A DNA stretch of 55,433 bases from Muribaculaceae bacterium (GTDB taxonomy: Bacteria > Bacteroidota > Bacteroidia > Bacteroidales > Muribaculaceae), in contig JAGATX010000008.1 of assembly GCA_017621055.1 (NCBI GenBank), positions 1-55,433 on the forward strand, in the 5' to 3' direction. Below, in pieces: positions 1 to 55,433 of this stretch (position 1 is the stretch's first letter; each line of letters begins with the position of its first letter). A program made the translations under genes and the position numbers. The notes beneath the pieces were generated by a model. That model searched no databases, was not told the DNA's origin, and saw nothing but the letters and a program-made list of their open reading frames with translations.

Positions 1-141
1 AACTCGTTCAACATCCTCTACGGTAGCGGAATTGAGTTGAGTCTCCTTGATTTCGGTACAAGTACCGGAGATTGTGCTGAGTTCTTCGGCGATATTGCCG
101 AGATAGCTATCGGCAGTATTGTCAAAATTATCGTTATTCAT
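1..141 (-). CDS. Partial hypothetical protein of the mobilization cluster (N-terminal 47 residues)
   Basis: An open frame starts with ATG at 141 (MNNDNFDNTADSYLGNIAEE) and runs off the left edge with no stop. It begins 22 bases after the relaxase stop on the same strand, so it is probably co-transcribed as a third mobilization-cluster gene. The visible part is acidic and polar, with no signal peptide or membrane segment. I do not recognise the family. Similar positions in Bacteroides mobilizable elements hold accessory transfer or hypothetical proteins, which is context and not proof. Confidence 0.55.
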   Translation of the reverse strand, partial: MNNDNFDNTADSYLGNIAEELSTISGTCTEIKETQLNSATVEDVERV

Positions 142-163
142 ATTTTTCGTTTTTAGGTGAACA

Positions 164-1132
164 TTACAGACGAATGCCTTTCTTTTTGCGCCGCTGCATC
201 TCACGGATGAATTCCTCTTCTTGCGGGTCGAAGCCGGGACCGATATTTACAATATTTCCAAGTCCACCAGCCATGTCAGCAGCAATTTCAGCTACGGAGT
301 CTGCAGTCTTAGCCGCGATATTCTGGATTGTTTTTACAGGACGAAGCTGTGGTTTAGGCGCTGCTGATGGGATTTGAGTACGAGCTTTTTTGTTCCTGTC
401 AATGGCCTCGCATATAGTTTTATAAGAGCATTTCCCGTCACGGTCAATTTGAGAAGCCTTGAATCTTCGACCGTCTTTTGTATAGGATAGGCCCTCAACC
501 TCTGTAGTGCCACGCTTGAACTTCTTCCTCACGTTAATGCCGCTTTGTGCAAGTTGCCGTTGGAATGCAATCCAGTCTTTTGCCGTTCTTTTAGCCGCTT
601 GAACTGCAAGATAAATTTCCTGACGGGTCTTACTGCCGCCTCTTAGCCGTTCAGTTTTCACTTTCTCCTTACCGTTACCAAAAGTCAAACCGTATTTCTT
701 TTTCAGTGCTTTGCAGACCTCTTTGTTGCGTAATCTCTCGTTGCTGTCGCTGATACATTTACCGTCATTATCGACCCGGTTATATACAATGTGACAGTGC
801 GGATGCTCTTTGTCAAGGTGCCGTGTGATAATGTATTGCGTGTTCACAATACCCATATTTACCAGATATTCTTGCGCCAACATGACCATTGCATCATCAG
901 AAAGCCGTGCGGAATCTTCCGGTGAATAGGACAATGAAATATGTCCTACCCATTTTTCTACACGTTTATTCATTTGCCTCTGACACTCGAATCCTGCGAT
1001 TATTGATTTCGAGGAATCATCCATAACGTCTTCGGAAAAGAGAAGCTTGGCTTCTTTGGTTGACTCATTTTCGGCAAGAGCATATTCGACACATTTTGCG
1101 AAATTGCTGCCGCTACTAATCTTTCCAATCAT
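164..1132 (-). CDS. Relaxase/mobilization nuclease (MobP/VirD2-like)
   Basis: 322 aa. Relaxases nick oriT and stay bound to the 5' end of the transferred strand during conjugation. The metal-binding three-histidine motif is visible around residues 105-114 (RHLDKEHPHCHIVYNRV, H105, H110, H112, H114), followed by the NRVDNDGK continuation typical of Bacteroides relaxases. The N-terminus (MIGKISSGSNFAKCVEYAL) is also typical; a catalytic tyrosine would be expected in the first ~20 residues and Y17 is the candidate. The start overlaps the upstream mobC-like gene by 17 bases, so the two are coupled. Size is in the normal range for small Bacteroidetes mobilizable elements, and the C-terminus is basic (RRKKK). 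Confidence 0.92.
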   Translation of the reverse strand: MIGKISSGSNFAKCVEYALAENESTKEAKLLFSEDVMDDSSKSIIAGFECQRQMNKRVEKWVGHISLSYSPEDSARLSDDAMVMLAQEYLVNMGIVNTQYIITRHLDKEHPHCHIVYNRVDNDGKCISDSNERLRNKEVCKALKKKYGLTFGNGKEKVKTERLRGGSKTRQEIYLAVQAAKRTAKDWIAFQRQLAQSGINVRKKFKRGTTEVEGLSYTKDGRRFKASQIDRDGKCSYKTICEAIDRNKKARTQIPSAAPKPQLRPVKTIQNIAAKTADSVAEIAADMAGGLGNIVNIGPGFDPQEEEFIREMQRRKKKGIRL

Positions 1133-1478
1133 GCGACAGGCGGTAGTAAAGTGCTTTTATATTCTTGCAAAGTGACTCAACTTCCCACTTTACAAGTTTG
1201 AAACCGGCTTCATTGGCTCGTTTGGCAAGCTGGTTGAGATTGTTTGCCATGCTACCAATCTGACGGAGGATGACCATGTCATCAGGTTTTGCGATGGCTT
1301 TTATGGTGGTGTTCAGAAGGGTTCGACGGCAATAATCGGATAACTTTCTACCGGATTCGTTGGCTTTGGCAAGGGTCGTGGCATACTGGTCGTCATTCAA
1401 CCTCACGCTTACGACATGGTGCTTTTTCTGTTTTATTACTGTCCCTGCAAAGGCGGACTTTCTTGTAGAATTTCTCAT
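1116..1478 (-). CDS. MobC-like relaxosome accessory protein
   Basis: 120 aa, basic N-terminus, then a stretch (VSVRLNDDQYATTLAKANES) that fits the beta-strand and first helix of a ribbon-helix-helix DNA-binding fold, as in plasmid mobilization relaxosome proteins. Such proteins bind oriT beside the nick site and help the relaxase open the strands. The last 17 bases overlap the relaxase start. The candidate oriT palindromes lie immediately upstream (1532-1674), where autoregulation and relaxosome assembly would be expected. The family call is by pattern and context; the start at 1478 is the only ATG that keeps the whole RHH region with a short basic leader. Confidence 0.82.
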   Translation of the reverse strand: MRNSTRKSAFAGTVIKQKKHHVVSVRLNDDQYATTLAKANESGRKLSDYCRRTLLNTTIKAIAKPDDMVILRQIGSMANNLNQLAKRANEAGFKLVKWEVESLCKNIKALYYRLSHDWKD

Positions 1479-1531
1479 AATTATGTGTTTTATAGTTTCT
1501 AAATGTGACCATCGGGAACGGACTCCACACT

Positions 1532-1610
1532 CCCGGTTTTTGGAGGGAGCAAGGCAGGAAATGTTTACATTGCCACAACCTTGCTATCCCTCCAAAAATA
1601 ATTTTCCGGG
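1532..1610. repeat. Candidate oriT: long interrupted inverted repeat
   Basis: Arm 1537-1554 (TTTTTGGAGGGAGCAAGG) is matched by 1579-1598 as its reverse complement with one 2-base insertion, around a 24-base spacer. Outside these, CCCGG (1532-1536) pairs with CCGGG (1606-1610). The structure sits directly upstream of the mobC-relaxase pair in the 200-base gap, where oriT usually lies in mobilizable elements. It has no clear U-tract on the mob-gene strand that would make it an ordinary terminator. The nick site cannot be named from sequence alone. Confidence 0.55.
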
Positions 1611-1646
1611 ATAACGGCTTCGTCGATGGCTACGCCACTTTTCTCT

Positions 1647-1674
1647 ATAATCGGTAAGGTGATTTACCGATTAT
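1647..1674. repeat. Perfect 11-bp inverted repeat downstream of the DUF3408-like gene
   Basis: Arms 1647-1657 (ATAATCGGTAA) and 1664-1674 pair perfectly around a 6-base loop. It lies just after the stop of the minus-strand gene ending at 1679, so it may terminate that transcript, although the U-rich side (TTTTCTC) follows it on the plus strand. It could equally be part of the adjacent oriT region. Confidence 0.5.
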
Positions 1675-1678
1675 TTTC

Positions 1679-2080
1679 TCAGAGCTTGCGCCAGACTTCA
1701 TGGTCGGAAGCGTAGTCCTCCATATGCTGACGAAGAACTGAATCGATGAAGCCGGAAACTGTTGTGTCGATGTCTCCGAGTCTACGAACCATCAGGGCGA
1801 TGCGGTCATATAGCTCACGGCTGATGTTGGTCTGCTTGCGGTCGGTAAGTGTCTTCGATGAAAGGTAAGTCGCCTTATATTCCTCGAAGTCGAGTCTGCG
1901 CTGTCGGATGCCGACACGCTGCTGCTTCGGCTCGGCTGTTGAAGGCAGAGATGCCGATGCAGTTGATTCTACGGTTGATTTTTCGCCTTGGCTGATGATG
2001 CGGTCTTCAACATTTTGATTGAAGATGTTGTCAGCCTTTTCTGTCGGCTGAGTTTCTTTGAGTACTGGTTTTGTTGCCAT
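1679..2080 (-). CDS. DUF3408-like mobile-element protein (putative RHH DNA-binding)
   Basis: 133 aa. The first ~60 residues are polar and low in complexity, and the last ~70 hold the recognisable part, ending in a segment like GFIDSVLRQHMEDY. That arrangement resembles the DUF3408 family found in Bacteroides conjugative and mobilizable elements, where the C-terminus is predicted to form a ribbon-helix-helix-like fold. The gene starts 3 bases after the primase stop on the same strand, so it is in one operon with primase and the RepA-like gene. A role in partition or transfer regulation is inference. Confidence 0.6.
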   Translation of the reverse strand: MATKPVLKETQPTEKADNIFNQNVEDRIISQGEKSTVESTASASLPSTAEPKQQRVGIRQRRLDFEEYKATYLSSKTLTDRKQTNISRELYDRIALMVRRLGDIDTTVSGFIDSVLRQHMEDYASDHEVWRKL

Positions 2081-2083
2081 AAC

Positions 2084-2956
2084 TTATATTTTTTGTTGAT
2101 TAAAAATTTTGTTGGTTAGGTACTCGTTGAGGTCTTTGAACTCGGAGTAGAGTGTGGAGCGGTCGATTACGGTTGAGCCATATATGGCTGTCAATTCGGC
2201 GAATGCTGTTTGTCCGGCATTGTCGTTGTCAAGATAGCAGTTAATGGCGGTATAGCCTTTGAGATAAGGCACAGCCTTGTTGACATTAACAACCGAGTTG
2301 AGTATGATTGCATCGGCTCCACTGATGATGTCGAGTGTGAGTGCCGAGAGATAATCAATGAATCCCTCGAACATGGCACACTCTGTTGACGGCCCGTCTC
2401 TCGCCCACGGCAGATATGAGATGTCCTTGCGTCCGCGGCAACCTTTGAAATATCTGTTGCGCAGTTCCCAGCCTCCGCTGACATTCTCAAATGCCACGGC
2501 AAAATACGACTTGCCGTTGACGCTGTAATGAGTCTCTTTGCATTTCGCATTGGCGATGTATGCCGGAATACCACGTTCTTGGAGGTATGCGACAAGTGCG
2601 CGGTGTTCCAGTGGCATGACTTCAAACTGTCCCACACTCGGTGCAGAGTGTCGCTGGGGATAAGAGGAAGCGACTGTCTGCACCGATGGTACCGGACAAC
2701 TGTCAGCGATGCAATGCATGAGATAGCGCAGGTCTGTTGACTGCCATATCTCGGCTGCAAGGTCAATGATGTTGCCACCTTTGCCAAGTCCGAAGTCATA
2801 CCAGCAGTTGAGCGATGTCTCGACCTTGAACGATGGCGTATGCTCCTGTCGTAACGGCGATCTGTACCAGAGTTTGTCTCCACACCGTCTGGCCGGCTCA
2901 TGCCCGAGTCGGGACATGAAGGTGGCTAAAGGGATAGTTTTTATCTCTTTTAACAT
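2084..2956 (-). CDS. CHC2 zinc-finger/Toprim DNA primase of the element
   Basis: 290 aa. The N-terminal ~70 residues match the DnaG-type zinc-binding domain of mobile-element primases (LWYRSPLRQEHTPSFKV, then GKGGNIIDLA). A Toprim domain follows at about residues 190-270, with the acidic motifs EGFIDYLSAL (E197) and LDNDNAGQ (D243, D245) that bind the metal ions. It probably primes replication of the element's single-stranded transfer intermediate, as prmN1 does in NBU1. It is shorter than chromosomal DnaG and lacks the helicase-binding C-terminus. It lies 79 bases after the RepA-like gene stop, on the same strand. Confidence 0.85.
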   Translation of the reverse strand: MLKEIKTIPLATFMSRLGHEPARRCGDKLWYRSPLRQEHTPSFKVETSLNCWYDFGLGKGGNIIDLAAEIWQSTDLRYLMHCIADSCPVPSVQTVASSYPQRHSAPSVGQFEVMPLEHRALVAYLQERGIPAYIANAKCKETHYSVNGKSYFAVAFENVSGGWELRNRYFKGCRGRKDISYLPWARDGPSTECAMFEGFIDYLSALTLDIISGADAIILNSVVNVNKAVPYLKGYTAINCYLDNDNAGQTAFAELTAIYGSTVIDRSTLYSEFKDLNEYLTNKIFNQQKI

Positions 2957-3035
2957 GGTGGTAAAAATGTTTAGGGGGGGGATAGTTCAGGTTCGGCTCA
3001 CATATATACACACCGTACCGAACTAAACTTGATTA

Positions 3036-4067
3036 TTAGTAGAAGTCGCGGTTGAACTGATACACTCCGTTCTCCTTGACGATTATCCGCTTGTTCATCA
3101 GGAAGGTCTTCAATTTGGTGACCTTTCCGTCGCCATACGGAAATCCGCAAGATGCGTATGCCGCCTTGATTTTATCCTCACAGTTCTGACAGCCCTTGAT
3201 GGCTCCGTCGGCGAAGGCGAGTTCAAGAGCTTCGCGGTGTTGGTCGGGTGACAGTTCGTTATACGAGAATACCTGTAGCTTTGATGCCTTACCGAAAGTA
3301 TGGTTCTCCTCAATCTCCGGCAACCCATAGTCGTTGACTCTGAAAGCAAACGGTGCAAAGTCCATAGCCCTGATACATGATGCCGACACCTCAGTCACTT
3401 CATCATCGATCGTGCTTTTGGAAACCTGCAAGACAGTCTCGGCTTTATTGTTAAGTTCAGTGCCGACATGACCGCGCACGTTGTCATCGCTCTTGTTGAG
3501 ATGGAGGACGGTATGGATATGTATCTGATACTTGTCCGTCCATTCCATCAGCTTGTTTATGAGCCTTGATGATTCGGTGGCGTTGTTGATGTCAAACATC
3601 AGGTCGCGTATGCCGTCGATGATTACCAGTCCGACATTCGGTGTGGTAGCTATCGCCCTATCTATAATCTCCAATCGCATATCCGGGACATGTGCCCGTA
3701 GCTGGGCAAAGATAAGATTATCGGGATGGCGGTCGAGAGGAAGACCGGCAAGCAGCAATGCTCGGCGTATCACCTTCTGGCAGTGATATGGACTTTGCTC
3801 GGTATCGAAGTAGAGGACTGTCCGCTTGTTGTCTGGAAATTCAGCAACGTATCTCAGCACCTCTCCATTCATCAATGCCGCCGCTACGATGGCACTCACA
3901 TTGAAGTTTTTTTTGCTTTTCGCTTTTCCGGTTGATGCCGAGAAGTTGCCGAGGGTGCCGATTACGGAACCGTTGCAAAAGAGAACTTCAGGAGCCACGG
4001 TGATTTCATCAGTCACTTTGATTTGCGAGGCTTGCCAAAGTTGTTCAATGAGATTTGTATCATTCAT
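3036..4067 (-). CDS. RepA-like AAA ATPase (replicative helicase type)
   Basis: 343 aa from the ATG at 4067. An upstream in-frame extension to 4187 exists, but the start at 4067 gives an ATGA overlap with the preceding HTH gene, a clear coupling signal. A Walker A-like segment lies at residues ~40-52 (GNFSASTGKAKSKKN), followed by a Walker B hydrophobic strand (VGLVIIDGIRD) and a conserved LHLNKSDDNVRGHVGTELN segment typical of RepA/DnaB-type ATPases on Bacteroides mobile elements. It probably drives element replication with the primase downstream. The P-loop is slightly divergent, as in the AAA_25 group. Confidence 0.8.
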   Translation of the reverse strand: MNDTNLIEQLWQASQIKVTDEITVAPEVLFCNGSVIGTLGNFSASTGKAKSKKNFNVSAIVAAALMNGEVLRYVAEFPDNKRTVLYFDTEQSPYHCQKVIRRALLLAGLPLDRHPDNLIFAQLRAHVPDMRLEIIDRAIATTPNVGLVIIDGIRDLMFDINNATESSRLINKLMEWTDKYQIHIHTVLHLNKSDDNVRGHVGTELNNKAETVLQVSKSTIDDEVTEVSASCIRAMDFAPFAFRVNDYGLPEIEENHTFGKASKLQVFSYNELSPDQHREALELAFADGAIKGCQNCEDKIKAAYASCGFPYGDGKVTKLKTFLMNKRIIVKENGVYQFNRDFY

Positions 4068-4375
4068 ACCAATCCTCTTTTGATGATGAGCTGTTCTACA
4101 TCGGCCTGGCGATAGCTTACCTTTCGACCTATTCTTACGGGAATCAGAGTCTTTGATTGTTCCCAGTTCCAGAGTGTGGCGGAGCATACACCGAATTTCT
4201 CCATTACTTCCTTCTTCGAGAGGAGGGTTTCTTTAGCGGCACTTACTATCTGAGGGCATATTTCGGCTTTGTATTTGCCAATAAGTGTATCTGCAAAGTC
4301 TACCAGATCTTGAGGTTTTATATGGAGGGTGAGATCCGTGGCACCACTCTCGACCAAAGACATTATGTTAATCAT
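4064..4375 (-). CDS. Excisionase-type helix-turn-helix protein
   Basis: 103 aa. The C-terminal half is a MerR/excisionase-like DNA-binding domain: LLSKKEVMEKFGVCSATLWN followed by IPVRIGRKVSYRQADVEQLI. Bacteroides mobile elements usually carry one or two such proteins, which control excision or the replication operon. Its stop overlaps the RepA-like start (ATGA). The start codon lies inside a short palindrome, ATTATG (4362-4367) and CATAAT (4373-4378), that could serve autoregulation. The upstream 1.3 kb is non-coding, so this is probably the first gene of the rep operon. Confidence 0.8.
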   Translation of the reverse strand: MINIMSLVESGATDLTLHIKPQDLVDFADTLIGKYKAEICPQIVSAAKETLLSKKEVMEKFGVCSATLWNWEQSKTLIPVRIGRKVSYRQADVEQLIIKRGLV

Positions 4376-5678
4376 AATATTTCTTGTTCCGCCGGAGGAT
4401 GGAAGGCATGGAGCGATGGTGGATTTAGGTCATCCCATACCTTTCGTCGCGATTGACGTGGATTAGTGGTCTCTCCGATTTGAAACAGGCATGGCAATGG
4501 CTTACTCGACACGGATGCGGTCAAGGCAAATGATATGACAATATCAAATTCGGAAGTGGGAAGTGGCCATTAAAACGATATACATTCCGTGGGCTCTTTG
4601 GCTCTCCCAAAGCCTCAAGCATTACTTGGAACAAAAATATACGGCTTCTTCTTTGCCAAAGGAAGAAGGCTGGCGCTTTACCCTGCGCGGGTCATGAATA
4701 GTCGGTCATCAGTCTGCGGCCTCCGGATGCCGCAAACATTCTGACCTTTTGTTGGTCGCAGTGAAGCCGGATTATAAATCCATTTCTTCCTGGTTTTAAT
4801 CGACAAACATACCGCCAAGTGAGATTGTTTCGCCACTCAATATCGGTTTCCCGATATTTCCGAAATGTTGCTCAACATTTCCCAACTTTTTTATGTCACG
4901 CGATTTTCCAATGAGAATAATTGCATTCTCGGATTGTTTGCCAATCTATCCTTATAACGACCTAATTGTGATTTTGTTCACGCAAATATCTGATATAAAG
5001 ATAGTTGTCTGATTTTGTCCGACTTTTGTCCAGAGTAAAATCGAACCTTACAACAAGATTATCAGATACGATAATACCTAAAATCGGGCAAATGTTAAAA
5101 ATGCAAATGTCCGATATTTTTTTTCGGTGAGATAGACTCTTTGACCATGATACTGACGGATACAACTCCATTGTTATCATTTAGCCTCTGAATTCCGGTG
5201 TCGGCATCTATGGTAACGCCAACATCGTCGGACTGCTCCAAAACAGTATTCAGAGACTGTCAATCTCAGTAATCTTGATCTGATTGACCTGCATTTGATA
5301 TTGCAACATCGGTAATATGCAGATAGTTTCCACCAAATCAGACACTTCCCCAACATGCCCCACACTTTCCCCAACATGTCCCAACAAATTTTTGGTGTCT
5401 GAACCATCAAGTATAATCAAGTGTTAGCGGAATCTTCAGATATAGACCCTATACTGGATAACGCAAAAAGCATTAACGAGACATATGTCTTAGCTAACAC
5501 TTATCAGTCGAATATCCATTCCAACAGAATCTCAGTTCAAGTAATCAACGCGAAACATCTTTTGAGGTACTTGAACAACAAAATTCCCGACCGCCACGTC
5601 ACATCGGCGCAGTTGTCGGGGCATGATAATAAGAATTGGATTATTAGTCTCATATCATTGCTAACAATCTTATAATTT
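4376..5678. other. 1.3 kb non-coding region of the element
   Basis: No convincing gene is seen. Open frames here (for example 5177-5410 minus and 5421-5675 plus) have no recognisable domain, and one is built mainly from the repeats at 5346-5378. The region holds several small hairpins, among them TGCGG/CCGCA near 4715-4735 and ATTATC/GATAAT around 5057-5074. Position between the rep operon and the DUF4209 cargo would suit a replication origin, promoters in both directions or an unlisted small RNA. None of these is proven. Confidence 0.5.
5346..5378. repeat. Iteron-like direct repeats
   Basis: TTCCCCAACATG occurs at 5346-5357 and again at 5367-5378, exactly 21 bases apart, each preceded by CAC or CACT and followed by YCCC. 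A related run (GTTGCTCAACATTTCCCAAC) lies near 4867-4886. A spacing of two helical turns is typical of iterons bound by replication initiators, and a RepA-like gene lies about 1 kb away. Only two full copies are present. Confidence 0.4.
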
Positions 5679-7379
5679 TTATTTTAGCAAAATCGCAGTA
5701 AGTATCAATGAGTGGAAAACAATATCTGCATATGGGAATGAGAAATACGATATTGGAGCCATACCATGCATTATATCATTGCGAAGATTAAGACCATGAC
5801 TGTCTGTGAAAACAGCCATAAGATGGTATGCGAGATCTCCATTTTCTATCTCCACTATGCACTTTTTACGCAAAACTCCTTCAAAAGTTATAAAACTATA
5901 TCCTCCGTTAATATTTTTGCTGCTATATGTACTTTCGCCCTTAATCGCTACATAATTACGGATAGCACCTTCTATTTGAGGTATGATTAAATGCATAAAC
6001 TGTATGTAGTCATTCGCATAATACGCATCTAATGCCTTTTCTATCATAGGTAAATTTCGAGGGATGAACGCTGGACAATGGCCAATAATATCCATAGCCG
6101 TTTCCTTGGCTATTACATTATCTTCAATGTTTTTGAGTAAAGATGGATGATGTACTCTCGCCATTATTGGAGCAAAAGTCCGGAAAAATTCAACGGCATC
6201 TTTATCATCAGAAGTCTGTCCTAGCGTAGTTGGTCTACCTGCTTGATCATAGGTAATAGTTGTTATAAACCCTAAGATAGAGTTTGTTTTCTGTTGTACA
6301 GCATTGGACTCATCGTCTTTTTTGTGATGCCAATATGCGCCTACAAATTTAAATAGTCGTTCTCTTAAGGTCCCTGTAGTTAATTCTTTGTTAGATTTTT
6401 CAATGAGTTGAACTACATCTTCACCTAAAGGTATTTCTATTGGCTTCAGGCTATTCACTACTTCTGGCCCTATTTTGGCAATTTCAACTGAGATACGTTC
6501 CTGATCTTCCTTTGATGATAGTGTGAAATAACGCTGATTTATGTAGTGTAAAAAAATCTGAGTACGCATTGGACCTAGGACATCTGTCATACTTATGGTC
6601 TTAGTTTCAAGCTGTCTTAGTATATTGAGAGACTTCTCCCTGTTCTTTACACCATAATAGTCGACCAAAACTTCTGCACAATCTTTTAGATTAGAATAAT
6701 TGTCTCCTTTGTATAGTCTGTGGTACCGATCAGTAACGTTCTGCTCTATTCGAGTCTTCTCGTCATCTGTAAAAACTTTTGGGTGTTCTCTTATTGCATC
6801 TACAATTTGAGAATATAATCCTGGAGTATCATCTGTAGAATATTTAGCATCATAATTGAAATAAGCAGTTTTAACCTTTTCGATATAAATATTTTGCTTA
6901 GTAAATATAGCAACTTTCAAGGCTCTATTTAAATGCAAAAAACCGTCATATGAGTGTTCAAAAACATCATTTTCCACCGCTGCAATAATAGTGTCGATGT
7001 AATCAAATCTCTCCTGACCGAATGCGTTTTCTCCAACAATAGGTCTAAATTCAATTTGAAGTCCGAGATAACGCAGTTTAAGCAATGGATTAGATGTTTT
7101 GTTAGCTCTTTCTCTCCAATAATCTAATGCTTCTTTAGAGACCATTGACTTGTGAGGAAACTCAAAATCCGTTCCATCCTTTCTTTTACCACTCATTTTG
7201 GGACCATAGTATGCACCGGTATAATGATCAATTGAAAAAGCCAATGCAAGTTTTTCAAATTCCAAAACCTTTCTTTGTTCGGGAGTCGTATCCTTAGACT
7301 CTCGAAGATTCATTTCTAATTCAGTGAAGGAAGTCTTACTCTCTGGGAACTTGTCCAACTCTTCTATGTAGTTTTCCAT
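5679..7379 (-). CDS. DUF4209 family protein with C-terminal HEPN-like RNxxxHG motif
   Basis: 566 aa, no signal peptide, mostly alpha-helical by composition. The C-terminus carries R533-N-D-I-M-H538-G, which fits the RNxxxHG signature of the DUF4209 family and also the Rx4-6H motif of HEPN ribonucleases. HEPN proteins cut RNA in toxin-antitoxin, abortive-infection and other defence systems, so a defence or addiction role is plausible, but the molecular function of DUF4209 is not known to me. No MNT-type antitoxin or partner gene is adjacent. The gene is clearly more AT-rich than the chromosome and sits between the element's rep region and the tRNA boundary, as element cargo does. The start at 7379 is the first ATG. 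Confidence 0.75.
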   Translation of the reverse strand: MENYIEELDKFPESKTSFTELEMNLRESKDTTPEQRKVLEFEKLALAFSIDHYTGAYYGPKMSGKRKDGTDFEFPHKSMVSKEALDYWRERANKTSNPLLKLRYLGLQIEFRPIVGENAFGQERFDYIDTIIAAVENDVFEHSYDGFLHLNRALKVAIFTKQNIYIEKVKTAYFNYDAKYSTDDTPGLYSQIVDAIREHPKVFTDDEKTRIEQNVTDRYHRLYKGDNYSNLKDCAEVLVDYYGVKNREKSLNILRQLETKTISMTDVLGPMRTQIFLHYINQRYFTLSSKEDQERISVEIAKIGPEVVNSLKPIEIPLGEDVVQLIEKSNKELTTGTLRERLFKFVGAYWHHKKDDESNAVQQKTNSILGFITTITYDQAGRPTTLGQTSDDKDAVEFFRTFAPIMARVHHPSLLKNIEDNVIAKETAMDIIGHCPAFIPRNLPMIEKALDAYYANDYIQFMHLIIPQIEGAIRNYVAIKGESTYSSKNINGGYSFITFEGVLRKKCIVEIENGDLAYHLMAVFTDSHGLNLRNDIMHGMAPISYFSFPYADIVFHSLILTAILLK

Positions 7380-7539
7380 ATCTTTATAAAAATGACCATT
7401 ATCGGCAAAGCGCTTTGCTAATAAAAGTTAAAGAATCTAATTTCGGTTTGTTGATGTTACGCCATCCTGATTTATTTCGGTTGAAATCGGGGGTGCGCGG
7501 AGGTTGGTTGACACCGCGTTGACACGGACTGAAACTAAA

Positions 7540-7574
7540 AATCGCAAGTGATTGAAATCTAATCACTTGCGATT
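7540..7574 (-). terminator. Rho-independent terminator after tRNA-Leu
   Basis: A perfect 14-bp stem (arms 7540-7553 and 7561-7574, AATCGCAAGTGATT and its complement) with a 7-base loop, followed on the minus strand by a T run. It lies 8 bases past the mature tRNA 3' end and would stop the tRNA transcript before the mobile element. Confidence 0.85.
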
Positions 7575-7582
7575 AATTGGGG

Positions 7583-7663
7583 TGCCCAGAACAGGACTCG
7601 AACCTGCACGCCTCGCAGCACTCGCACCTGAAACGAGCGCGTCTACCATTCCGCCACCTGGGC
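7583..7663 (-). tRNA. tRNA-Leu (anticodon CAG)
   Basis: Reading the minus strand from 7663: a 7-bp acceptor stem (GCCCAGG with UCUGGGC, one G-U pair), D arm with GGUAGACGC, anticodon stem CUCGU/GCGAG around loop UUCAGGU giving anticodon CAG, a variable arm longer than in most tRNAs (class II, as for leucine), and a T arm with GGUUCGAGUCC. The discriminator base is A, as leucine tRNAs require. CCA is not encoded. About 81 nt. Confidence 0.95.
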
Positions 7664-7673
7664 TTTTGCGCTG

Positions 7674-7705
7674 CAAAGTTACGGCGTTTTTTTTATTTTG
7701 CCAAA
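7674..7705 (-). promoter_or_regulatory. Bacteroidetes promoter of tRNA-Leu
   Basis: On the minus strand, TTTG (7702-7705) is followed after 20 bases by TAACTTTG (7674-7681). Both boxes match the Bacteroidetes sigma consensus (TTTG, 19-21 bases, TAnnTTTG). The tRNA starts 10 bases downstream. Confidence 0.8.
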
Positions 7706-7774
7706 TTTTTTTTGATGTTCGGGGCGTTTTTTGTGGATGTTTTTGGTTTTTTGGCTGTTTTGTCGAGCGGGCTC

Positions 7775-8158
7775 TCAGATGGAGAGGATGTTGCGGGTTA
7801 TCCACCAGATGATGTACAGGGCGATGTATGCGAATCCGGCGCGCGGGGTGAGGATGTGGAGGCTGATGGCGCGGCCTACGCGGTTTTTGAGGAGTGATGC
7901 TGCGAGTGCGAGGAGGAAGAAGGGGACGGCTACGACGAGGAAGAGGTTGTATCGGATGGCGTCGGCTATGTTTCCGTGGAGTGCGGCGTGGAGTGCGCGC
8001 TGTGCGCCGCATGAGGGGCAGTCGTAGCCTGTGAGCATTTTTATCGGGCAGCGGGGGAATATGTTGCTCTGCTCGGGGTTATTGAAAAAGTAAACCGCCG
8101 CTGCCGCGAGGGCAATGGCGGTTACTGTTATTGTTATGATTGTGCGGCGACGCGTCAT
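7775..8158 (-). CDS. DUF2752 membrane protein
   Basis: 127 aa from ATG at 8158. Motif GYDCPSCGAQRALHAALHG is the DUF2752 signature (GxxCPxCGxxRA). Membrane segments flank it: one near the N-terminus (TITVTAIALAAAAVYFF), one after the motif (YNLFLVVAVPFFLLALAASL) and one at the C-terminus (YIALYIIWWITRNILSI). The function of the family is unknown; the paired cysteines suggest metal binding or a disulfide. Its start overlaps the stop of the CD225-like gene by one base (TGATG), so the two are translated together. The pairing is common in Bacteroidetes and suggests a shared membrane role. Confidence 0.85.
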   Translation of the reverse strand: MTRRRTIITITVTAIALAAAAVYFFNNPEQSNIFPRCPIKMLTGYDCPSCGAQRALHAALHGNIADAIRYNLFLVVAVPFFLLALAASLLKNRVGRAISLHILTPRAGFAYIALYIIWWITRNILSI

Positions 8159-8955
8159 CAGAGGGCGGCGAGGAGTCCGGAAGCCATAATGAAGATGAAG
8201 TACAGTAGTCCGGCTAAGAGTCCGCTGCCGGCGGCTATTATGCCCCATAGTTTTGCCTTTTTGGAGGCGTCTTCAGCACCGGCAAAGTCACCGGCTGCCC
8301 ACTTGGAGTCTACTTGGGTTGCGAAAATTATCGACACGACGCCGAGGGGGATGCAGCAGAGGACGGTGGAGCATATTGCGAGCCATAGCCACGAGTCCGG
8401 TTTTGTCTGTCCGGCTGCGGGGTTGGGGAGTCCGGTGGAGGGCTGGACGGGCTGCCCGAATCCCGGCTGGGCGGGACGTTGGCCGAATGTGCTTTGTGCG
8501 GGGCGCTGCTGGAATGCCTGGGGCTGCTGGCCGAAAGCGGGTCGCTGCTGGCCGAAGGGTTGCTGCTGGCCGAATGGGCCTTGTGCGGGCTGTTGTGCGG
8601 CGGGGCGCTGCTGGAATGCCTGGGGCTGCTGCTGGCCGAAAGCGGGTTGCTGCTGACCGAATGCGCCTTGTGCGGGCTGCTGTGCGGCGGGGCGCTGCTG
8701 GAAGGTCTGGGGCTGTTGCTGGCCGAATGCTGCCTGTGCGGGCTGCTGTGCAGGTTTGGGCTGGATTGGCTGTGTGGAAGCTGCTGCGGGGGCGAAGATG
8801 GCGCAGAGTTCGGTGACTTCGCCGGCTTTCTGCCAGTTGCTCATTCCTTCGCACCACACAAAGGTGTCGCGCGTCACGCCGCGGTTCACGAGTTCTTCAC
8901 CGGGGAAGGGGCCTGCCTGTTTGCCGTCTTTGCCAATTATGTGGTAATTTTTCAT
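8158..8955 (-). CDS. GYF-like (DUF4339) and CD225/dispanin-like membrane protein with Gln/Pro-rich linker
   Basis: 265 aa. The start at 8955 (MKNYHIIGKDGKQAGPF) was chosen over 8979 because it begins directly with the GYF_2/DUF4339 module (residues ~1-50, ending NWQKAGEV), a peptide-binding fold. Residues ~55-175 are a low-complexity linker of imperfect repeats (AFGQQQPQAFQQRP, AAQQPAQGAFGQQ). The C-terminus has two membrane helices (SWLWLAICSTVLCCIPLGVV and LWGIIAAGSGLLAGLLYFIF) with a short cytoplasmic-type loop between (ASKKAK), as in CD225/dispanin proteins, which influence membrane curvature. A TAnnTTTG box lies at 9080-9087 (minus). The function is not known. Confidence 0.8.
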   Translation of the reverse strand: MKNYHIIGKDGKQAGPFPGEELVNRGVTRDTFVWCEGMSNWQKAGEVTELCAIFAPAAASTQPIQPKPAQQPAQAAFGQQQPQTFQQRPAAQQPAQGAFGQQQPAFGQQQPQAFQQRPAAQQPAQGPFGQQQPFGQQRPAFGQQPQAFQQRPAQSTFGQRPAQPGFGQPVQPSTGLPNPAAGQTKPDSWLWLAICSTVLCCIPLGVVSIIFATQVDSKWAAGDFAGAEDASKKAKLWGIIAAGSGLLAGLLYFIFIMASGLLAAL

Positions 8956-9137
8956 AAGGGTGATTATATCTCCTGGCACTGAGGGGAGACTGGGAGGATA
9001 TGATGTTCAGGAAAACGCAGCGCCGAGCCGGTTTGTGTTTCCGGCGCGTTCCCCGGTTTTGTTATGCTGTTATTTTTTACAAAATTACAGACAAAAGGAG
9101 AGAAAATGCGCCGCCGCGATGTTAAATTATGCTAAAA

Positions 9138-9716
9138 TCAGCCAATTTTTATTCCGCCGAAGCCCATGAATGCCATTGCGAGGATTCCTGCGGTGATCAG
9201 TGCTATGGGCACTCCGCGCATGGGCGCGGGTACTTCGGCGAGGTCGAGGCGCATTCGTATACCGGCGAATATTGCTATCGCGAGGGTGAATCCGAGGGCT
9301 GTGGCTATGGCGTAGACGATCGACGGTATGAATTCCATGTTGTTCTGGCAGGCGAGGATTGCCACTCCGAGCACTGCGCAGTTTGTGGTTATCAGGGGGA
9401 GGTAAACGCCGAGGGCGGCATATAGGCCGGGCGATATTTTTCGGAGCATTATTTCGACCATCTGGACGAGGATGGCGATGACGAGGATGAATGCGATGGT
9501 CTGGATGTACTGCAGTCCGAGGGGCGCGAGGATGTATGTCTGCAGGAGCCATGTTGCGGCTGTCGCCACTGCCATTACGAAGCATACGGCGAGTCCCATC
9601 CCGACGGCGCTGTCTATGTTTTTCGATACGCCGATAAAAGGGCAGATGCCGAGAAACCGGGCAAAGACGACGTTGTCGGCGAGGATGGCGGTGAATATTA
9701 TGGCGAGGTATTCCAT
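9138..9716 (-). CDS. rnfA: Rnf electron transport complex subunit A
   Basis: 192 aa integral membrane protein with six predicted helices, the usual RnfA/NqrE size. Typical segments are NVVFARFLGICPFIGVSKN near the start and NCAVLGVAI and MPAPMRGVPIALI-like regions toward the end. RnfA and RnfE form the inverted pair of membrane subunits that hold a [2Fe-2S] cluster and conduct electrons across the membrane. It is the last gene of the operon, 18 bases after rnfE. No clear hairpin terminator was found in the ~40 bases downstream. Confidence 0.95.
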   Translation of the reverse strand: MEYLAIIFTAILADNVVFARFLGICPFIGVSKNIDSAVGMGLAVCFVMAVATAATWLLQTYILAPLGLQYIQTIAFILVIAILVQMVEIMLRKISPGLYAALGVYLPLITTNCAVLGVAILACQNNMEFIPSIVYAIATALGFTLAIAIFAGIRMRLDLAEVPAPMRGVPIALITAGILAMAFMGFGGIKIG

Positions 9717-9734
9717 ATTGGGGCGCGACAGGCT

Positions 9735-10319
9735 TTATTTTTTGAACATTCTGTTGTATAGGGCGATAAGGAGTCCGAGGGCGATGAATGCGCCCGGGGC
9801 AAGGACAAAGACGAGGGCGCCGTAGTCAGGGCTGTAGAGCTGATATCCGAATACGGCGCCGGTGCCGGCTATTTCGCGCACGCAGCCAAGGAGGGTTAGG
9901 GCGGCGGTGAAGCCGAGGCCTACGCCGAGGCCGTCGGCGAGGGAGAGGAGCACGTTGTTTCGTGAGGCGAAGGCTTCGGCTCGGCCGAGCAGGATGCAGT
10001 TCACTACGATGAGGGGGATGAATATGCCGAGGGCGCCGTATAGACCGGGGAGAAAGGCCTGCATCAGCATCTGCAGGACGGTGACGAACGAGGCTATGAC
10101 GACGATAAACGCTGGAATCCGCACTTTGTCGGGCACGAGGTTGCGGATTGCCGATATGGCGGCGTTGGAGAGGACGAGGACAAAGAGTGTTGCCACGCCC
10201 ATGCCGAGGCCTGTTATGGCGGAGGATGTGGTGCCGAGGGTCGGGCACATGCCGAGGATGAGGACGAAGGTTGGGTTTCGGCGGATAAGTCCGTCGGCGA
10301 TTATCTCAGCGGCTTTCAT
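9735..10319 (-). CDS. rnfE: Rnf electron transport complex subunit E
   Basis: 194 aa with six membrane segments, homologous to RnfA and NqrD. Recognisable motifs are LIRRNPTFVLILGMCPTLG near the N-terminus and VNCILLGRAEAFASRNN in the middle. The cysteine in GMCPTLG is the counterpart of the conserved cluster-binding cysteine. It overlaps rnfG by four bases (ATGA), so the two are translationally coupled. With RnfA, RnfD and RnfG it forms the membrane part of the ferredoxin:NAD+ oxidoreductase. Confidence 0.95.
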   Translation of the reverse strand: MKAAEIIADGLIRRNPTFVLILGMCPTLGTTSSAITGLGMGVATLFVLVLSNAAISAIRNLVPDKVRIPAFIVVIASFVTVLQMLMQAFLPGLYGALGIFIPLIVVNCILLGRAEAFASRNNVLLSLADGLGVGLGFTAALTLLGCVREIAGTGAVFGYQLYSPDYGALVFVLAPGAFIALGLLIALYNRMFKK

Positions 10320-10873
10320 CGGGCGGTTGTCATGAAGAAGTTGTACGAATTTCTGGCGCGGTTGAGGGCGTCGACGAAGGCTCGCGAGGTTATGGTCGCG
10401 CCGGTGATTGCGTCGATGTCTCCGCCGTCGGCCTTTACGGCGAGGTTTGCGCGGGAGCCACGCACGTCGGCGCCGTCAGTGCGGAACCACCCGTCGGCTT
10501 TGGCGCCGAGGCCGGGGGTCTCGTTGGTCTGAGTCACGCGGTAGTCGACGAGCGTGCCGTCGGCGTCGAAACCGCACAGCACTTCGATGCGGCCGCTGAA
10601 GGCGGCGTCGCTGTACGATGCCACGGCCACTCCGACGAGGGCTCCGTCGCGGTATGCGGGATAGACGGTGGTGCCGTCGGCGCCGGGCACGACATCGGTG
10701 GCGGGGTCGGAGTCGAAGGGCGGAAGAACGTCGTTGATGGCCGTTGCCAGGGCCTGACGGCGTGCATCGGCGATGGGTTCCTCGGTAATGAGGTTTACGG
10801 TGCCGAGGATGGCGCCGGCGCCGAGGGTGAGCACGCCCAGAGAGATGAGCATTGTTCTGACGGTCGATTTCAT
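10316..10873 (-). CDS. rnfG: Rnf electron transport complex subunit G
   Basis: 185 aa from ATG at 10873 (MKSTVRTMLISLGVLTLGAG). One N-terminal membrane anchor and an FMN-binding domain whose covalent flavin attachment motif is visible at residues 157-162 (T-G-A-T-I-T). RnfG passes electrons on the outer face of the membrane. The ATGA overlap with rnfD supports this start over a longer in-frame extension. The family's usual length is about 180-220 aa. Confidence 0.93.
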   Translation of the reverse strand: MKSTVRTMLISLGVLTLGAGAILGTVNLITEEPIADARRQALATAINDVLPPFDSDPATDVVPGADGTTVYPAYRDGALVGVAVASYSDAAFSGRIEVLCGFDADGTLVDYRVTQTNETPGLGAKADGWFRTDGADVRGSRANLAVKADGGDIDAITGATITSRAFVDALNRARNSYNFFMTTAR

Positions 10874-11808
10874 GTGCGTGCGGGTTTGGGAGCGAGGCGC
10901 CGCGGGCGCAGGTAGCGGTCGAGCAGCGGCGTGACGCCGTTCATGATGAGGATGGCGAACGACATTCCCTCGGGGTATGCGCCCCAGCGGCGGATGACGG
11001 CGGTGATGATGCCTATGGCGAGGCCGTATGCAATCATTGCGCGCGTAGTCATGGGTGATGTCACATAGTCGGTAGCCATGAAGATGGCGCCGAGCAGGAG
11101 GCCGCCGCTGATGATGTCGAGACCCGGGGGAAAACCGGCGAGGAGGTCGACGGCGGTGAGGCCGGCTATGATGCTCAGGGGTATCCATATCCTGATGACC
11201 TTCATGGCGAGGAGGTAGATGCCTCCGGCAATGAGGGCGAGGGCGCTGACCTCGCCCATGGAGCCGGGAATGTTGCCGGCGAGCATGTCGCCCACGTTGT
11301 AGGCGAACTCGGGCGAGCCGTTTTTGGCGAGGGTTAGGAATGTGGCGCCGGTAGCGCCGTCGGGTGCGCCGGGGAGCGGCCATGTGGTCATTGCCACGGG
11401 GAAGGATATGAGCAGGAACACGCGGCCCACCAGCGCAGGGTTAAAAATGTTGCAGCCGAGGCCTCCGAATGCCATTTTTGCAATACCGATTGCGACGATG
11501 GCGCCCACGGCCACCATCCACAGGGGCAGCGACGCCGGCAGGTTGAGGGCGAGGAGCACGCCGGTGAGGAGTGCCGAGCAATCGGCCAGATGTGATTTCT
11601 GCTTGAGCAGCCGGGTTGTTATGAGCCACTCTGTGGCAAGGCACGCGGCGACGGCGACGGCCATCACTGCGGCGGCGTGCCACCCGAAGTAAAATATGGC
11701 GCACGCCACAGCGGGGACGAGGGCTATGAGGACGTGGAGCATGGCGTGGCCGGTTGTACGGCGGCGGTGCACATGCGGCGCGGGCGAGAATATCATTTTC
11801 TTATCCAT
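10870..11808 (-). CDS. rnfD: Rnf electron transport complex subunit D
   Basis: 312 aa from ATG at 11808 (MDKKMIFSPAPHVHRRRTTG), which gives the family's usual N-terminus (SPxPH followed by the first helix). An ATG at 11826 is also possible and would overlap rnfC. About nine membrane segments are predicted. The FMN attachment motif is in DGATGATFLTLA. RnfD and RnfG hold the covalent flavins. The C-terminal half contains GILLGAIFMATDYVTSPMT-like membrane segments, typical of RnfD/NqrB. Confidence 0.93.
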   Translation of the reverse strand: MDKKMIFSPAPHVHRRRTTGHAMLHVLIALVPAVACAIFYFGWHAAAVMAVAVAACLATEWLITTRLLKQKSHLADCSALLTGVLLALNLPASLPLWMVAVGAIVAIGIAKMAFGGLGCNIFNPALVGRVFLLISFPVAMTTWPLPGAPDGATGATFLTLAKNGSPEFAYNVGDMLAGNIPGSMGEVSALALIAGGIYLLAMKVIRIWIPLSIIAGLTAVDLLAGFPPGLDIISGGLLLGAIFMATDYVTSPMTTRAMIAYGLAIGIITAVIRRWGAYPEGMSFAILIMNGVTPLLDRYLRPRRLAPKPART

Positions 11809-11810
11809 GG

Positions 11811-13127
11811 TCAACGTTGGCGGCATCGGTTTTTTGCACGGCGGATATAGTCGAGGAGGGGCCGTCTGGAGGGGCACGACCAGCTGCAGCTGCCGCACTC
11901 GATGCAGTCGGCCACATCGGCGGCGCGGGCGTCGTCCCATCGGCGCAGCCGGCCGTAGGTCTCGAGGAGATAGGGCTCGAGACCCATAGGGCAGGCATCA
12001 ACGCAGGCGCCGCAGCGTATGCAGGGCATTAAGGGCTGTCGGCGAGCGTCGGTGAGGACGGTTATCCCCGAAGTTCCCTTTGTGACCGGGGCGTCGAGGG
12101 TTACGGTGCATTTACCCATCATCGGGCCGCCCAAAATAATTTTAGTATCGGCATCCGGTGGCAGGGTGAAGGGAATTTCGGCGAAAGGAGTGCCTATGGC
12201 GGCGCGGTAGTTTCGGCGTTGGTCGGCGGGGATGTCGCCGCTGATGCTTATCACACGCTCTATCAGCGGCATGTCGGTAGAAACGGCCTGCCAGACGGCG
12301 AAAGCCGTAGCCACGTTGTGCACTATCACGCCGACAGCCGAGGGAATGGCACCCGAGGGCACTTTGCGGCCTGAAACGGCGTCGATAAGCTGGCGTTCGC
12401 CGCCTTGGGGGTATTTTGTGCGCAAAATCTTGACTTCCACGCCGGCAGCGGATACAGCATGTGCGGCAAGTGCCGCGGCGGCCTCCGGTTTATTGTCTTC
12501 AATGGCTATTACGGCGCGGTCTATTGCCGTGGCTTTCATCATCATCTGCACGCCGGCAATGATTTTGGCGGGATAAGCCCGCATCAGAGCGTCGTCGCAG
12601 GTTAGGAACGGCTCGCATTCGCAGCCGTTGATAATGAGGAGGTCCACTTTGTCGCGCGGTGCCAGTTTTATGGCCGAGGGGAAGGTCGCGCCACCCATAC
12701 CCACAATTCCTGCGCGGGCCACGCGCCGTTTTATTGTGTCGGCGTCGACGTCCGGTGTGGCCATGCTGTCGATAGCGAGCCAGTAGCGCATACGTTCGGT
12801 CTCGTCGGCGTCGTGGGTGGCCTCGTCGGCGGTGATGACTATGCAGGGACGGCGGCGGCCGTCGGGCATCAGGGCATCTTCCAAGGCTGCCACGGTTCCG
12901 CTCACGGGCGCGTGGACGGCGGCCGACATTGCATATGGCGCTTCGGCGATCAGCTGACCGCGGCGCACGCTGTCGCCCTTGGCGACTATGGGGCGGGCCG
13001 GCGCGCCGATGTGCTGCTGCAGAGGAACCACGGCACGTCGGGGCAGCGGCAGCGCTTCGATGCCGGAGAGCGTGGTCTTGCAGGCTGCGGGGTGGATACC
13101 GCCTTTACTGAATGTGCTGTGGATCAT
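11811..13127 (-). CDS. rnfC: Rnf electron transport complex subunit C
   Basis: 438 aa soluble subunit that carries the NADH/FMN site. The N-terminus KGGIHPAACK is the usual RnfC start. A Rossmann-type flavin/NAD region has GIVGMGGATFPSAIKL and INGCECEPFLTCDD. Two [4Fe-4S] binding motifs end the protein: CIRCGACVDACPMGLEP and CIECGSCSWSCPSRRP. Its first 23 bases lie inside the end of rnfB. It is shorter than E. coli RsxC because it lacks that protein's repetitive C-terminal extension. Confidence 0.95.
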   Translation of the reverse strand: MIHSTFSKGGIHPAACKTTLSGIEALPLPRRAVVPLQQHIGAPARPIVAKGDSVRRGQLIAEAPYAMSAAVHAPVSGTVAALEDALMPDGRRRPCIVITADEATHDADETERMRYWLAIDSMATPDVDADTIKRRVARAGIVGMGGATFPSAIKLAPRDKVDLLIINGCECEPFLTCDDALMRAYPAKIIAGVQMMMKATAIDRAVIAIEDNKPEAAAALAAHAVSAAGVEVKILRTKYPQGGERQLIDAVSGRKVPSGAIPSAVGVIVHNVATAFAVWQAVSTDMPLIERVISISGDIPADQRRNYRAAIGTPFAEIPFTLPPDADTKIILGGPMMGKCTVTLDAPVTKGTSGITVLTDARRQPLMPCIRCGACVDACPMGLEPYLLETYGRLRRWDDARAADVADCIECGSCSWSCPSRRPLLDYIRRAKNRCRQR

Positions 13128-13953
13128 TGCTCTGATTTCTTATCGGGAAGGAGGCGAGGATTGCTCCGGTGGGGCATTCGCTCACACAGGCGCCGCAGGC
13201 ACGGCAGTCGGCGGCGGTGATGTATGAAAGGTTGTCGGCGACATCAATAGCGCCGAAGCGGCATGCTTTCTCGCATTTTCGGCAGCCTATGCATGCCGAG
13301 GGGCAGATACGGCGCGCCACCGCTCCGCGGTCGCGGCTGGCGCACGCCACCCACACGCGGCGGTCGTTACGGCCGGTTGGCCTGAGTTCGAGCAGGTGAC
13401 GCGGGCACTCGGCTATGCATGCGCCGCATGCCGTGCAGCGGTCGGGATCGACTACCGGCAGCCCCGTGGCAGTATCGAGCGACAATGCTCCGAAGCGGCA
13501 TACCTCCACACAGTCGCCGCATCCGAGGCATCCGAAGGCACATGCGCTCTCGCCGACCCCGGCGGCGTCCATCACGGCGCAGCTGCGCACGCCGTCGTAG
13601 GCATAAGGTTGCGGACGAGCCTGACAGCTGCCGTTGCAGCGCAGCACGGCTATGTTCCGCTGGGCGACTTCCACGGTGCACCCCAGAATGAGGGCAATGC
13701 GCGCCATGGTGTCGGCCGACGATACGGGGCAGTTTATGTCCTTGAGATTTCCGCGGCGCACGGCCTCGGTGGCGAAAGCGCGGCATCCGCTGAAGCCGCA
13801 GCCGCCGCAGTTTGCGCCGGCAAGGAGGGAGGCAACCTGATCTATGCGTGGATCTTCCTTCACTTCGAAGCGTCGGGCGGTGAAGAAGAGCACCACGGCG
13901 CCTATGCACCCTATGGCGCCCAGTATCAGTATGCTGTATAGGACCACTTGCAT
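13105..13953 (-). CDS. rnfB: Rnf electron transport complex subunit B, polyferredoxin type
   Basis: 282 aa from ATG at 13953 (MQVVLYSILILGAIG), an N-terminal membrane anchor. A first cluster domain holds C49-G-G-C52 and C57. Four Cx2Cx2Cx3C ferredoxin motifs follow: C142-C145-C148-C152, C173-C176-C179-C183, C221-C224-C227-C231 and C250-C253-C256-C260. E. coli RsxB has two such ferredoxin motifs, so this subunit has twice the number and could hold a longer electron wire; multi-cluster RnfB is known in anaerobes. It accepts electrons from reduced ferredoxin. The start lies 49 bases after the rseC stop. Confidence 0.94.
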   Translation of the reverse strand: MQVVLYSILILGAIGCIGAVVLFFTARRFEVKEDPRIDQVASLLAGANCGGCGFSGCRAFATEAVRRGNLKDINCPVSSADTMARIALILGCTVEVAQRNIAVLRCNGSCQARPQPYAYDGVRSCAVMDAAGVGESACAFGCLGCGDCVEVCRFGALSLDTATGLPVVDPDRCTACGACIAECPRHLLELRPTGRNDRRVWVACASRDRGAVARRICPSACIGCRKCEKACRFGAIDVADNLSYITAADCRACGACVSECPTGAILASFPIRNQSNDPQHIQ

Positions 13954-14002
13954 GGCTGGCTTATTATGGTGTTTTTGTTGGTTATAGTGATTGGATGAAG
14001 AG

Positions 14003-14416
14003 TCAGAGACGATGCAGGAGAACCCAACGGCCGGAATCGGGAAAGAGCCGGCGCATGGCGGCATATGCCGCGGCGGAGGCTGCCAGGGCTATGAGTGCCG
14101 CGAGGCCCTCGGCAATACCGGCCATTGCGGAGCAAACATAGCCGACAATGACAAATACCGCCAGGGGGATGCACAGCAGCTGCAGGGCGGCGGCGGTGGC
14201 ACCGGCCGGACGACGGACGGCCACGCGGTCGCCGGCGGCAAGGGTCGCCGCGGCGTCCGATGCCACAAGGGTGACAACGCGGCGAGGAGAACCCGCGCAG
14301 CCTGAGCAGCCCGAGCAGGTGCCGGTATTGCACTCGGGGTCGAGCGCAACTCTTACGGTGCCGGCTATGTTGTCGATAACGGTGCCCTCGGTGATGTGGG
14401 GCAGCTTTTGGGCCAT
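14003..14416 (-). CDS. rseC: RseC/MucC-like protein
   Basis: 137 aa. The N-terminal half is a small domain with a cysteine cluster (CNTGTCSGCSGCAG) and two membrane helices follow (LQLLCIPLAVFVIVGYVCSA and AALIALAASAAAYAAM). This is the SoxR-reducing-system RseC family, which occurs upstream of rnfB in many bacteria and is thought to help keep the Rnf/Rsx complex working. It is the first gene of the rnf operon here. A TAnnTTTG box lies 26 bases upstream of its start codon. Confidence 0.85.
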   Translation of the reverse strand: MAQKLPHITEGTVIDNIAGTVRVALDPECNTGTCSGCSGCAGSPRRVVTLVASDAAATLAAGDRVAVRRPAGATAAALQLLCIPLAVFVIVGYVCSAMAGIAEGLAALIALAASAAAYAAMRRLFPDSGRWVLLHRL

Positions 14417-14441
14417 ACGAAACTTTGCGATTATTCAGCCG

Positions 14442-14449
14442 CAAAATTA
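14442..14449 (-). promoter_or_regulatory. Putative -7 box for the rseC-rnf operon
   Basis: TAATTTTG on the minus strand, 26 bases upstream of the rseC start in the 94-base gap after the EEP-family gene. No clean TTTG box lies at the expected distance, so the strength is uncertain. Readthrough from ychF is also possible since all genes point the same way. Confidence 0.5.
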
Positions 14450-14510
14450 CGGAAAAATTTCCTTAATGTGAAGAAATTTTCAGGGAAAATTCTTGGCAGC
14501 GGGGATTTTG

Positions 14511-15662
14511 TCAGAGGACCTCGAAATCTACGGTGAGGGGGTAGTGGTCGGAGGCTTTGAGGGTGCCTTTGGTTATGGACAGGGGCCTGAGTGCTCCGCG
14601 GTACATAACATGGTCGATGCAGAAGTAGAAGCGGTTTGCGTTGAAAGTAATCATCGGTCCGAGTCCTATTTCGGGATATACATCGCGGAAGCCGGCGTCC
14701 TCGAAAGCGCGTATGGCGTAGCAGTCGGGGATGTCGTTGAAGTCACCGCAGATAATGACGTCCGGTCCGCCGTAGTGCCGGATTATCTGGAGGATGGCCT
14801 GCGCCTGCCGTGCGCGGCATACGTTGGCGTAAGCAAGCTTTGCCAGCAACTGGTTGCGGATGTCGCCGAAGTCCTCGCGCTGCATATCGGTGAGGGAGAG
14901 GTATAGGTCTACATCGTCGGCGGTGAACCGGAAGCTCTGCATGTGCACGTTGAAGAGCGTGAGGAGCTTGCCGCCGGGTAGAGTCACGCGGTAAGCGCCC
15001 ATGCCGCCGTTGCTGAAAATCTCGGGATCCATGTTCAGATGGATAGGCTCGATAGGGAACTTTGAGAGTGTCACCTGACCGTGGCCGCTGACTATGATGT
15101 TGGGATATCGCTGATGTATGCTGTCGTACTGTAGCGCCGTCATGTGGTTTTTTGCCGTCGGGGTGAAAGGCATGCCCTCGGAGAGACACACAATGTCGGC
15201 GTCCTGCGCCAGCACATAGCTCATCATGGCGCAATAGCTGCTGTCGTAGTCGCCGCTGCGCTGGTCGAAGAGGTTCGCCACATTGTACTCTGTGAGGCGG
15301 AATGTGGCGGCGCCCTCGGCGGCGTGCCGGCTGCCGAAATGGAGGGGACAGTAGGTGAGAATTGGGCCGGCGCACGCTATGAGGCTGATGCCGAGCACTA
15401 CAGCGCCGCGGCGGTGCCAGAAGAGCTGCAGCACGAGCATGAACAGCACAACATATAGCATCGGCGCGAATGCCAGACCTACGATGCCCCATTTACCGCC
15501 GTATTTTAGGGGTGAGAGCACTCCGGCGTAGGCTGTGACGAAGAGGAGTATGGCAAGAAGGAGGTCTAAGGCCATGAGCAGGCCGCGGCCGAAACGGCTC
15601 CAGCCCGAGCGGTCGCGCGGTTGTGTGGCTCCGCCGTCGGTTTTCTTCTTTTTAGCCTTCAC
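14511..15662 (-). CDS. Endonuclease/exonuclease/phosphatase (EEP) family membrane protein
   Basis: 383 aa. After a basic N-terminus come three membrane helices (LLMALDLLLAILLFVTAYAG; GIVGLAFAPMLYVVLFMLVL; VVLGISLIACAG). The EEP fold follows, with the metal and catalytic motifs YNVANLF, VCLSEG, VICGDFNDIPD and the terminal SDHYPLTVDFEVL. The C-terminal catalytic domain would face the periplasm. Members act on DNA, phosphoinositide-like lipids or other phosphodiesters; the substrate here cannot be read from sequence. It lies 18 bases after the rhomboid gene, in the ychF transcript. Confidence 0.85.
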   Translation of the reverse strand: MKAKKKKTDGGATQPRDRSGWSRFGRGLLMALDLLLAILLFVTAYAGVLSPLKYGGKWGIVGLAFAPMLYVVLFMLVLQLFWHRRGAVVLGISLIACAGPILTYCPLHFGSRHAAEGAATFRLTEYNVANLFDQRSGDYDSSYCAMMSYVLAQDADIVCLSEGMPFTPTAKNHMTALQYDSIHQRYPNIIVSGHGQVTLSKFPIEPIHLNMDPEIFSNGGMGAYRVTLPGGKLLTLFNVHMQSFRFTADDVDLYLSLTDMQREDFGDIRNQLLAKLAYANVCRARQAQAILQIIRHYGGPDVIICGDFNDIPDCYAIRAFEDAGFRDVYPEIGLGPMITFNANRFYFCIDHVMYRGALRPLSITKGTLKASDHYPLTVDFEVL

Positions 15663-15680
15663 AGCGCGGTAAACGGACTC

Positions 15681-16433
15681 TTAGAAAAACCAGTGGTTGG
15701 AGAATACGCCCTTCTTTTTCCAGTACACCAGCAGGAGGAAGCCGAAAATCATGCCTCCGAGGTGGGCGAAGTGAGCCACGCCGCTGGCGGTATCGCTGAT
15801 GCCGTATACGAGTTCAAGTACGAAGTAGCCTATTATGAGCCACTTGGCCTTGATGGGGATGGGTATGAAGAAAAGGTATACCGGGGCGTTGGGGAACAGG
15901 AAGCCGAAGGCGAGGAGCACGCCGTAGATGGCGCCGGAGGCACCCAGCATGGGCGTGTTAACATAATAATAGAGGCTGACGGCCTCGGTGGGAAGGTAGA
16001 CGTCGGCGGGCGGCGGGAAGCCCAGGGCGGCGGCATAGTCGCACAGCTCCGGGTCGGCGATGATTTCGGTGAGGCGGTGTATCATTACTGCGAAGACCCC
16101 CGTCTGCACCAGAGCGGCGCAGATGCCGCAGGTGAGATAGAAGAAGAGGAAGCGGGCCGAGCCCATGGTGCGCTCTATGGTGGTGCCGAACATCAGCAGG
16201 GCGAACATATTGAAGAACAGATGTCCGAAACTGCCGTGGAGGAACATATATGTGATCAGCTCCCAGGGCATGAAGTTCGGAGAGGTGAAGTAAAAGAGGG
16301 CGCACCGGCGGGTAAGGGTGAGGTCTATGGCCGGCGAAAGGGCCATGACGATATAAATCAGCACATTGAGGATGAGCAGATTTAGCGTTACCGGCGGTAT
16401 GTTTCGGAAAAACGATGAGTTGTTGAGGTACAT
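15681..16433 (-). CDS. Rhomboid-family intramembrane serine protease
   Basis: 250 aa, six membrane segments. The catalytic serine is in GASGAIYGVLLAFGFL and the histidine in VAHFAHLGGMIFGFLL. The WR-type loop-1 element is represented by the region PWELITYMFLHGSFGHLFFN, which also carries the conserved HxxxxH..N helix that forms the oxyanion hole. These residues are complete, so it is probably active and cuts membrane proteins within the bilayer. The gene lies 20 bases after ychF and 18 bases before the EEP gene, all on one strand. Confidence 0.9.
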   Translation of the reverse strand: MYLNNSSFFRNIPPVTLNLLILNVLIYIVMALSPAIDLTLTRRCALFYFTSPNFMPWELITYMFLHGSFGHLFFNMFALLMFGTTIERTMGSARFLFFYLTCGICAALVQTGVFAVMIHRLTEIIADPELCDYAAALGFPPPADVYLPTEAVSLYYYVNTPMLGASGAIYGVLLAFGFLFPNAPVYLFFIPIPIKAKWLIIGYFVLELVYGISDTASGVAHFAHLGGMIFGFLLLVYWKKKGVFSNHWFF

Positions 16434-16453
16434 TGTTCAGAGAGAGCTGGAAA

Positions 16454-17557
16454 TCAGACGTTGAAGCGGAAGTGCATTATGTCGCCGTCGGCAACGACAT
16501 ATTCCTTGCCTTCGACGGCCATTTTGCCGGCGTCGCGCACGGCGCTCTCGCCACCGAGGGTCACATAGTCGTCGTATTTAATCACTTCGGCGCGGATAAA
16601 ACCTTTCTCGAAGTCGGTGTGGATAATGCCGGCGCAACGGGGAGCCTTGCTGCCGCGGCGGAAGGTCCAGGCACGCACCTCGTCGGCGCCTGCCGTGAAG
16701 AAAGTCTGCAGGTCGAGCAGGGCATAGGCCGCACGTATCAGACGGCTGACGCCGCTTTCCTCGAGACCGAGCTCGGCGAGGAATTCGGCGCGCTCCTCGT
16801 AGGTATCGAGTTCGGCTATTTCGCTCTCTGTTGCGGCGGCGACGATCAGGAGCGAGGCGTCCTCGTCCTTGATGGCCTCGCGCACGGCGTCGACGTAGTG
16901 GTTGCCGGCAGCCGCCGAGGCGTCGTCGACGTTGCAGACGTAGAGCACGGGTTTGGAGGTGAGCAGGAAGAGCTCGCGCAGGTATTTCTGCTCGTCGGGG
17001 CTGTCGACGCTCACCGAGCGTGCCGGTTTACCGGCCTCGAGGGCTTCCTTGAGGCGGCAGAGAACGCCGTACTGCATTTTTGCCACCTTGTCGCCGCCGG
17101 TCTGCGCCTGCTTGAGGGTCTTTGCAATGCGGCTGTCGACGGTCTCGAGGTCTTTGATAAGAAGCTCGTAGTCGATGATTTCTTTGTCGCGCACGGGGTC
17201 TACGCTGCCGTCGACGTGCGTTATGTTGTCGTCGTCGAAACAGCGCAGCACGTGGATAATGGCGTCGGTCTCGCGGATGTTGGCCAGAAACTTGTTTCCG
17301 AGTCCTTCGCCCTTTGAGGCTCCTTTGACGAGGCCGGCGATATCGACGATTTCCACCGTGGCGGGAACCACCGACCGGGGATTGCACATCTCCACGAGCT
17401 TGTTGAGCCGTTCATCCGGAACGGTTATCACGCCCACATTGGGCTCTATGGTGCAGAAGGGGAAATTGGCGCTCTGCGCCTTTGCGTTCGACAGACAATT
17501 GAAAAGAGTCGACTTACCGACATTGGGAAGACCGACGATACCACATTGAAGTGCCAT
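16454..17557 (-). CDS. ychF: Ribosome-binding ATPase YchF
   Basis: 367 aa, the usual length. P-loop at [15 protein letters not shown], switch region and [20 protein letters not shown], and the NxxE-type base specificity motif ([10 protein letters not shown]) that makes YchF prefer ATP over GTP. The C-terminal TGS domain ends in [20 protein letters not shown]. YchF is an Obg-family translation-associated ATPase that binds ribosomes. It is the first gene of a minus-strand run with the rhomboid and EEP genes. A TAACTTTG box is at 17619-17626. Confidence 0.97.
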
Positions 17558-17618
17558 TATATTGTTGCGTTTTAATACATTAAGTGAGTGGGCGAGCCTT
17601 GCGCAGGCTCTCAGGCTG

Positions 17619-17626
17619 CAAAGTTA
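17619..17626 (-). promoter_or_regulatory. Putative -7 box of ychF
   Basis: TAACTTTG on the minus strand, 61 bases upstream of the ychF start, with a TTG 22 bases further upstream (17649-17651). This matches the Bacteroidetes consensus in the -7 part; the spacing is slightly long. Confidence 0.55.
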
Positions 17627-17752
17627 CGAAATTTGCGGCATAAAACGGCAAGTCACGGCGCACATCCGGCCCTATTACGCGGGAGAATTGTGGAGAATTG
17701 GCATATTTGCCTGCTTTTGTGTTAAATAATGCAAAATATTTGGCTTTGGATA

Positions 17753-17793
17753 GTACTTTGTATTGCAAAGTACCGTGCGTCGCATTATCTTTG
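17753..17793 (+). promoter_or_regulatory. PadR promoter with overlapping palindromic operator
   Basis: A perfect inverted repeat GTACTTTG (17753-17760) / CAAAGTAC (17766-17773) with a 5-base spacer. The -33 element TTG (17763-17765) lies within it and the -7 element TATCTTTG is at 17786-17793, with 20 bases between. The PadR gene starts at 17814. A repressor on the palindrome would block sigma binding, which fits autorepression by PadR. Confidence 0.7.
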
Positions 17794-17813
17794 CACCGTC
17801 AAAACGAAGAGCT

Positions 17814-18167
17814 ATGAATATCGAGAATATGAAATCGCAGATGCGCAAGGGCATGCTTGAGTTTTGCGTGCTACTGCAGCTTGCCAAGGGCGACGCCTAC
17901 GCTTCGGAGATAATAACGAAGATGAAGGAGGCCCACCTTATAGTGATGGAGGGCACGCTCTATCCGCTGTTGACGCGTCTGAAGAACGACGGTCTGCTGT
18001 GTTACCGCTGGGAGGAGTCGCCCTCGGGGCCGCCCCGCAAATACTACAGCCTCACGCAGTCCGGACGCGAGTTTCTTTTTCACCTCGAAAGCTCGTGGCA
18101 CGAGCTGGAAAAGAGCGTGAACCACCTTTTGCAATCACACGATAATCAAAACACCGAAATACAATAA
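17814..18167 (+). CDS. PadR-family transcriptional regulator
   Basis: 117 aa from ATG at 17814 (MNIENMKSQMRKGMLEFCVL). Winged-helix PadR signature: GDAYASEIITKMKEA, MEGTLYPLLTRLKNDGLL and GPPRKYYSLTQSGR, with a short C-terminal helix for dimer formation. PadR proteins usually repress nearby membrane or stress genes and leave DNA on binding a small ligand. Its stop overlaps the next ATG (TAATG), so it is coupled to the PspC-domain gene, its likely target. The earlier in-frame ATG at 17763 lies inside the promoter and was rejected. Confidence 0.93.
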   Translation: MNIENMKSQMRKGMLEFCVLLQLAKGDAYASEIITKMKEAHLIVMEGTLYPLLTRLKNDGLLCYRWEESPSGPPRKYYSLTQSGREFLFHLESSWHELEKSVNHLLQSHDNQNTEIQ

Positions 18168-19192
18168 TGAAACGCACGTTTACGGCCAATATCGACGGCC
18201 AGATTTTCAACATCGACGAGGATGCCTACCAACTGCTGCAGACATACCTTGAACAACTGCATCAGACCTTCGGCAATGCCGAGGGCGCCGAGATAGTGGG
18301 CGATATAGAAAGCCGCATCCGCGAAATATTCGCCGAAAAGACGCGCGGGGGCGCCTCCGTGATAGTCCTCGACGACGTGAGCCGGATGATAGGCACCATG
18401 GGCAGCCCTGCCGACCTTGGCGAGGCCAACTCGCTCAGCGGCAGCGTACCGCCTCCCATGGAGGAAGTAGATGTCGAGGTTTGCGGTGCTCCCGAGCCCC
18501 GCAAACCGCAGAAAAAGCTGTACCGCAACATGCAGAACAAGATGTTCGGCGGCGTTTTCGGAGGCCTGGCCACATATCTGGGCTGGAACGCCACCATAAT
18601 GCGCCTGCTATACGTCGTGCTGACGGTGTGCACCTATTTCTGGCCGTTGGTAGCGGCATACCTGCTGGCATGGATGATAATACCTGCTGCGGTGACGCGA
18701 CGCCAGCGCCTGCAGATGATGGGACGCCCCGTCAATGTGGAGTCGGTAGGGCAGAGTGTGATGGAGGACAGCAATATGTGCGGCCTCGGTGACCCCGACG
18801 GTGTGGTCGACGGCGCCGGCGGCTGGGCCGAGGCGTTCGGCATCATCGGCAAGATTGTGATGGCCACCGTCGGCATAATCGGCACACTCATAATAATAGG
18901 TTGCAGCGTGGCAGTGATGGTGTTCGGCGCCGCCGTAGTGGCCTACGCCGTGATAGGATCGGGAGTCATGCTCGCCACCATGGGAATGAACATCTACCTT
19001 GCATCGTCGGTGCTGATGTTCGTGCTCTTCGGACTGCTGCTGGGAATTTCGCTGGTATGGTTGGCAGCGACAGTGGTGTTCCGTGCGCGCGGTGCGGGCA
19101 AGGCCCTGACCGTCACGGCTATAGTGCTCATGCTTCTTTTCCTTGGGGGCGGCATAGTGCTGAGCATCCTGGGGCAGAACCCTATGTTCTGA
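18167..19192 (+). CDS. PspC-domain membrane protein
   Basis: 341 aa. The N-terminus (MKRTFTANIDGQIFNIDEDA) is a cytosolic domain seen in Bacteroidetes PadR-coupled proteins. A PspC domain lies at about residues 120-185 (NKMFGGVFGGLATYLGWNAT, then a membrane helix LLYVVLTVCTYFWPLVAAYL). Three more membrane segments fill the C-terminal half. PspC in enterobacteria senses envelope stress together with PspB. Here it is co-translated with PadR, so the pair probably forms a small envelope-response unit. It ends 5 bases from the convergent esterase gene. Confidence 0.88.
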   Translation: MKRTFTANIDGQIFNIDEDAYQLLQTYLEQLHQTFGNAEGAEIVGDIESRIREIFAEKTRGGASVIVLDDVSRMIGTMGSPADLGEANSLSGSVPPPMEEVDVEVCGAPEPRKPQKKLYRNMQNKMFGGVFGGLATYLGWNATIMRLLYVVLTVCTYFWPLVAAYLLAWMIIPAAVTRRQRLQMMGRPVNVESVGQSVMEDSNMCGLGDPDGVVDGAGGWAEAFGIIGKIVMATVGIIGTLIIIGCSVAVMVFGAAVVAYAVIGSGVMLATMGMNIYLASSVLMFVLFGLLLGISLVWLAATVVFRARGAGKALTVTAIVLMLLFLGGGIVLSILGQNPMF

Positions 19193-19197
19193 CAGCG

Positions 19198-20511
19198 TCA
19201 GGCGGCGCCTTGCGAGCGCGGGCGCACGCCGGGCGCGGGAGAGGCGACATTGAAATGCCGCGAATAAGCCCTGCCGGTGGCGATATCGACAATGGTAACC
19301 GCACCATCGCCTATCTCGATGGCGGCAGCGGTGCCGTCGACGTCGGCCGGCAGCGCTATTATGGCACGCACGCGTCCGTTCTGGTCGCAGATCTGAATGC
19401 CGTCGCGGGTGGCCACCCATAGATAGCCGTCGGCGTCGAAGGCCATACCGGAGGGGCCGACGGGGTCGTTGTCGTAGCTGTGCAGCCAGTAGAAGCGCTG
19501 AGTGGCGTGTGGTGTGCCGTCGGGTGCCAGCAGCGTCTGCGTCAGCCAGTTGCTGGCTTCGACAGTCTCGGCGATGAACGTTGAGTCGGGATAGACTGCG
19601 CGGCCGGTGCGTGCGGGCACGGAAGGCAGATCTACGGCCTCCCAGCCGGCGCCGGCAATGAGGATCTTGGCCAGCAGGCCGTTGCCGGTATTTTCGGCCA
19701 CAGTGTCCGGGCGCCACATCCACCGCATCACATCGGGGAATATGGCCGACGTGCGCACCACGCTGTGGCCGCCCTCGGCCCAGTCGAAGGCGCAGTCGTA
19801 ACCGGCGAACTCCAGGGCGGACGCCAGCATGCGGTTATGCTCGTACCAGCTGCCGAAAATGGGATTCCAGGTGTCGGTAAAACCGTCCTGAAGGAATATC
19901 CGCAGGGGTTTGGGCTCGTGCTTGCGGACGATTGCCTCCAGTTCGTTGCCGCCGCGCATTGGCACGAAAGTGCCGCAGCCGCTGTACACCTTGCCGAAGA
20001 GGTCGGGGCGCTGCCAGGCTGCGTTGAAGGCGGCGATGCCGCCGCTGCTGAGCCCGAAAATCATGTGGTCGGCGGGGTCGGCGCTCAGCCGGATTGTGCG
20101 GCCGTCGGACAGCGTGCGCCCTTGCACCGCCGGCAGAAGCTCTTTTTCGAGGAAACGGGCGAAGCGGCCGTCCGTGGCGTCGAACTCGTTGCTGCGGTTG
20201 TACCGGAGCACTCCGTCGGCGCCGGGCACGTAGCCGGGCTGGAGGAACACGCCCACCGTCGTCGGCAGCACTCCCTCAGCCATGAGGGTGTCCATAACCG
20301 CGGGGGCATTGCACAGCACGCCGTCAAGACCCACATAGAGCGCGGCCTCGCCGCTGCCGTCGTAGCCGTCCGGTACCGTAATCATATATCTATGGATTGT
20401 GGCGGGATATATTTCGGAGAAGCGCAGGGTATCGTTGATTTCAATGTGTGCGGCGCTTGCCCCGACAAAGGCCGTGAACGCGGCCGCAAGAAAGAAAAGT
20501 TTCTTTTTCAT
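19198..20511 (-). CDS. Putative esterase (enterochelin esterase/CE1-like) fused to an SMP-30-like segment
   Basis: 437 aa from ATG at 20511 (MKKKLFFLAAAFTAFVGASA, a signal peptide). Residues ~30-290 form an alpha/beta hydrolase of the D-esterase type with nucleophile S155 in FGLSSGG and a likely catalytic histidine in WAEGGHSVVR. The C-terminal ~130 residues change in character: PSGMAFDADGYLWVATRDGI and IQICDQNGRV look like one or two blades of an SMP-30/gluconolactonase propeller. It may act on acyl groups of plant glycans. It lies next to the regulator and PUL that follow, on the opposite strand. An esterase joined to a short propeller piece is unusual. Confidence 0.75.
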   Translation of the reverse strand: MKKKLFFLAAAFTAFVGASAAHIEINDTLRFSEIYPATIHRYMITVPDGYDGSGEAALYVGLDGVLCNAPAVMDTLMAEGVLPTTVGVFLQPGYVPGADGVLRYNRSNEFDATDGRFARFLEKELLPAVQGRTLSDGRTIRLSADPADHMIFGLSSGGIAAFNAAWQRPDLFGKVYSGCGTFVPMRGGNELEAIVRKHEPKPLRIFLQDGFTDTWNPIFGSWYEHNRMLASALEFAGYDCAFDWAEGGHSVVRTSAIFPDVMRWMWRPDTVAENTGNGLLAKILIAGAGWEAVDLPSVPARTGRAVYPDSTFIAETVEASNWLTQTLLAPDGTPHATQRFYWLHSYDNDPVGPSGMAFDADGYLWVATRDGIQICDQNGRVRAIIALPADVDGTAAAIEIGDGAVTIVDIATGRAYSRHFNVASPAPGVRPRSQGAA

Positions 20512-20597
20512 GGCGGTATTTTTCGGCAAAATTAACGATTTTATGCTAAAGGGAGAACAGATGCTGGCGATTGTTGCCAAATTTTCAGCGTTTTCTA

Positions 20598-20627
20598 TTG
20601 CCGAGCCGTAATTAATGCTTAAATTTG
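20598..20627 (+). promoter_or_regulatory. Promoter of the DUF6377 regulator
   Basis: TTG (20598-20600), 19 bases, then TAAATTTG (20620-20627), matching the Bacteroidetes consensus. The start codon lies 46 bases downstream at 20674. On the other strand TAATTTTG (20527-20534) would serve the divergent esterase gene. Confidence 0.65.
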
Positions 20628-20673
20628 CGGCGACAAGCGGCGCGGCGCGCCCCTCCCAACAAATCTTTATCCC

Positions 20674-22377
20674 ATGAAACTACACCACCTCCTTGTCATA
20701 ATAAGTCTTTTAGCCACTGTTCGCGGATATGGAGCCGACAGCGACGAGTATGCGGCGTGGCTCGACAGCCTCGATGTCGTACTTGCCGACAGCCCTCGCT
20801 ACGATGCTGAAAAAGAGGAGACTATCTCCAATGTGAAGAGGAGGCTGGGGCTCACCACCGACGAAGAGCAGCGATATTGGGTTGTTCGCGAGCTTTATCA
20901 CCAGTACAGCAGCTTCGACTCGGACTCGGCGTTGCTCTATTCGGAGCGCGCCGCCGAAATCGCCGTGCGGTGCGACCGGCCCGACTGGCTCGACGAGATA
21001 AACCTCGACCGCGCTTATGTGCTGGCGGCAACGGGCATGCTCACTGAGGCAGCCTCGGCGGTCAAGGCCGTGGATGAGAGGCGCCTGTCCGACAGAATGT
21101 ACATAAAATACTGCGAAACACGCATTTTCGTTCAGACTCACCTTGATCAGTACCTTGGCTCGACCAACGACGAGCTGCCGTACAGCCGCACCACCTACGA
21201 CATGCTCGAAGCCATGTGCTCCAACCTGCCCATGACCGACCCGCAGTACTATTGGTTTCTGGGTTACCGCGCGGTCAGCTCTCCCGATAAATCGGCGGAA
21301 GCCATCCCGGTGCTCGAGGAGTATATGCGCAACCGCGCGTTCAATACGCGCACCGACGCCAAGGACGCGTGGATGCTCAGCCAGCTCTACAATATCGCCG
21401 GCGACGGGTCTAACCGCATGAAATGGCTGGTCTTGTCGGCGATCGCCGATGTCCGCTCGGCAAACAAGGAGATTGCGAGCCTCGAGGAACTCAGCGGCCT
21501 GCTCCTCGAGAACGGCGACCTCGAGCATGCCAACAACTATATCTCCTATTGCATAAAGTGCGCCATCGGTTATAAAAGCCGTGTGCGCGTGGGAGAACTC
21601 GCCGACTTGCAGTACCGCATATCCGATGCCCTGCAGAGCCGTAACGACAGCCAGAGCTCGCAGATTGTGCGGTATATTGTGTATCTGGCTATTATCCTTG
21701 TTCTTCTGAGCATCACTCTGGTCCTGCTGTGGTCGCAGCTGCAGCGTCTGCGCCGAAACCGCCGTGCCCTTCACGAGGCGAACGAGAACCTGCGGCTGCG
21801 TGTCGAGGAGCTGCAGGACGCCCGCGAACAGCTGCATGCCGCAAACGAGAGCCTGGCAAGCCTCTATTCATCGGTGAAAGAGGACGCCCGCGAGCTGGCG
21901 CAGACAAACGAGGTGAAAGAAAAGTATATAGCATATATTTTCGAAATATGTTCGGGCTATATCGGCAAACTCGACGACTACCGCAAACACATTAACCGCC
22001 TCATCATGACCGGACGCTTCGATCAGGTGCGCGAACTCACAAAAAGCCCCGAACTGAGCCATTCCGAAATCAAGGAACTTTACGCCAACTTCGACCGCGT
22101 GTTCCTGTCGCTTTATCCCGGGTTCATCGCCGATTTCAACACCCTGCTGCGCCCCGGCGATGAGATAGTGCCCAAAAAGGGCGAAATGCTCAATACCGAA
22201 CTGAGGATTTATGCTCTCGTCCGGCTGGGCCTGTCGGACAGCACCAAAATAGCCAAGTTCCTTCACTGCTCGGCGCAGACCGTATACAACACTCGGCTGC
22301 GGGTGCGCAACCGTTCGGACATACCGCGCGAGGAGTTCGCCGCGCGGGTGGCCGCCCTGTGTAAATCGGCACTTTGA
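20674..22377 (+). CDS. DUF6377-type membrane regulator (TPR sensor, C-terminal HTH)
   Basis: 567 aa. A signal peptide (MKLHHLLVIISLLATVRGYG), then ~310 periplasmic residues made of helical TPR-like units, a single membrane helix at ~333-354 (YIVYLAIILVLLSITLVLLW), a coiled coil (~355-415) and a cytosolic domain ending with a LuxR-like helix-turn-helix (residues ~512-548: GLSDSTKIAKFLHCSAQTVY). The layout fits the DUF6377 family of Bacteroidetes. It stands directly upstream of susC, where a hybrid two-component or anti-sigma regulator usually sits, so it probably senses an oligosaccharide or envelope cue and controls the PUL. No kinase domain is present, so signalling must differ from an HTCS. 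Confidence 0.75.
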   Translation: MKLHHLLVIISLLATVRGYGADSDEYAAWLDSLDVVLADSPRYDAEKEETISNVKRRLGLTTDEEQRYWVVRELYHQYSSFDSDSALLYSERAAEIAVRCDRPDWLDEINLDRAYVLAATGMLTEAASAVKAVDERRLSDRMYIKYCETRIFVQTHLDQYLGSTNDELPYSRTTYDMLEAMCSNLPMTDPQYYWFLGYRAVSSPDKSAEAIPVLEEYMRNRAFNTRTDAKDAWMLSQLYNIAGDGSNRMKWLVLSAIADVRSANKEIASLEELSGLLLENGDLEHANNYISYCIKCAIGYKSRVRVGELADLQYRISDALQSRNDSQSSQIVRYIVYLAIILVLLSITLVLLWSQLQRLRRNRRALHEANENLRLRVEELQDAREQLHAANESLASLYSSVKEDARELAQTNEVKEKYIAYIFEICSGYIGKLDDYRKHINRLIMTGRFDQVRELTKSPELSHSEIKELYANFDRVFLSLYPGFIADFNTLLRPGDEIVPKKGEMLNTELRIYALVRLGLSDSTKIAKFLHCSAQTVYNTRLRVRNRSDIPREEFAARVAALCKSAL

Positions 22378-22427
22378 CATCCGGCGCCGGTTTACCTGAC
22401 GAATTTACCACTCTTACCAAATATAAT

Positions 22428-22523
22428 CTGATATTGACTGAATATCAGGCGCATTTTGTATTCAAATATTTACCAAAACACATTACTTGCGGAGTTTGGC
22501 TTACTAAACATTCGTTAACTTTG
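22428..22523 (+). promoter_or_regulatory. PUL promoter region with palindrome
   Basis: A perfect inverted repeat CTGATATT (22428-22435) / AATATCAG (22441-22448), then TTTG (22495-22498) and TAACTTTG (22516-22523), the latter matching TAnnTTTG. TTACCAAA-type repeats occur at ~22415 and ~22471, and ATTACCAAAA downstream at ~22538. The palindrome sits about 70 bases upstream of the -7 box, in an activator position, and could be bound by the DUF6377 regulator. Confidence 0.6.
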
Positions 22524-22563
22524 CCGCAGAAACCTAATTACCAAAATACCTAACAACACAGTA

Positions 22564-25500
22564 ATGACAAACCTTAAAATGAGAGTGAGAACACTCGGTG
22601 TTTTCATTTTTGCCATGTTGCTCGGCACATCGGCAGCGTTTGCACAGCTGACCGTGAACGGTACTGTTTCCGACCCCTCGGGCGAACCTCTTATAGGAGT
22701 TTCGGTTGTGGAGAAGGGCAAGACCGGCGGCGTCACCACCGATATCGACGGACATTTCCAGATACGCGTGGCCGACGATGCTGTCCTCAGTTTCTCTTAT
22801 GTAGGCTACGTGAGCCGCAACCTGGCGGCCCAGCCCACCATGAACGTTGTTCTCGAAGAGGACAACAATCTTCTTTCGGAAGTGGTGGTGGTAGGTTACG
22901 GCGTTCAGAAAAAGAGCGTTGTCACCGCCGCCATCTCGCAGGTTACAGCCGATGACCTTGAGGCCACGGCGCCACTGCGTATGGACAACGCCCTCAAGGG
23001 CCTTGCCTCGGGCGTGAACGTAACCTCGTCGTCGGGCCAGCCCGGCGCTGCCGCCCGCGTACGCATCCGCGGTGTGGGTACTATCAATAACTCCGATCCT
23101 CTCTACATTGTGGACGGCATGCCTATCGAAGGTGGTCTTGATTATCTCAACCCCAACGATATCAAGAGTATAGAAGTGCTCAAGGATGCTGCTTCGGGTG
23201 CTGTCTACGGTGCGCGTGCCGCTAACGGCGTTATCCTTGTCACCACCCGCCAGGGTGAGGAAGGCCGCGCTCATCTGAGCTACGACTTCAGCTACGGCTG
23301 GCAGAGCGCCGCCAAACGCCGCAAGATGCTCAATGCCTCGGAATATGCCATGATGATCAACGAAGGTCTGCTCAACTCGGGCCAGGCACCCCGCTACGCC
23401 GACCCCGCCAGTTTCGGCGAGGGTACCGACTGGCAGGACGTGGTGTTCAACGACAACGCTCCGGTGATGAGCCATCAGGTAAGCCTGAGCGGCGCCTCCG
23501 AGAAGGTGAATTACTTCCTGTCGCTGGGCTACTATACGCAGGACGGTATTGTAGGCGGCAATTACGACCGCTCCAACTATCAGCGACTGACCTTGCGCAG
23601 CAACCTCGGTATCACCGTGTTCGATGAATCGGCCAACCGCTCGTTCCTCAACAAACTGACGGTGAACACCAACCTGTCGTATGCACGCATCAAGAGCCGC
23701 GGCATTGAAACCAACTCCACCTGGGGCTCTCCCCTGGGCTCGGCACTGTCTATGTCGCCCATCCTCACGCCGTGGCTTGCCGCCGGCAGCGCCGAAGAGG
23801 CCGCCCAGCTGAGCTATCTTGCCGGCCAAGGCAACTATATCGAAACCCGCAATGCCGCCGGTGACCTGCTGATGGTTCCCACCGCTTTCGGTAACTATCA
23901 GGAGATGAACAACCCCGTGGGCAACCTGCTCAAACCCGCCGAAAAAGGACACAGCCACAAGTTTGTCGGCAACTTTATCGGCGAACTGCAGATCTGGGAC
24001 AACATCAAGTACCGCATCAGCTACGGCGCCGACCTCAGCTTCTGGGGCAGCGACGGCTATTTGCCCATCTACTACCTGCGCGACAACGACGAATCCAGCT
24101 TCTCGCGCGCATGGTCCTCTAAGAACGAAGGTCTGGTATGGCAGCTCGAAAACATCCTGAGCTACGACAAGACCATCGGCGAGCACTCCTTCAGCATCCT
24201 TCTCGGTACTTCGGCAAAACAGAGCAGCGGCAGCTACGTGTCCGCTTCGCGTAACAATATCATCGACCTCAACCGACCCTACATCGACGCATCGACGGGC
24301 ACGGCAGCCGACGGCGACCGCGACGGCAGCGGCGCTCCCTCGGTGAAGTCCAAACTCGCCTCCTACTTCGGCCGCGCAAGCTATAACTTTGCCGAGCGCT
24401 ACATGATTCAGGCCACTGTACGCCGCGACGGCTCCAGCCGCTTCGGCTCCAACAACCACTGGGCAACATTCCCCTCCGTATCGGTGGGCTGGAACCTTAT
24501 GAACGAGACGTTCATGCGTCAGACCAACTGGTGGCTCAACAATGCCAAGCTCCGTGTATCGTGGGGTAAGAACGGTAACGAAAACATCGGTAACTTCCAT
24601 TACATAGCCCTTGCCGCCAGCGGCAACAACGCCATCTTCGGCAATCCCGGCAATGTTGTCAACGGCACCAAGCCCACGCAGCTCGCCAACCCCGACCTCA
24701 AATGGGAAGAGTCCGAGCAGACCGACGTCGGCATCGACCTGGGCTTCCTCAGCAACAAGTTCACCCTCTCCGTGGATTACTTCGTAAAGAATACCAACGG
24801 TATGCTGATGAGCATGTCTCTGCCGTCGTATGTCGGCGAGGCCATCCCCGTGGGCAATGTCGGCAAGATGCGCAACAGCGGTGTTGAATTCGACTTCGGC
24901 TACCGCCAGAACTTCGGCGAATTCTCGCTGCGCATAGGCGCCAACGCCTCCTATCTCCGCAACAAGCTCATAAACTATGGCAACGAGCAGGGCTGGGCAA
25001 ACCTCGATTCCTTCCAGGGTACCGGCACTATTTCGCGCGCCGAAAACGGCCAGCCTTTCCCCTTCTTCTATGGTTACCGCACCGACGGTGTTCTCCAGAA
25101 CCAGGCTGAGGCCGACGCTTACAACAGCAAGTACGGCACCTCGCTGATGCCCGGCGACGTCCGCTATGTCGATGTCGACGGAAGCGGTACGATAACCGAG
25201 GACGACCGCACCAAAATCGGTAAAGGCACTCCCGACTGGACTTATGGCGTCAACCTGACGGCCACCTGGCGCGGCTTCGACTTCTATATCTTCGTTCAGG
25301 GCACTGCCGGAAACGATATCTACGACGCCACCCGCCGTACCGACGCACTGGAGACCAACCTGCCCGCATGGATGCTCAACCGCTGGACCGGCGAAGGCTC
25401 CTCCAACCGTCTGCCCCGCTACGTACGCGGTGACGGCTACAACTGGCAGAGCAACGACCTCTATGTATACGACGGCAGCTATTTCCGCATCAAGAACATA

Positions 25501-25710
25501 CAGTTAGGCTACACCCTGCCCGAAAACCTCACCCGCAAAGTGTCCATCTCCAAATTCCGCGTATATGTCGCCGCCGAGAACCTCGCCACATGGACAAAAT
25601 ACCACGGCTTCGACCCCGAAATATCGTCGGGCGGCACATCGCTGGGTATCGACTACGGCGTATATCCCCAGGCCCGCGTATGGACCGTCGGTTGCAACCT
25701 CGCTTTCTAA
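22564..25710 (+). CDS. SusC-like TonB-dependent transporter
   Basis: 1048 aa. Signal peptide (VFIFAMLLGTSAAFA), a carboxypeptidase-D regulatory-like domain at ~28-105 (VNGTVSDPSGEPLIGVSV), a TonB-box-like stretch (SEVVVVGYGVQKK), a plug domain (GLASGVNVTSSSGQPGAAAR; IYIVDGMPIEGGL-like) and a long beta-barrel ending in aromatic F, as outer-membrane proteins do. SusC proteins import oligosaccharides through the outer membrane with energy from TonB, forming a lid-covered pair with SusD. The next gene is susD-like, 29 bases downstream. ATGs at 22564 and 22579 are both possible; the longer is kept. Confidence 0.97.
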   Translation: MTNLKMRVRTLGVFIFAMLLGTSAAFAQLTVNGTVSDPSGEPLIGVSVVEKGKTGGVTTDIDGHFQIRVADDAVLSFSYVGYVSRNLAAQPTMNVVLEEDNNLLSEVVVVGYGVQKKSVVTAAISQVTADDLEATAPLRMDNALKGLASGVNVTSSSGQPGAAARVRIRGVGTINNSDPLYIVDGMPIEGGLDYLNPNDIKSIEVLKDAASGAVYGARAANGVILVTTRQGEEGRAHLSYDFSYGWQSAAKRRKMLNASEYAMMINEGLLNSGQAPRYADPASFGEGTDWQDVVFNDNAPVMSHQVSLSGASEKVNYFLSLGYYTQDGIVGGNYDRSNYQRLTLRSNLGITVFDESANRSFLNKLTVNTNLSYARIKSRGIETNSTWGSPLGSALSMSPILTPWLAAGSAEEAAQLSYLAGQGNYIETRNAAGDLLMVPTAFGNYQEMNNPVGNLLKPAEKGHSHKFVGNFIGELQIWDNIKYRISYGADLSFWGSDGYLPIYYLRDNDESSFSRAWSSKNEGLVWQLENILSYDKTIGEHSFSILLGTSAKQSSGSYVSASRNNIIDLNRPYIDASTGTAADGDRDGSGAPSVKSKLASYFGRASYNFAERYMIQATVRRDGSSRFGSNNHWATFPSVSVGWNLMNETFMRQTNWWLNNAKLRVSWGKNGNENIGNFHYIALAASGNNAIFGNPGNVVNGTKPTQLANPDLKWEESEQTDVGIDLGFLSNKFTLSVDYFVKNTNGMLMSMSLPSYVGEAIPVGNVGKMRNSGVEFDFGYRQNFGEFSLRIGANASYLRNKLINYGNEQGWANLDSFQGTGTISRAENGQPFPFFYGYRTDGVLQNQAEADAYNSKYGTSLMPGDVRYVDVDGSGTITEDDRTKIGKGTPDWTYGVNLTATWRGFDFYIFVQGTAGNDIYDATRRTDALETNLPAWMLNRWTGEGSSNRLPRYVRGDGYNWQSNDLYVYDGSYFRIKNIQLGYTLPENLTRKVSISKFRVYVAAENLATWTKYHGFDPEISSGGTSLGIDYGVYPQARVWTVGCNLAF

Positions 25711-25739
25711 GTTTCATCAGCTAATACGAACAATAAAAT

Positions 25740-27269
25740 ATGAAATCGATATATAAATATCTGGGAGTAGCGGCTGTGGCATGCCTCGGCCTCACCGGTT
25801 GCGGCGATGACTTCCTCAATGTGGACTCCCCCACCCAGCCGTCGGCCGACGAGTACTTCTCCACCAAGGCACATGTCGACGAGGCCGTTGTGGCTGCCTA
25901 TGATCCCCTCCACTGGACAGACTGGAGCATGAGTGAATATGCGCCCTATACCCTGATGGCCGACATCATGGCCGACGACCTGTGGGTGGGCGGCTCCGAC
26001 CCCAACGATAACGCCAACTGGCACCTGATGGCCAACTACAGCGCAACTCCCCTGCGCGTGGTGACATCGATATGGACCGACGGTTTCTCGGGCGTGAAGC
26101 GCTGCAACGATGTGTTCTCGTACATCGAGGCCGGCATCAGCGACGCCACCGAGGCCGACATCAAAGACTGGCAGGCGCAGGTGCACGTGCTCCGCGCTTT
26201 CTACGCCACCTGGCTGTGGAAATTCTACGGCAACGTGCCTTACTACGAGGAGAACCTCACCTTCCCCTACATTGCCGAGCAGATGCCCGCCGACGAGCTC
26301 TATAACCACATCATCGCCGACATTGAGGCTGCTATAGCCCTCGATGTGCTGCCCTTCCGCTGCCCCGCCTCCGAGGCCGGCCGCGTCAGCAAGGCCATGG
26401 CTTATATGCTCTTCGCCGAAGTGGTGATGTACCAGAACGATACCGCCCGCTACGGCACCGCCCTCGGTTACATGCGCGAAATCATCAACTCCGCCGACTA
26501 CGACCTCGCCCCCGACTACACAACCATCTTCACTGAAGCAGGCGAATGGAGCAGCGAGAGCATCTACGAGATCAACTACATCTCCCAGAACGCCGTCCGC
26601 AGCTGGAGCGGCCCGCTGGCCGCCGGCGGTACCGTGCTGCCCACCCTCATCAGCCCCAACAACTGGCCGTCGGGCGCCGAAGGCCACGAAGGCGGCTGGG
26701 GTTTCGCTCCCGTGCGCGCCACTACCTACGCCATGTATTCTCCCGACGACGTCCGTCGCGACGCCACTTGCTGGAATGCCGGCGCTACCGGCGTGGAGTA
26801 CAACAAGCGCTATGAGGACGAAGGCTTCTTCCTCGAGAAATATGTTGCCCACACCGGCAGCACAGAGGGTCAGAAGGCCGACGCCGACCTCAACCACAAT
26901 GTCAACTGGCGTATTTACCGCTATTCCGAGGCTCTGCTCAATGCAGCCGAGCTTATAGTGGCCACCGGCGGCAACGCTTCCGAAGCCAAGGGCTACATCA
27001 CCCAGGTACGTCGCCGCGCCGGCCTCCAGAGCGAGGTTGAGCCCACCGTCGACAATATCCTCAACGAGCGTCGTCTCGAATTCGTAGGCGAAGGAAAACG
27101 CTACTGGGACCTTATCCGCACCGGCAAAGCCGCCACAGTGCTCGGCCCCGACAACAACGAGAACGGCTGGGGACGCACCGTCACATGGAGCCCCAACAAA
27201 AAGCACCTGCCCATACCTCAGAGCGAAATCGACAAGAGCGCAGGCACTCTCACTCAAAATCCTTACTAA
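25740..27269 (+). CDS. SusD/RagB-like outer-membrane glycan-binding lipoprotein
   Basis: 509 aa. Lipoprotein signal with Cys21 (GLTGC) followed by GDDFL, a common SusD start. The helical TPR core is recognisable (GFSGVKRCNDVFSYIEAGI, LRAFYATWLWKFYGNVPYY), as is the C-terminal ILNERRLEFVGEGKRYWDLI, a strong SusD/RagB signature. SusD forms the lid over SusC and captures glycans at the surface. It sits between susC and the SusE/F-position gene. The acidic residues after Cys21 may support export to the outer surface. Confidence 0.97.
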   Translation: MKSIYKYLGVAAVACLGLTGCGDDFLNVDSPTQPSADEYFSTKAHVDEAVVAAYDPLHWTDWSMSEYAPYTLMADIMADDLWVGGSDPNDNANWHLMANYSATPLRVVTSIWTDGFSGVKRCNDVFSYIEAGISDATEADIKDWQAQVHVLRAFYATWLWKFYGNVPYYEENLTFPYIAEQMPADELYNHIIADIEAAIALDVLPFRCPASEAGRVSKAMAYMLFAEVVMYQNDTARYGTALGYMREIINSADYDLAPDYTTIFTEAGEWSSESIYEINYISQNAVRSWSGPLAAGGTVLPTLISPNNWPSGAEGHEGGWGFAPVRATTYAMYSPDDVRRDATCWNAGATGVEYNKRYEDEGFFLEKYVAHTGSTEGQKADADLNHNVNWRIYRYSEALLNAAELIVATGGNASEAKGYITQVRRRAGLQSEVEPTVDNILNERRLEFVGEGKRYWDLIRTGKAATVLGPDNNENGWGRTVTWSPNKKHLPIPQSEIDKSAGTLTQNPY

Positions 27270-27285
27270 GTAAAGCGTCAATACA

Positions 27286-28650
27286 ATGAAAAAATATATA
27301 AAACTCGCAGTTGTGGCCCTTGCCGCCGTCACCTTCACGGCGTGCACGGAAGACAAAGTGTACGACGTCAATTTCGACGCCGTGCCCCAGGCCTCGGACT
27401 ATGAGCAGATGGTAACTGTCGACGTGGACCAGAACACAAACTATGCCACGTTCAATTTTGCCGGCACAGGGGTATATCCCGTGTGGATCATCGACGGCAA
27501 AAGCTACTCCACCGCCCACTCTTTCAGCCGCTACTACCGCAAGGCCGGCGACTACAGCGTAGAGGTCAAGTTCGGCAACTCCAACGGCCTGAGCCTTGGT
27601 ACCATCAGCAAGACCTTCCATGTTGACAAGACAAAGATGAACGGTTTTGCCGGTTATGTCTACGAATCGGACTTCAACCTGTGGACAAAAGCCACCAAGC
27701 AGGATCCCACCTTCTTCTATGCTCCTGGCTGGGCACAGATCGCCGACCCGTCGTGGAGCTTCGACGGCGACGCCTACACTCTGACTCTCCCTGAAGCTAC
27801 CACCGAACGCTGGCAGGCGCAGATGCACGTCAAGACCGACATCAATCTCACCGCCGGCACGCACTACGACGGCTCAATCATCATCACTTCCAGTCAGGAT
27901 ATCAGCGGTATCACCGTGAAAATCCACCCCGATGGCGATGACGACGACAGCCACTCCTTCTTCCCGAGCCAGAAAATCAACCTCACAGGAGGTGAACCTC
28001 AGGCGTTCTTCTTCTCCGATCTGGAAGCTGCCGTGGATATGAACAATGTTGTCTACACCTTCGACTTCGGCGGTAACCCCGCAGGCGTGGAACTGGTGCT
28101 CGAGAACATAGTCCTCAAAGACCATGCCAACGACGACGGCACTGTCCTCCCCGAACTGCCCACCACTCCCGAGCCCAACTGGGTAGGCGTGGGCGACGCC
28201 GCAAACCTGTGGAGCACCGTGGTGCCCGTAATGGAGTACTACTACGCTCCCGGATGGAACCAGCTGCCCGACCCGACCATGACCATCGGGAACAACCGCT
28301 ATGAGCTGAGTCTCCCCTCCGCAACCTTCGAGACCTGGCAGGCACAGGTGAAATTCCACACCAACCTGAGCTTCACCGCCGGTGCGCTCTATGACTTCCG
28401 CATCACCTTCGAAAGCAACGTGGACGTACCCAACGTCACCGTGAAGCTCACCCAGGACGGCGACGACAACAACTTCTTCTTCGCCGAGGTCACGCCTCTC
28501 ACCGGCGGCGGCAAGGACACTTTCTGGCGCGCTTCCGTAACGGCACCCGCCGATATGCCCGCCACCATGCTCGTCCTTGACTTCGGCGGCAACCCCGACG
28601 GAACCGAAGTTGTGATCAGCGACATCATTATTCAGGAACACCACGACTAA
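27286..28650 (+). CDS. Surface glycan-binding lipoprotein with two tandem CBM-like modules
   Basis: 454 aa. Lipobox TAC with Cys20. Residues ~25-118 resemble a PKD/Ig-like spacer (YPVWIIDGKSYSTAHSF, GDYSVEVKFGNSNG). Two homologous modules follow, ~131-280 and ~306-452; both contain FYAPGW or YYAPGWN, then LPEAT or LPSAT before WQAQ, INLTAG or LSFTAG, and FDFGGNPAG or LDFGGNPDG. The repeats look like beta-sandwich carbohydrate-binding modules (CBM4/9-like is my best guess). In beta-glucan PULs this position holds SGBP-B, which binds polysaccharide with SusD. No catalytic residues are expected. It lies 16 bases after susD and is followed by a strong hairpin. Confidence 0.85.
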   Translation: MKKYIKLAVVALAAVTFTACTEDKVYDVNFDAVPQASDYEQMVTVDVDQNTNYATFNFAGTGVYPVWIIDGKSYSTAHSFSRYYRKAGDYSVEVKFGNSNGLSLGTISKTFHVDKTKMNGFAGYVYESDFNLWTKATKQDPTFFYAPGWAQIADPSWSFDGDAYTLTLPEATTERWQAQMHVKTDINLTAGTHYDGSIIITSSQDISGITVKIHPDGDDDDSHSFFPSQKINLTGGEPQAFFFSDLEAAVDMNNVVYTFDFGGNPAGVELVLENIVLKDHANDDGTVLPELPTTPEPNWVGVGDAANLWSTVVPVMEYYYAPGWNQLPDPTMTIGNNRYELSLPSATFETWQAQVKFHTNLSFTAGALYDFRITFESNVDVPNVTVKLTQDGDDNNFFFAEVTPLTGGGKDTFWRASVTAPADMPATMLVLDFGGNPDGTEVVISDIIIQEHHD

Positions 28651-28657
28651 ACCCACA

Positions 28658-28696
28658 GGAGGCGCCGTGGATCTGAATCCCGGCGCCTCCTTTATT
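28658..28696 (+). terminator. Hairpin with U-rich tail between binding-protein and enzyme genes
   Basis: A perfect 10-bp stem, GGAGGCGCCG (28658-28667) with CGGCGCCTCC (28681-28690), a 13-base loop and TTTATT. It lies 7 bases after the SGBP stop and 21 bases before the GH16 start. It probably lets only part of the transcripts continue into the enzyme genes, or protects the upstream mRNA end. Confidence 0.75.
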
Positions 28697-28711
28697 CCAT
28701 ATCTATAAGCA

Positions 28712-29857
28712 ATGAAATTTCTCCATACCATCCTGTTGGGACTCTGTGCCTTGAGCGCGGCTTCTCTTGCCGGCGCCTGCGGCGGCGACGGCGAAGACAA
28801 GCCCGTAACAGGTCCCGAGTCGATAACCGTCGGTCAGGAAAACACTGTCAACATCGGCTCCGACGGCGGCGTCATTGGTCCGCTGACAGTAACGGCCACC
28901 GGCGAATGGGACGTTGCCTGCGAGCAGAGCTGGGTTCGCCTTGTCAAGGAGGGCACCACCCTGCGCACCGGGGGCACCGTCACCGTCACCGTCGACGCCA
29001 ACAACACGCGGCAGGAGCGCACCGCCACTCTGGTGTGCATGAGCGGCCGCGCACGCGCAAACGTCACCATTGTTCAGGCCGGCAAGGCTCCCGTGCCTGT
29101 CGATCCTACCATCAACGTGCCCGAAGGCTATGAGCTGGTGTGGAACGACGAATTCGACCGCGGAACCACTCTCGGCTCCGACTGGCGTCATGAAGTGCAA
29201 GGCCCCGGCTGGGTGAACAACGAGCTCCAGACATATGTCAACGGCGAGCAGGGCGGACGGAGGGTGACCGAAATCACCGACGGTCACCTCACCATCACAG
29301 CCTTCAAGGCCGGCTCGCGTGTTTACTCGGGGCGTGTGTATGCTATGGAGAATACCGGCTGGAAATACGGCATCTTCGAGGCCGCCATCCGTCTGCCCAA
29401 GGGCAAAGGCACATGGCCGGCTTTCTGGATGATGCCTGCAAACAATAATTTCGCCACAAATCCGTGGCCCCGCTGCGGCGAGATAGATATCATGGAGGAA
29501 GTGGGATACCACCCCGAATACACTTCGTCGAGCATACACTGCCAGGCATATAATCACACCATAGGCACGCAACGTACCGCCGAGCGCCTCACTGCCGGCA
29601 GTCAGGAAGACTACCATATCTACCGGCTGGAATGGACGCCCGACTACATCGAGACCAGCGTGGACGGCGTACGCCTCCTCCGCTTCGACAACGACGGCAA
29701 GGGCAATGTGTCAACCTGGCCTTTCGACAAGCCTTTCTACATCATTCTCAATCTTGCCTGGGGTGGCGACTGGGGTGGTGCACAGGGCGTGGACGAATCG
29801 TGCCTGCCGGCCACCATGGATGTGGAGTATGTACGTGTGTTTCAGAAAGTAAATTGA
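28712..29857 (+). CDS. GH16 endo-beta-glucanase lipoprotein with BACON-like domain
   Basis: 381 aa. Lipoprotein signal with Cys23 (AGAC) followed by an acidic GGDGED run that suits surface export. Residues ~35-125 look like a BACON domain (WDVACEQSWVRL, VTVTVDANNTRQERTATL). The GH16 jelly roll follows, with the catalytic core E257-I-D259-I-M-E262, in which E257 is the nucleophile and E262 the acid/base. The methionine between gives the ExDxxE form seen in laminarinases and lichenases. It should cut beta-1,3 or mixed beta-1,3/1,4-glucan at the surface and feed SusCD. It is the first enzyme gene after the internal hairpin. Confidence 0.92.
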   Translation: MKFLHTILLGLCALSAASLAGACGGDGEDKPVTGPESITVGQENTVNIGSDGGVIGPLTVTATGEWDVACEQSWVRLVKEGTTLRTGGTVTVTVDANNTRQERTATLVCMSGRARANVTIVQAGKAPVPVDPTINVPEGYELVWNDEFDRGTTLGSDWRHEVQGPGWVNNELQTYVNGEQGGRRVTEITDGHLTITAFKAGSRVYSGRVYAMENTGWKYGIFEAAIRLPKGKGTWPAFWMMPANNNFATNPWPRCGEIDIMEEVGYHPEYTSSSIHCQAYNHTIGTQRTAERLTAGSQEDYHIYRLEWTPDYIETSVDGVRLLRFDNDGKGNVSTWPFDKPFYIILNLAWGGDWGGAQGVDESCLPATMDVEYVRVFQKVN

Positions 29858-29866
29858 TGCCCGGCC

Positions 29867-31132
29867 ATGCGATACACACTGATTGCAGCCGCTATCGCCA
29901 TGTTGCTCGCGGCATGTTCACCTAAAGCAGTGACGACGGCGCCCGACGCCGCCGATCTTCCCGCCGAGGCCTTTATGCACGTCGACGGCACCGACCTTGT
30001 CGCTCCGGACGGCTCCGTTTTCTTCATCCGGGGCACCAATCTGGGCAACTGGCTAAACCCCGAGGGCTATATGTTCGGTTTCCAGCGCACGTCGTCGCCG
30101 CGTCTCATCAACGAGATGTTCTGCCAGCTTGCCGGCGATGATTTTACCGCCGATTTCTGGAAGACGTTCAAAGATAACTATATAACCCGCGCCGATATTG
30201 AGTTCATAGCTCAGCGCGGCGCCAACACCGTGCGCGTGCCGTTCCATTACAAACTCTTCACCGACGAGGACTATATGGGACTCACCGGCGAGCAAGACGG
30301 CTTCACACGCCTCGACAGCGTGGTGCGCTGGTGCGCCGACAACGGCATGTATGTCATCCTCGACATGCACGACTGCCCCGGCGGTCAGACCGGCGACAAT
30401 ATCGACGACAGCTACGGTTACCCCGGACTCTTTGAGAGCGGCACGGCCCACCGCCGTTTCTGCGACATATGGACTGCTATCGCCGCCCACTACCGCAACG
30501 AACCCGCCATCCTCGGCTACGAGCTCCTCAACGAGCCTATAGCCCACTATTTCGACAACAAGGAGGAACTCAACGCCATGCTCGAACCGCTGCAGAAAGA
30601 AGCCGTGGCAGCCATACGCAGAGTTGACCCCAACCACATAATCCTGCTGGGCGGCGCGCAGTGGAATTCCAACTTCGAACCGCTCACCGACAGCAGCTAC
30701 GACCCCAACATAATGTTCACGTGCCACCGCTACGGAGGCCCCGCCACCGCCGAGGCCATAGGCTCGTACATAGCCTTCCGCGACAGTACCGGCCGCCCGA
30801 TGTACATGGGCGAGATCGGCCATAACACAATGGAATGGCAGAGCGACTTCGTGGACGTAATGGTGGCCAACAACATAGGCTATACTTTCTGGCCTTACAA
30901 GAAGATCGGCGACTCGTGTATGAACGGCTATGCCCGCCCGGACGGCTGGCAGACCGTGGTTGACTTCGCCGAAGCTCCCCGCGGCAGCTATGCCGAGATA
31001 CGGCAGGCCGCGCCCTGTCGTCGCGAGGCACGCGCCGCCATGTTATCTCTCCTCGAGAACATAAAATTCGAAAATTGCACTCCTCAGGAGGACTATATAG
31101 CCTCCATGAAGCTAACGACAGACTCTAATTAA
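29867..31132 (+). CDS. GH5 family glycoside hydrolase lipoprotein
   Basis: 421 aa. Lipoprotein signal with Cys17 (MLLAAC). (beta/alpha)8 barrel with the acid/base in YELLNEPIAHY (E223) and the nucleophile in MYMGEIGHNT (E316). The segment VILDMHDCPGGQTG is close to the DLHGAPGSQNG-type motif of exo-beta-1,3-glucanases, which agrees with the beta-glucan theme of the locus. Other conserved barrel motifs are RGTNLGNWL and NTVRVPFHY. The subfamily cannot be fixed by eye, so beta-1,4- or beta-1,6-glucanase activity is also possible. The start lies 9 bases after the GH16 stop and it ends 6 bases before the first GH3. Confidence 0.9.
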   Translation: MRYTLIAAAIAMLLAACSPKAVTTAPDAADLPAEAFMHVDGTDLVAPDGSVFFIRGTNLGNWLNPEGYMFGFQRTSSPRLINEMFCQLAGDDFTADFWKTFKDNYITRADIEFIAQRGANTVRVPFHYKLFTDEDYMGLTGEQDGFTRLDSVVRWCADNGMYVILDMHDCPGGQTGDNIDDSYGYPGLFESGTAHRRFCDIWTAIAAHYRNEPAILGYELLNEPIAHYFDNKEELNAMLEPLQKEAVAAIRRVDPNHIILLGGAQWNSNFEPLTDSSYDPNIMFTCHRYGGPATAEAIGSYIAFRDSTGRPMYMGEIGHNTMEWQSDFVDVMVANNIGYTFWPYKKIGDSCMNGYARPDGWQTVVDFAEAPRGSYAEIRQAAPCRREARAAMLSLLENIKFENCTPQEDYIASMKLTTDSN

Positions 31133-31138
31133 CCGACA

Positions 31139-33364
31139 ATGAAGATACGCAACATATTGACAGCCGCGGCACTGGCGGTTTTCGCCGTGTCAACAGCCGA
31201 GACACCCCTATATCTCGACGAGAATGCGCCGCTCGATGCCCGCGTGGCCGATGCCCTCAGCCGCATGACCACTGCCGAGAAGGTGGCAATCCTCCATGCA
31301 CAGAGCAAATTCTGCTCGCCGGGTGTGGCGCGTCTCGGTATCCCCGAACTGTGGACTTCCGACGGCCCCCACGGTGTGCGCGCCGAAGTGAAATGGGACG
31401 AATGGGACCAGGCCGGCTGGACAAACGACTCCTGTGTGGCCTTCCCGGCACTGACGTGTCTGGCAGCGAGCTGGAATCCCGAAATATCGGCTCTCTACGG
31501 CCAGTCGATCGGCGAGGAGGCTCTCTACCGCGGCAAGGACGTGCTGCTGGGCCCGGGCGTGAACATATACCGCACACCTCTCAACGGCCGTAACTTCGAA
31601 TACATGGGCGAGGATCCCTATCTGGCCTCGCGCATGGTGGTGCCCTATGTCCGTGCCCTGCAGAGCAACGGTGTGGCGGCATGTGTGAAACACTATGCCC
31701 TCAACAACCACGAGGCCAACCGCCACAACACCAACATCAACATCGACGACCGCACGCTCTACGAAATTTACCTGCCCGCATTCAAGGCGGCAGTGCAGGA
31801 GGGCGGCGCATGGTCGATAATGGGTGCCTACAACCTGTACCGCAACGAGCATAACTGCCACAACAGCCGCATGCTCAACGATATCCTCAAGGGCGAATGG
31901 GGCTTCGACGGTGCCGTGATTTCCGACTGGGGGGGCGCCCACGACACCGACCAGGCCATTGCCAATGGCCTCGACCTCGAGTTCGGAACATGGACCAACG
32001 GCCTCAACAACGGACGCACCAGCGCCTATGACACCTATTTCCTGGCCGATCCCTATCTTGAACGCCTCGCCGACGGCCGTGCCGATATGGCTACTCTCGA
32101 TGACAAGGCCGGGCGAGTGCTCAGACTCATATTCCGCACCGCCATGAACTCGCACAAGAGCTTCGGCAGCCTGTGCTCCGACGAACACTACGCCGCCGCC
32201 CGCCGCATAGGCAACGAGGGCATTGTGCTGCTCCGAAATGAGAATAACGTTCTACCGCTGCCGGCCACGCCCGGCATGCGAGTGCTCGTGGTGGGCGAGA
32301 ACGCCATCAAGATGATGACCGTCGGCGGCGGCTCCTCGTCGCTCAAGGCTCAGCGCGAAATACTGCCTCTGGACGGCATACGCGCGGCTCTGACAGGCAT
32401 AGCAACCGTGGACTATGCCCGCGGTTATGTCGGTGACGTCACCGGCGAATATAACGGTGTGACCACCGGACAGGATCTCACCGACAGCCGCAGCGCCGCC
32501 GAGCTCATAGCCGAGGCCGTCGAGAAGGCCCGCAATGCCGACTATGTCATTTTTGTGGGCGGTCTCAACAAACTGTCCGGTCAGGACGCCGAGGACACCG
32601 ACCGCGCCGAGTTGGGGTTGCCTTATGGTCAGGACGATGTAATCGAGGCGCTCGCGCAGGCCAATCCCCGTACTATAGTGGTGAATGTCAGCGGCAATGC
32701 CGTGGCAATGCCGTGGGTCGACAAGGTACCCGCCATCGTCCAGGCATGGTACCTGGGCAGCGAGGGCGGCAACTCTATCGCCGACGTCCTCACCGGCCGC
32801 GTCAACCCGTCGGGCAAACTGCCCTTCACCTTCCCCGTGCACCTCGCCGATAACGGCGCCCATGCCATGGGCGACTACCCCGGTACCCTCCGCGACGACG
32901 GCATCTACGACCAGACTTACCGCGAGGGCGTGCTGGTGGGTTACCGCTGGCACGACACCCGCGACATAGCTCCGCTCTTCGCTTTCGGCCACGGTCTGAG
33001 CTACACCACATTTGCCTACGGCGAGCTCACGGCCGACCGGTCCGAGCTCAATGCCGACGGCACCATTACCTTCAGCATACCCGTCACCAACACCGGCAGC
33101 CGCGCCGGCGCGGAAATCGTGCAGCTCTATATCAGCGACCCCGTTGCCTCGGTTATGCGCCCCGAAAAGGAACTCAAAGGTTTCGAGAAGGTGTATCTGG
33201 AGCCGGGAGAAACCAAAACAGTGACATTCACCGTCGGCGCCGACGCGCTGAGTTTCTTCGATGCCGATACGCACAGCTGGAAGGCCGAGCCGGGCGCTTT
33301 CAAGGCTCTGGCATGTGCCGCCGCCGACGATATCCGTTCAACTTATGACTTCACCCTGCGATGA
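31139..33364 (+). CDS. GH3 beta-glucosidase-type enzyme (first copy)
   Basis: 741 aa. Signal peptide without lipobox (ILTAAALAVFAVSTA), so periplasmic. N-terminal barrel with the KH motif (VKHYALNNHE, K184-H185) and the nucleophile Asp263 in VISDWGGAHD; the alpha/beta sandwich domain then supplies the acid/base region (VIFVGGLNKLSGQDAE, with E as candidate). A fibronectin III-like domain ends the protein (VTNTGSRAGAEIVQLYISDP). Known members of this architecture release glucose from beta-glucan oligomers. It differs strongly from the next GH3, so the two probably prefer different linkages or chain lengths. Confidence 0.93.
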   Translation: MKIRNILTAAALAVFAVSTAETPLYLDENAPLDARVADALSRMTTAEKVAILHAQSKFCSPGVARLGIPELWTSDGPHGVRAEVKWDEWDQAGWTNDSCVAFPALTCLAASWNPEISALYGQSIGEEALYRGKDVLLGPGVNIYRTPLNGRNFEYMGEDPYLASRMVVPYVRALQSNGVAACVKHYALNNHEANRHNTNINIDDRTLYEIYLPAFKAAVQEGGAWSIMGAYNLYRNEHNCHNSRMLNDILKGEWGFDGAVISDWGGAHDTDQAIANGLDLEFGTWTNGLNNGRTSAYDTYFLADPYLERLADGRADMATLDDKAGRVLRLIFRTAMNSHKSFGSLCSDEHYAAARRIGNEGIVLLRNENNVLPLPATPGMRVLVVGENAIKMMTVGGGSSSLKAQREILPLDGIRAALTGIATVDYARGYVGDVTGEYNGVTTGQDLTDSRSAAELIAEAVEKARNADYVIFVGGLNKLSGQDAEDTDRAELGLPYGQDDVIEALAQANPRTIVVNVSGNAVAMPWVDKVPAIVQAWYLGSEGGNSIADVLTGRVNPSGKLPFTFPVHLADNGAHAMGDYPGTLRDDGIYDQTYREGVLVGYRWHDTRDIAPLFAFGHGLSYTTFAYGELTADRSELNADGTITFSIPVTNTGSRAGAEIVQLYISDPVASVMRPEKELKGFEKVYLEPGETKTVTFTVGADALSFFDADTHSWKAEPGAFKALACAAADDIRSTYDFTLR

Positions 33365-35631
33365 AACTGCATAAAGCCATACTGGCCGCCGCCGTGCTTG
33401 TGCCGGCCGGCGCCCTCGCCGCCGACACCGCTATGACGGCCTTTGTAGACAGCCTGCTGGCACAGATGACCCTCGACGAAAAAATAGGCCAGCTTCATCT
33501 GCCCGTCGGCGGCGACATCGTCACCGGCGACATCATGGAGAACACCATCGGCGCCGATATCGCCGCCGGGCGCATAGGCGGCGTGTTCAACATGAAAGGC
33601 TGCAATCAGATACGCGACTACCAGCGCATGGCCGTGGAGAACAGCCGTCTGGGCATTCCCCTCATCTTCGGCATGGACGTCATCCACGGCTACGAGACGG
33701 TGTTCCCCATTCCTCTTGCTCTGTCGTGCTCGTGGGATATGGACGCCATCGAGCAGAGCGCACGTGTGGCCGCCGCCGAGGCTTCGGCGGCAGGCATCTG
33801 CTGGACGTTCAGCCCTATGGTCGACATCAGCCGCGAACCCCGCTGGGGCCGCGTGGCCGAAGGCTCCGGCGAAGACCCCTATCTGGGCGCACGTATCGCC
33901 GAGGCTATGGTGCGAGGGTATCAGGGCGACTCGCTCAGGAACAACGACGAGATCATGGCTTGCGTAAAGCATTTTGCCCTTTACGGCGCTCCTGAAGGCG
34001 GACGGGACTACAATACGGTGGATATGAGTCGCCAACGTATGTTCAACGAGTACTTCGCGCCCTATAAGGCCGCTGCCGATGCCGGCGCCGGAAGCTTCAT
34101 GACCTCCTTCAATGTCGTCGACGGAATACCGGCCACCGGCAACCGCTGGCTTTTTACCGATGTGCTGCGCGATCGCTGGAACTGGGACGGCTTTGTTGTC
34201 ACCGACTACGGCGCAATCACCGAAATGATGGTGCACGGCCTTGGCGGACCTGCCGACGTGAGCCGCATGGCCCTCGATGCCGGCGTGGACATGGATATGG
34301 CCGGTCAGATGTACCTGAACGTCCTCAAAGGACTGGTGGAGCAGGGTAAGGTCACAGAAGAACAGATCGATACCGCCTGCCGCCGCATCCTCGAGGCAAA
34401 ATACCGCCTCGGCCTCTTCGACGACCCGTACAAATACATCAATCCGGCGCGGGAGGCCTCGGAAATATATACCGACTCCAACCGTGCTGTAGCCCGCCGC
34501 ATCGTCCCCGAAACATTCGTTCTCCTCAAGAACGAGGGCAATCTGCTGCCGCTGGCCAAGACGGGCACTATAGCGCTGATAGGCCCCATGGCCGACGCCG
34601 CAAACAATATGCAGGGCATGTGGAGTGTGGCACGCACTGCCGCCGACCGCAGCGTGCGTCAGGCCATGACCGACGCTCTCGGAACCAACGCGCAGTTGCT
34701 CTATGCCAAGGGCGCCAATGTCTACGGCGATGCTGTCGTTGAGGCCGGCGTGACATGGGGCGGTCACGACATCCGCGACCCGCGCAGTGCCGACGAGCTC
34801 CTTGCCGAGGCCCTCGATGTTGCCCGCCGCGCCGACGTGATAGTCGCAGCTCTGGGCGAGGCATCGGAAAGCAGCGGCGAGAGTGCCTCGCGCGCACATC
34901 TGCGTCTGCCCGACGTTCAGCAGCGTCTCCTCGAGGAACTGGTGGCGCTCGGCAAACCCCTGGTGCTCCTTAATTTCTCGGGCCGTCCCACGGTGATGGT
35001 ATATGAGCAGGAACATGTGCCTGCTATCATGAATGTGTGGTTCGGAGGTACGGAAGCCGCCGACGCCATTGCCGATGTGGTGTTCGGCGCCGAAGCTCCC
35101 TCGGGCAAACTCACCATGACCTTCCCGCGCAGCGAGGGCCAGATCCCGGTTTACTACAACCACCTGCCTACCGGGCGCCCGCGCAGCGACGGCCCCGCTC
35201 CGTTCGAAAAATTCCGCTCGAACTACCTTGACGAGCAGGTGACTCCCCTGTATCCATTTGGTTACGGCCTGACTTACACCACCTTTGCCTACGGCACTCC
35301 GCAGTTGTCGGCAGCCGTTACCTCCGGTGAGCCCGTCACCGTAAGTGTGGACGTAACCAACACCGGCAACCGCGCCGGCAACGAAATTGTGCAGCTCTAC
35401 GTACGCGACGTCGCCGCCTCTATGTCGCGTCCTGTCAAGGAACTCAAAGGCTTTGAGCGCATAGCCCTTGAACCCGGCCAGACAAAGACCGTGACTTTCA
35501 CCGTGGATCCCGCGCAACTCGGTTTCTACAACAACGACCTCGAATATGTGGTCGAGCCGGGCGAGTTCGACGTCATGGTAGGCCCTGACAGCGGCAATGT
35601 ACAGACCCTCCGATTCTCTCTCTCCGAATGA
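33361..35631 (+). CDS. GH3 beta-glucosidase, BglX-like (second copy)
   Basis: 756 aa. Signal peptide (MKLHKAILAAAVLVPAGALA), periplasmic. BglX-type sequence: GIPLIFGMDVIHGYETVFPI, WTFSPMVDISREPRWGRVAE, the KH motif in CVKHFALYG and nucleophile Asp282 in FVVTDYGAITEM. C-terminal FnIII domain (VTNTGNRAGNEIVQLYVRDV). Its ATG overlaps the preceding stop (ATGA), so both GH3 proteins are made together. BglX-like enzymes often take beta-1,3 or beta-1,2/1,4 gluco-oligosaccharides. It is the last gene before the PUL terminator. Confidence 0.93.
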   Translation: MKLHKAILAAAVLVPAGALAADTAMTAFVDSLLAQMTLDEKIGQLHLPVGGDIVTGDIMENTIGADIAAGRIGGVFNMKGCNQIRDYQRMAVENSRLGIPLIFGMDVIHGYETVFPIPLALSCSWDMDAIEQSARVAAAEASAAGICWTFSPMVDISREPRWGRVAEGSGEDPYLGARIAEAMVRGYQGDSLRNNDEIMACVKHFALYGAPEGGRDYNTVDMSRQRMFNEYFAPYKAAADAGAGSFMTSFNVVDGIPATGNRWLFTDVLRDRWNWDGFVVTDYGAITEMMVHGLGGPADVSRMALDAGVDMDMAGQMYLNVLKGLVEQGKVTEEQIDTACRRILEAKYRLGLFDDPYKYINPAREASEIYTDSNRAVARRIVPETFVLLKNEGNLLPLAKTGTIALIGPMADAANNMQGMWSVARTAADRSVRQAMTDALGTNAQLLYAKGANVYGDAVVEAGVTWGGHDIRDPRSADELLAEALDVARRADVIVAALGEASESSGESASRAHLRLPDVQQRLLEELVALGKPLVLLNFSGRPTVMVYEQEHVPAIMNVWFGGTEAADAIADVVFGAEAPSGKLTMTFPRSEGQIPVYYNHLPTGRPRSDGPAPFEKFRSNYLDEQVTPLYPFGYGLTYTTFAYGTPQLSAAVTSGEPVTVSVDVTNTGNRAGNEIVQLYVRDVAASMSRPVKELKGFERIALEPGQTKTVTFTVDPAQLGFYNNDLEYVVEPGEFDVMVGPDSGNVQTLRFSLSE

Positions 35632-35682
35632 CCGATAGGGTTACGATAATATAGGTTAATAGGTAAAGCATTCTCTCAACAG

Positions 35683-35760
35683 GGGCGCCGGCACAGCGGC
35701 GGAAGACCATTTTTCGGAGGTTCGCAAGGTCTTTCGCCCGCCGGCGCCCTTTCTTTTTTG
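35683..35760 (+). terminator. Terminator of the PUL operon
   Basis: GGGCGCCGGC (35683-35692) pairs perfectly with 35740-35749, and inside it AGACC near 35704 pairs with GGTCT near 35728, giving one long hairpin. TTTCTTTTTT follows. It stands 51 bases after the second GH3 stop. Confidence 0.85.
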
Positions 35761-35822
35761 GTTGCTTTTTTTGGAAAATCGGGGCGTTTTTTTCAATTAT
35801 TTTGGCTAAATTCGCCCTCGCA

Positions 35823-37169
35823 ATGAAATATCTTTTACGCATACTCACATTTGCGCTGCCAGTATTGGCGTGCGCCACGGCGTCTGCCGCAAATATTCTC
35901 GGTCTTGACGGCGAGGAGTCCACATCCGTCGGCATATATATCAAGGAAATAGGCCAGGAAGGCCGTGTGCTGCTGGATCACAATTCCCAGATGGCGCTCA
36001 CGCCGGCATCGGTGATGAAAGCCATAACGACGGCGACAGTGCTGTCGCTCGAAGGTGCCAACCGCCGCTTCGAGACCACGGTGAGCCTGCGTGGCAGCCG
36101 CGGCGACGGCGGCGCCTGGCACGGCGACCTTGTTGTCCGTTCATGTGCCGACCCCACGCTCGAAAGCGATAATTTCCGCAGCAACAAAGGTTTCTGCGAC
36201 AGCATAGTGGCCAATCTGCGGCGTCGCGGCATCCGCCGCATCGACGGCAAGGTGCTCATAGAAGAAAGCCTCAAGGACGCCGGACCCATACTGCAATGGG
36301 AGGCCGAGGACATAGCGTGGCCTTACGGTGCCGGCCTGTTCGGCTTCAACTGGCGCGACAATATTGTGAGCGTCACGCCCCTGACGGGCAAGATAGAGCC
36401 TGCCGCTCCCGGTCTTGAGATAGAAGTACGGCCCTCTGACGGCGGCAACGACCTTGTCCGCGGCGTATACAGCAACAAACTGACAGTCTTCACCAACTCT
36501 CGCGACCGCCGGTGGACAATCAACGTCACCGTACCCGACCCGGCGGCGGTGTTCGGCGCCCAGCTGGAGCGCAAGCTCGCCGACGCGGGCATATCTGTTG
36601 GGGGCGCCGACGGCCTCAGCGATGAAAACAGCGAGGCTTCGACGGTCTATATCCACCGCTCGCCCCGTTTCGCCGACATTATGCGCAGCCTGATGGTACG
36701 CTCCGACAACCTCTTTGCCGAGGGCATGCTTCGCACGCTGGCACCCACAGGCCGACGGCGCGACGCCATAAACCGCGAGAAAGAACTGTGGGCCACGCGG
36801 GGAATAAACTCCCGATACACCATTATCAACGACGGCAGCGGCCTTACGCGCGCCAACCGTCTGTCGGCGCACTTCATCGGCGATGTGCTGGAATGGATGG
36901 CCACTTCGCCCAATGCCGACACCTACTGCGGCTTCTTCCCCCGCGCCGGCCGCGAGGGCACGCTGCGCGGTTTCCTATCCCGTTCGCGCCTCAAAGGCAA
37001 GATAGCGCTGAAAACCGGCTCGGTGAGCGCGGTGCAGTGCTATGCCGGCTATAAATTCAACGATGCCGGACGTCCCACTCACATTATTGTAATCCTCGTC
37101 AATGGTTTCTTCTGTCCGCGCTCGCAGGTGCGCCGCGGCGCAGAACACCTTCTCGAACAGACTTTCTGA
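35823..37169 (+). CDS. dacB: D-alanyl-D-alanine carboxypeptidase/endopeptidase, PBP4 (S13) family
   Basis: 448 aa from ATG at 35823 (MKYLLRILTFALPVLACATA, signal peptide). The three active-site motifs of penicillin-binding proteins are present: S63-V-M-K66 (TPASVMKAIT), SDN (MVRSDNLFAEG) and KTG (ALKTGSVSAVQ). The inserted domain between SxxK and SxN is typical of the S13 family. It trims or cuts peptidoglycan peptides in the periplasm. The in-frame ATG at 35802 would start before the signal peptide and was not chosen. Three bases separate it from the next gene. Confidence 0.92.
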   Translation: MKYLLRILTFALPVLACATASAANILGLDGEESTSVGIYIKEIGQEGRVLLDHNSQMALTPASVMKAITTATVLSLEGANRRFETTVSLRGSRGDGGAWHGDLVVRSCADPTLESDNFRSNKGFCDSIVANLRRRGIRRIDGKVLIEESLKDAGPILQWEAEDIAWPYGAGLFGFNWRDNIVSVTPLTGKIEPAAPGLEIEVRPSDGGNDLVRGVYSNKLTVFTNSRDRRWTINVTVPDPAAVFGAQLERKLADAGISVGGADGLSDENSEASTVYIHRSPRFADIMRSLMVRSDNLFAEGMLRTLAPTGRRRDAINREKELWATRGINSRYTIINDGSGLTRANRLSAHFIGDVLEWMATSPNADTYCGFFPRAGREGTLRGFLSRSRLKGKIALKTGSVSAVQCYAGYKFNDAGRPTHIIVILVNGFFCPRSQVRRGAEHLLEQTF

Positions 37170-37172
37170 ACT

Positions 37173-37826
37173 ATGGTAGATCCCAACATTCTGGTGCGTA
37201 AAAACGTGGAGCTCGAAGGGCTCCTTAAAGTCCTTGTGGACCGCAACAGCATCGAGGCGCGCTCGCTGCTCGCCGACAAATTCCGTGAATACTCGGCACT
37301 GATGGCACAGTACCTCGCCGAAGGCGCCGACAGCGCCGCCGACGACACCATTGCCGGCGCCGACGCCGCCCTCGCCCAGGGTCATTACATAGAGGTGAAG
37401 GACCAGGAGGCCGTGAAGGCCGAGAAGGACGACGATGAGGTGCCGGCATCGCTGGTGGCAATCGATGCCGAAGTTTTCGGACAGGAACCTCAACCCGGCG
37501 AGCCTGAGGAGGCTCCTCAGGACCAGAAGCCCGCACCCGCACCCGAACCTGCCGAGGACTTCAGCGCTGAGGTTTCGTACGCAGGGCCGTCGCGCACGGA
37601 CCACAACGAGCGCGTGCTCAGAGCTTTTACCCTCAACGACCGTTTCCGGTTCTGCCGCGAGCTCTTCGGCGGAAACTCCGAGGACTTTACCGACACCATC
37701 AACGTCATAGCACAGCTGCCCACATTCGCCGACGCCGAGGATTACCTCTGCAACGACATGATGTGGAACGCCGACGACCCCAACGTGAAGGATTTCATGG
37801 CTATCCTCAAGGAATGTATGGCATGA
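37173..37826 (+). CDS. Conserved hypothetical acidic protein
   Basis: 217 aa, no signal or membrane segment. Two ordered parts are visible: residues ~1-60 (helical, ILVRKNVELEGLLKVLVDRN) and ~145-217 (FTLNDRFRFCRELFGGNSED, then a helical tail with DFMAILKECMA). They are joined by an acidic Pro/Glu/Gln-rich linker. The second part resembles a small helical domain seen in other Bacteroidetes hypothetical proteins, but I do not know its function. Position 3 bases after dacB and overlap of 4 bases (ATGA) with rsmI put it in a housekeeping operon. Confidence 0.75.
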   Translation: MVDPNILVRKNVELEGLLKVLVDRNSIEARSLLADKFREYSALMAQYLAEGADSAADDTIAGADAALAQGHYIEVKDQEAVKAEKDDDEVPASLVAIDAEVFGQEPQPGEPEEAPQDQKPAPAPEPAEDFSAEVSYAGPSRTDHNERVLRAFTLNDRFRFCRELFGGNSEDFTDTINVIAQLPTFADAEDYLCNDMMWNADDPNVKDFMAILKECMA

Positions 37827-38557
37827 GCGGCGGTAAGCTCGTTGTAGTACCCACGCCGGTGGGCAATCTCGCCGACATGACGCCACGCGCCGTCGAAGTG
37901 CTGCGCACGGCATCGCTCGTCCTTGCCGAGGACACCCGCACCACGGGAATACTCATGCGCCACTTCGGGCTTTCCACTCCCATGGCGAGCCATCATAAAT
38001 TCAACGAGCACCGCGACCTCGGACCCCTGCTCGACCGCATGGAGGCCGGCGAAACCATAGCTCTGGTGAGCGACGCCGGCACCCCAGGCATCTCCGACCC
38101 CGGATTCATGCTCTCGCGCGAATGCAGGCGCCGCGGCATAACAGTGGAAACGCTGCCTGGCGCCACAGCCTTTGTGCCGGCGCTGGTAAACTCGGGGCTG
38201 CCGTGCGACCGTTTTTTCTTCGAGGGCTTTCTGCCGCCGAAGAAGGGGCGCGCCACCCGTCTGGCGCAGCTGGCCGAACTGCCGGTGACGTTCATTATCT
38301 ACGAGTCGCCGCTGCGGCTGGCGCGTACGCTCGCCGATCTTGCCGGTGTCTGCGGCGACGAACGTCCCGCCTCAGTCAGCCGCGAGATCTCCAAGGTTCA
38401 CGAAACGACCATGCGCGGCACCCTCGCCGAGCTGGTCAGATTCTACACCGTGAACCCTCCTAAAGGAGAGATTGTTATTATTGTTGCAGGCAGGGAACGA
38501 CCCTCCGCCCAAGAGCGGCAGCACCGCAACAAATATAATGTTTCAACTATAGATTAA
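37823..38557 (+). CDS. rsmI: 16S rRNA (cytidine1402-2'-O)-methyltransferase
   Basis: 244 aa from ATG at 37823, which overlaps the preceding stop. Tetrapyrrole-methylase fold: KLVVVPTPVGNLADMTPRAV at the start, the SAM loop VSDAGTPGISDPG, and FFFEGFLPPKKG, all diagnostic for RsmI. It methylates the ribose of C1402 in 16S rRNA with SAM. The protein is about 40 residues shorter than E. coli RsmI, as is usual when the extra C-terminal domain is missing. ATGs 9 bases or more upstream exist but would lengthen the overlap. Confidence 0.96.
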   Translation: MSGGKLVVVPTPVGNLADMTPRAVEVLRTASLVLAEDTRTTGILMRHFGLSTPMASHHKFNEHRDLGPLLDRMEAGETIALVSDAGTPGISDPGFMLSRECRRRGITVETLPGATAFVPALVNSGLPCDRFFFEGFLPPKKGRATRLAQLAELPVTFIIYESPLRLARTLADLAGVCGDERPASVSREISKVHETTMRGTLAELVRFYTVNPPKGEIVIIVAGRERPSAQERQHRNKYNVSTID

Positions 38558-38563
38558 GAGATT

Positions 38564-39433
38564 ATGAAAAAATCGATTGTCATCGGCCTCATGGCTCTCA
38601 TGATTGCCGGAACAAGTTGCAAGAACCGCGAGGCCGAAGAACAGGCCCGTCAGGCCCAGGCAATGGCCGAAGCCTCGCGCGAAGAACTTGCCGATGCCGT
38701 GGCCGACCGCGACCAGCTCCTCGGTCTTGTCAACGAGATTTCGTCGGACATGCAGGAGATCAAGCGCCTCGAAAACATCCTCACCGTCAACAATCAGGGC
38801 GAGACGCCCAGTCAGCGCGACCAGATACGTGCCGACATAGCAAGTATCCAGCAGACACTGCAGCAACGCCGCGAGCAGCTCAACGAGCTGGAACAGCGCC
38901 TCAACCGCTCAAACCTCAACAACAGCAACCTGCAGGCAACAGTCACCAGCCTGCGCCAGCAACTCGACGGGCAGGCCACCGAGATAGCCCAGCTGCGCAC
39001 CAACCTCGAGGAGGCACGCACCACCATCGGCAACCTCGACGCCACAGTAGACTCGCTCAACCGCACCGTCACCGACGTCACCGCCGACCGCGACTCAGCA
39101 GCCACGGCAGCAATAGCCCTCGCCGACGAGCTCAATACCTGCTACTATGCCATCGGCACCAAGGACGAACTCAAGGAGCGCCACATTATCGAAACGGGCT
39201 TCCTGCGCCGCACCCGCCTGATGGAGGGCCAGTTCGACCACACCTTCTTTACCCGCGCCGACAAGCGCACGCTCCCCTCCATCGACCTCAATTCGCGCTC
39301 GGCACGCGTGCTCACCAACCAGCCCGCCGACTCCTACCGCATTATCGACGCCAACGGCCACAAGGTGCTTCAGATCACCAATCCGGCACTTTTCTGGAGC
39401 TTGTCGAACTACCTCGTTATCCAGATCGACTGA
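38564..39433 (+). CDS. Coiled-coil lipoprotein, hypothetical
   Basis: 289 aa. Lipobox with Cys19 (GTSC). Residues ~25-190 are heptad-rich coiled coil (RREQLNELEQRL, RQQLDGQATEIAQL, TVDSLNRTVTDV). The last ~90 residues form a different, beta-rich domain (ETGFLRRTRLMEGQF, SYRIIDANGHKVLQITNPAL). Similar lipoproteins are widespread in Bacteroidetes, probably as envelope spacers or partners of peptidoglycan machinery; no function is known to me. It begins 6 bases after rsmI and ends before a strong bidirectional terminator. Confidence 0.8.
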   Translation: MKKSIVIGLMALMIAGTSCKNREAEEQARQAQAMAEASREELADAVADRDQLLGLVNEISSDMQEIKRLENILTVNNQGETPSQRDQIRADIASIQQTLQQRREQLNELEQRLNRSNLNNSNLQATVTSLRQQLDGQATEIAQLRTNLEEARTTIGNLDATVDSLNRTVTDVTADRDSAATAAIALADELNTCYYAIGTKDELKERHIIETGFLRRTRLMEGQFDHTFFTRADKRTLPSIDLNSRSARVLTNQPADSYRIIDANGHKVLQITNPALFWSLSNYLVIQID

Positions 39434-39452
39434 CCGCCACGCGGCGATACAG

Positions 39453-39501
39453 CCACAAAAAAACTCCCTGTCGGGCTTGCCGCCAGGGAGTTTTTTTGTG
39501 G
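39453..39501. terminator. Bidirectional terminator
   Basis: A perfect 18-bp stem: arms 39453-39470 (CCACAAAAAAACTCCCTG) and 39484-39501, loop of 13 bases. The A and T runs at both ends give each strand a U-tail. It separates the plus-strand lipoprotein gene from convergent eno. Confidence 0.93.
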
Positions 39502-39523
39502 TTATGGGTTTTCCCGGAGGAAA

Positions 39524-40926
<1,403 letters not shown>

Positions 40927-41007
40927 CTCCCCGCACCCTATTTTGCATTATTTACACAATGAGTGGAATGAGTGGATGAGTGGATGGGGGAATGAGCAAT
41001 GGGCGCC

Positions 41008-41037
41008 AAAGCATGGCGTCAACGGGGACGCCCGCAG
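41008..41037. repeat. 30-bp repeat, copy 1 (REP-like)
   Basis: AAAGCATGGCGTCAACGGGG followed by ACGCCCGCAG. Copy 2 is at 42012-42041 in the same orientation with one mismatch. Inside, GGCGTC and GACGCC can pair around AACGGG. The rest of the 40832-41111 gap holds the eno promoter and a terminator but no gene. Confidence 0.65.
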
Positions 41038-41063
41038 CATCGGCAAGATATCCGCAAAAAAGA

Positions 41064-41089
41064 ACCTCTGACCGGGAGTGGTCAGAGGT
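41064..41089 (-). terminator. Terminator of the AT-rich lipoprotein gene
   Basis: A 10-bp perfect stem (ACCTCTGACC at 41064-41073 with 41080-41089), loop GGGAGT. On the minus strand it is followed by TTCTTTTTTG. It lies 22 bases after the gene's stop. Confidence 0.85.
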
Positions 41090-41111
41090 CTTGATTCCTC
41101 CATTTTGGCTT

Positions 41112-41876
41112 TTACTCGAGAAATTCCTCTTTATACTGAGTCCATAGGTCACGGAGGTCCGATAGCAGGATATCCCCGCAGCGCTCGCCAAAGGTTCGCT
41201 CGAACTCATCGAAAAGATACTCCCTGAATTCGTTTTCGGAGATGAATACTCCGTCGACTCCGTCGAGGTTCACAGGCTCTGCAACCTCAAAGTCGTGGCG
41301 CTGCAAAGTGATATTCCCGTTTGACCAATGAACTCGATCAATTATCTCAATCTTGTCGGCCGAAAGATTATAGAAGTATATGTCTGACGTGCCGGTGTAC
41401 TCGGGTTTAATATGTATGTATGGCCCTATCCCCCCAGTCTCATCAGAGAGATGTATCTCGATGTAATATTTAAACAGGTAACCTTGTCTACGCCTGGACG
41501 TGGCGTAGGCATCCCAGACTCTATTAAACTGGACCTCATATTCGGGGAAGGTCATAGGTACTCTCGTATAACTCGGAGACTTACGCTGGTAGACGCGGCC
41601 CCGATTAATGACAATATCTCTGAAAGGAAGTATAAAGGCTGGAATTTCAGGACATTCCGTGTCGATCTCGCCGGTAGGGCTGATAGTTATTCCGTAGTCT
41701 TGCTGCTGCCATTCGTAGTGAACTGACAGATTTTGTTCAACAGTTTGAGTCAGAAAGCTCATGCTTGCCACCTGTTGCGGATCTACCGTAAGTGAGGTTG
41801 GCCCGTCATCATCACTGCATGAACTCATTGCCAAAACGACAAACATAGTTAGGAAAATGTTGATTAAGTGTTTCAT
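41112..41876 (-). CDS. Hypothetical lipoprotein, AT-rich
   Basis: 254 aa. Lipobox MSSC with Cys20, followed by SDDDG, which suits outer-membrane surface export in Bacteroidetes. The rest is beta-rich with several aromatic residues (YLFKYYIEIHL, YIHIKPEYTG) and a helical C-terminal tail (EYLFDEFERTFGERCGDILL). I do not recognise the family. Its base composition is clearly lower in GC than its neighbours, and two copies of a 30-bp repeat flank it at 41008 and 42012, so it may have been acquired. It has its own terminator. Confidence 0.7.
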   Translation of the reverse strand: MKHLINIFLTMFVVLAMSSCSDDDGPTSLTVDPQQVASMSFLTQTVEQNLSVHYEWQQQDYGITISPTGEIDTECPEIPAFILPFRDIVINRGRVYQRKSPSYTRVPMTFPEYEVQFNRVWDAYATSRRRQGYLFKYYIEIHLSDETGGIGPYIHIKPEYTGTSDIYFYNLSADKIEIIDRVHWSNGNITLQRHDFEVAEPVNLDGVDGVFISENEFREYLFDEFERTFGERCGDILLSDLRDLWTQYKEEFLE

Positions 41877-42011
41877 CGTATTAGATTTTGGAAACGGCCG
41901 AAAGGCACGGATAAAATTTCATAAATGCAAAAAATATTCACAAAAAATGCGAAATATGACAATTTGTCTACAGAATTTTTTTGCAAAATGCGCCATGTGC
42001 GATGGAACGCT

Positions 42012-42112
42012 AAAGCATGGCGTCAACGGGGACGTCCGCAGGGCAGTCTGAGCAAGCGGGGGCCGGGAAGCCTCCGCCCCATAGGCGGCAGTCACCGGGG
42101 CGCACCCCGGTG
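42012..42112. repeat. 30-bp repeat, copy 2, and an adjacent GC-rich palindrome
   Basis: The second repeat copy is at 42012-42041. CACCGGGG (42093-42100) then pairs with CCCCGGTG (42105-42112). The CCCGGTGCATC part also appears in the palindrome at 51312-51335, so these may be one family. The 289-base gap 41877-42165 otherwise holds no gene that I can see. Confidence 0.55.
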
Positions 42113-42165
42113 CATCGACCCGATTGACGCAGTTCGTCGGCGAGGCGGCCTCTGCCGCGGGGAGG

Positions 42166-43347
42166 TCAGAGGAGCTCGCGGTAGTCGCCGGCGTGGATGG
42201 CGCGGTAGGCGCGTTCCATAGCCGGTGTGAGGGCTACGTCGCGCCGGGCCATCACGCGGCGTGCGGTGTCGAGAAATGTTTCCACGGGCATCTCGTCGAA
42301 GCCCGCAAAGGAGCCGCCGTCGCTGAAATTGGCCACGAAGTTGCGGGGAAAGCCGGCCTGATGGACGTTGACGCCGATGCCGAGCACCGTGCCGGTATTG
42401 AACATGGTGTTTATACCGGCCTTGCAGTGGTCGCCCATGATGAGGCCGCAGAACTGCAGCCCGGTGGGCAGAAAGCGCTGGGCCGGGTAGTTCCAGAGTT
42501 TTACGGGCACGTAGTTGTTCTTGAGGTTGGATGCCACGCAGCCGGCCCCGAGGTTGCACCACTCGCCGATGACGGCGTTGCCCAAAAAGCCGTCGTGCGC
42601 TTTGTTGGAGTAGCCCTGCATCACGATGTTGTTTACCTCTCCTCCAACCTTGCAGTGCGGGCCGAGGGTTGTTGCACCGTATACCTTGGCGCCCATGTTT
42701 ATCACCGATGCGGTGCCCACGGCCACGGGGCCGCGCAGAAGGGCGCCCTCCATAACCTCGGCGTCGCGGCCGATGTAGATCGGGCCGTTCTTGACGTTGA
42801 AGACGGCGCATTCCGCGGAGGCTCCCGGCTCGACGAACACACGGGCAGGGTCGCCGACGACGACGTTCGTGGCCGACAGCGGCTGCGATGTCCGGCCGGC
42901 GGTGATGGCGGCGAAATCGGCCTCGAGCACTTCGCCGTTGTAGCGGAAAATATCGTAAACAAAGCTTATCCGCAGCACTTTGCCGGGATAAGTAGCCGTT
43001 GCGGTGGCGTTGCCGCGCCATGCCAGACGCTTCCCGGTACTGTCGGCAAGAACACTGTCGGGAGCCATGACGGCGACGGCGGCGGCGAGGGCCGCGTCGG
43101 GAACAATGGTGGAGTCGATGTTCACGGTCTCGGTGCCGGCGGCAGTATGAGGGTACAGTTCATCGAGATACGGTGCTCCCGGTGCGCATTCCACGCGTGC
43201 GCCCGGCAGAAGACGCGCCCATTTTTCGGCAATGGTATCTATACCAATTCTGAGGGCGCCGCAGGGGCGCGTAAAAGTCAGCGGGAGGAGGTTTGCCCAG
43301 CTTTCGGTGCTGTCGGCAAGCAGTATGTGGCGGATGGTGTGTTGCAT
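42166..43347 (-). CDS. GlmU-like sugar nucleotidyltransferase (Bacteroidetes type)
   Basis: 393 aa. The N-terminal half has the partial nucleotidyltransferase form known from Bacteroidetes GlmU-like proteins (LLPLTFTRPCGALRIGIDTI; RPC-type segment). The C-terminal half is a left-handed beta-helix of hexapeptide repeats (GPIYIGRDAEVMEGALLRGP, GEWCNLGAGCVASNLKNNY). It probably makes an activated sugar or acetylates one for cell-wall precursor synthesis; the exact substrate is not clear. Divergent from rfbC, with -7 and -33 boxes that overlap between the two genes. Its -7 box ends only 8 bases before the ATG, so the mRNA has almost no leader. Confidence 0.82.
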   Translation of the reverse strand: MQHTIRHILLADSTESWANLLPLTFTRPCGALRIGIDTIAEKWARLLPGARVECAPGAPYLDELYPHTAAGTETVNIDSTIVPDAALAAAVAVMAPDSVLADSTGKRLAWRGNATATATYPGKVLRISFVYDIFRYNGEVLEADFAAITAGRTSQPLSATNVVVGDPARVFVEPGASAECAVFNVKNGPIYIGRDAEVMEGALLRGPVAVGTASVINMGAKVYGATTLGPHCKVGGEVNNIVMQGYSNKAHDGFLGNAVIGEWCNLGAGCVASNLKNNYVPVKLWNYPAQRFLPTGLQFCGLIMGDHCKAGINTMFNTGTVLGIGVNVHQAGFPRNFVANFSDGGSFAGFDEMPVETFLDTARRVMARRDVALTPAMERAYRAIHAGDYRELL

Positions 43348-43354
43348 ATCGCCG

Positions 43355-43385
43355 CAAAATTAGTATTTTTGCACCAAAATTCAAA
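43355..43385. promoter_or_regulatory. Overlapping divergent promoters (nucleotidyltransferase and rfbC)
   Basis: Minus strand: TTTG (43382-43385), 19 bases, TAATTTTG (43355-43362). Plus strand: TTG (43342-43344), 19 bases, TATTTTTG (43364-43371). The two -7 boxes are adjacent, so polymerases would compete. The minus-strand start would fall 1-3 bases before the ATG at 43347. Confidence 0.75.
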
Positions 43386-43391
43386 AAAGAG

Positions 43392-43940
43392 ATGAAATTC
43401 GAGAAAGTAGCGGCCTTCGAGGGTGTTTGGCTGATAGATTGCGACCGGCACGGCGACAGCCGCGGTTATTTTTGCGAGACGTTCCGCCTCGACGAGTTCC
43501 GCCGCATGGTGGGCGATGTCGATTTCGTGCAGGAAAACGAGTCGCTGTCGCGCCATGGCGTCCTTCGCGGCCTCCACTATCAGGCCGGGGCTGCCGCGCA
43601 GGCTAAACTCGTGCGCGTCAGCGAGGGCGCAATCGTGGATGTTATTGTGGACCTGCGGCGCCGCTCGGCATCGTTCGGACGGTGGATGAGCGTGGAACTC
43701 AGCGCCGAAAGCGGCCGTCAGCTCTTTGTGCCCCGCGGCTTTGCCCACGGTTTTGCCGTGGTGAGCGATGTCGCCCGCTTTCAATACAAGGTCGACAACT
43801 ATTATGCACCGTCGGCCGAACGGACCATAGCCTGCTTCGACCCCACGCTCGCAATCACGTGGCCGATGACGGCCGCTGAGGCTATCGTATCGGCCAAGGA
43901 TGCAGCCGGAGTGCCATTCCCGCCGGCCGATCTGTTCTGA
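43392..43940 (+). CDS. rfbC: dTDP-4-dehydrorhamnose 3,5-epimerase
   Basis: 182 aa from ATG at 43392, after AAAAGAG. Cupin-type epimerase of the dTDP-L-rhamnose pathway. Conserved segments: GDSRGYFCETFRLDEF, FVQENESLSRHGVLRGLHYQ (with the catalytic His), and FVPRGFAHGFAVVSD. Length is normal. The other rhamnose genes (rfbA, rfbB, rfbD) are not beside it in this window. Transcribed from the shared divergent promoter region. Confidence 0.96.
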   Translation: MKFEKVAAFEGVWLIDCDRHGDSRGYFCETFRLDEFRRMVGDVDFVQENESLSRHGVLRGLHYQAGAAAQAKLVRVSEGAIVDVIVDLRRRSASFGRWMSVELSAESGRQLFVPRGFAHGFAVVSDVARFQYKVDNYYAPSAERTIACFDPTLAITWPMTAAEAIVSAKDAAGVPFPPADLF

Positions 43941-44012
43941 GCGGATGGGTTGAGGGTTGTGAACAGGTGGGGGTGCCGGCGTGTTATAGAAATATAAAAT
44001 CTCTTTCCGATA

Positions 44013-44486
44013 ATGAATTCCCGATATATTCGCCATATAACATTGCGGCTTACGGCGGCCGCAGGACTTGTTGTCGCGTTGGTCATATCCTTTGCCGCTC
44101 CGGCATGCCATAATGCCGAGTTGTGGGACGAGATGCCCGAGGAGATCGTGCAGTTCGTGAACCGCTACTTTCCCAATTCGCAGCTTGGCGCCTATGGCCA
44201 CAGCGGCGATGTTTACCATGTGCGCCTCGACAACGGGCCGGGACTGACTTTCGACAGCGCCTATGCGTGGACCGCCATCGACGGCTACGGCATGCCTCTG
44301 CCCCAGGTGCTGGTGTTCGACCAGCTGCCTCCGAAGATGTACGACTATATCGAGGAAACCGAACAGCTCAACGGCGTTTTCGCCATCAGCCGCACACAGC
44401 ACAGCTACTCGGCCACACTGATAAACAACACGTTGACCTACGATACCCGCACGGGTGAACTCACCGGCTCCGACGCCGAAAAGTGA
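44013..44486 (+). CDS. PepSY-like (DUF2874) exported protein
   Basis: 157 aa. A long N-terminal membrane or signal segment (LRLTAAAGLVVALVISFAAP, then ACH, a possible lipobox-like Cys). The rest has two similar alpha-beta-beta units: a helix (EEIVQFVNRYFPNSQLG), a strand, WTAIDGYGMPLPQ, and later LPPKMYDYIEETEQLNG. This matches the PepSY-like group of Bacteroidetes periplasmic proteins, often said to act as protease or enzyme inhibitors. Function is uncertain. It sits 72 bases after rfbC. Confidence 0.7.
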   Translation: MNSRYIRHITLRLTAAAGLVVALVISFAAPACHNAELWDEMPEEIVQFVNRYFPNSQLGAYGHSGDVYHVRLDNGPGLTFDSAYAWTAIDGYGMPLPQVLVFDQLPPKMYDYIEETEQLNGVFAISRTQHSYSATLINNTLTYDTRTGELTGSDAEK

Positions 44487-44509
44487 GTGCCTGTTCTCAC
44501 GAAAAACAG

Positions 44510-44537
44510 CAGTGCCGTCCCTGCGGGGTCGGCACTG
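44510..44537 (-). terminator. Terminator of the RNase E/G gene
   Basis: CAGTGCCG (44510-44517) pairs with CGGCACTG (44530-44537) around a 12-base loop. On the minus strand it is followed by a short U-tract (CTGTTTTTCG). It lies 27 bases past the RNase gene stop and may also serve the convergent PepSY-like gene weakly. Confidence 0.6.
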
Positions 44538-44564
44538 TCGTTGTCTATGGGTTGGTTGCTTTCC

Positions 44565-46622
44565 TTATTCTTGTTCTTGATTTTGTTTTCCGGCGATAGC
44601 CTCGTCGGACTTCGCTGCCGGGCGACGGCGCGGACGGCGGCGGCGTTTAGCTGGCTTCGGAGCCTCTGCATCGTCGCCGGATGCCGCGTCGGTCTCGGGG
44701 GTGACGTCGGCTCCGTTCTCGTTTTCGGGAACAGGCATCGTCACGTCGGCATAGGCAGCGGCGGTCACCATAGGCTCATCGGGCAGGGCAGGGGTTTCCT
44801 CTGAGGGGGGCAGAAGGCCGGCCGGCTTAGTCTCCGCCTTTGGCTTGGGTTCGGCCTTTTGCTTTGGCTCTGCCTTTGGCTTGGGTTCTGCTTTGGGCTT
44901 TGGCTCGGCCTTTGGCTTGGGTTCAGCCTTTTGCTTTGGCTCGGCCTTGGGTTTGGGTTCGGCCTTGGGCTTGGCGGGTTCTTTTTTGCGCGAGGGAGCC
45001 TCGTCGTCGCCGCGTTTGCTCTTGGAGTTTGTTTTCGTGGCCGAACTCTGGTCGAGGTCCTTTTCGTCGCGGAGCTGCAGCACATTGCGGTCCTTGTCGA
45101 TAACCTTGTACTCGAGATAAGCCAGGCTTTCGTCAGGGAGAATGCGGAAGCCGCCGCCGAGGCGGCGACGCCAGCTGCGGTAAGTGGTGAAGAAGAACCC
45201 TTTTTTGATGTAGGCGTCGACAAAGGGGTGGACGTACATCACGAAGTCGCGCAGCCCCAGTGTACCGGTAATGTATTCGAGCTTTTCGAAGAGGGTGTCG
45301 GTGAAGAGAATCGAGGGCTGCACTTCGCCTTTGCCGAAACATGAGGGGCATTTTTCGGCCACGGTGATGTCCAGGGCGGGGCGCACACGTTGACGTGTTA
45401 TCTGCATCAGGCCGAACTTGCTCAGGGGCAGTATGTTGTGGCGTGCGCGGTCATTGGCCATGATTTCGCGCATGTGGTCATAGAGTTCCTGACGGTGTTC
45501 GGGCTTGGCCATGTCGATAAAATCGACCACTATGATGCCGCCCATGTCGCGCAGGCGCAGCTGGCGCGCTATTTCGTCGGCGGCGCGCAGGTTCACTTCA
45601 AGAGCATTGCTTTCCTGGTCGGAGCCGGGCTTTGTGCGGTTGCCGGAGTTTACGTCCACCACGTGGAGGGCTTCGGTGTGCTCGATGATGATGTATGCGC
45701 CGTTTTTGAACGATACCGTCTTGCCGAACGACGATTTAATCTGGCGGGTGATGCTGAAATGGTCGAATATCGGCTCGGCTTTGGTGTAGAGCTTTACTAT
45801 GTCGGCGCGGTCGGGCGCTATGAGCGACACGTAAGTACGTATCTGCGAGTATACGTTCTCGTCGTTGACGTGTATGCTCTCGAAATCGGGATTGAACACA
45901 TCGCGGAGCATGCCCACTATGCGGCTCTCCTCTTCGAAGACGAGTGCGGGTGCGGTGGCTTTCTGCGCTTTGGCGCAGCAGTCGTCGAATGCCTGCACAA
46001 GGGTGCGCAGTTCGGTGGTGAGGTCTATGGCCTTCTTTCCCTCCGCCGAGGTGCGTACTATAACGCCGAAGTTTCGGGGTTTGATGCTCTGGATGAGCCC
46101 GCGGAGGCGCATTTTCTCCTCGCTGCTCTTTATTTTCTGCGATATCGATATTTTGTCGCAGAAAGGCGTGAGCACCAGATATCGGCCGGTGAACGACAGC
46201 TCGGTGGTCAGGCGCGGGCCCTTGGAGGATATGGGTTCCTTGACGATCTGCACCAGCAGCTCGCGCCCGGGCTCTATCACGTCGGTGATGGTGCCGTGTT
46301 TGTCGATTTCGGGGCTGAGCTTCATCTCGGGGAGCGACGGCAGCCGACGGCGGTCGGCCATGAGCTTGTCCATATACGCCGAGTACGAAGCGAAATTGGG
46401 ACCTAAGTCCAGGTAATGAAGGAAAGCATCCTTTTCGTAACCCACATTGACGAATGCGGCGTTGAGACCCGGCATGAGTTTCTTCACTTTCGCCAGGTAT
46501 ATGTCGCCGACAGCGTAGGCAATGTTCCGCGCCTCTTTCTGAAGCGACACCAGACGCCCCTCTTCGAGCAGGGCGATGGCCACTTCATCGGGCTGGACAT
46601 CAACTATCAGTTCGCTTTTCAT
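44565..46622 (-). CDS. rng: Ribonuclease E/G family protein with repetitive basic tail
   Basis: 685 aa. S1 RNA-binding domain (~35-125: LAKVKKLMPGLNAAFVNVGY), then the RNase E/G catalytic core. Metal-binding acidic motifs are in LHVVDVNSGNRTKPG and GGIIVVDFIDMA, and the zinc-link cysteines in EKCPSCFGKGE. The C-terminal ~150 residues are a tail with about nine copies of a KPKAEP-type repeat and an Arg-rich end (KRRRRPRRRP). It degrades mRNA and processes rRNA. The tail probably binds RNA or protein partners, as the E. coli RNase E scaffold does, but the sequence is unrelated. The HU gene and a tiny basic protein gene lie upstream on the same strand. Confidence 0.95.
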   Translation of the reverse strand: MKSELIVDVQPDEVAIALLEEGRLVSLQKEARNIAYAVGDIYLAKVKKLMPGLNAAFVNVGYEKDAFLHYLDLGPNFASYSAYMDKLMADRRRLPSLPEMKLSPEIDKHGTITDVIEPGRELLVQIVKEPISSKGPRLTTELSFTGRYLVLTPFCDKISISQKIKSSEEKMRLRGLIQSIKPRNFGVIVRTSAEGKKAIDLTTELRTLVQAFDDCCAKAQKATAPALVFEEESRIVGMLRDVFNPDFESIHVNDENVYSQIRTYVSLIAPDRADIVKLYTKAEPIFDHFSITRQIKSSFGKTVSFKNGAYIIIEHTEALHVVDVNSGNRTKPGSDQESNALEVNLRAADEIARQLRLRDMGGIIVVDFIDMAKPEHRQELYDHMREIMANDRARHNILPLSKFGLMQITRQRVRPALDITVAEKCPSCFGKGEVQPSILFTDTLFEKLEYITGTLGLRDFVMYVHPFVDAYIKKGFFFTTYRSWRRRLGGGFRILPDESLAYLEYKVIDKDRNVLQLRDEKDLDQSSATKTNSKSKRGDDEAPSRKKEPAKPKAEPKPKAEPKQKAEPKPKAEPKPKAEPKPKAEPKQKAEPKPKAETKPAGLLPPSEETPALPDEPMVTAAAYADVTMPVPENENGADVTPETDAASGDDAEAPKPAKRRRRPRRRPAAKSDEAIAGKQNQEQE
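44838..44990 (-). repeat. In-frame 18-bp tandem repeats in the RNase E/G gene
   Basis: About nine imperfect copies of an 18-base unit encode KPKAEP or KQKAEP. Such runs vary in number between strains by slippage. A genuine coding repeat, not a CRISPR. Confidence 0.8.
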
Positions 46623-46782
46623 TGTGGTTGAGGTTTTGGTGGATGCTGGGTGTGCCGGCGTTGCCGGCTAAAAAAATACGAAGAACAAATCTCCGCGCCG
46701 CGGTGTGGCTCACCCGGCGCAAGAGCTTGTTCTCGGTATTTTGATTGAAGTGACAGTCACATTAGCCGGAAGAGATTCCGGA

Positions 46783-46872
46783 TTATTTCTTCTTGTGACG
46801 GTTTTTCTTCAGTCTTTTCTTTCTTTTGTGGGTAGCCATCTTGTGGCCTTTTCTTTTCTTTCCGCTGGGCAT
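46783..46872 (-). CDS. 29-residue lysine/arginine-rich protein
   Basis: Too short for most gene finders. ATG at 46872, stop TAA at 46783-46785. The protein starts MPSGKKRKGHKMATHKRKKR and continues with LKKNRHKKK, so about 19 of 29 residues are Lys, Arg or His. It lies 33 bases after the HU gene on the same strand and upstream of the RNase E/G gene, a grouping I recall from other Bacteroidetes genomes. The composition is that of very small ribosomal proteins, so a ribosome-associated role is plausible but not shown. Confidence 0.8.
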   Translation of the reverse strand: MPSGKKRKGHKMATHKRKKRLKKNRHKKK

Positions 46873-46905
46873 TTTAGTTTAAAAGCTTAGGATAGGTTAA
46901 TGATA

Positions 46906-47184
46906 TTATTGTTTTTTCACCTCGTCCATGAACACACGTGCGGGCTTGAAAGCGGGAATTTTGTGTTCGGGGATGATGATAGTTGTGTTCTTGCTGATGT
47001 TGCGTGCAGTCTTCTCGGAACGAGTCTTGATGATGAAGCTGCCGAAGCCGCGAAGATACACGTTTTCACCGTTTGCGAGGGAGTCTTTCACGATTTCCAT
47101 GAAGCGCTCGATGGTAGTCAGAACGGCGGCCTTTTCAATGCCTGTGGTCTTGTAGATTTCGTTGACAATTTCGGCTTTAGTCAT
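46906..47184 (-). CDS. HU-family DNA-binding protein
   Basis: 92 aa from ATG at 47184 (MTKAEIVNEIYKTTGIEKAA). Classic HU/IHF fold: helical N-half, then LRGFGSFIIKTRSEKTARNI (the beta arm start) and IPEHKIPAFKPARVFMDEV. It is a histone-like architectural protein. The earlier in-frame ATG at 47295 gives a Cys-rich leader unlike HU and was rejected. It is the first gene before the 29-aa protein. The IPEHKIPAFKP segment replaces the usual I-P-A-x-x-x-x-x-F-K-P without loss of the arm. Confidence 0.96.
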   Translation of the reverse strand: MTKAEIVNEIYKTTGIEKAAVLTTIERFMEIVKDSLANGENVYLRGFGSFIIKTRSEKTARNISKNTTIIIPEHKIPAFKPARVFMDEVKKQ

Positions 47185-47376
47185 TGCTTTAGGTGTTTGA
47201 TATGAATGGTATACTTTCGTTACGCATAGGCTTTGCGAGGGCGGTTTGCACCGGTTTTCGCGTTTGCAGGTGCAAATATCGAAATTTTTTTTCAAACGGA
47301 AGCAAAAAAAGGAGGAAAAATTGCGCTAATGAGCGTATTTATTGTGGTTTATTGGCTCAAAAGGGCAATTTTAGGG

Positions 47377-48213
47377 CTAAAGCATGGGGATAATGTCGGC
47401 CGGCGAGGCCACGCGCACTATGCGTGGGGCATACGGTGCCAGAGCAGGGGGCACGGGCGTTTCCGGCGGAGTTACCCACACGGCGGCTGCCCATCCGGCG
47501 GCGAGGGCGCCGGCGATGTCGGTGTCGGGATTGTCGCCGATAATGAGGCTGTGCGCCGCGTCGGTTCCGGCGGCGGCGAGGGCTGCGCTGAAGAATGCCG
47601 GCGCGGGTTTGTTCACGCCGGTGTCGTCGCTCAGCACTATGGGGTCGAAGAGGCCGTTGAGGCCGCCGCTGGCGAGCTTGCGGTACTGCACCTCGCGGAA
47701 GCCGTTGCTCACGATGCCCATGTGGCGGCCGCGCCGCTTCAGCAGCAGCGCCAGCTCGCGGGCGCCCGGAAGGCACCCGCTGCAGTTGCCCAGGTGATGG
47801 AGATATAGTCCGTCGAGCTGCCGTGAGGCCGCCACGGCGTCGGCGCGGTCCATACCGACATGCTGCAGCGGCAGGGCGAAACGCTCCAGACGCAGGGTGG
47901 CCCGGTCGATGGTGCCGGCGGAGTAGCGCTCCCACAGCGCCGTGTTGTAGCGGTGGTAGACATCGCGCCACCGCCGCGCCCCGTCGGCGCCCGGGAAGGC
48001 TGCCGCAACGGTGTCGGTGGTGGTGTGGATAATGTCGAGGGCTATGTCGGAGTTACCAGACATGTCCCAGAGGGTGTCGTCGAGGTCGAACCACAGGAAG
48101 GTGTCGGCGCTCCGCAGCAACTCCTCAGGCGTCGGTGTTGTCGCGTTGTTCGGGTCGGTCGGGGTGTTCGTCGTATCCGACGATGCGGGCTGTTGTTGCA
48201 GTGTCTTTGTCAT
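47377..48213 (-). CDS. HAD-superfamily hydrolase (YjjG-like)
   Basis: 278 aa. HAD motif I in FLWFDLDDTLWDMS (DxDDT form with D as nucleophile), motif II at GIVSNGF, motif III Lys in NKPAPAFF, and motif IV in IIGDNPDTDIAGA. It fits pyrimidine-nucleotidase/phosphatase (YjjG-like) enzymes. The ATG at 48213 lies 89 bases inside the preceding membrane-protein gene; the first ~35 residues are a Thr/Pro-rich segment unlike other HAD proteins, so a later non-ATG start near the LLRSAD segment is possible. Methionine M52 would remove motif I. Confidence 0.88.
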   Translation of the reverse strand: MTKTLQQQPASSDTTNTPTDPNNATTPTPEELLRSADTFLWFDLDDTLWDMSGNSDIALDIIHTTTDTVAAAFPGADGARRWRDVYHRYNTALWERYSAGTIDRATLRLERFALPLQHVGMDRADAVAASRQLDGLYLHHLGNCSGCLPGARELALLLKRRGRHMGIVSNGFREVQYRKLASGGLNGLFDPIVLSDDTGVNKPAPAFFSAALAAAGTDAAHSLIIGDNPDTDIAGALAAGWAAAVWVTPPETPVPPALAPYAPRIVRVASPADIIPML

Positions 48214-48802
48214 CGGTATTGTTGGCGGCAGCCTCTTCGAGGCGCCGGCTCTTGCGGTTGTGGAGTGCTATGAGCATGCCCTCGATAAAGGCGAAGACGC
48301 CGAACACTGCGAAGGCAATGCCCGTGACGAGGATTATGCGGTGGTCGGTGGCCGTCTGGCCGGGGCGCTGAAGATAGATGAACACGGCGGCGCCGAACAG
48401 CAGCACCGGCACAAGGAACAGCCACGGGCTCAGCCGCGCCGGCTTGCTGCCGAAGATGAGCAGGCACAGCTGGAAGATGGCGGCGAAGAGCACCAGAACG
48501 GCGAACATGAACGATACAAGGGGAATGAATGTCTGCTGGAACAGCAGCATGCTCAGTCCCAGCACCACGGCGGCGCCGCTGGCTATCCATCCTACGGCGG
48601 TGCCTATGGGACCGGTGCGCGGCCTGCCCTCGCGGTCGCGTCCGCCGATGAAGAACACCATGTTCGCCACGGCGGCGACGATGAACAGGATGCCGCCCCA
48701 TATCACTATCTTGACGCTCGCAAGGGTGCTGCACGTTATTATCAGGATTATGCCGGCGATGAGCGTTATCGCTGCGGTGATGTACAGATTTTTGCCTTTC
48801 AT
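48125..48802 (-). CDS. HdeD/DUF308-like membrane protein
   Basis: 225 aa from ATG at 48802 (MKGKNLYITAAITLIAGIIL). Six membrane helices in three pairs, as in the DUF308/HdeD family, then a ~40-residue polar C-terminal tail (NRKSRRLEEAAANNTDDKDT). HdeD is linked to acid stress in E. coli, but most relatives have no known function. The tail overlaps the next gene's start by 89 bases. Genes upstream (AraC, at 48846) run in the same direction. Confidence 0.8.
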   Translation of the reverse strand: MKGKNLYITAAITLIAGIILIITCSTLASVKIVIWGGILFIVAAVANMVFFIGGRDREGRPRTGPIGTAVGWIASGAAVVLGLSMLLFQQTFIPLVSFMFAVLVLFAAIFQLCLLIFGSKPARLSPWLFLVPVLLFGAAVFIYLQRPGQTATDHRIILVTGIAFAVFGVFAFIEGMLIALHNRKSRRLEEAAANNTDDKDTATTARIVGYDEHPDRPEQRDNTDA

Positions 48803-48845
48803 ATGTGTTTTTTTGAAAAGAAAACAATCGTGCCGGCAAAAACGT

Positions 48846-49751
48846 TTACCGCTGTTTCTGGAATTCCGTAGGCGACATGCCCGTGACGTGCTTGAAGTAC
48901 TTGCCGAAACTGCTCTGGTTGGAGAAATTGAGGGCATAGGCCACCTGCTGGATGTTTTTTCCGGAGTATCGCAGCATGTTCTTGGCCTCGGTGATGATGA
49001 AATGGTCTATCCACCGCGACGCCGTCTGGCCTGTGGCATCCTTGACGAGCATCGACAGGTATTTGGGCGATATGCACAGCCGCCGGGCGTAGTAGTTGAT
49101 GGAGCGTTCCTTCATGAAGTTTATGTGCACCATCTTTATGAATTCGCTAACATAGGCATTGCGATTGCCCGATGCGTTGAGGTTCTTGTCGAAGCGTATC
49201 TCCCGCAGGCATATCATCGTCATCTGGTATATCAGCGCCGTGATGAGGTTGCCCACGGTGTGGCGGCACAGCCCGGGGTGGTAGTCGTCGAGCATCACGT
49301 TGTGCAGCAGCTTGAAATAGCGGAGCATCAGCGAGGTCTCGCGCTCGTCGAGCGACGCGCACGGCGTAGAGTACTGCATCAGGGCCTCGACGGCGATCGA
49401 CGAGAACGATACGTTGATGTCCGGCATCATAGCCGTCGTTATATATATAATGTGGAGATCGACGGCCCGCCAGTCGTCGCTCTCGACTATCACGGTGGAA
49501 CCCGGGCCGAAGGCTATCAGCGCCGGAGAGTTCACGGCAAAGGCCTTGGTGTTGTGCTGCACTTTTAGGCTGCCGTGGACAAGCAGCAGTATCGCCGCAT
49601 TCTCCATGTGCAGCACTTCGGTGCGCGCGTCGGCCTCATCTACCGGGGCGTCGCCGTTGAAGCGGGCATAGGCGCACAGCTCGCCCAGCGACGAGAAATC
49701 GGAGGCCGTCTTGGAGATGTCGGCAAATGCTCTCAGGGGTTGTGTTTTCAT
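48846..49751 (-). CDS. AraC-family transcriptional regulator
   Basis: 301 aa from ATG at 49751 (MKTQPLRAFADISKTASDFS). The C-terminal ~100 residues carry two helix-turn-helix units: INYYARRLCISPKYLSMLVK and IQQVAYALNFSNQSSFGKYF, then KHVTGMSPTEFQKQR. The N-terminal half is a cupin-like sensor (AILLLVHGSLKVQHN). It probably controls an adjacent or distant metabolic gene. A TAATTTTG box lies at 49770-49777 upstream. Its own target cannot be read from the sequence. Confidence 0.93.
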   Translation of the reverse strand: MKTQPLRAFADISKTASDFSSLGELCAYARFNGDAPVDEADARTEVLHMENAAILLLVHGSLKVQHNTKAFAVNSPALIAFGPGSTVIVESDDWRAVDLHIIYITTAMMPDINVSFSSIAVEALMQYSTPCASLDERETSLMLRYFKLLHNVMLDDYHPGLCRHTVGNLITALIYQMTMICLREIRFDKNLNASGNRNAYVSEFIKMVHINFMKERSINYYARRLCISPKYLSMLVKDATGQTASRWIDHFIITEAKNMLRYSGKNIQQVAYALNFSNQSSFGKYFKHVTGMSPTEFQKQR

Positions 49752-49769
49752 TATTGGCTGTTTTGGCCA

Positions 49770-49777
49770 CAAAATTA
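49770..49777 (-). promoter_or_regulatory. Putative -7 box of the AraC gene
   Basis: TAATTTTG on the minus strand, 19 bases upstream of the ATG. No TTTG box is found at the usual spacing, so the start of transcription is less certain. Confidence 0.45.
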
Positions 49778-49826
49778 GTGCTTTTGTGGCGAAAACCGCC
49801 ACGCTGTTCGACAAATCGACCAAAAA

Positions 49827-50156
49827 TCACTCCTTTCCGGCCACTTTTTCTTTCTTACGGCGTGGATTTTCGGGAAACCAGCCTTTGCGCACGCGCTCAC
49901 GCTGCTCGGTCACCTCCTTGATGCTCCAGAAGCACGAAAATGCCGTCACGCCCGCTATCGTCGACAGGGTGGTGTTGTCTAAAAGCAGCGACAGCACGCA
50001 CATGACCGCGCCGCCGGCGGCAAACCACGCCCGGCAGCGAAGCCCGTAGTAGTAATAGCCCTTGATCACCAGCGGGTGGAAAAGGCCGATGATCAGGAAG
50101 GTGGCAAGGCCGACGGCGAGGCCGCTGAAGTGCAGGGTAGGCAGGAGGTCGTTCAT
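49827..50156 (-). CDS. DUF4491 membrane protein
   Basis: 109 aa from ATG at 50156 (MNDLLPTLHFSGLAVGLATF). Three membrane helices: LHFSGLAVGLATFLIIGLFH, WFAAGGAVMCVLSLLLDNTT and TIAGVTAFSCFWSIKEV. A conserved KGYYYYGLRCRAW loop and a basic tail (NPRRKKEKVAGKE) complete the DUF4491 pattern known from Bacteroidetes. Function unknown. It is divergent from the holin-like gene and shares a symmetric promoter region with it. Confidence 0.85.
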   Translation of the reverse strand: MNDLLPTLHFSGLAVGLATFLIIGLFHPLVIKGYYYYGLRCRAWFAAGGAVMCVLSLLLDNTTLSTIAGVTAFSCFWSIKEVTEQRERVRKGWFPENPRRKKEKVAGKE

Positions 50157-50178
50157 AGTTGCGTGCTGTGTTGGATGT

Positions 50179-50235
50179 GCAAAGGTAAGCATATTTTTTT
50201 GCACGACAAAGCGGGGCGTCGCTCCTTACCTTTGC
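50179..50235. promoter_or_regulatory. Symmetric divergent promoter region
   Basis: An 11-bp perfect inverted repeat, GCAAAGGTAAG (50179-50189) and CTTACCTTTGC (50225-50235). Each arm contains a TACCTTTG -7 box, one pointing to DUF4491 and one to the holin-like gene. For the minus strand, TTTG (50208-50211) lies 20 bases upstream of its -7. The symmetry makes a common regulator possible. Confidence 0.7.
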
Positions 50236-50258
50236 GCAAAACCAAAAATAACTACAAT

Positions 50259-50705
50259 ATGATAAATGCAATGAACACCACCGCCATTAAGGTTGCCGCA
50301 TGTGCCGCCGCCGGCGCTGTCGGCGCCTTCTGCCGCCCTGTGCTGCCTGTGGCCGCCGTATGCACGGCCATGACCCTGATCGATCTCGCCAGTGCCATAG
50401 CTCTGGGCCGACGCCTGCGCCGCAAGGGCATTGCCGACGGCCGCCTGTCGTCGCGACGCTTCGGCCACACCGTGGCGACGATTGTCAAAATATATGTCGC
50501 CTTGCTGGTTGCCGCCGGTGTAAAGGCCACAATCACCGTCGACACGGCTTTCGACCCCGTACGCTTCGTGGGTTTCGCCGTCTGTCTGTGGCAGCTCCTC
50601 AGCATCCTCGAGAACGAGAGCACCTGCTCCGACGCCCGCTGGGCCGCCAAGGCCCGTCGCTTCCTCATCGACAAAACCCGCCGCCACACCGGCATTGAGT
50701 TGTAA
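50259..50705 (+). CDS. Phage-holin-like membrane protein (Bacteroidales type)
   Basis: 148 aa from ATG at 50259. A short N-terminal hydrophobic segment, then VAAVCTAMTLIDLASAIALG, a second hydrophobic pair in the middle (TVATIVKIYVALLVAAGVKA and VRFVGFAVCLWQLLSIL), and a helical C-terminal part with the ENESTCSDARWAAKARRFLI run that ends DKTRRHTGIEL. This pattern is typical of the toxin-secretion/phage-lysis holin family in Bacteroidales. No endolysin or other phage gene is nearby, so it is an orphan. It may have been kept for another membrane role. It has its own promoter and terminator. Confidence 0.75.
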   Translation: MINAMNTTAIKVAACAAAGAVGAFCRPVLPVAAVCTAMTLIDLASAIALGRRLRRKGIADGRLSSRRFGHTVATIVKIYVALLVAAGVKATITVDTAFDPVRFVGFAVCLWQLLSILENESTCSDARWAAKARRFLIDKTRRHTGIEL

Positions 50706-50781
50706 TTGAAAATTGAAAATTGAAAATTCACCCTCAAACCCCGGGAATTCGTCATTTTTTTTGCGGGGGTTCGTCAAAAAT

Positions 50782-50811
50782 GTGCATCGGCGTTTGCCGG
50801 TGCACTTTTTT
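50782..50811 (+). terminator. Terminator of the holin-like gene
   Basis: A 10-bp stem with one U-G pair (GTGCATCGGC, 50782-50791, with GCCGGTGCAC, 50796-50805), loop GTTT and TTTTTTATT. The gap before it (50705-50725) has three tandem copies of ATTGAAA. Confidence 0.85.
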
Positions 50812-50824
50812 ATTGTTAATTTTG
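50793..50824 (+). promoter_or_regulatory. Promoter of the truncated kinase, embedded in the preceding terminator
   Basis: TTTG (50793-50796) lies in the loop of the holin terminator; 20 bases later TAATTTTG (50817-50824) follows. The spacing is ideal. It would drive the kinase fragment at 50865. Confidence 0.75.
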
Positions 50825-50864
50825 CCAAAACCAATCGATAAACCACAAGCAATACACAATCAGA

Positions 50865-51128
50865 TTGGCCGAAAACGATATCCCCGCACTCCCATGCGGC
50901 GCCGTGCTCACCGGGCGCCGCCGCTATGTAATCGAGCAGGTGCTCGGCGCCGGCGGTTTCGGTATCACCTACCTCGCCAACACGGAAATGACGCTCGACA
51001 ACTTCCGCATAACGGTGCGCGTGGCCGTCAAGGAGCACTTCATGGGGCTGTACAACGAGCGCTCGGCCACGGGCGCCGTCACCACGCCCGGAAGTCCGGT
51101 TATATATTATGAGGAGCCTCCACAATAA
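50865..51128 (+). pseudogene. Truncated Ser/Thr protein kinase (N-lobe only)
   Basis: 87 codons beginning with TTG at 50865 (no ATG is in frame). The protein has LGAGGFGITYLA, the glycine-rich ATP loop, and VRVAVKEHFMGLYNERS, which holds the ATP-binding lysine and the start of helix C. The frame then ends in TAA at 51128, before the HRD and DFG catalytic motifs, and nothing in the next 360 bases in any frame resembles the missing C-lobe. Full-length Bacteroidetes kinases of this type have at least 250 residues in the kinase domain. Two palindromic elements follow immediately, so a deletion with repeat insertion is the simplest explanation. Confidence 0.8.
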
Positions 51129-51170
51129 ACCCTTTAACACTTCATCTCTTTTATCGCTGCCGGTCACCCG

Positions 51171-51282
51171 ACCTTGTAGGGGCGCGATACATCGCGCCCG
51201 CGGGTTGAAGGGGCCAATGTCCTTGCGATACGCGAATTATCCGTCGCGTCGGCGGGCGCGATGTATCGCGCCCCCCCAAGGT
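51171..51282. repeat. Palindromic repeat element 1 (inverted 31-bp ends)
   Basis: Arm 51171-51201 and its reverse complement at 51252-51282 match over 31 bases with two mismatches. Each arm is itself a palindrome around GGGCGCGAT/ATCGCGCCC. The 50 bases between are unique. The layout is like a REP doublet or a small MITE. The whole 51129-51488 gap holds these repeats and no gene. Confidence 0.75.
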
Positions 51283-51311
51283 ACACAATCATTATGTCGC
51301 CATGGGAGCCT

Positions 51312-51438
51312 GTAGGGATGCACCCGGTGCATCCGAGAGTCGGCGCTTCCCGGCCGCCTCGCCGCGCTACCACTTCTTCGGATTTTTTCGTCGGCGCCAT
51401 CTTTCGTGCGCGGCGGATGCTCCGGGGAGCATCCCTAC
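51312..51438. repeat. Palindromic repeat element 2
   Basis: GTAGGGATGCACCCGGTGCA followed by TCCG (51312-51335) and a related inverted copy at 51414-51438 that ends GCATCCCTAC, with a few mismatches. Each arm is a self-palindrome (GGATGC...GCATCC). It follows element 1 by 29 bases, so at least two repeat types cluster here. Confidence 0.7.
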
Positions 51439-51488
51439 AAAAAAAACATGTGGGGAGCCCCGGAGGGAAGGCGCTCATTCATTGCGCG

Positions 51489-51860
51489 TTACTTGAGGAA
51501 CACGAGCCAGACGGCGGCGATGAGGCAGGCGAAGGCGGCGAAATGGTTCCAGTGGAGTGCTTCGCCGCGGAAGAACACCACGGTGAAGATGGTGAATACC
51601 GTCAAGGTGATAACCTCCTGGATTACTTTGAGCTGCATCAGCGAGAAAGCGCCGCCGTTGCCGTGGAAACCCAGACGGTTTGCCGGCACCTGAAAGCAGT
51701 ACTCTGCCAAAGCTATTCCCCATGAGAGGAGGATGACGATATAGAGCGGCGTGTTGTCGCCCAGCACCCTCATCTGCTGTAGTTTGAGGTGTCCGTACCA
51801 GGCGAATGTCATGAAAATGTTGGCCACCACAAGGAGGCCGACGGTATATAAAGCGTTCAT
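51489..51860 (-). CDS. DMT-family membrane protein (DUF486)
   Basis: 123 aa with four membrane helices: YTVGLLVVANIFMTFAWYGH, YIVILLSWGIALAEYCFQVP, VIQEVITLTVFTIFTVVFF and FAAFACLIAAVWLVFLK. The motif QVPANRLG with HxxxxxFSLMQLKVIQE is the DUF486 pattern, a small relative of drug/metabolite transporters. Its substrate is unknown. It starts within the last four bases of the aminotransferase gene, so the two are coupled. It ends next to the repeat cluster. Confidence 0.9.
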   Translation of the reverse strand: MNALYTVGLLVVANIFMTFAWYGHLKLQQMRVLGDNTPLYIVILLSWGIALAEYCFQVPANRLGFHGNGGAFSLMQLKVIQEVITLTVFTIFTVVFFRGEALHWNHFAAFACLIAAVWLVFLK

Positions 51861-53062
51861 TTGTCGGATTTTCTTGCATTGTAAGCCTCGAGAGCGTGGC
51901 GGAGCACCGTCATGGCCTTCTCGAGCTCCGGGCGCTCAAGCACATATGCCATTCGCACCTGATTGCGGCCCATGCCCGGCGTGGTGTAGAAGCCCGACGC
52001 GGGAGCCATGAAGATGGTCTCGCCGTTATAGTCGAACTCCTCGAGGCACCAGCGGCAGAAATCGTCGGCATCGTCGACGGGCAGCTGCACCACGGTGTAG
52101 AACGCGCCCATGGGTATGGGAGTGTAGCACCCCGGTATGCGGTTGAGACTGTCGACCAGAAACTTGCGGCGCTCCACATACTCATTGTAAGTAGCGAGCA
52201 TATATTCGGCGGGGGTGTCGATGCTCGCCTCGGCGACGATCTGACCGAGGAGGGGAGGGCTGAGGCGCGCCTGACAGAACTTCATCACGTTCTCCTTCAG
52301 CTGCTTGTGCTTGGTTATGAGAGCGCCGATGCGGATGCCGCACTCGTTGTATCGCTTGGACACCGAGTCGATGAGCACCACCTGCTCCTCGATGCCGGGC
52401 AGGTGGAAGGCCGAGATGTAGGGCGCGCCGGTGTAGCAGAACTCGCGGTACACCTCGTCGGAGAAGAGGAAAAGGTCGTGCTTGAGCACCAGATCGCGGA
52501 TCTGCAGCATCTCCTTCATGGTGTAGAGGTAGCCCGTGGGGTTGTTGGGGTTGCAGATGAGGATGCCCTTTGTGCGGGGCGTGATGAGTTTTTCGAATTC
52601 CTCGACAGGCGGCAGTTCGAAGCCGTTGTCTATGCCGGAGGGCACCGTCACGATTTTAGCTCCGGCAGAGATGGCGAAGGCCATGTAGTTGGCATAAGCA
52701 GGTTCGGGCACTATTATCTCGTCGCCGGGGTCGAGACATGCCATGAAAGCGAAGAGCACGGCCTCGGAGCCGCCGGTAGTGACTATGATATCGTCGACAT
52801 CGACGTCGATATTGAAGCGGTGGTAGTACTCGCGGAGCTTGCGGCGCAGCGAGAGCATGCCCTCGGAGGGGCTGTACTCCAGCACTTTGCGGTCGATTGC
52901 GCGCAGCGCCTCGAAGGCTGCGGCCGGCGTGGGCACGTCGGGCTGGCCGATGTTGAGACGGTAAACTTTAATGCCGCGTTCGATGGCCTTGTTGGCCAGC
53001 GGCACCAGGCGGCGGATGGGAGAGGCGGGCATCAGGCACCCGCGTTCGGAAACTGATGGCAT
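51857..53062 (-). CDS. PLP-dependent class I/II aminotransferase
   Basis: 401 aa. Fold type I features: RLNIGQPDVPTP at the N-terminus, TTGGSEAVLFAF for the phosphate site, CNPNNPTGYLYT, the cofactor aspartate in FLFSDEVYREF (D202), and the Schiff-base lysine in IDSVSKRYNECGIRIG (K236). A Tyr-type motif and R near the C-terminus complete it. It probably makes aspartate- or alanine-type amino acids; the exact substrate cannot be read. The start at 53062 leaves a 26-base leader after a TATCTTTG box (53088-53095). The DUF486 gene is coupled downstream. Confidence 0.93.
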   Translation of the reverse strand: MPSVSERGCLMPASPIRRLVPLANKAIERGIKVYRLNIGQPDVPTPAAAFEALRAIDRKVLEYSPSEGMLSLRRKLREYYHRFNIDVDVDDIIVTTGGSEAVLFAFMACLDPGDEIIVPEPAYANYMAFAISAGAKIVTVPSGIDNGFELPPVEEFEKLITPRTKGILICNPNNPTGYLYTMKEMLQIRDLVLKHDLFLFSDEVYREFCYTGAPYISAFHLPGIEEQVVLIDSVSKRYNECGIRIGALITKHKQLKENVMKFCQARLSPPLLGQIVAEASIDTPAEYMLATYNEYVERRKFLVDSLNRIPGCYTPIPMGAFYTVVQLPVDDADDFCRWCLEEFDYNGETIFMAPASGFYTTPGMGRNQVRMAYVLERPELEKAMTVLRHALEAYNARKSDK

Positions 53063-53384
53063 GAATTGTGGTTTTACTTTTAGACCGCAAAGATAGCGAT
53101 TTTTGGCCGAATAATCCCTTTTAAAGTTTTTTATGAAAAAATCCTGTCGTCATTTGGCGCCGGTGTGGCCGAAAATTGTTACTTTTGTGGCTGTAATCAG
53201 AGAATTAATACATTACTGCCGAACAACAACGTGAAAAAACAAGGTCGAGAGGCCTTTGCAGCAAGCCCTGCGCTTGCCCGGCGGCGAAATCGAGGCTCCC
53301 GAGGGGGTGCGACGACGTCGTCACAACATTTCAGATAGAGTTAACAACAACAAGTCAGACTAAAACACATCCTTAAATACGATT
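53063..53384. promoter_or_regulatory. Divergent promoter region with a long leader for the pseudouridine synthase
   Basis: Minus strand: TATCTTTG (53088-53095) for the aminotransferase. Plus strand: TACTTTTG (53180-53187), about 190 bases upstream of the ATG at 53385, with TTTG at 53153-53156. The leader holds a GCAAGC/GCTTGC hairpin near 53260 and a perfect 12-bp palindrome GACGACGTCGTC (53311-53322), and a possible short open frame from GTG at 53231. No known riboswitch is recognised. Confidence 0.6.
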
Positions 53385-54833
53385 ATGAGCATGGATCCTA
53401 ATTCAAGCGAGAAAAAGCCCCGGCGTCCGCGCATAGGGCAGCAATTCAACAGCGAGAGCACCGGCGAGAGCCGTCCGCATTTCGACCGACCGGCCTACAC
53501 ACCGCGACCCCGCACTGAGAACGGCGAGAGTGAAGGCGGCTACAAACGCCCATATCAGCCCCGTCAGAACAACTATGGCACCCAGCGCCCCTACCAGCAG
53601 CGCCCCTACAACACCCAGGGCGCCTATGGCCAGCGCCCCTACCAGCAGCGCCCCTACAACCCTGCCGGCGCCGACAGCAGCGCAGCCTCCGGCGACGATG
53701 CCCCCAAGACCGAGGGCGCCGAAAACCAGGGCTTTGCACAGCGTCACACAGAGGGTAACCAGCGTCCCTACCAGCAGCGCCCATACAACAACCAGGGCGG
53801 TTACCAGCAGCGCCCATACAACAACAACGGTCCGCGCCAGTACAACAGCAACGGTCCGCGCCAGTACAACACCAACGGTCCGCGCCAGTATAACAGCAAC
53901 GGCCCGCGCCAGTATAACAACAACGGTCCGCGCCAGTACAACAGCAACGGTCCGCGCCAGTATAACAACAACGGTCCGCGCCCCTACAACAACAATAACA
54001 ACCGCCGCTACAACCCCAACCAGCGGCAGCAGAACACCGGATTCCCCACCCGCGGCAAGAGCTTCACGCCGCGGCCCAAGCCCGTGGAGTACGAAATGCC
54101 CATTCCCGATCCCAACGAGCAGATCCGTCTCAACAAATATATGAGCAACGCGGGCCTGTGCAGCCGCCGCGAGGCCGACGAATTCATCACCCAGGGCCTG
54201 GTGAAGGTCAACGGCAAGGTCGTTACCGAACTCGGTACCAAAATCACGCACGCCGACGTGGTGGAATACGACGAGAAGGTCGTAACCCTCCAGAACAAGT
54301 GCTACATCCTGCTCAACAAACCCAAGGACTGCGTGACCACCAGCGACGACCCCCACGGCCGCCTCACCGTGCTCGACCTCGTGAAAGGCGCCTGCAAGGA
54401 ACGCATCTACCCCGTCGGACGCCTTGACCGCAACACCACGGGCGTGCTCCTGCTCACCAACGACGGCGACCTGGCATCGAAACTCACACATCCCAAGTTC
54501 GTCAAGAAGAAAATCTACCATGTATGGACCGACCGCGACATCGCCGAAGAAGATATGCAGCGCATTGCCGACGGCATAGAGCTTGAGGACGGACCCATCC
54601 ATGCCGACGCCATAAGCTACGCCACCGAGACCGACCGCAACCAGGCCGGCATAGAAATCCACTCGGGCCGCAACCGCATTGTGCGCCGCATCTTCGAGAG
54701 CCTCGGTTACCACGTGACCAAACTCGACCGCGTGTACTTCGCCGGCCTCACCAAGAAGAACCTGGCACGCGGCCGCTGGCGCTATCTCACTCAGGAAGAA
54801 GTCAATTACCTCAAAATGGGTTCTTTCGAGTAA
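53385..54833 (+). CDS. rRNA pseudouridine synthase (RsuA/RluB family) with long Asn/Gln-rich N-terminus
   Basis: 482 aa. Residues 1-~235 are low-complexity, rich in Gln, Asn, Tyr, Pro and Arg, with RPYQQRPYN repeats and then seven copies of an 8-residue NGPRQYN-type unit. The S4 RNA-binding domain follows (~248-294, IRLNKYMSNAGLCSRREADE). The catalytic domain has Asp348 in VGRLDRNTTGVLLLTNDGDL. Such enzymes change uridine to pseudouridine in 23S or 16S rRNA. The tail resembles a prion-like or RNA-condensing region and is about as long as the enzyme itself. Related proteins in other Bacteroidetes also have basic tails; this one is unusually repetitive. Confidence 0.93.
   Translation: MSMDPNSSEKKPRRPRIGQQFNSESTGESRPHFDRPAYTPRPRTENGESEGGYKRPYQPRQNNYGTQRPYQQRPYNTQGAYGQRPYQQRPYNPAGADSSAASGDDAPKTEGAENQGFAQRHTEGNQRPYQQRPYNNQGGYQQRPYNNNGPRQYNSNGPRQYNTNGPRQYNSNGPRQYNNNGPRQYNSNGPRQYNNNGPRPYNNNNNRRYNPNQRQQNTGFPTRGKSFTPRPKPVEYEMPIPDPNEQIRLNKYMSNAGLCSRREADEFITQGLVKVNGKVVTELGTKITHADVVEYDEKVVTLQNKCYILLNKPKDCVTTSDDPHGRLTVLDLVKGACKERIYPVGRLDRNTTGVLLLTNDGDLASKLTHPKFVKKKIYHVWTDRDIAEEDMQRIADGIELEDGPIHADAISYATETDRNQAGIEIHSGRNRIVRRIFESLGYHVTKLDRVYFAGLTKKNLARGRWRYLTQEEVNYLKMGSFE
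53826..53993 (+). repeat. Seven tandem 24-bp in-frame repeats
   Basis: Units start at 53826, 53850, 53874, 53898, 53922, 53946 and 53970, each beginning AACGGYCCGCGCC. They encode NGPRQYN plus S, T or N. The third bases differ between some units, so they are not very recent copies. Confidence 0.9.
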
Positions 54834-55433
54834 TGGCTGACGACAAGAAGGTGATATTCTCGATGGTGGGGGTTTCCAAGACTTACCCGCCGCAGAAGCA
54901 GGTACTCAAAAACATCTACCTGTCGTTTTTCTACGGTGCCAAGATCGGCATCATAGGTCTCAACGGCTCCGGCAAGTCGTCGCTCCTCAAAATCATTGCG
55001 GGCGTCGACAAGGACTATCAGGGCGAAGTTGTCTTCGCTCCCGGCTACTCGGTGGGCTACCTCGAGCAGGAGCCCCGGCTTGACCCTGACAAGACGGTGA
55101 TAGAGGTTGTCCGCGAGGGTGTGCAGCCCGTGATGGACCTCCTCGCCGAGTTCGAGAAAGTCAACGAGAGCTTCGGCGACCCCGACGTGCTCGACGATCC
55201 CGAACGCATGGACGCTCTGATAGCACGTCAGGCCGAGCTGCAGGACGCCCTCGACGCCGCCGACGCATGGAACATCGACAACCGTCTGGAGCGCGCCATG
55301 GACGCCCTCCAGTGCCCGCCCGACGACCAGAAGGTTGCCACGCTCTCGGGCGGCGAGCGGCGCCGCGTGGCTCTCTGCCGCCTGCTGCTGCGTCAGCCCG
55401 ACATCCTGCTGCTCGACGAGCCCACCAACCACC
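54833..55433 (+). CDS. ettA: Energy-dependent translational throttle protein EttA (ABC-F), partial
   Basis: 200 residues seen, running off the right edge. ATG at 54833 overlaps the previous stop (TAATG). The first ABC domain has GLNGSGKSSLLKII (Walker A), LSGGERRRVALCRLLL (signature) and LLLDEPTNH (Walker B, at the edge). The N-terminus MADDKKVIFSMVGVSKTYPP and the EQEPRLDPDKTV region match EttA closely. EttA binds the ribosomal E site and senses ADP/ATP. It is co-transcribed with the pseudouridine synthase. Confidence 0.9.
   Translation, partial: MADDKKVIFSMVGVSKTYPPQKQVLKNIYLSFFYGAKIGIIGLNGSGKSSLLKIIAGVDKDYQGEVVFAPGYSVGYLEQEPRLDPDKTVIEVVREGVQPVMDLLAEFEKVNESFGDPDVLDDPERMDALIARQAELQDALDAADAWNIDNRLERAMDALQCPPDDQKVATLSGGERRRVALCRLLLRQPDILLLDEPTNH

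What the first reader, a model, noticed from the sequence alone, without database searches (positions are those of the whole stretch)
5679..7379. DUF4209/HEPN-like protein as cargo of a mobilizable element
The 566-aa protein ends in R533-N-D-I-M-H538-G, which is both the DUF4209 signature and a HEPN Rx4-6H motif. It lies at the edge of a mobile element beside a tRNA, in AT-rich DNA, with no household neighbours. Such a cargo slot often carries anti-phage or addiction genes. A lone HEPN RNase without MNT antitoxin would have to control itself or act only on infection. I know of no worked-out function for DUF4209.
Basis: partly seen in the sequence, partly recalled or inferred. Interest (0 to 1): 0.75.

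Follow-up and report, generated by a model that had tools for sequence, protein, structure and literature searches.

The report
Mobile cargo gene: DUF4209/HEPN defence RNase
A small mobile DNA element carries, in an exchangeable cargo slot, one gene for a probable RNA-cutting enzyme of a family that often lies among anti-virus genes in bacteria and has a human relative, and for which I found no experimental test.

Summary
The gene at 5679-7379 (minus strand, 566 aa) matches Pfam DUF4209 above its cut-off and carries R533-N-D-I-M-H538. It lies beside tRNA-Leu in AT-rich DNA at one end of a mobilizable element. The HEPN reading is not new: DUF4209 is the C6orf70/ERMARD branch of HEPN (published 2013), and PADLOC's defence candidate PDC-S39 matches it. 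Added here: (1) in 28 homologues found by profile or BLAST, only E470, R533 and H538 are invariant, the HEPN Ex3[KR] and Rx4H residues; (2) other elements share the slot borders but hold four unrelated cargoes or, once, none; sister elements carry a type IIG restriction enzyme and Gabija genes elsewhere; (3) relatives lie in P2-like phages at the published A-Q defence hotspot (gene in 54 of 5,426 E. coli genomes; place seen in 2) and near or inside type I restriction operons (5 of 19 loci, controls 0 of 22), once as HsdM-HsdS-DUF4209-HsdR; (4) no partner gene recurs. Best explanation: a one-gene, infection-triggered RNase effector with a helical sensor half. A new member of a known candidate kind.

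The parts
5679..7379 (-). DUF4209/HEPN protein gene, 566 aa (matches PADLOC PDC-S39)
   Evidence: ORF; PF13910 E 2.5e-8; PDC-S39 E 1.8e-22
5712..5975 (-). DUF4209 domain, residues 469-556 (predicted HEPN RNase domain)
   Evidence: profile comparison with Abi_C
5766..5783 (-). Rx4H motif, codons of R533-N-D-I-M-H538
   Evidence: R and H in 28 of 28 profile/BLAST-found homologues
5958..5972 (-). Ex3[KR] motif, codons of E470-G-A-I-R474
   Evidence: E 28 of 28; R 27 of 28, K in the other; motif defined in PMC3710099
6390..7379 (-). N-terminal region (about residues 1-330), weakly helical-repeat-like; possible sensor half
   Evidence: family profile positions about 124-350 match designed helical proteins (best E 1.5e-4, 2.6e-4) and kinesin light chain TPRs (E 0.27 and up)
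5626..7410 (.). cargo slot: the stretch that differs between related elements; holds only the DUF4209 gene here
5586..5621 (-). stem-loop with T run downstream of the gene, conserved at the slot border; probable terminator
   Evidence: sequence and borders; folds (131-nt stretch, z -1.85)
7540..7574 (-). 14-bp inverted repeat, terminator-like, between tRNA and cargo, at the element end
   Evidence: sequence seen in L138 and L139, alignment spans it in L171 and L175
7581..7663 (-). tRNA-Leu (CAG), integration target
   Evidence: same tRNA beside sister element L139
7581..7596 (+). att core (tRNA 3' end, 16 bp); second copy at the far end of sister elements in G090 and G097
   Evidence: L172:280, L173:3539; single copy in own assembly
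4064..4375 (-). HTH-like protein of the element backbone (name recalled; no NCBIfam cut-off reached)
3036..4187 (-). backbone helicase/ATPase-like protein (name recalled; no NCBIfam match); 87-88% identical relatives in three other genomes
2084..2956 (-). DnaG-type primase-like protein
   Evidence: TIGR01391 E 8e-9, below cut-off
1679..2080 (-). DUF3408 protein
1116..1478 (-). MbpA/MobA-like mobilization protein
   Evidence: below cut-off
164..1132 (-). relaxase-like protein (MobB/TraI-MobP/MbpB matches)
   Evidence: E 2.8e-37, below cut-off

Best explanation
The gene encodes a stand-alone, normally silent RNase effector of the C6orf70/DUF4209 branch of the HEPN superfamily, carried as exchangeable defence cargo by a tRNA-Leu-integrating mobilizable element. 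Shown here: exclusive conservation of the HEPN catalytic residues in the family and their presence in the window gene; a precise swappable slot that holds this one gene; defence-gene and phage-hotspot neighbourhoods of relatives; no recurring partner gene. Inferred: the helical N-terminal half (about 330 residues) holds the C-terminal HEPN domain inactive and senses infection; when triggered, paired HEPN domains form a composite metal-independent active site and cut cellular RNA (tRNA, mRNA or rRNA), stopping growth or translation before the phage is made. In relatives inside type I restriction operons the trigger may be failure of the restriction enzyme, as with PrrC; in the window gene it must be sensed by the protein itself or involve the unseen part of the element.
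For: Only E470, R533 and H538 are identical in all 28 profile/BLAST-found homologues, also when gaps are left out (519 columns with 20 or more letters); R474 27 of 28. They are the Rx4-6H and Ex3[KR] residues of the HEPN active site as defined in PMC3710099. PDC-S39 matches 30 of 30 aligned members. PADLOC models matched at E<=1e-15: 152+191 for 198 neighbour genes of 19 DUF4209 loci, 6+40 for 220 control genes (models, not genes). Type I R-M subunit within 6.5 kb: 5 of 19 loci, controls 0 of 22, Fisher p 0.016. HsdM-HsdS-DUF4209-HsdR with 4-bp overlap in L098. P2-like phages hold a DUF4209 gene between gpA and gpQ, the hotspot tested by Rousset et al.. Slot with five unrelated cargoes counting DUF4209, and one empty version. 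Sister elements hold type IIG R-M, GajA and GajB elsewhere. Sporadic: in 198 family genomes only its own; 13 of 396 class genomes.
Against: No experiment. No fold prediction. The PDB profile search listed no HEPN protein. Profile comparison beat 100 of 100 shuffles with Abi_C but not with Ymh, another HEPN family (24 of 100 shuffles as good). The four slot proteins of three other elements tested with PADLOC match no defence family, so the slot is not proven a defence slot, and DUF4209 was seen in it only once. The neighbour controls are random stretches of the same genomes, not other accessory islands, so part of the excess may only mean 'genomic island'. Plasmid neighbours are mixed: R-M or abortive-infection genes in 3 of 9 stretches. 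Some members have a tight same-strand neighbour (26 ORFs in 23 of 65 loci, some of them overlapping ORF calls) and may need a second protein. Profile searches themselves favour the conserved residues. The window protein is divergent (highest identity 27% over 559 columns) on a long branch.
Confidence: 0.66

Rival explanations
1. Addiction (toxin-antitoxin) gene: the HEPN protein is a toxin that keeps the element in the cell, neutralised by an antitoxin.
For: HEPN toxins of MNT-HEPN pairs exist (PMC3710099); the gene is on a mobile element; in L083 and L088 a gene of about 165 aa follows the DUF4209 gene by 1-2 bp.
Against: The slot holds one gene only; no neighbour family recurs in more than 4 of 65 loci, and the two families that reach 4 are the P2 phage genes gpA and gpQ. 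The protein is 566 aa with a large N-terminal half, unlike short MNT-HEPN toxins (recalled).
Confidence: 0.12
2. PrrC-like restriction-gated RNase: the family is a second-line effector that a restriction-modification complex holds inactive and that fires when a phage disables restriction.
For: L098 HsdM-HsdS-DUF4209-HsdR on one strand; L086 DUF4209 between HsdM and HsdR on one strand; PrrC is a HEPN RNase embedded with hsdMSR and held inactive by it (PMC3710099 passage).
Against: 14 of 19 loci have no type I R-M subunit within 6.5 kb by the phmmer count; no ABC ATPase as in PrrC; none visible in the window, whose element end is missing.
Confidence: 0.3
3. A regulatory or RNA-processing RNase that is not about phages, as proposed for the eukaryotic C6orf70/ERMARD proteins.
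For: The same HEPN family reaches back to the eukaryotic ancestor and was proposed to degrade RNA at the ER membrane.
Against: Patchy distribution (13 of 396 genomes of the class), mobile and phage contexts, R-M neighbours.
Confidence: 0.12
4. Non-catalytic relict or passenger gene with no function.
For: Split or stop-bearing relatives exist: L016, L066, L071 and G228, G617, G775.
Against: The window gene is one open frame with all four signature residues, although it is far from the rest of the family in sequence, which suggests long selection.
Confidence: 0.05

Closest known systems
C6orf70/ERMARD family of the HEPN superfamily (Pfam DUF4209, PF13910)
   Same: Pfam match above cut-off; Rx4H and Ex3R; helical-looking N-terminal half; relatives in R-M operons
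   Different: No transmembrane helix was looked for here; the window copy is element cargo without R-M genes in sight
PADLOC PDC-S39 (PDC profiles are 'guilt by embedding' candidates, Payne et al. preprint 2024, as cited in PMC12988326)
   Same: Both PADLOC profiles match at E 1.8e-22 and 5.3e-14; relatives embedded in type I R-M operons
   Different: An unvalidated candidate; I found nothing on its mechanism
PrrC (anticodon nuclease of the prr locus)
   Same: HEPN RNase placed with hsdMSR; proposed second line of defence
   Different: PrrC has an N-terminal ABC ATPase, DUF4209 proteins show none; the window gene has no R-M neighbour in the contig part of the element
Abi_C (PF14355) abortive-infection proteins (HEPN status recalled)
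   Same: C-terminal domain aligns over 121 columns with the RN..HG motif in register
   Different: 17% identity in that alignment; different N-terminal halves
MNT-HEPN toxin-antitoxin pairs
   Same: HEPN RNase motif
   Different: No MNT gene found beside it; protein much longer (recalled)

Membership tests
HEPN superfamily | Rx4-6H motif with polar residue after R | tested here: met
   R533-N-D-I-M-H538; R and H 28 of 28, next residue N 23 or H 5 in profile/BLAST-found homologues. The further 36 pattern-found rows were selected by this motif and do not count.
HEPN superfamily | upstream acidic residue in Ex3[KR] | tested here: met
   E470 28 of 28, R474 27 of 28 with K in the other; E also 36 of 36 in the pattern-found rows, of which the 4 were searched with a second pattern that contains this E, the other 32 were not
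HEPN superfamily | four-helix HEPN fold | tested here: inconclusive
   structure prediction off; hhalign with Abi_C better than 100 of 100 column shuffles, with Ymh not (24 of 100 as good); no HEPN protein listed in the PDB profile search
HEPN superfamily | metal-independent endoRNase activity | not testable with these tools
   needs purified protein
Pfam DUF4209 / C6orf70 | match over the curated cut-off | tested here: met
   34.3 bits against 22.3
Pfam DUF4209 / C6orf70 | fusion to TPR | tested here: inconclusive
   only weak helical-protein and kinesin-light-chain TPR matches; Pfam SRP_TPR_like E 0.11
PADLOC PDC-S39 | profile match | tested here: met
PADLOC PDC-S39 | anti-phage activity | not testable with these tools
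   no experiment found in the paper searches
MNT-HEPN toxin-antitoxin | adjacent MNT nucleotidyltransferase gene | tested here: not met
   one gene in the slot; upstream is the tRNA; the 1.3 kb downstream hold only ORFs of at most 84 aa (these three were not scanned), too short for an MNT (recalled)
PrrC | N-terminal ABC ATPase | tested here: not met
   Pfam scan of the window protein and 29 relatives lists none
PrrC | placed inside a type I R-M operon | tested here: inconclusive
   met in relative L098, partly in L086 and L100; not seen in the window, whose contig begins inside the element
cargo of a mobile element | exchangeable slot with defined borders | tested here: met
   borders at window 5624-5625 and 7411-7428 in five other elements: three with the same backbone and both borders well matched (L138, L139, L171), one empty with a short right border (L137), one sharing the borders but not the backbone (L175)

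The most novel reading that the evidence does not exclude
DUF4209 proteins are a phylum-spanning class of single-protein anti-phage RNases in which a helical-repeat half both clamps and triggers a HEPN domain, working alone on mobile elements and, when captured between HsdS and HsdR, as a PrrC-like second line that fires when restriction fails; the human ERMARD protein would then descend from a bacterial antiviral RNase.
Probability: 0.3. Interest if true: 0.7.

Novelty: new member of a known kind. Interest (0 to 1): 0.45.

Why it matters
If confirmed, it would give a tested function to a HEPN family for which the paper searches made here found none. The family occurs in bacteria, on an archaeal plasmid (Natrinema) and, by the 2013 analysis, back to the last eukaryotic common ancestor, so it would also show whether a predicted human ER RNase comes from an antiviral system. 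The slot comparison gives a natural design for tests: near-identical element backbones (helicases 96-99% identical among L137, L138, L139 and L171) with different cargo.

Tried and rejected
Uncropped profiles gave P 0.014 with Abi_C and 0.5 with Ymh; cropped ones one positive (Abi_C) and one null (Ymh). One Ymh hit, L181, was left out as too short.

Close relatives of the window protein: none in 198 genomes of its family beyond itself, none in IMG/VR with the window protein alone or with A3, none in the phage records.

Second att site and integrase of the window's own element: not found in its assembly.

Conserved partner gene: none recurring. Operator palindrome GCAAAGCGCTTTGC upstream of the gene: 2 of 66 other upstream stretches hold any palindrome of 12 or more, neither the same, so not pursued.

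Tree: the window row is a long branch with no firm place; phylum labels are somewhat clustered (12 changes, least possible 9, shuffled mean 14.2, as low in 5 of 200), so transfer between phyla is not proven by it and no donor is claimed.

RNA element: only the tRNA found in 1-9000.

Literature: DUF4209 found in 1 paper, PDC-S39 in 1, DUF7380 in 0, P2-EC46 in 0, ERMARD with HEPN in 0. These searches cover open-licence PubMed Central main texts only. Seen: passages of PMC3710099, PMC9122126, PMC12988326 and PMC11878078; other papers as search listings only. The Payne preprint and Odegrip 2006 are known from citations in those passages and from recall, and the gene order of the prr locus from recall; none was read.

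Full report
OBSERVATION. The ORF 5679-7379 (minus, 566 aa) is real and reads as described, R533-N-D-I-M-H538-G. Pfam DUF4209 covers residues 469-556, 34.3 bits against a cut-off of 22.3. NCBIfam has no match at E 0.1. PADLOC's candidate PDC-S39 matches at E 1.8e-22 over residues 145-541. The window is a whole contig, C15 of a 2.03-Mb assembly in 34 contigs, and the profile finds no other DUF4209 gene in that genome.

WHAT THE PROTEIN IS. Homologues were found on plasmids (20 of 72,556 records) and in 33 stretches of named genomes; the 30 aligned rows carry ten phylum labels. The genome scan used the RN.[IV]xH pattern itself, so motif conservation in it is by construction. I therefore counted separately the homologues found by profile or BLAST. 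Of 68 loci put through the automatic gene call, 65 gave a DUF4209 ORF. Identical rows were merged (L073 and L082 are one contig). Of 72 aligned rows with the window, 7 fragments were dropped for covering under 60 of the 80 columns 465-544 (listed), leaving 28 profile/BLAST rows and 36 pattern rows. In the 28, exactly three columns are fully identical: E470, R533 and H538; the same three result when gaps are left out, over 519 columns with 20 or more letters. R474 is R in 27 and K in 1; residue 534 is N in 23 and H in 5. Four of the 28 are C-terminal pieces only, and profile searches themselves favour such residues. The HEPN paper defines the superfamily's active site as Rx4-6H with a polar residue after R, plus an upstream acidic residue in Ex3[KR] (PMC3710099 passages). 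So the family's only invariant residues are the predicted HEPN active site. That paper already lists DUF4209 as the C6orf70 family: conserved motif, bacteria and eukaryotes, fused to TPR, occurring in R-M related operons.

FOLD. A PDB profile search gave designed helical proteins and, weakly, kinesin-light-chain TPRs for profile positions about 124-350, and listed no HEPN protein. Profile-profile comparison of residues 430-566 with the Abi_C domain (4 sequences) aligned 121 columns with the RN..HG motif in register, score 24.1 against a maximum of 18.2 in 100 column shuffles. With Ymh (4 sequences and one of L018) the score was not better than shuffles (24 of 100 as good), although the motif also fell in register. 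I call the fold likely, not shown.

THE ELEMENT AND ITS SLOT. The backbone 164-4375 holds relaxase-, MobA-, DUF3408-, primase-, helicase- and HTH-like genes. Relatives of the 3036-4187 protein occur in 44 of 198 family genomes, its own included. I fetched ten element stretches and five more. In L139 a sister element lies in the same tRNA-Leu(CAG). Its far end carries the 16-bp att core (L172:280) followed by a 451-aa protein 76% identical to the Pfam-typed tyrosine integrase of L140. Alignment of the window with these stretches breaks at window 5624-5625 and resumes at 7411-7428. Between those borders lie: DUF4209 (window), a 266-aa ORF (L139), 135- and 164-aa ORFs (L138), a 219-aa ORF (L171), 323- and 359-aa ORFs (L175), or 45 bp only (L137). 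L175 shares the borders but no backbone gene; L137 has only 56 bp of the right border. The cargoes are unrelated to one another and to DUF4209 at E 1e-3, while the helicases of L137, L138, L139 and L171 are 96-99% identical to each other and 91-94% to the window's over the aligned part. The window's relaxase and MobA are only 32-39% like theirs, so the elements are mosaics. The slot is framed by a conserved stem-loop with T run downstream (5586-5621) and an inverted repeat between it and the tRNA (7540-7574). None of four slot proteins tested (L139, L171, two of L175) matches PADLOC, and three (L139, two of L138) match no Pfam family: the slot is a cargo slot; that it is a defence slot is not shown by its other contents. 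Beyond the relaxase, L171 carries a type IIG restriction-methyltransferase, a methyltransferase and GajA, and L173 (the element of L138) the same genes by 99% identity plus GajB, in two different genera. The window's own far end was not found in its assembly.

NEIGHBOURS OF THE FAMILY. Searches gave 22 other genomes with DUF4209. I fetched 20 stretches (the limit of one call; G750 and G775 left out); one (L081) gave no gene because of unread bases. For the 19 loci, 198 genes within 6.5 kb were compared with 220 genes of 22 control stretches (23 fetched, one of 315 bases dropped) from 19 genomes, 18 of them also in the test set. PADLOC models matched at E<=1e-15: 152+191 against 6+40. One protein matches many models and only 25 rows per call are shown, so these are not gene counts. 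By a direct phmmer count, a type I R-M subunit lies near DUF4209 in 5 of 19 loci and in 0 of 22 controls, p 0.016. The controls are random stretches, not other islands. In L098 the order on one strand is HsdM, HsdS, DUF4209, HsdR, the last two overlapping by 4 bp. PrrC, a HEPN RNase, is likewise embedded with hsdMSR and held inactive by it (PMC3710099 passage); its exact place between hsdS and hsdR is recalled. Of nine plasmid stretches opened, DUF4209 overlaps a DNA methyltransferase gene in Chlorohelix and lies near restriction or abortive-infection genes in Natrinema and Aeromonas. Mesorhizobium and Sinorhizobium show toxin-antitoxin genes, Massilia a TIGR02391 gene, Klebsiella a Hok/Gef gene 10 kb away and Pantoea none of these, and the Pseudoalteromonas stretch is not annotated.

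PHAGES. The window protein has no match in 50,697 phage records; the Klebsiella relative has 2, both P2-like. In one of them DUF4209 lies between gpA and gpQ; the other record is only 2.2 kb. Three of the four IMG/VR loci (near-identical DUF4209 genes) show the same flanking genes. The gene occurs in 54 of 5,426 E. coli genomes; in the 2 I opened it is again between replication endonuclease and portal. This is the locus where Rousset et al. tested systems and found several protective (PMC9122126 passages); the term DUF4209 does not occur in that main text. A second E. coli type occurs in 151 of 5,426 genomes (146 over at least 80% of the query), in a Qin-like prophage (name recalled) in the 2 opened.

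PARTNERS. In 65 loci with a DUF4209 gene (not all independent), the most frequent neighbour families within three genes reach 4 loci, both P2 phage genes; no other reaches more than 3. 26 ORFs in 23 loci were counted as same-strand neighbours within 30 bp, some of them overlapping ORF calls rather than real genes. The family thus has no fixed partner, though a few members may have one.

VERDICT. A member of a known predicted HEPN RNase family and of a listed but, as far as found, untested defence candidate, here caught as single cargo in a well-defined swappable slot. Most likely a one-gene infection-triggered RNase. What is new is supporting evidence, not a new kind.

Noticed in passing
window 7405-7419: 14-bp perfect palindrome GCAAAGCGCTTTGC a short way upstream of the DUF4209 start, at the slot border; not shared with 66 other upstream stretches. 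Could be an operator.
   Followed up: partly
L171:2-6799, L173:5221-11998, L145:6510-11118: Sister mobilizable elements carry a type IIG R-M, a methyltransferase and Gabija genes as a 99%-identical block in different genera (L145: the first two genes at 79-82%).
   Followed up: partly
L139:9217-10017, L138:9047-9899, L171:13091-13750, L175:8710-10803: Six other slot ORFs in four elements: the three of L139 and L138 have no Pfam match, the four of L139, L171 and L175 no PADLOC match. Candidate unknown cargo genes.
   Followed up: partly
L083:1179-1673, L088:3882-4388: In one DUF4209 subfamily a gene of about 165 aa follows the DUF4209 gene by 1-2 bp: possible dedicated partner.
   Followed up: no
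L049:10001-11737 and 16847-18652: Maribellus sp. carries two different DUF4209 genes 5 kb apart.
   Followed up: no
L100:9829-12267: 812-aa SEC-C motif protein 9 bp upstream of DUF4209 in a type I R-M region.
   Followed up: no
window 9138-14064: Genes on the far side of the tRNA look like an Rnf complex operon (recognised by eye, not scanned).
   Followed up: no
G000:C8:85000-103000 (L146): A second element with a 66% identical helicase in the same genome, followed by an open frame of 3177 aa that runs to the end of the fetched stretch.
   Followed up: no
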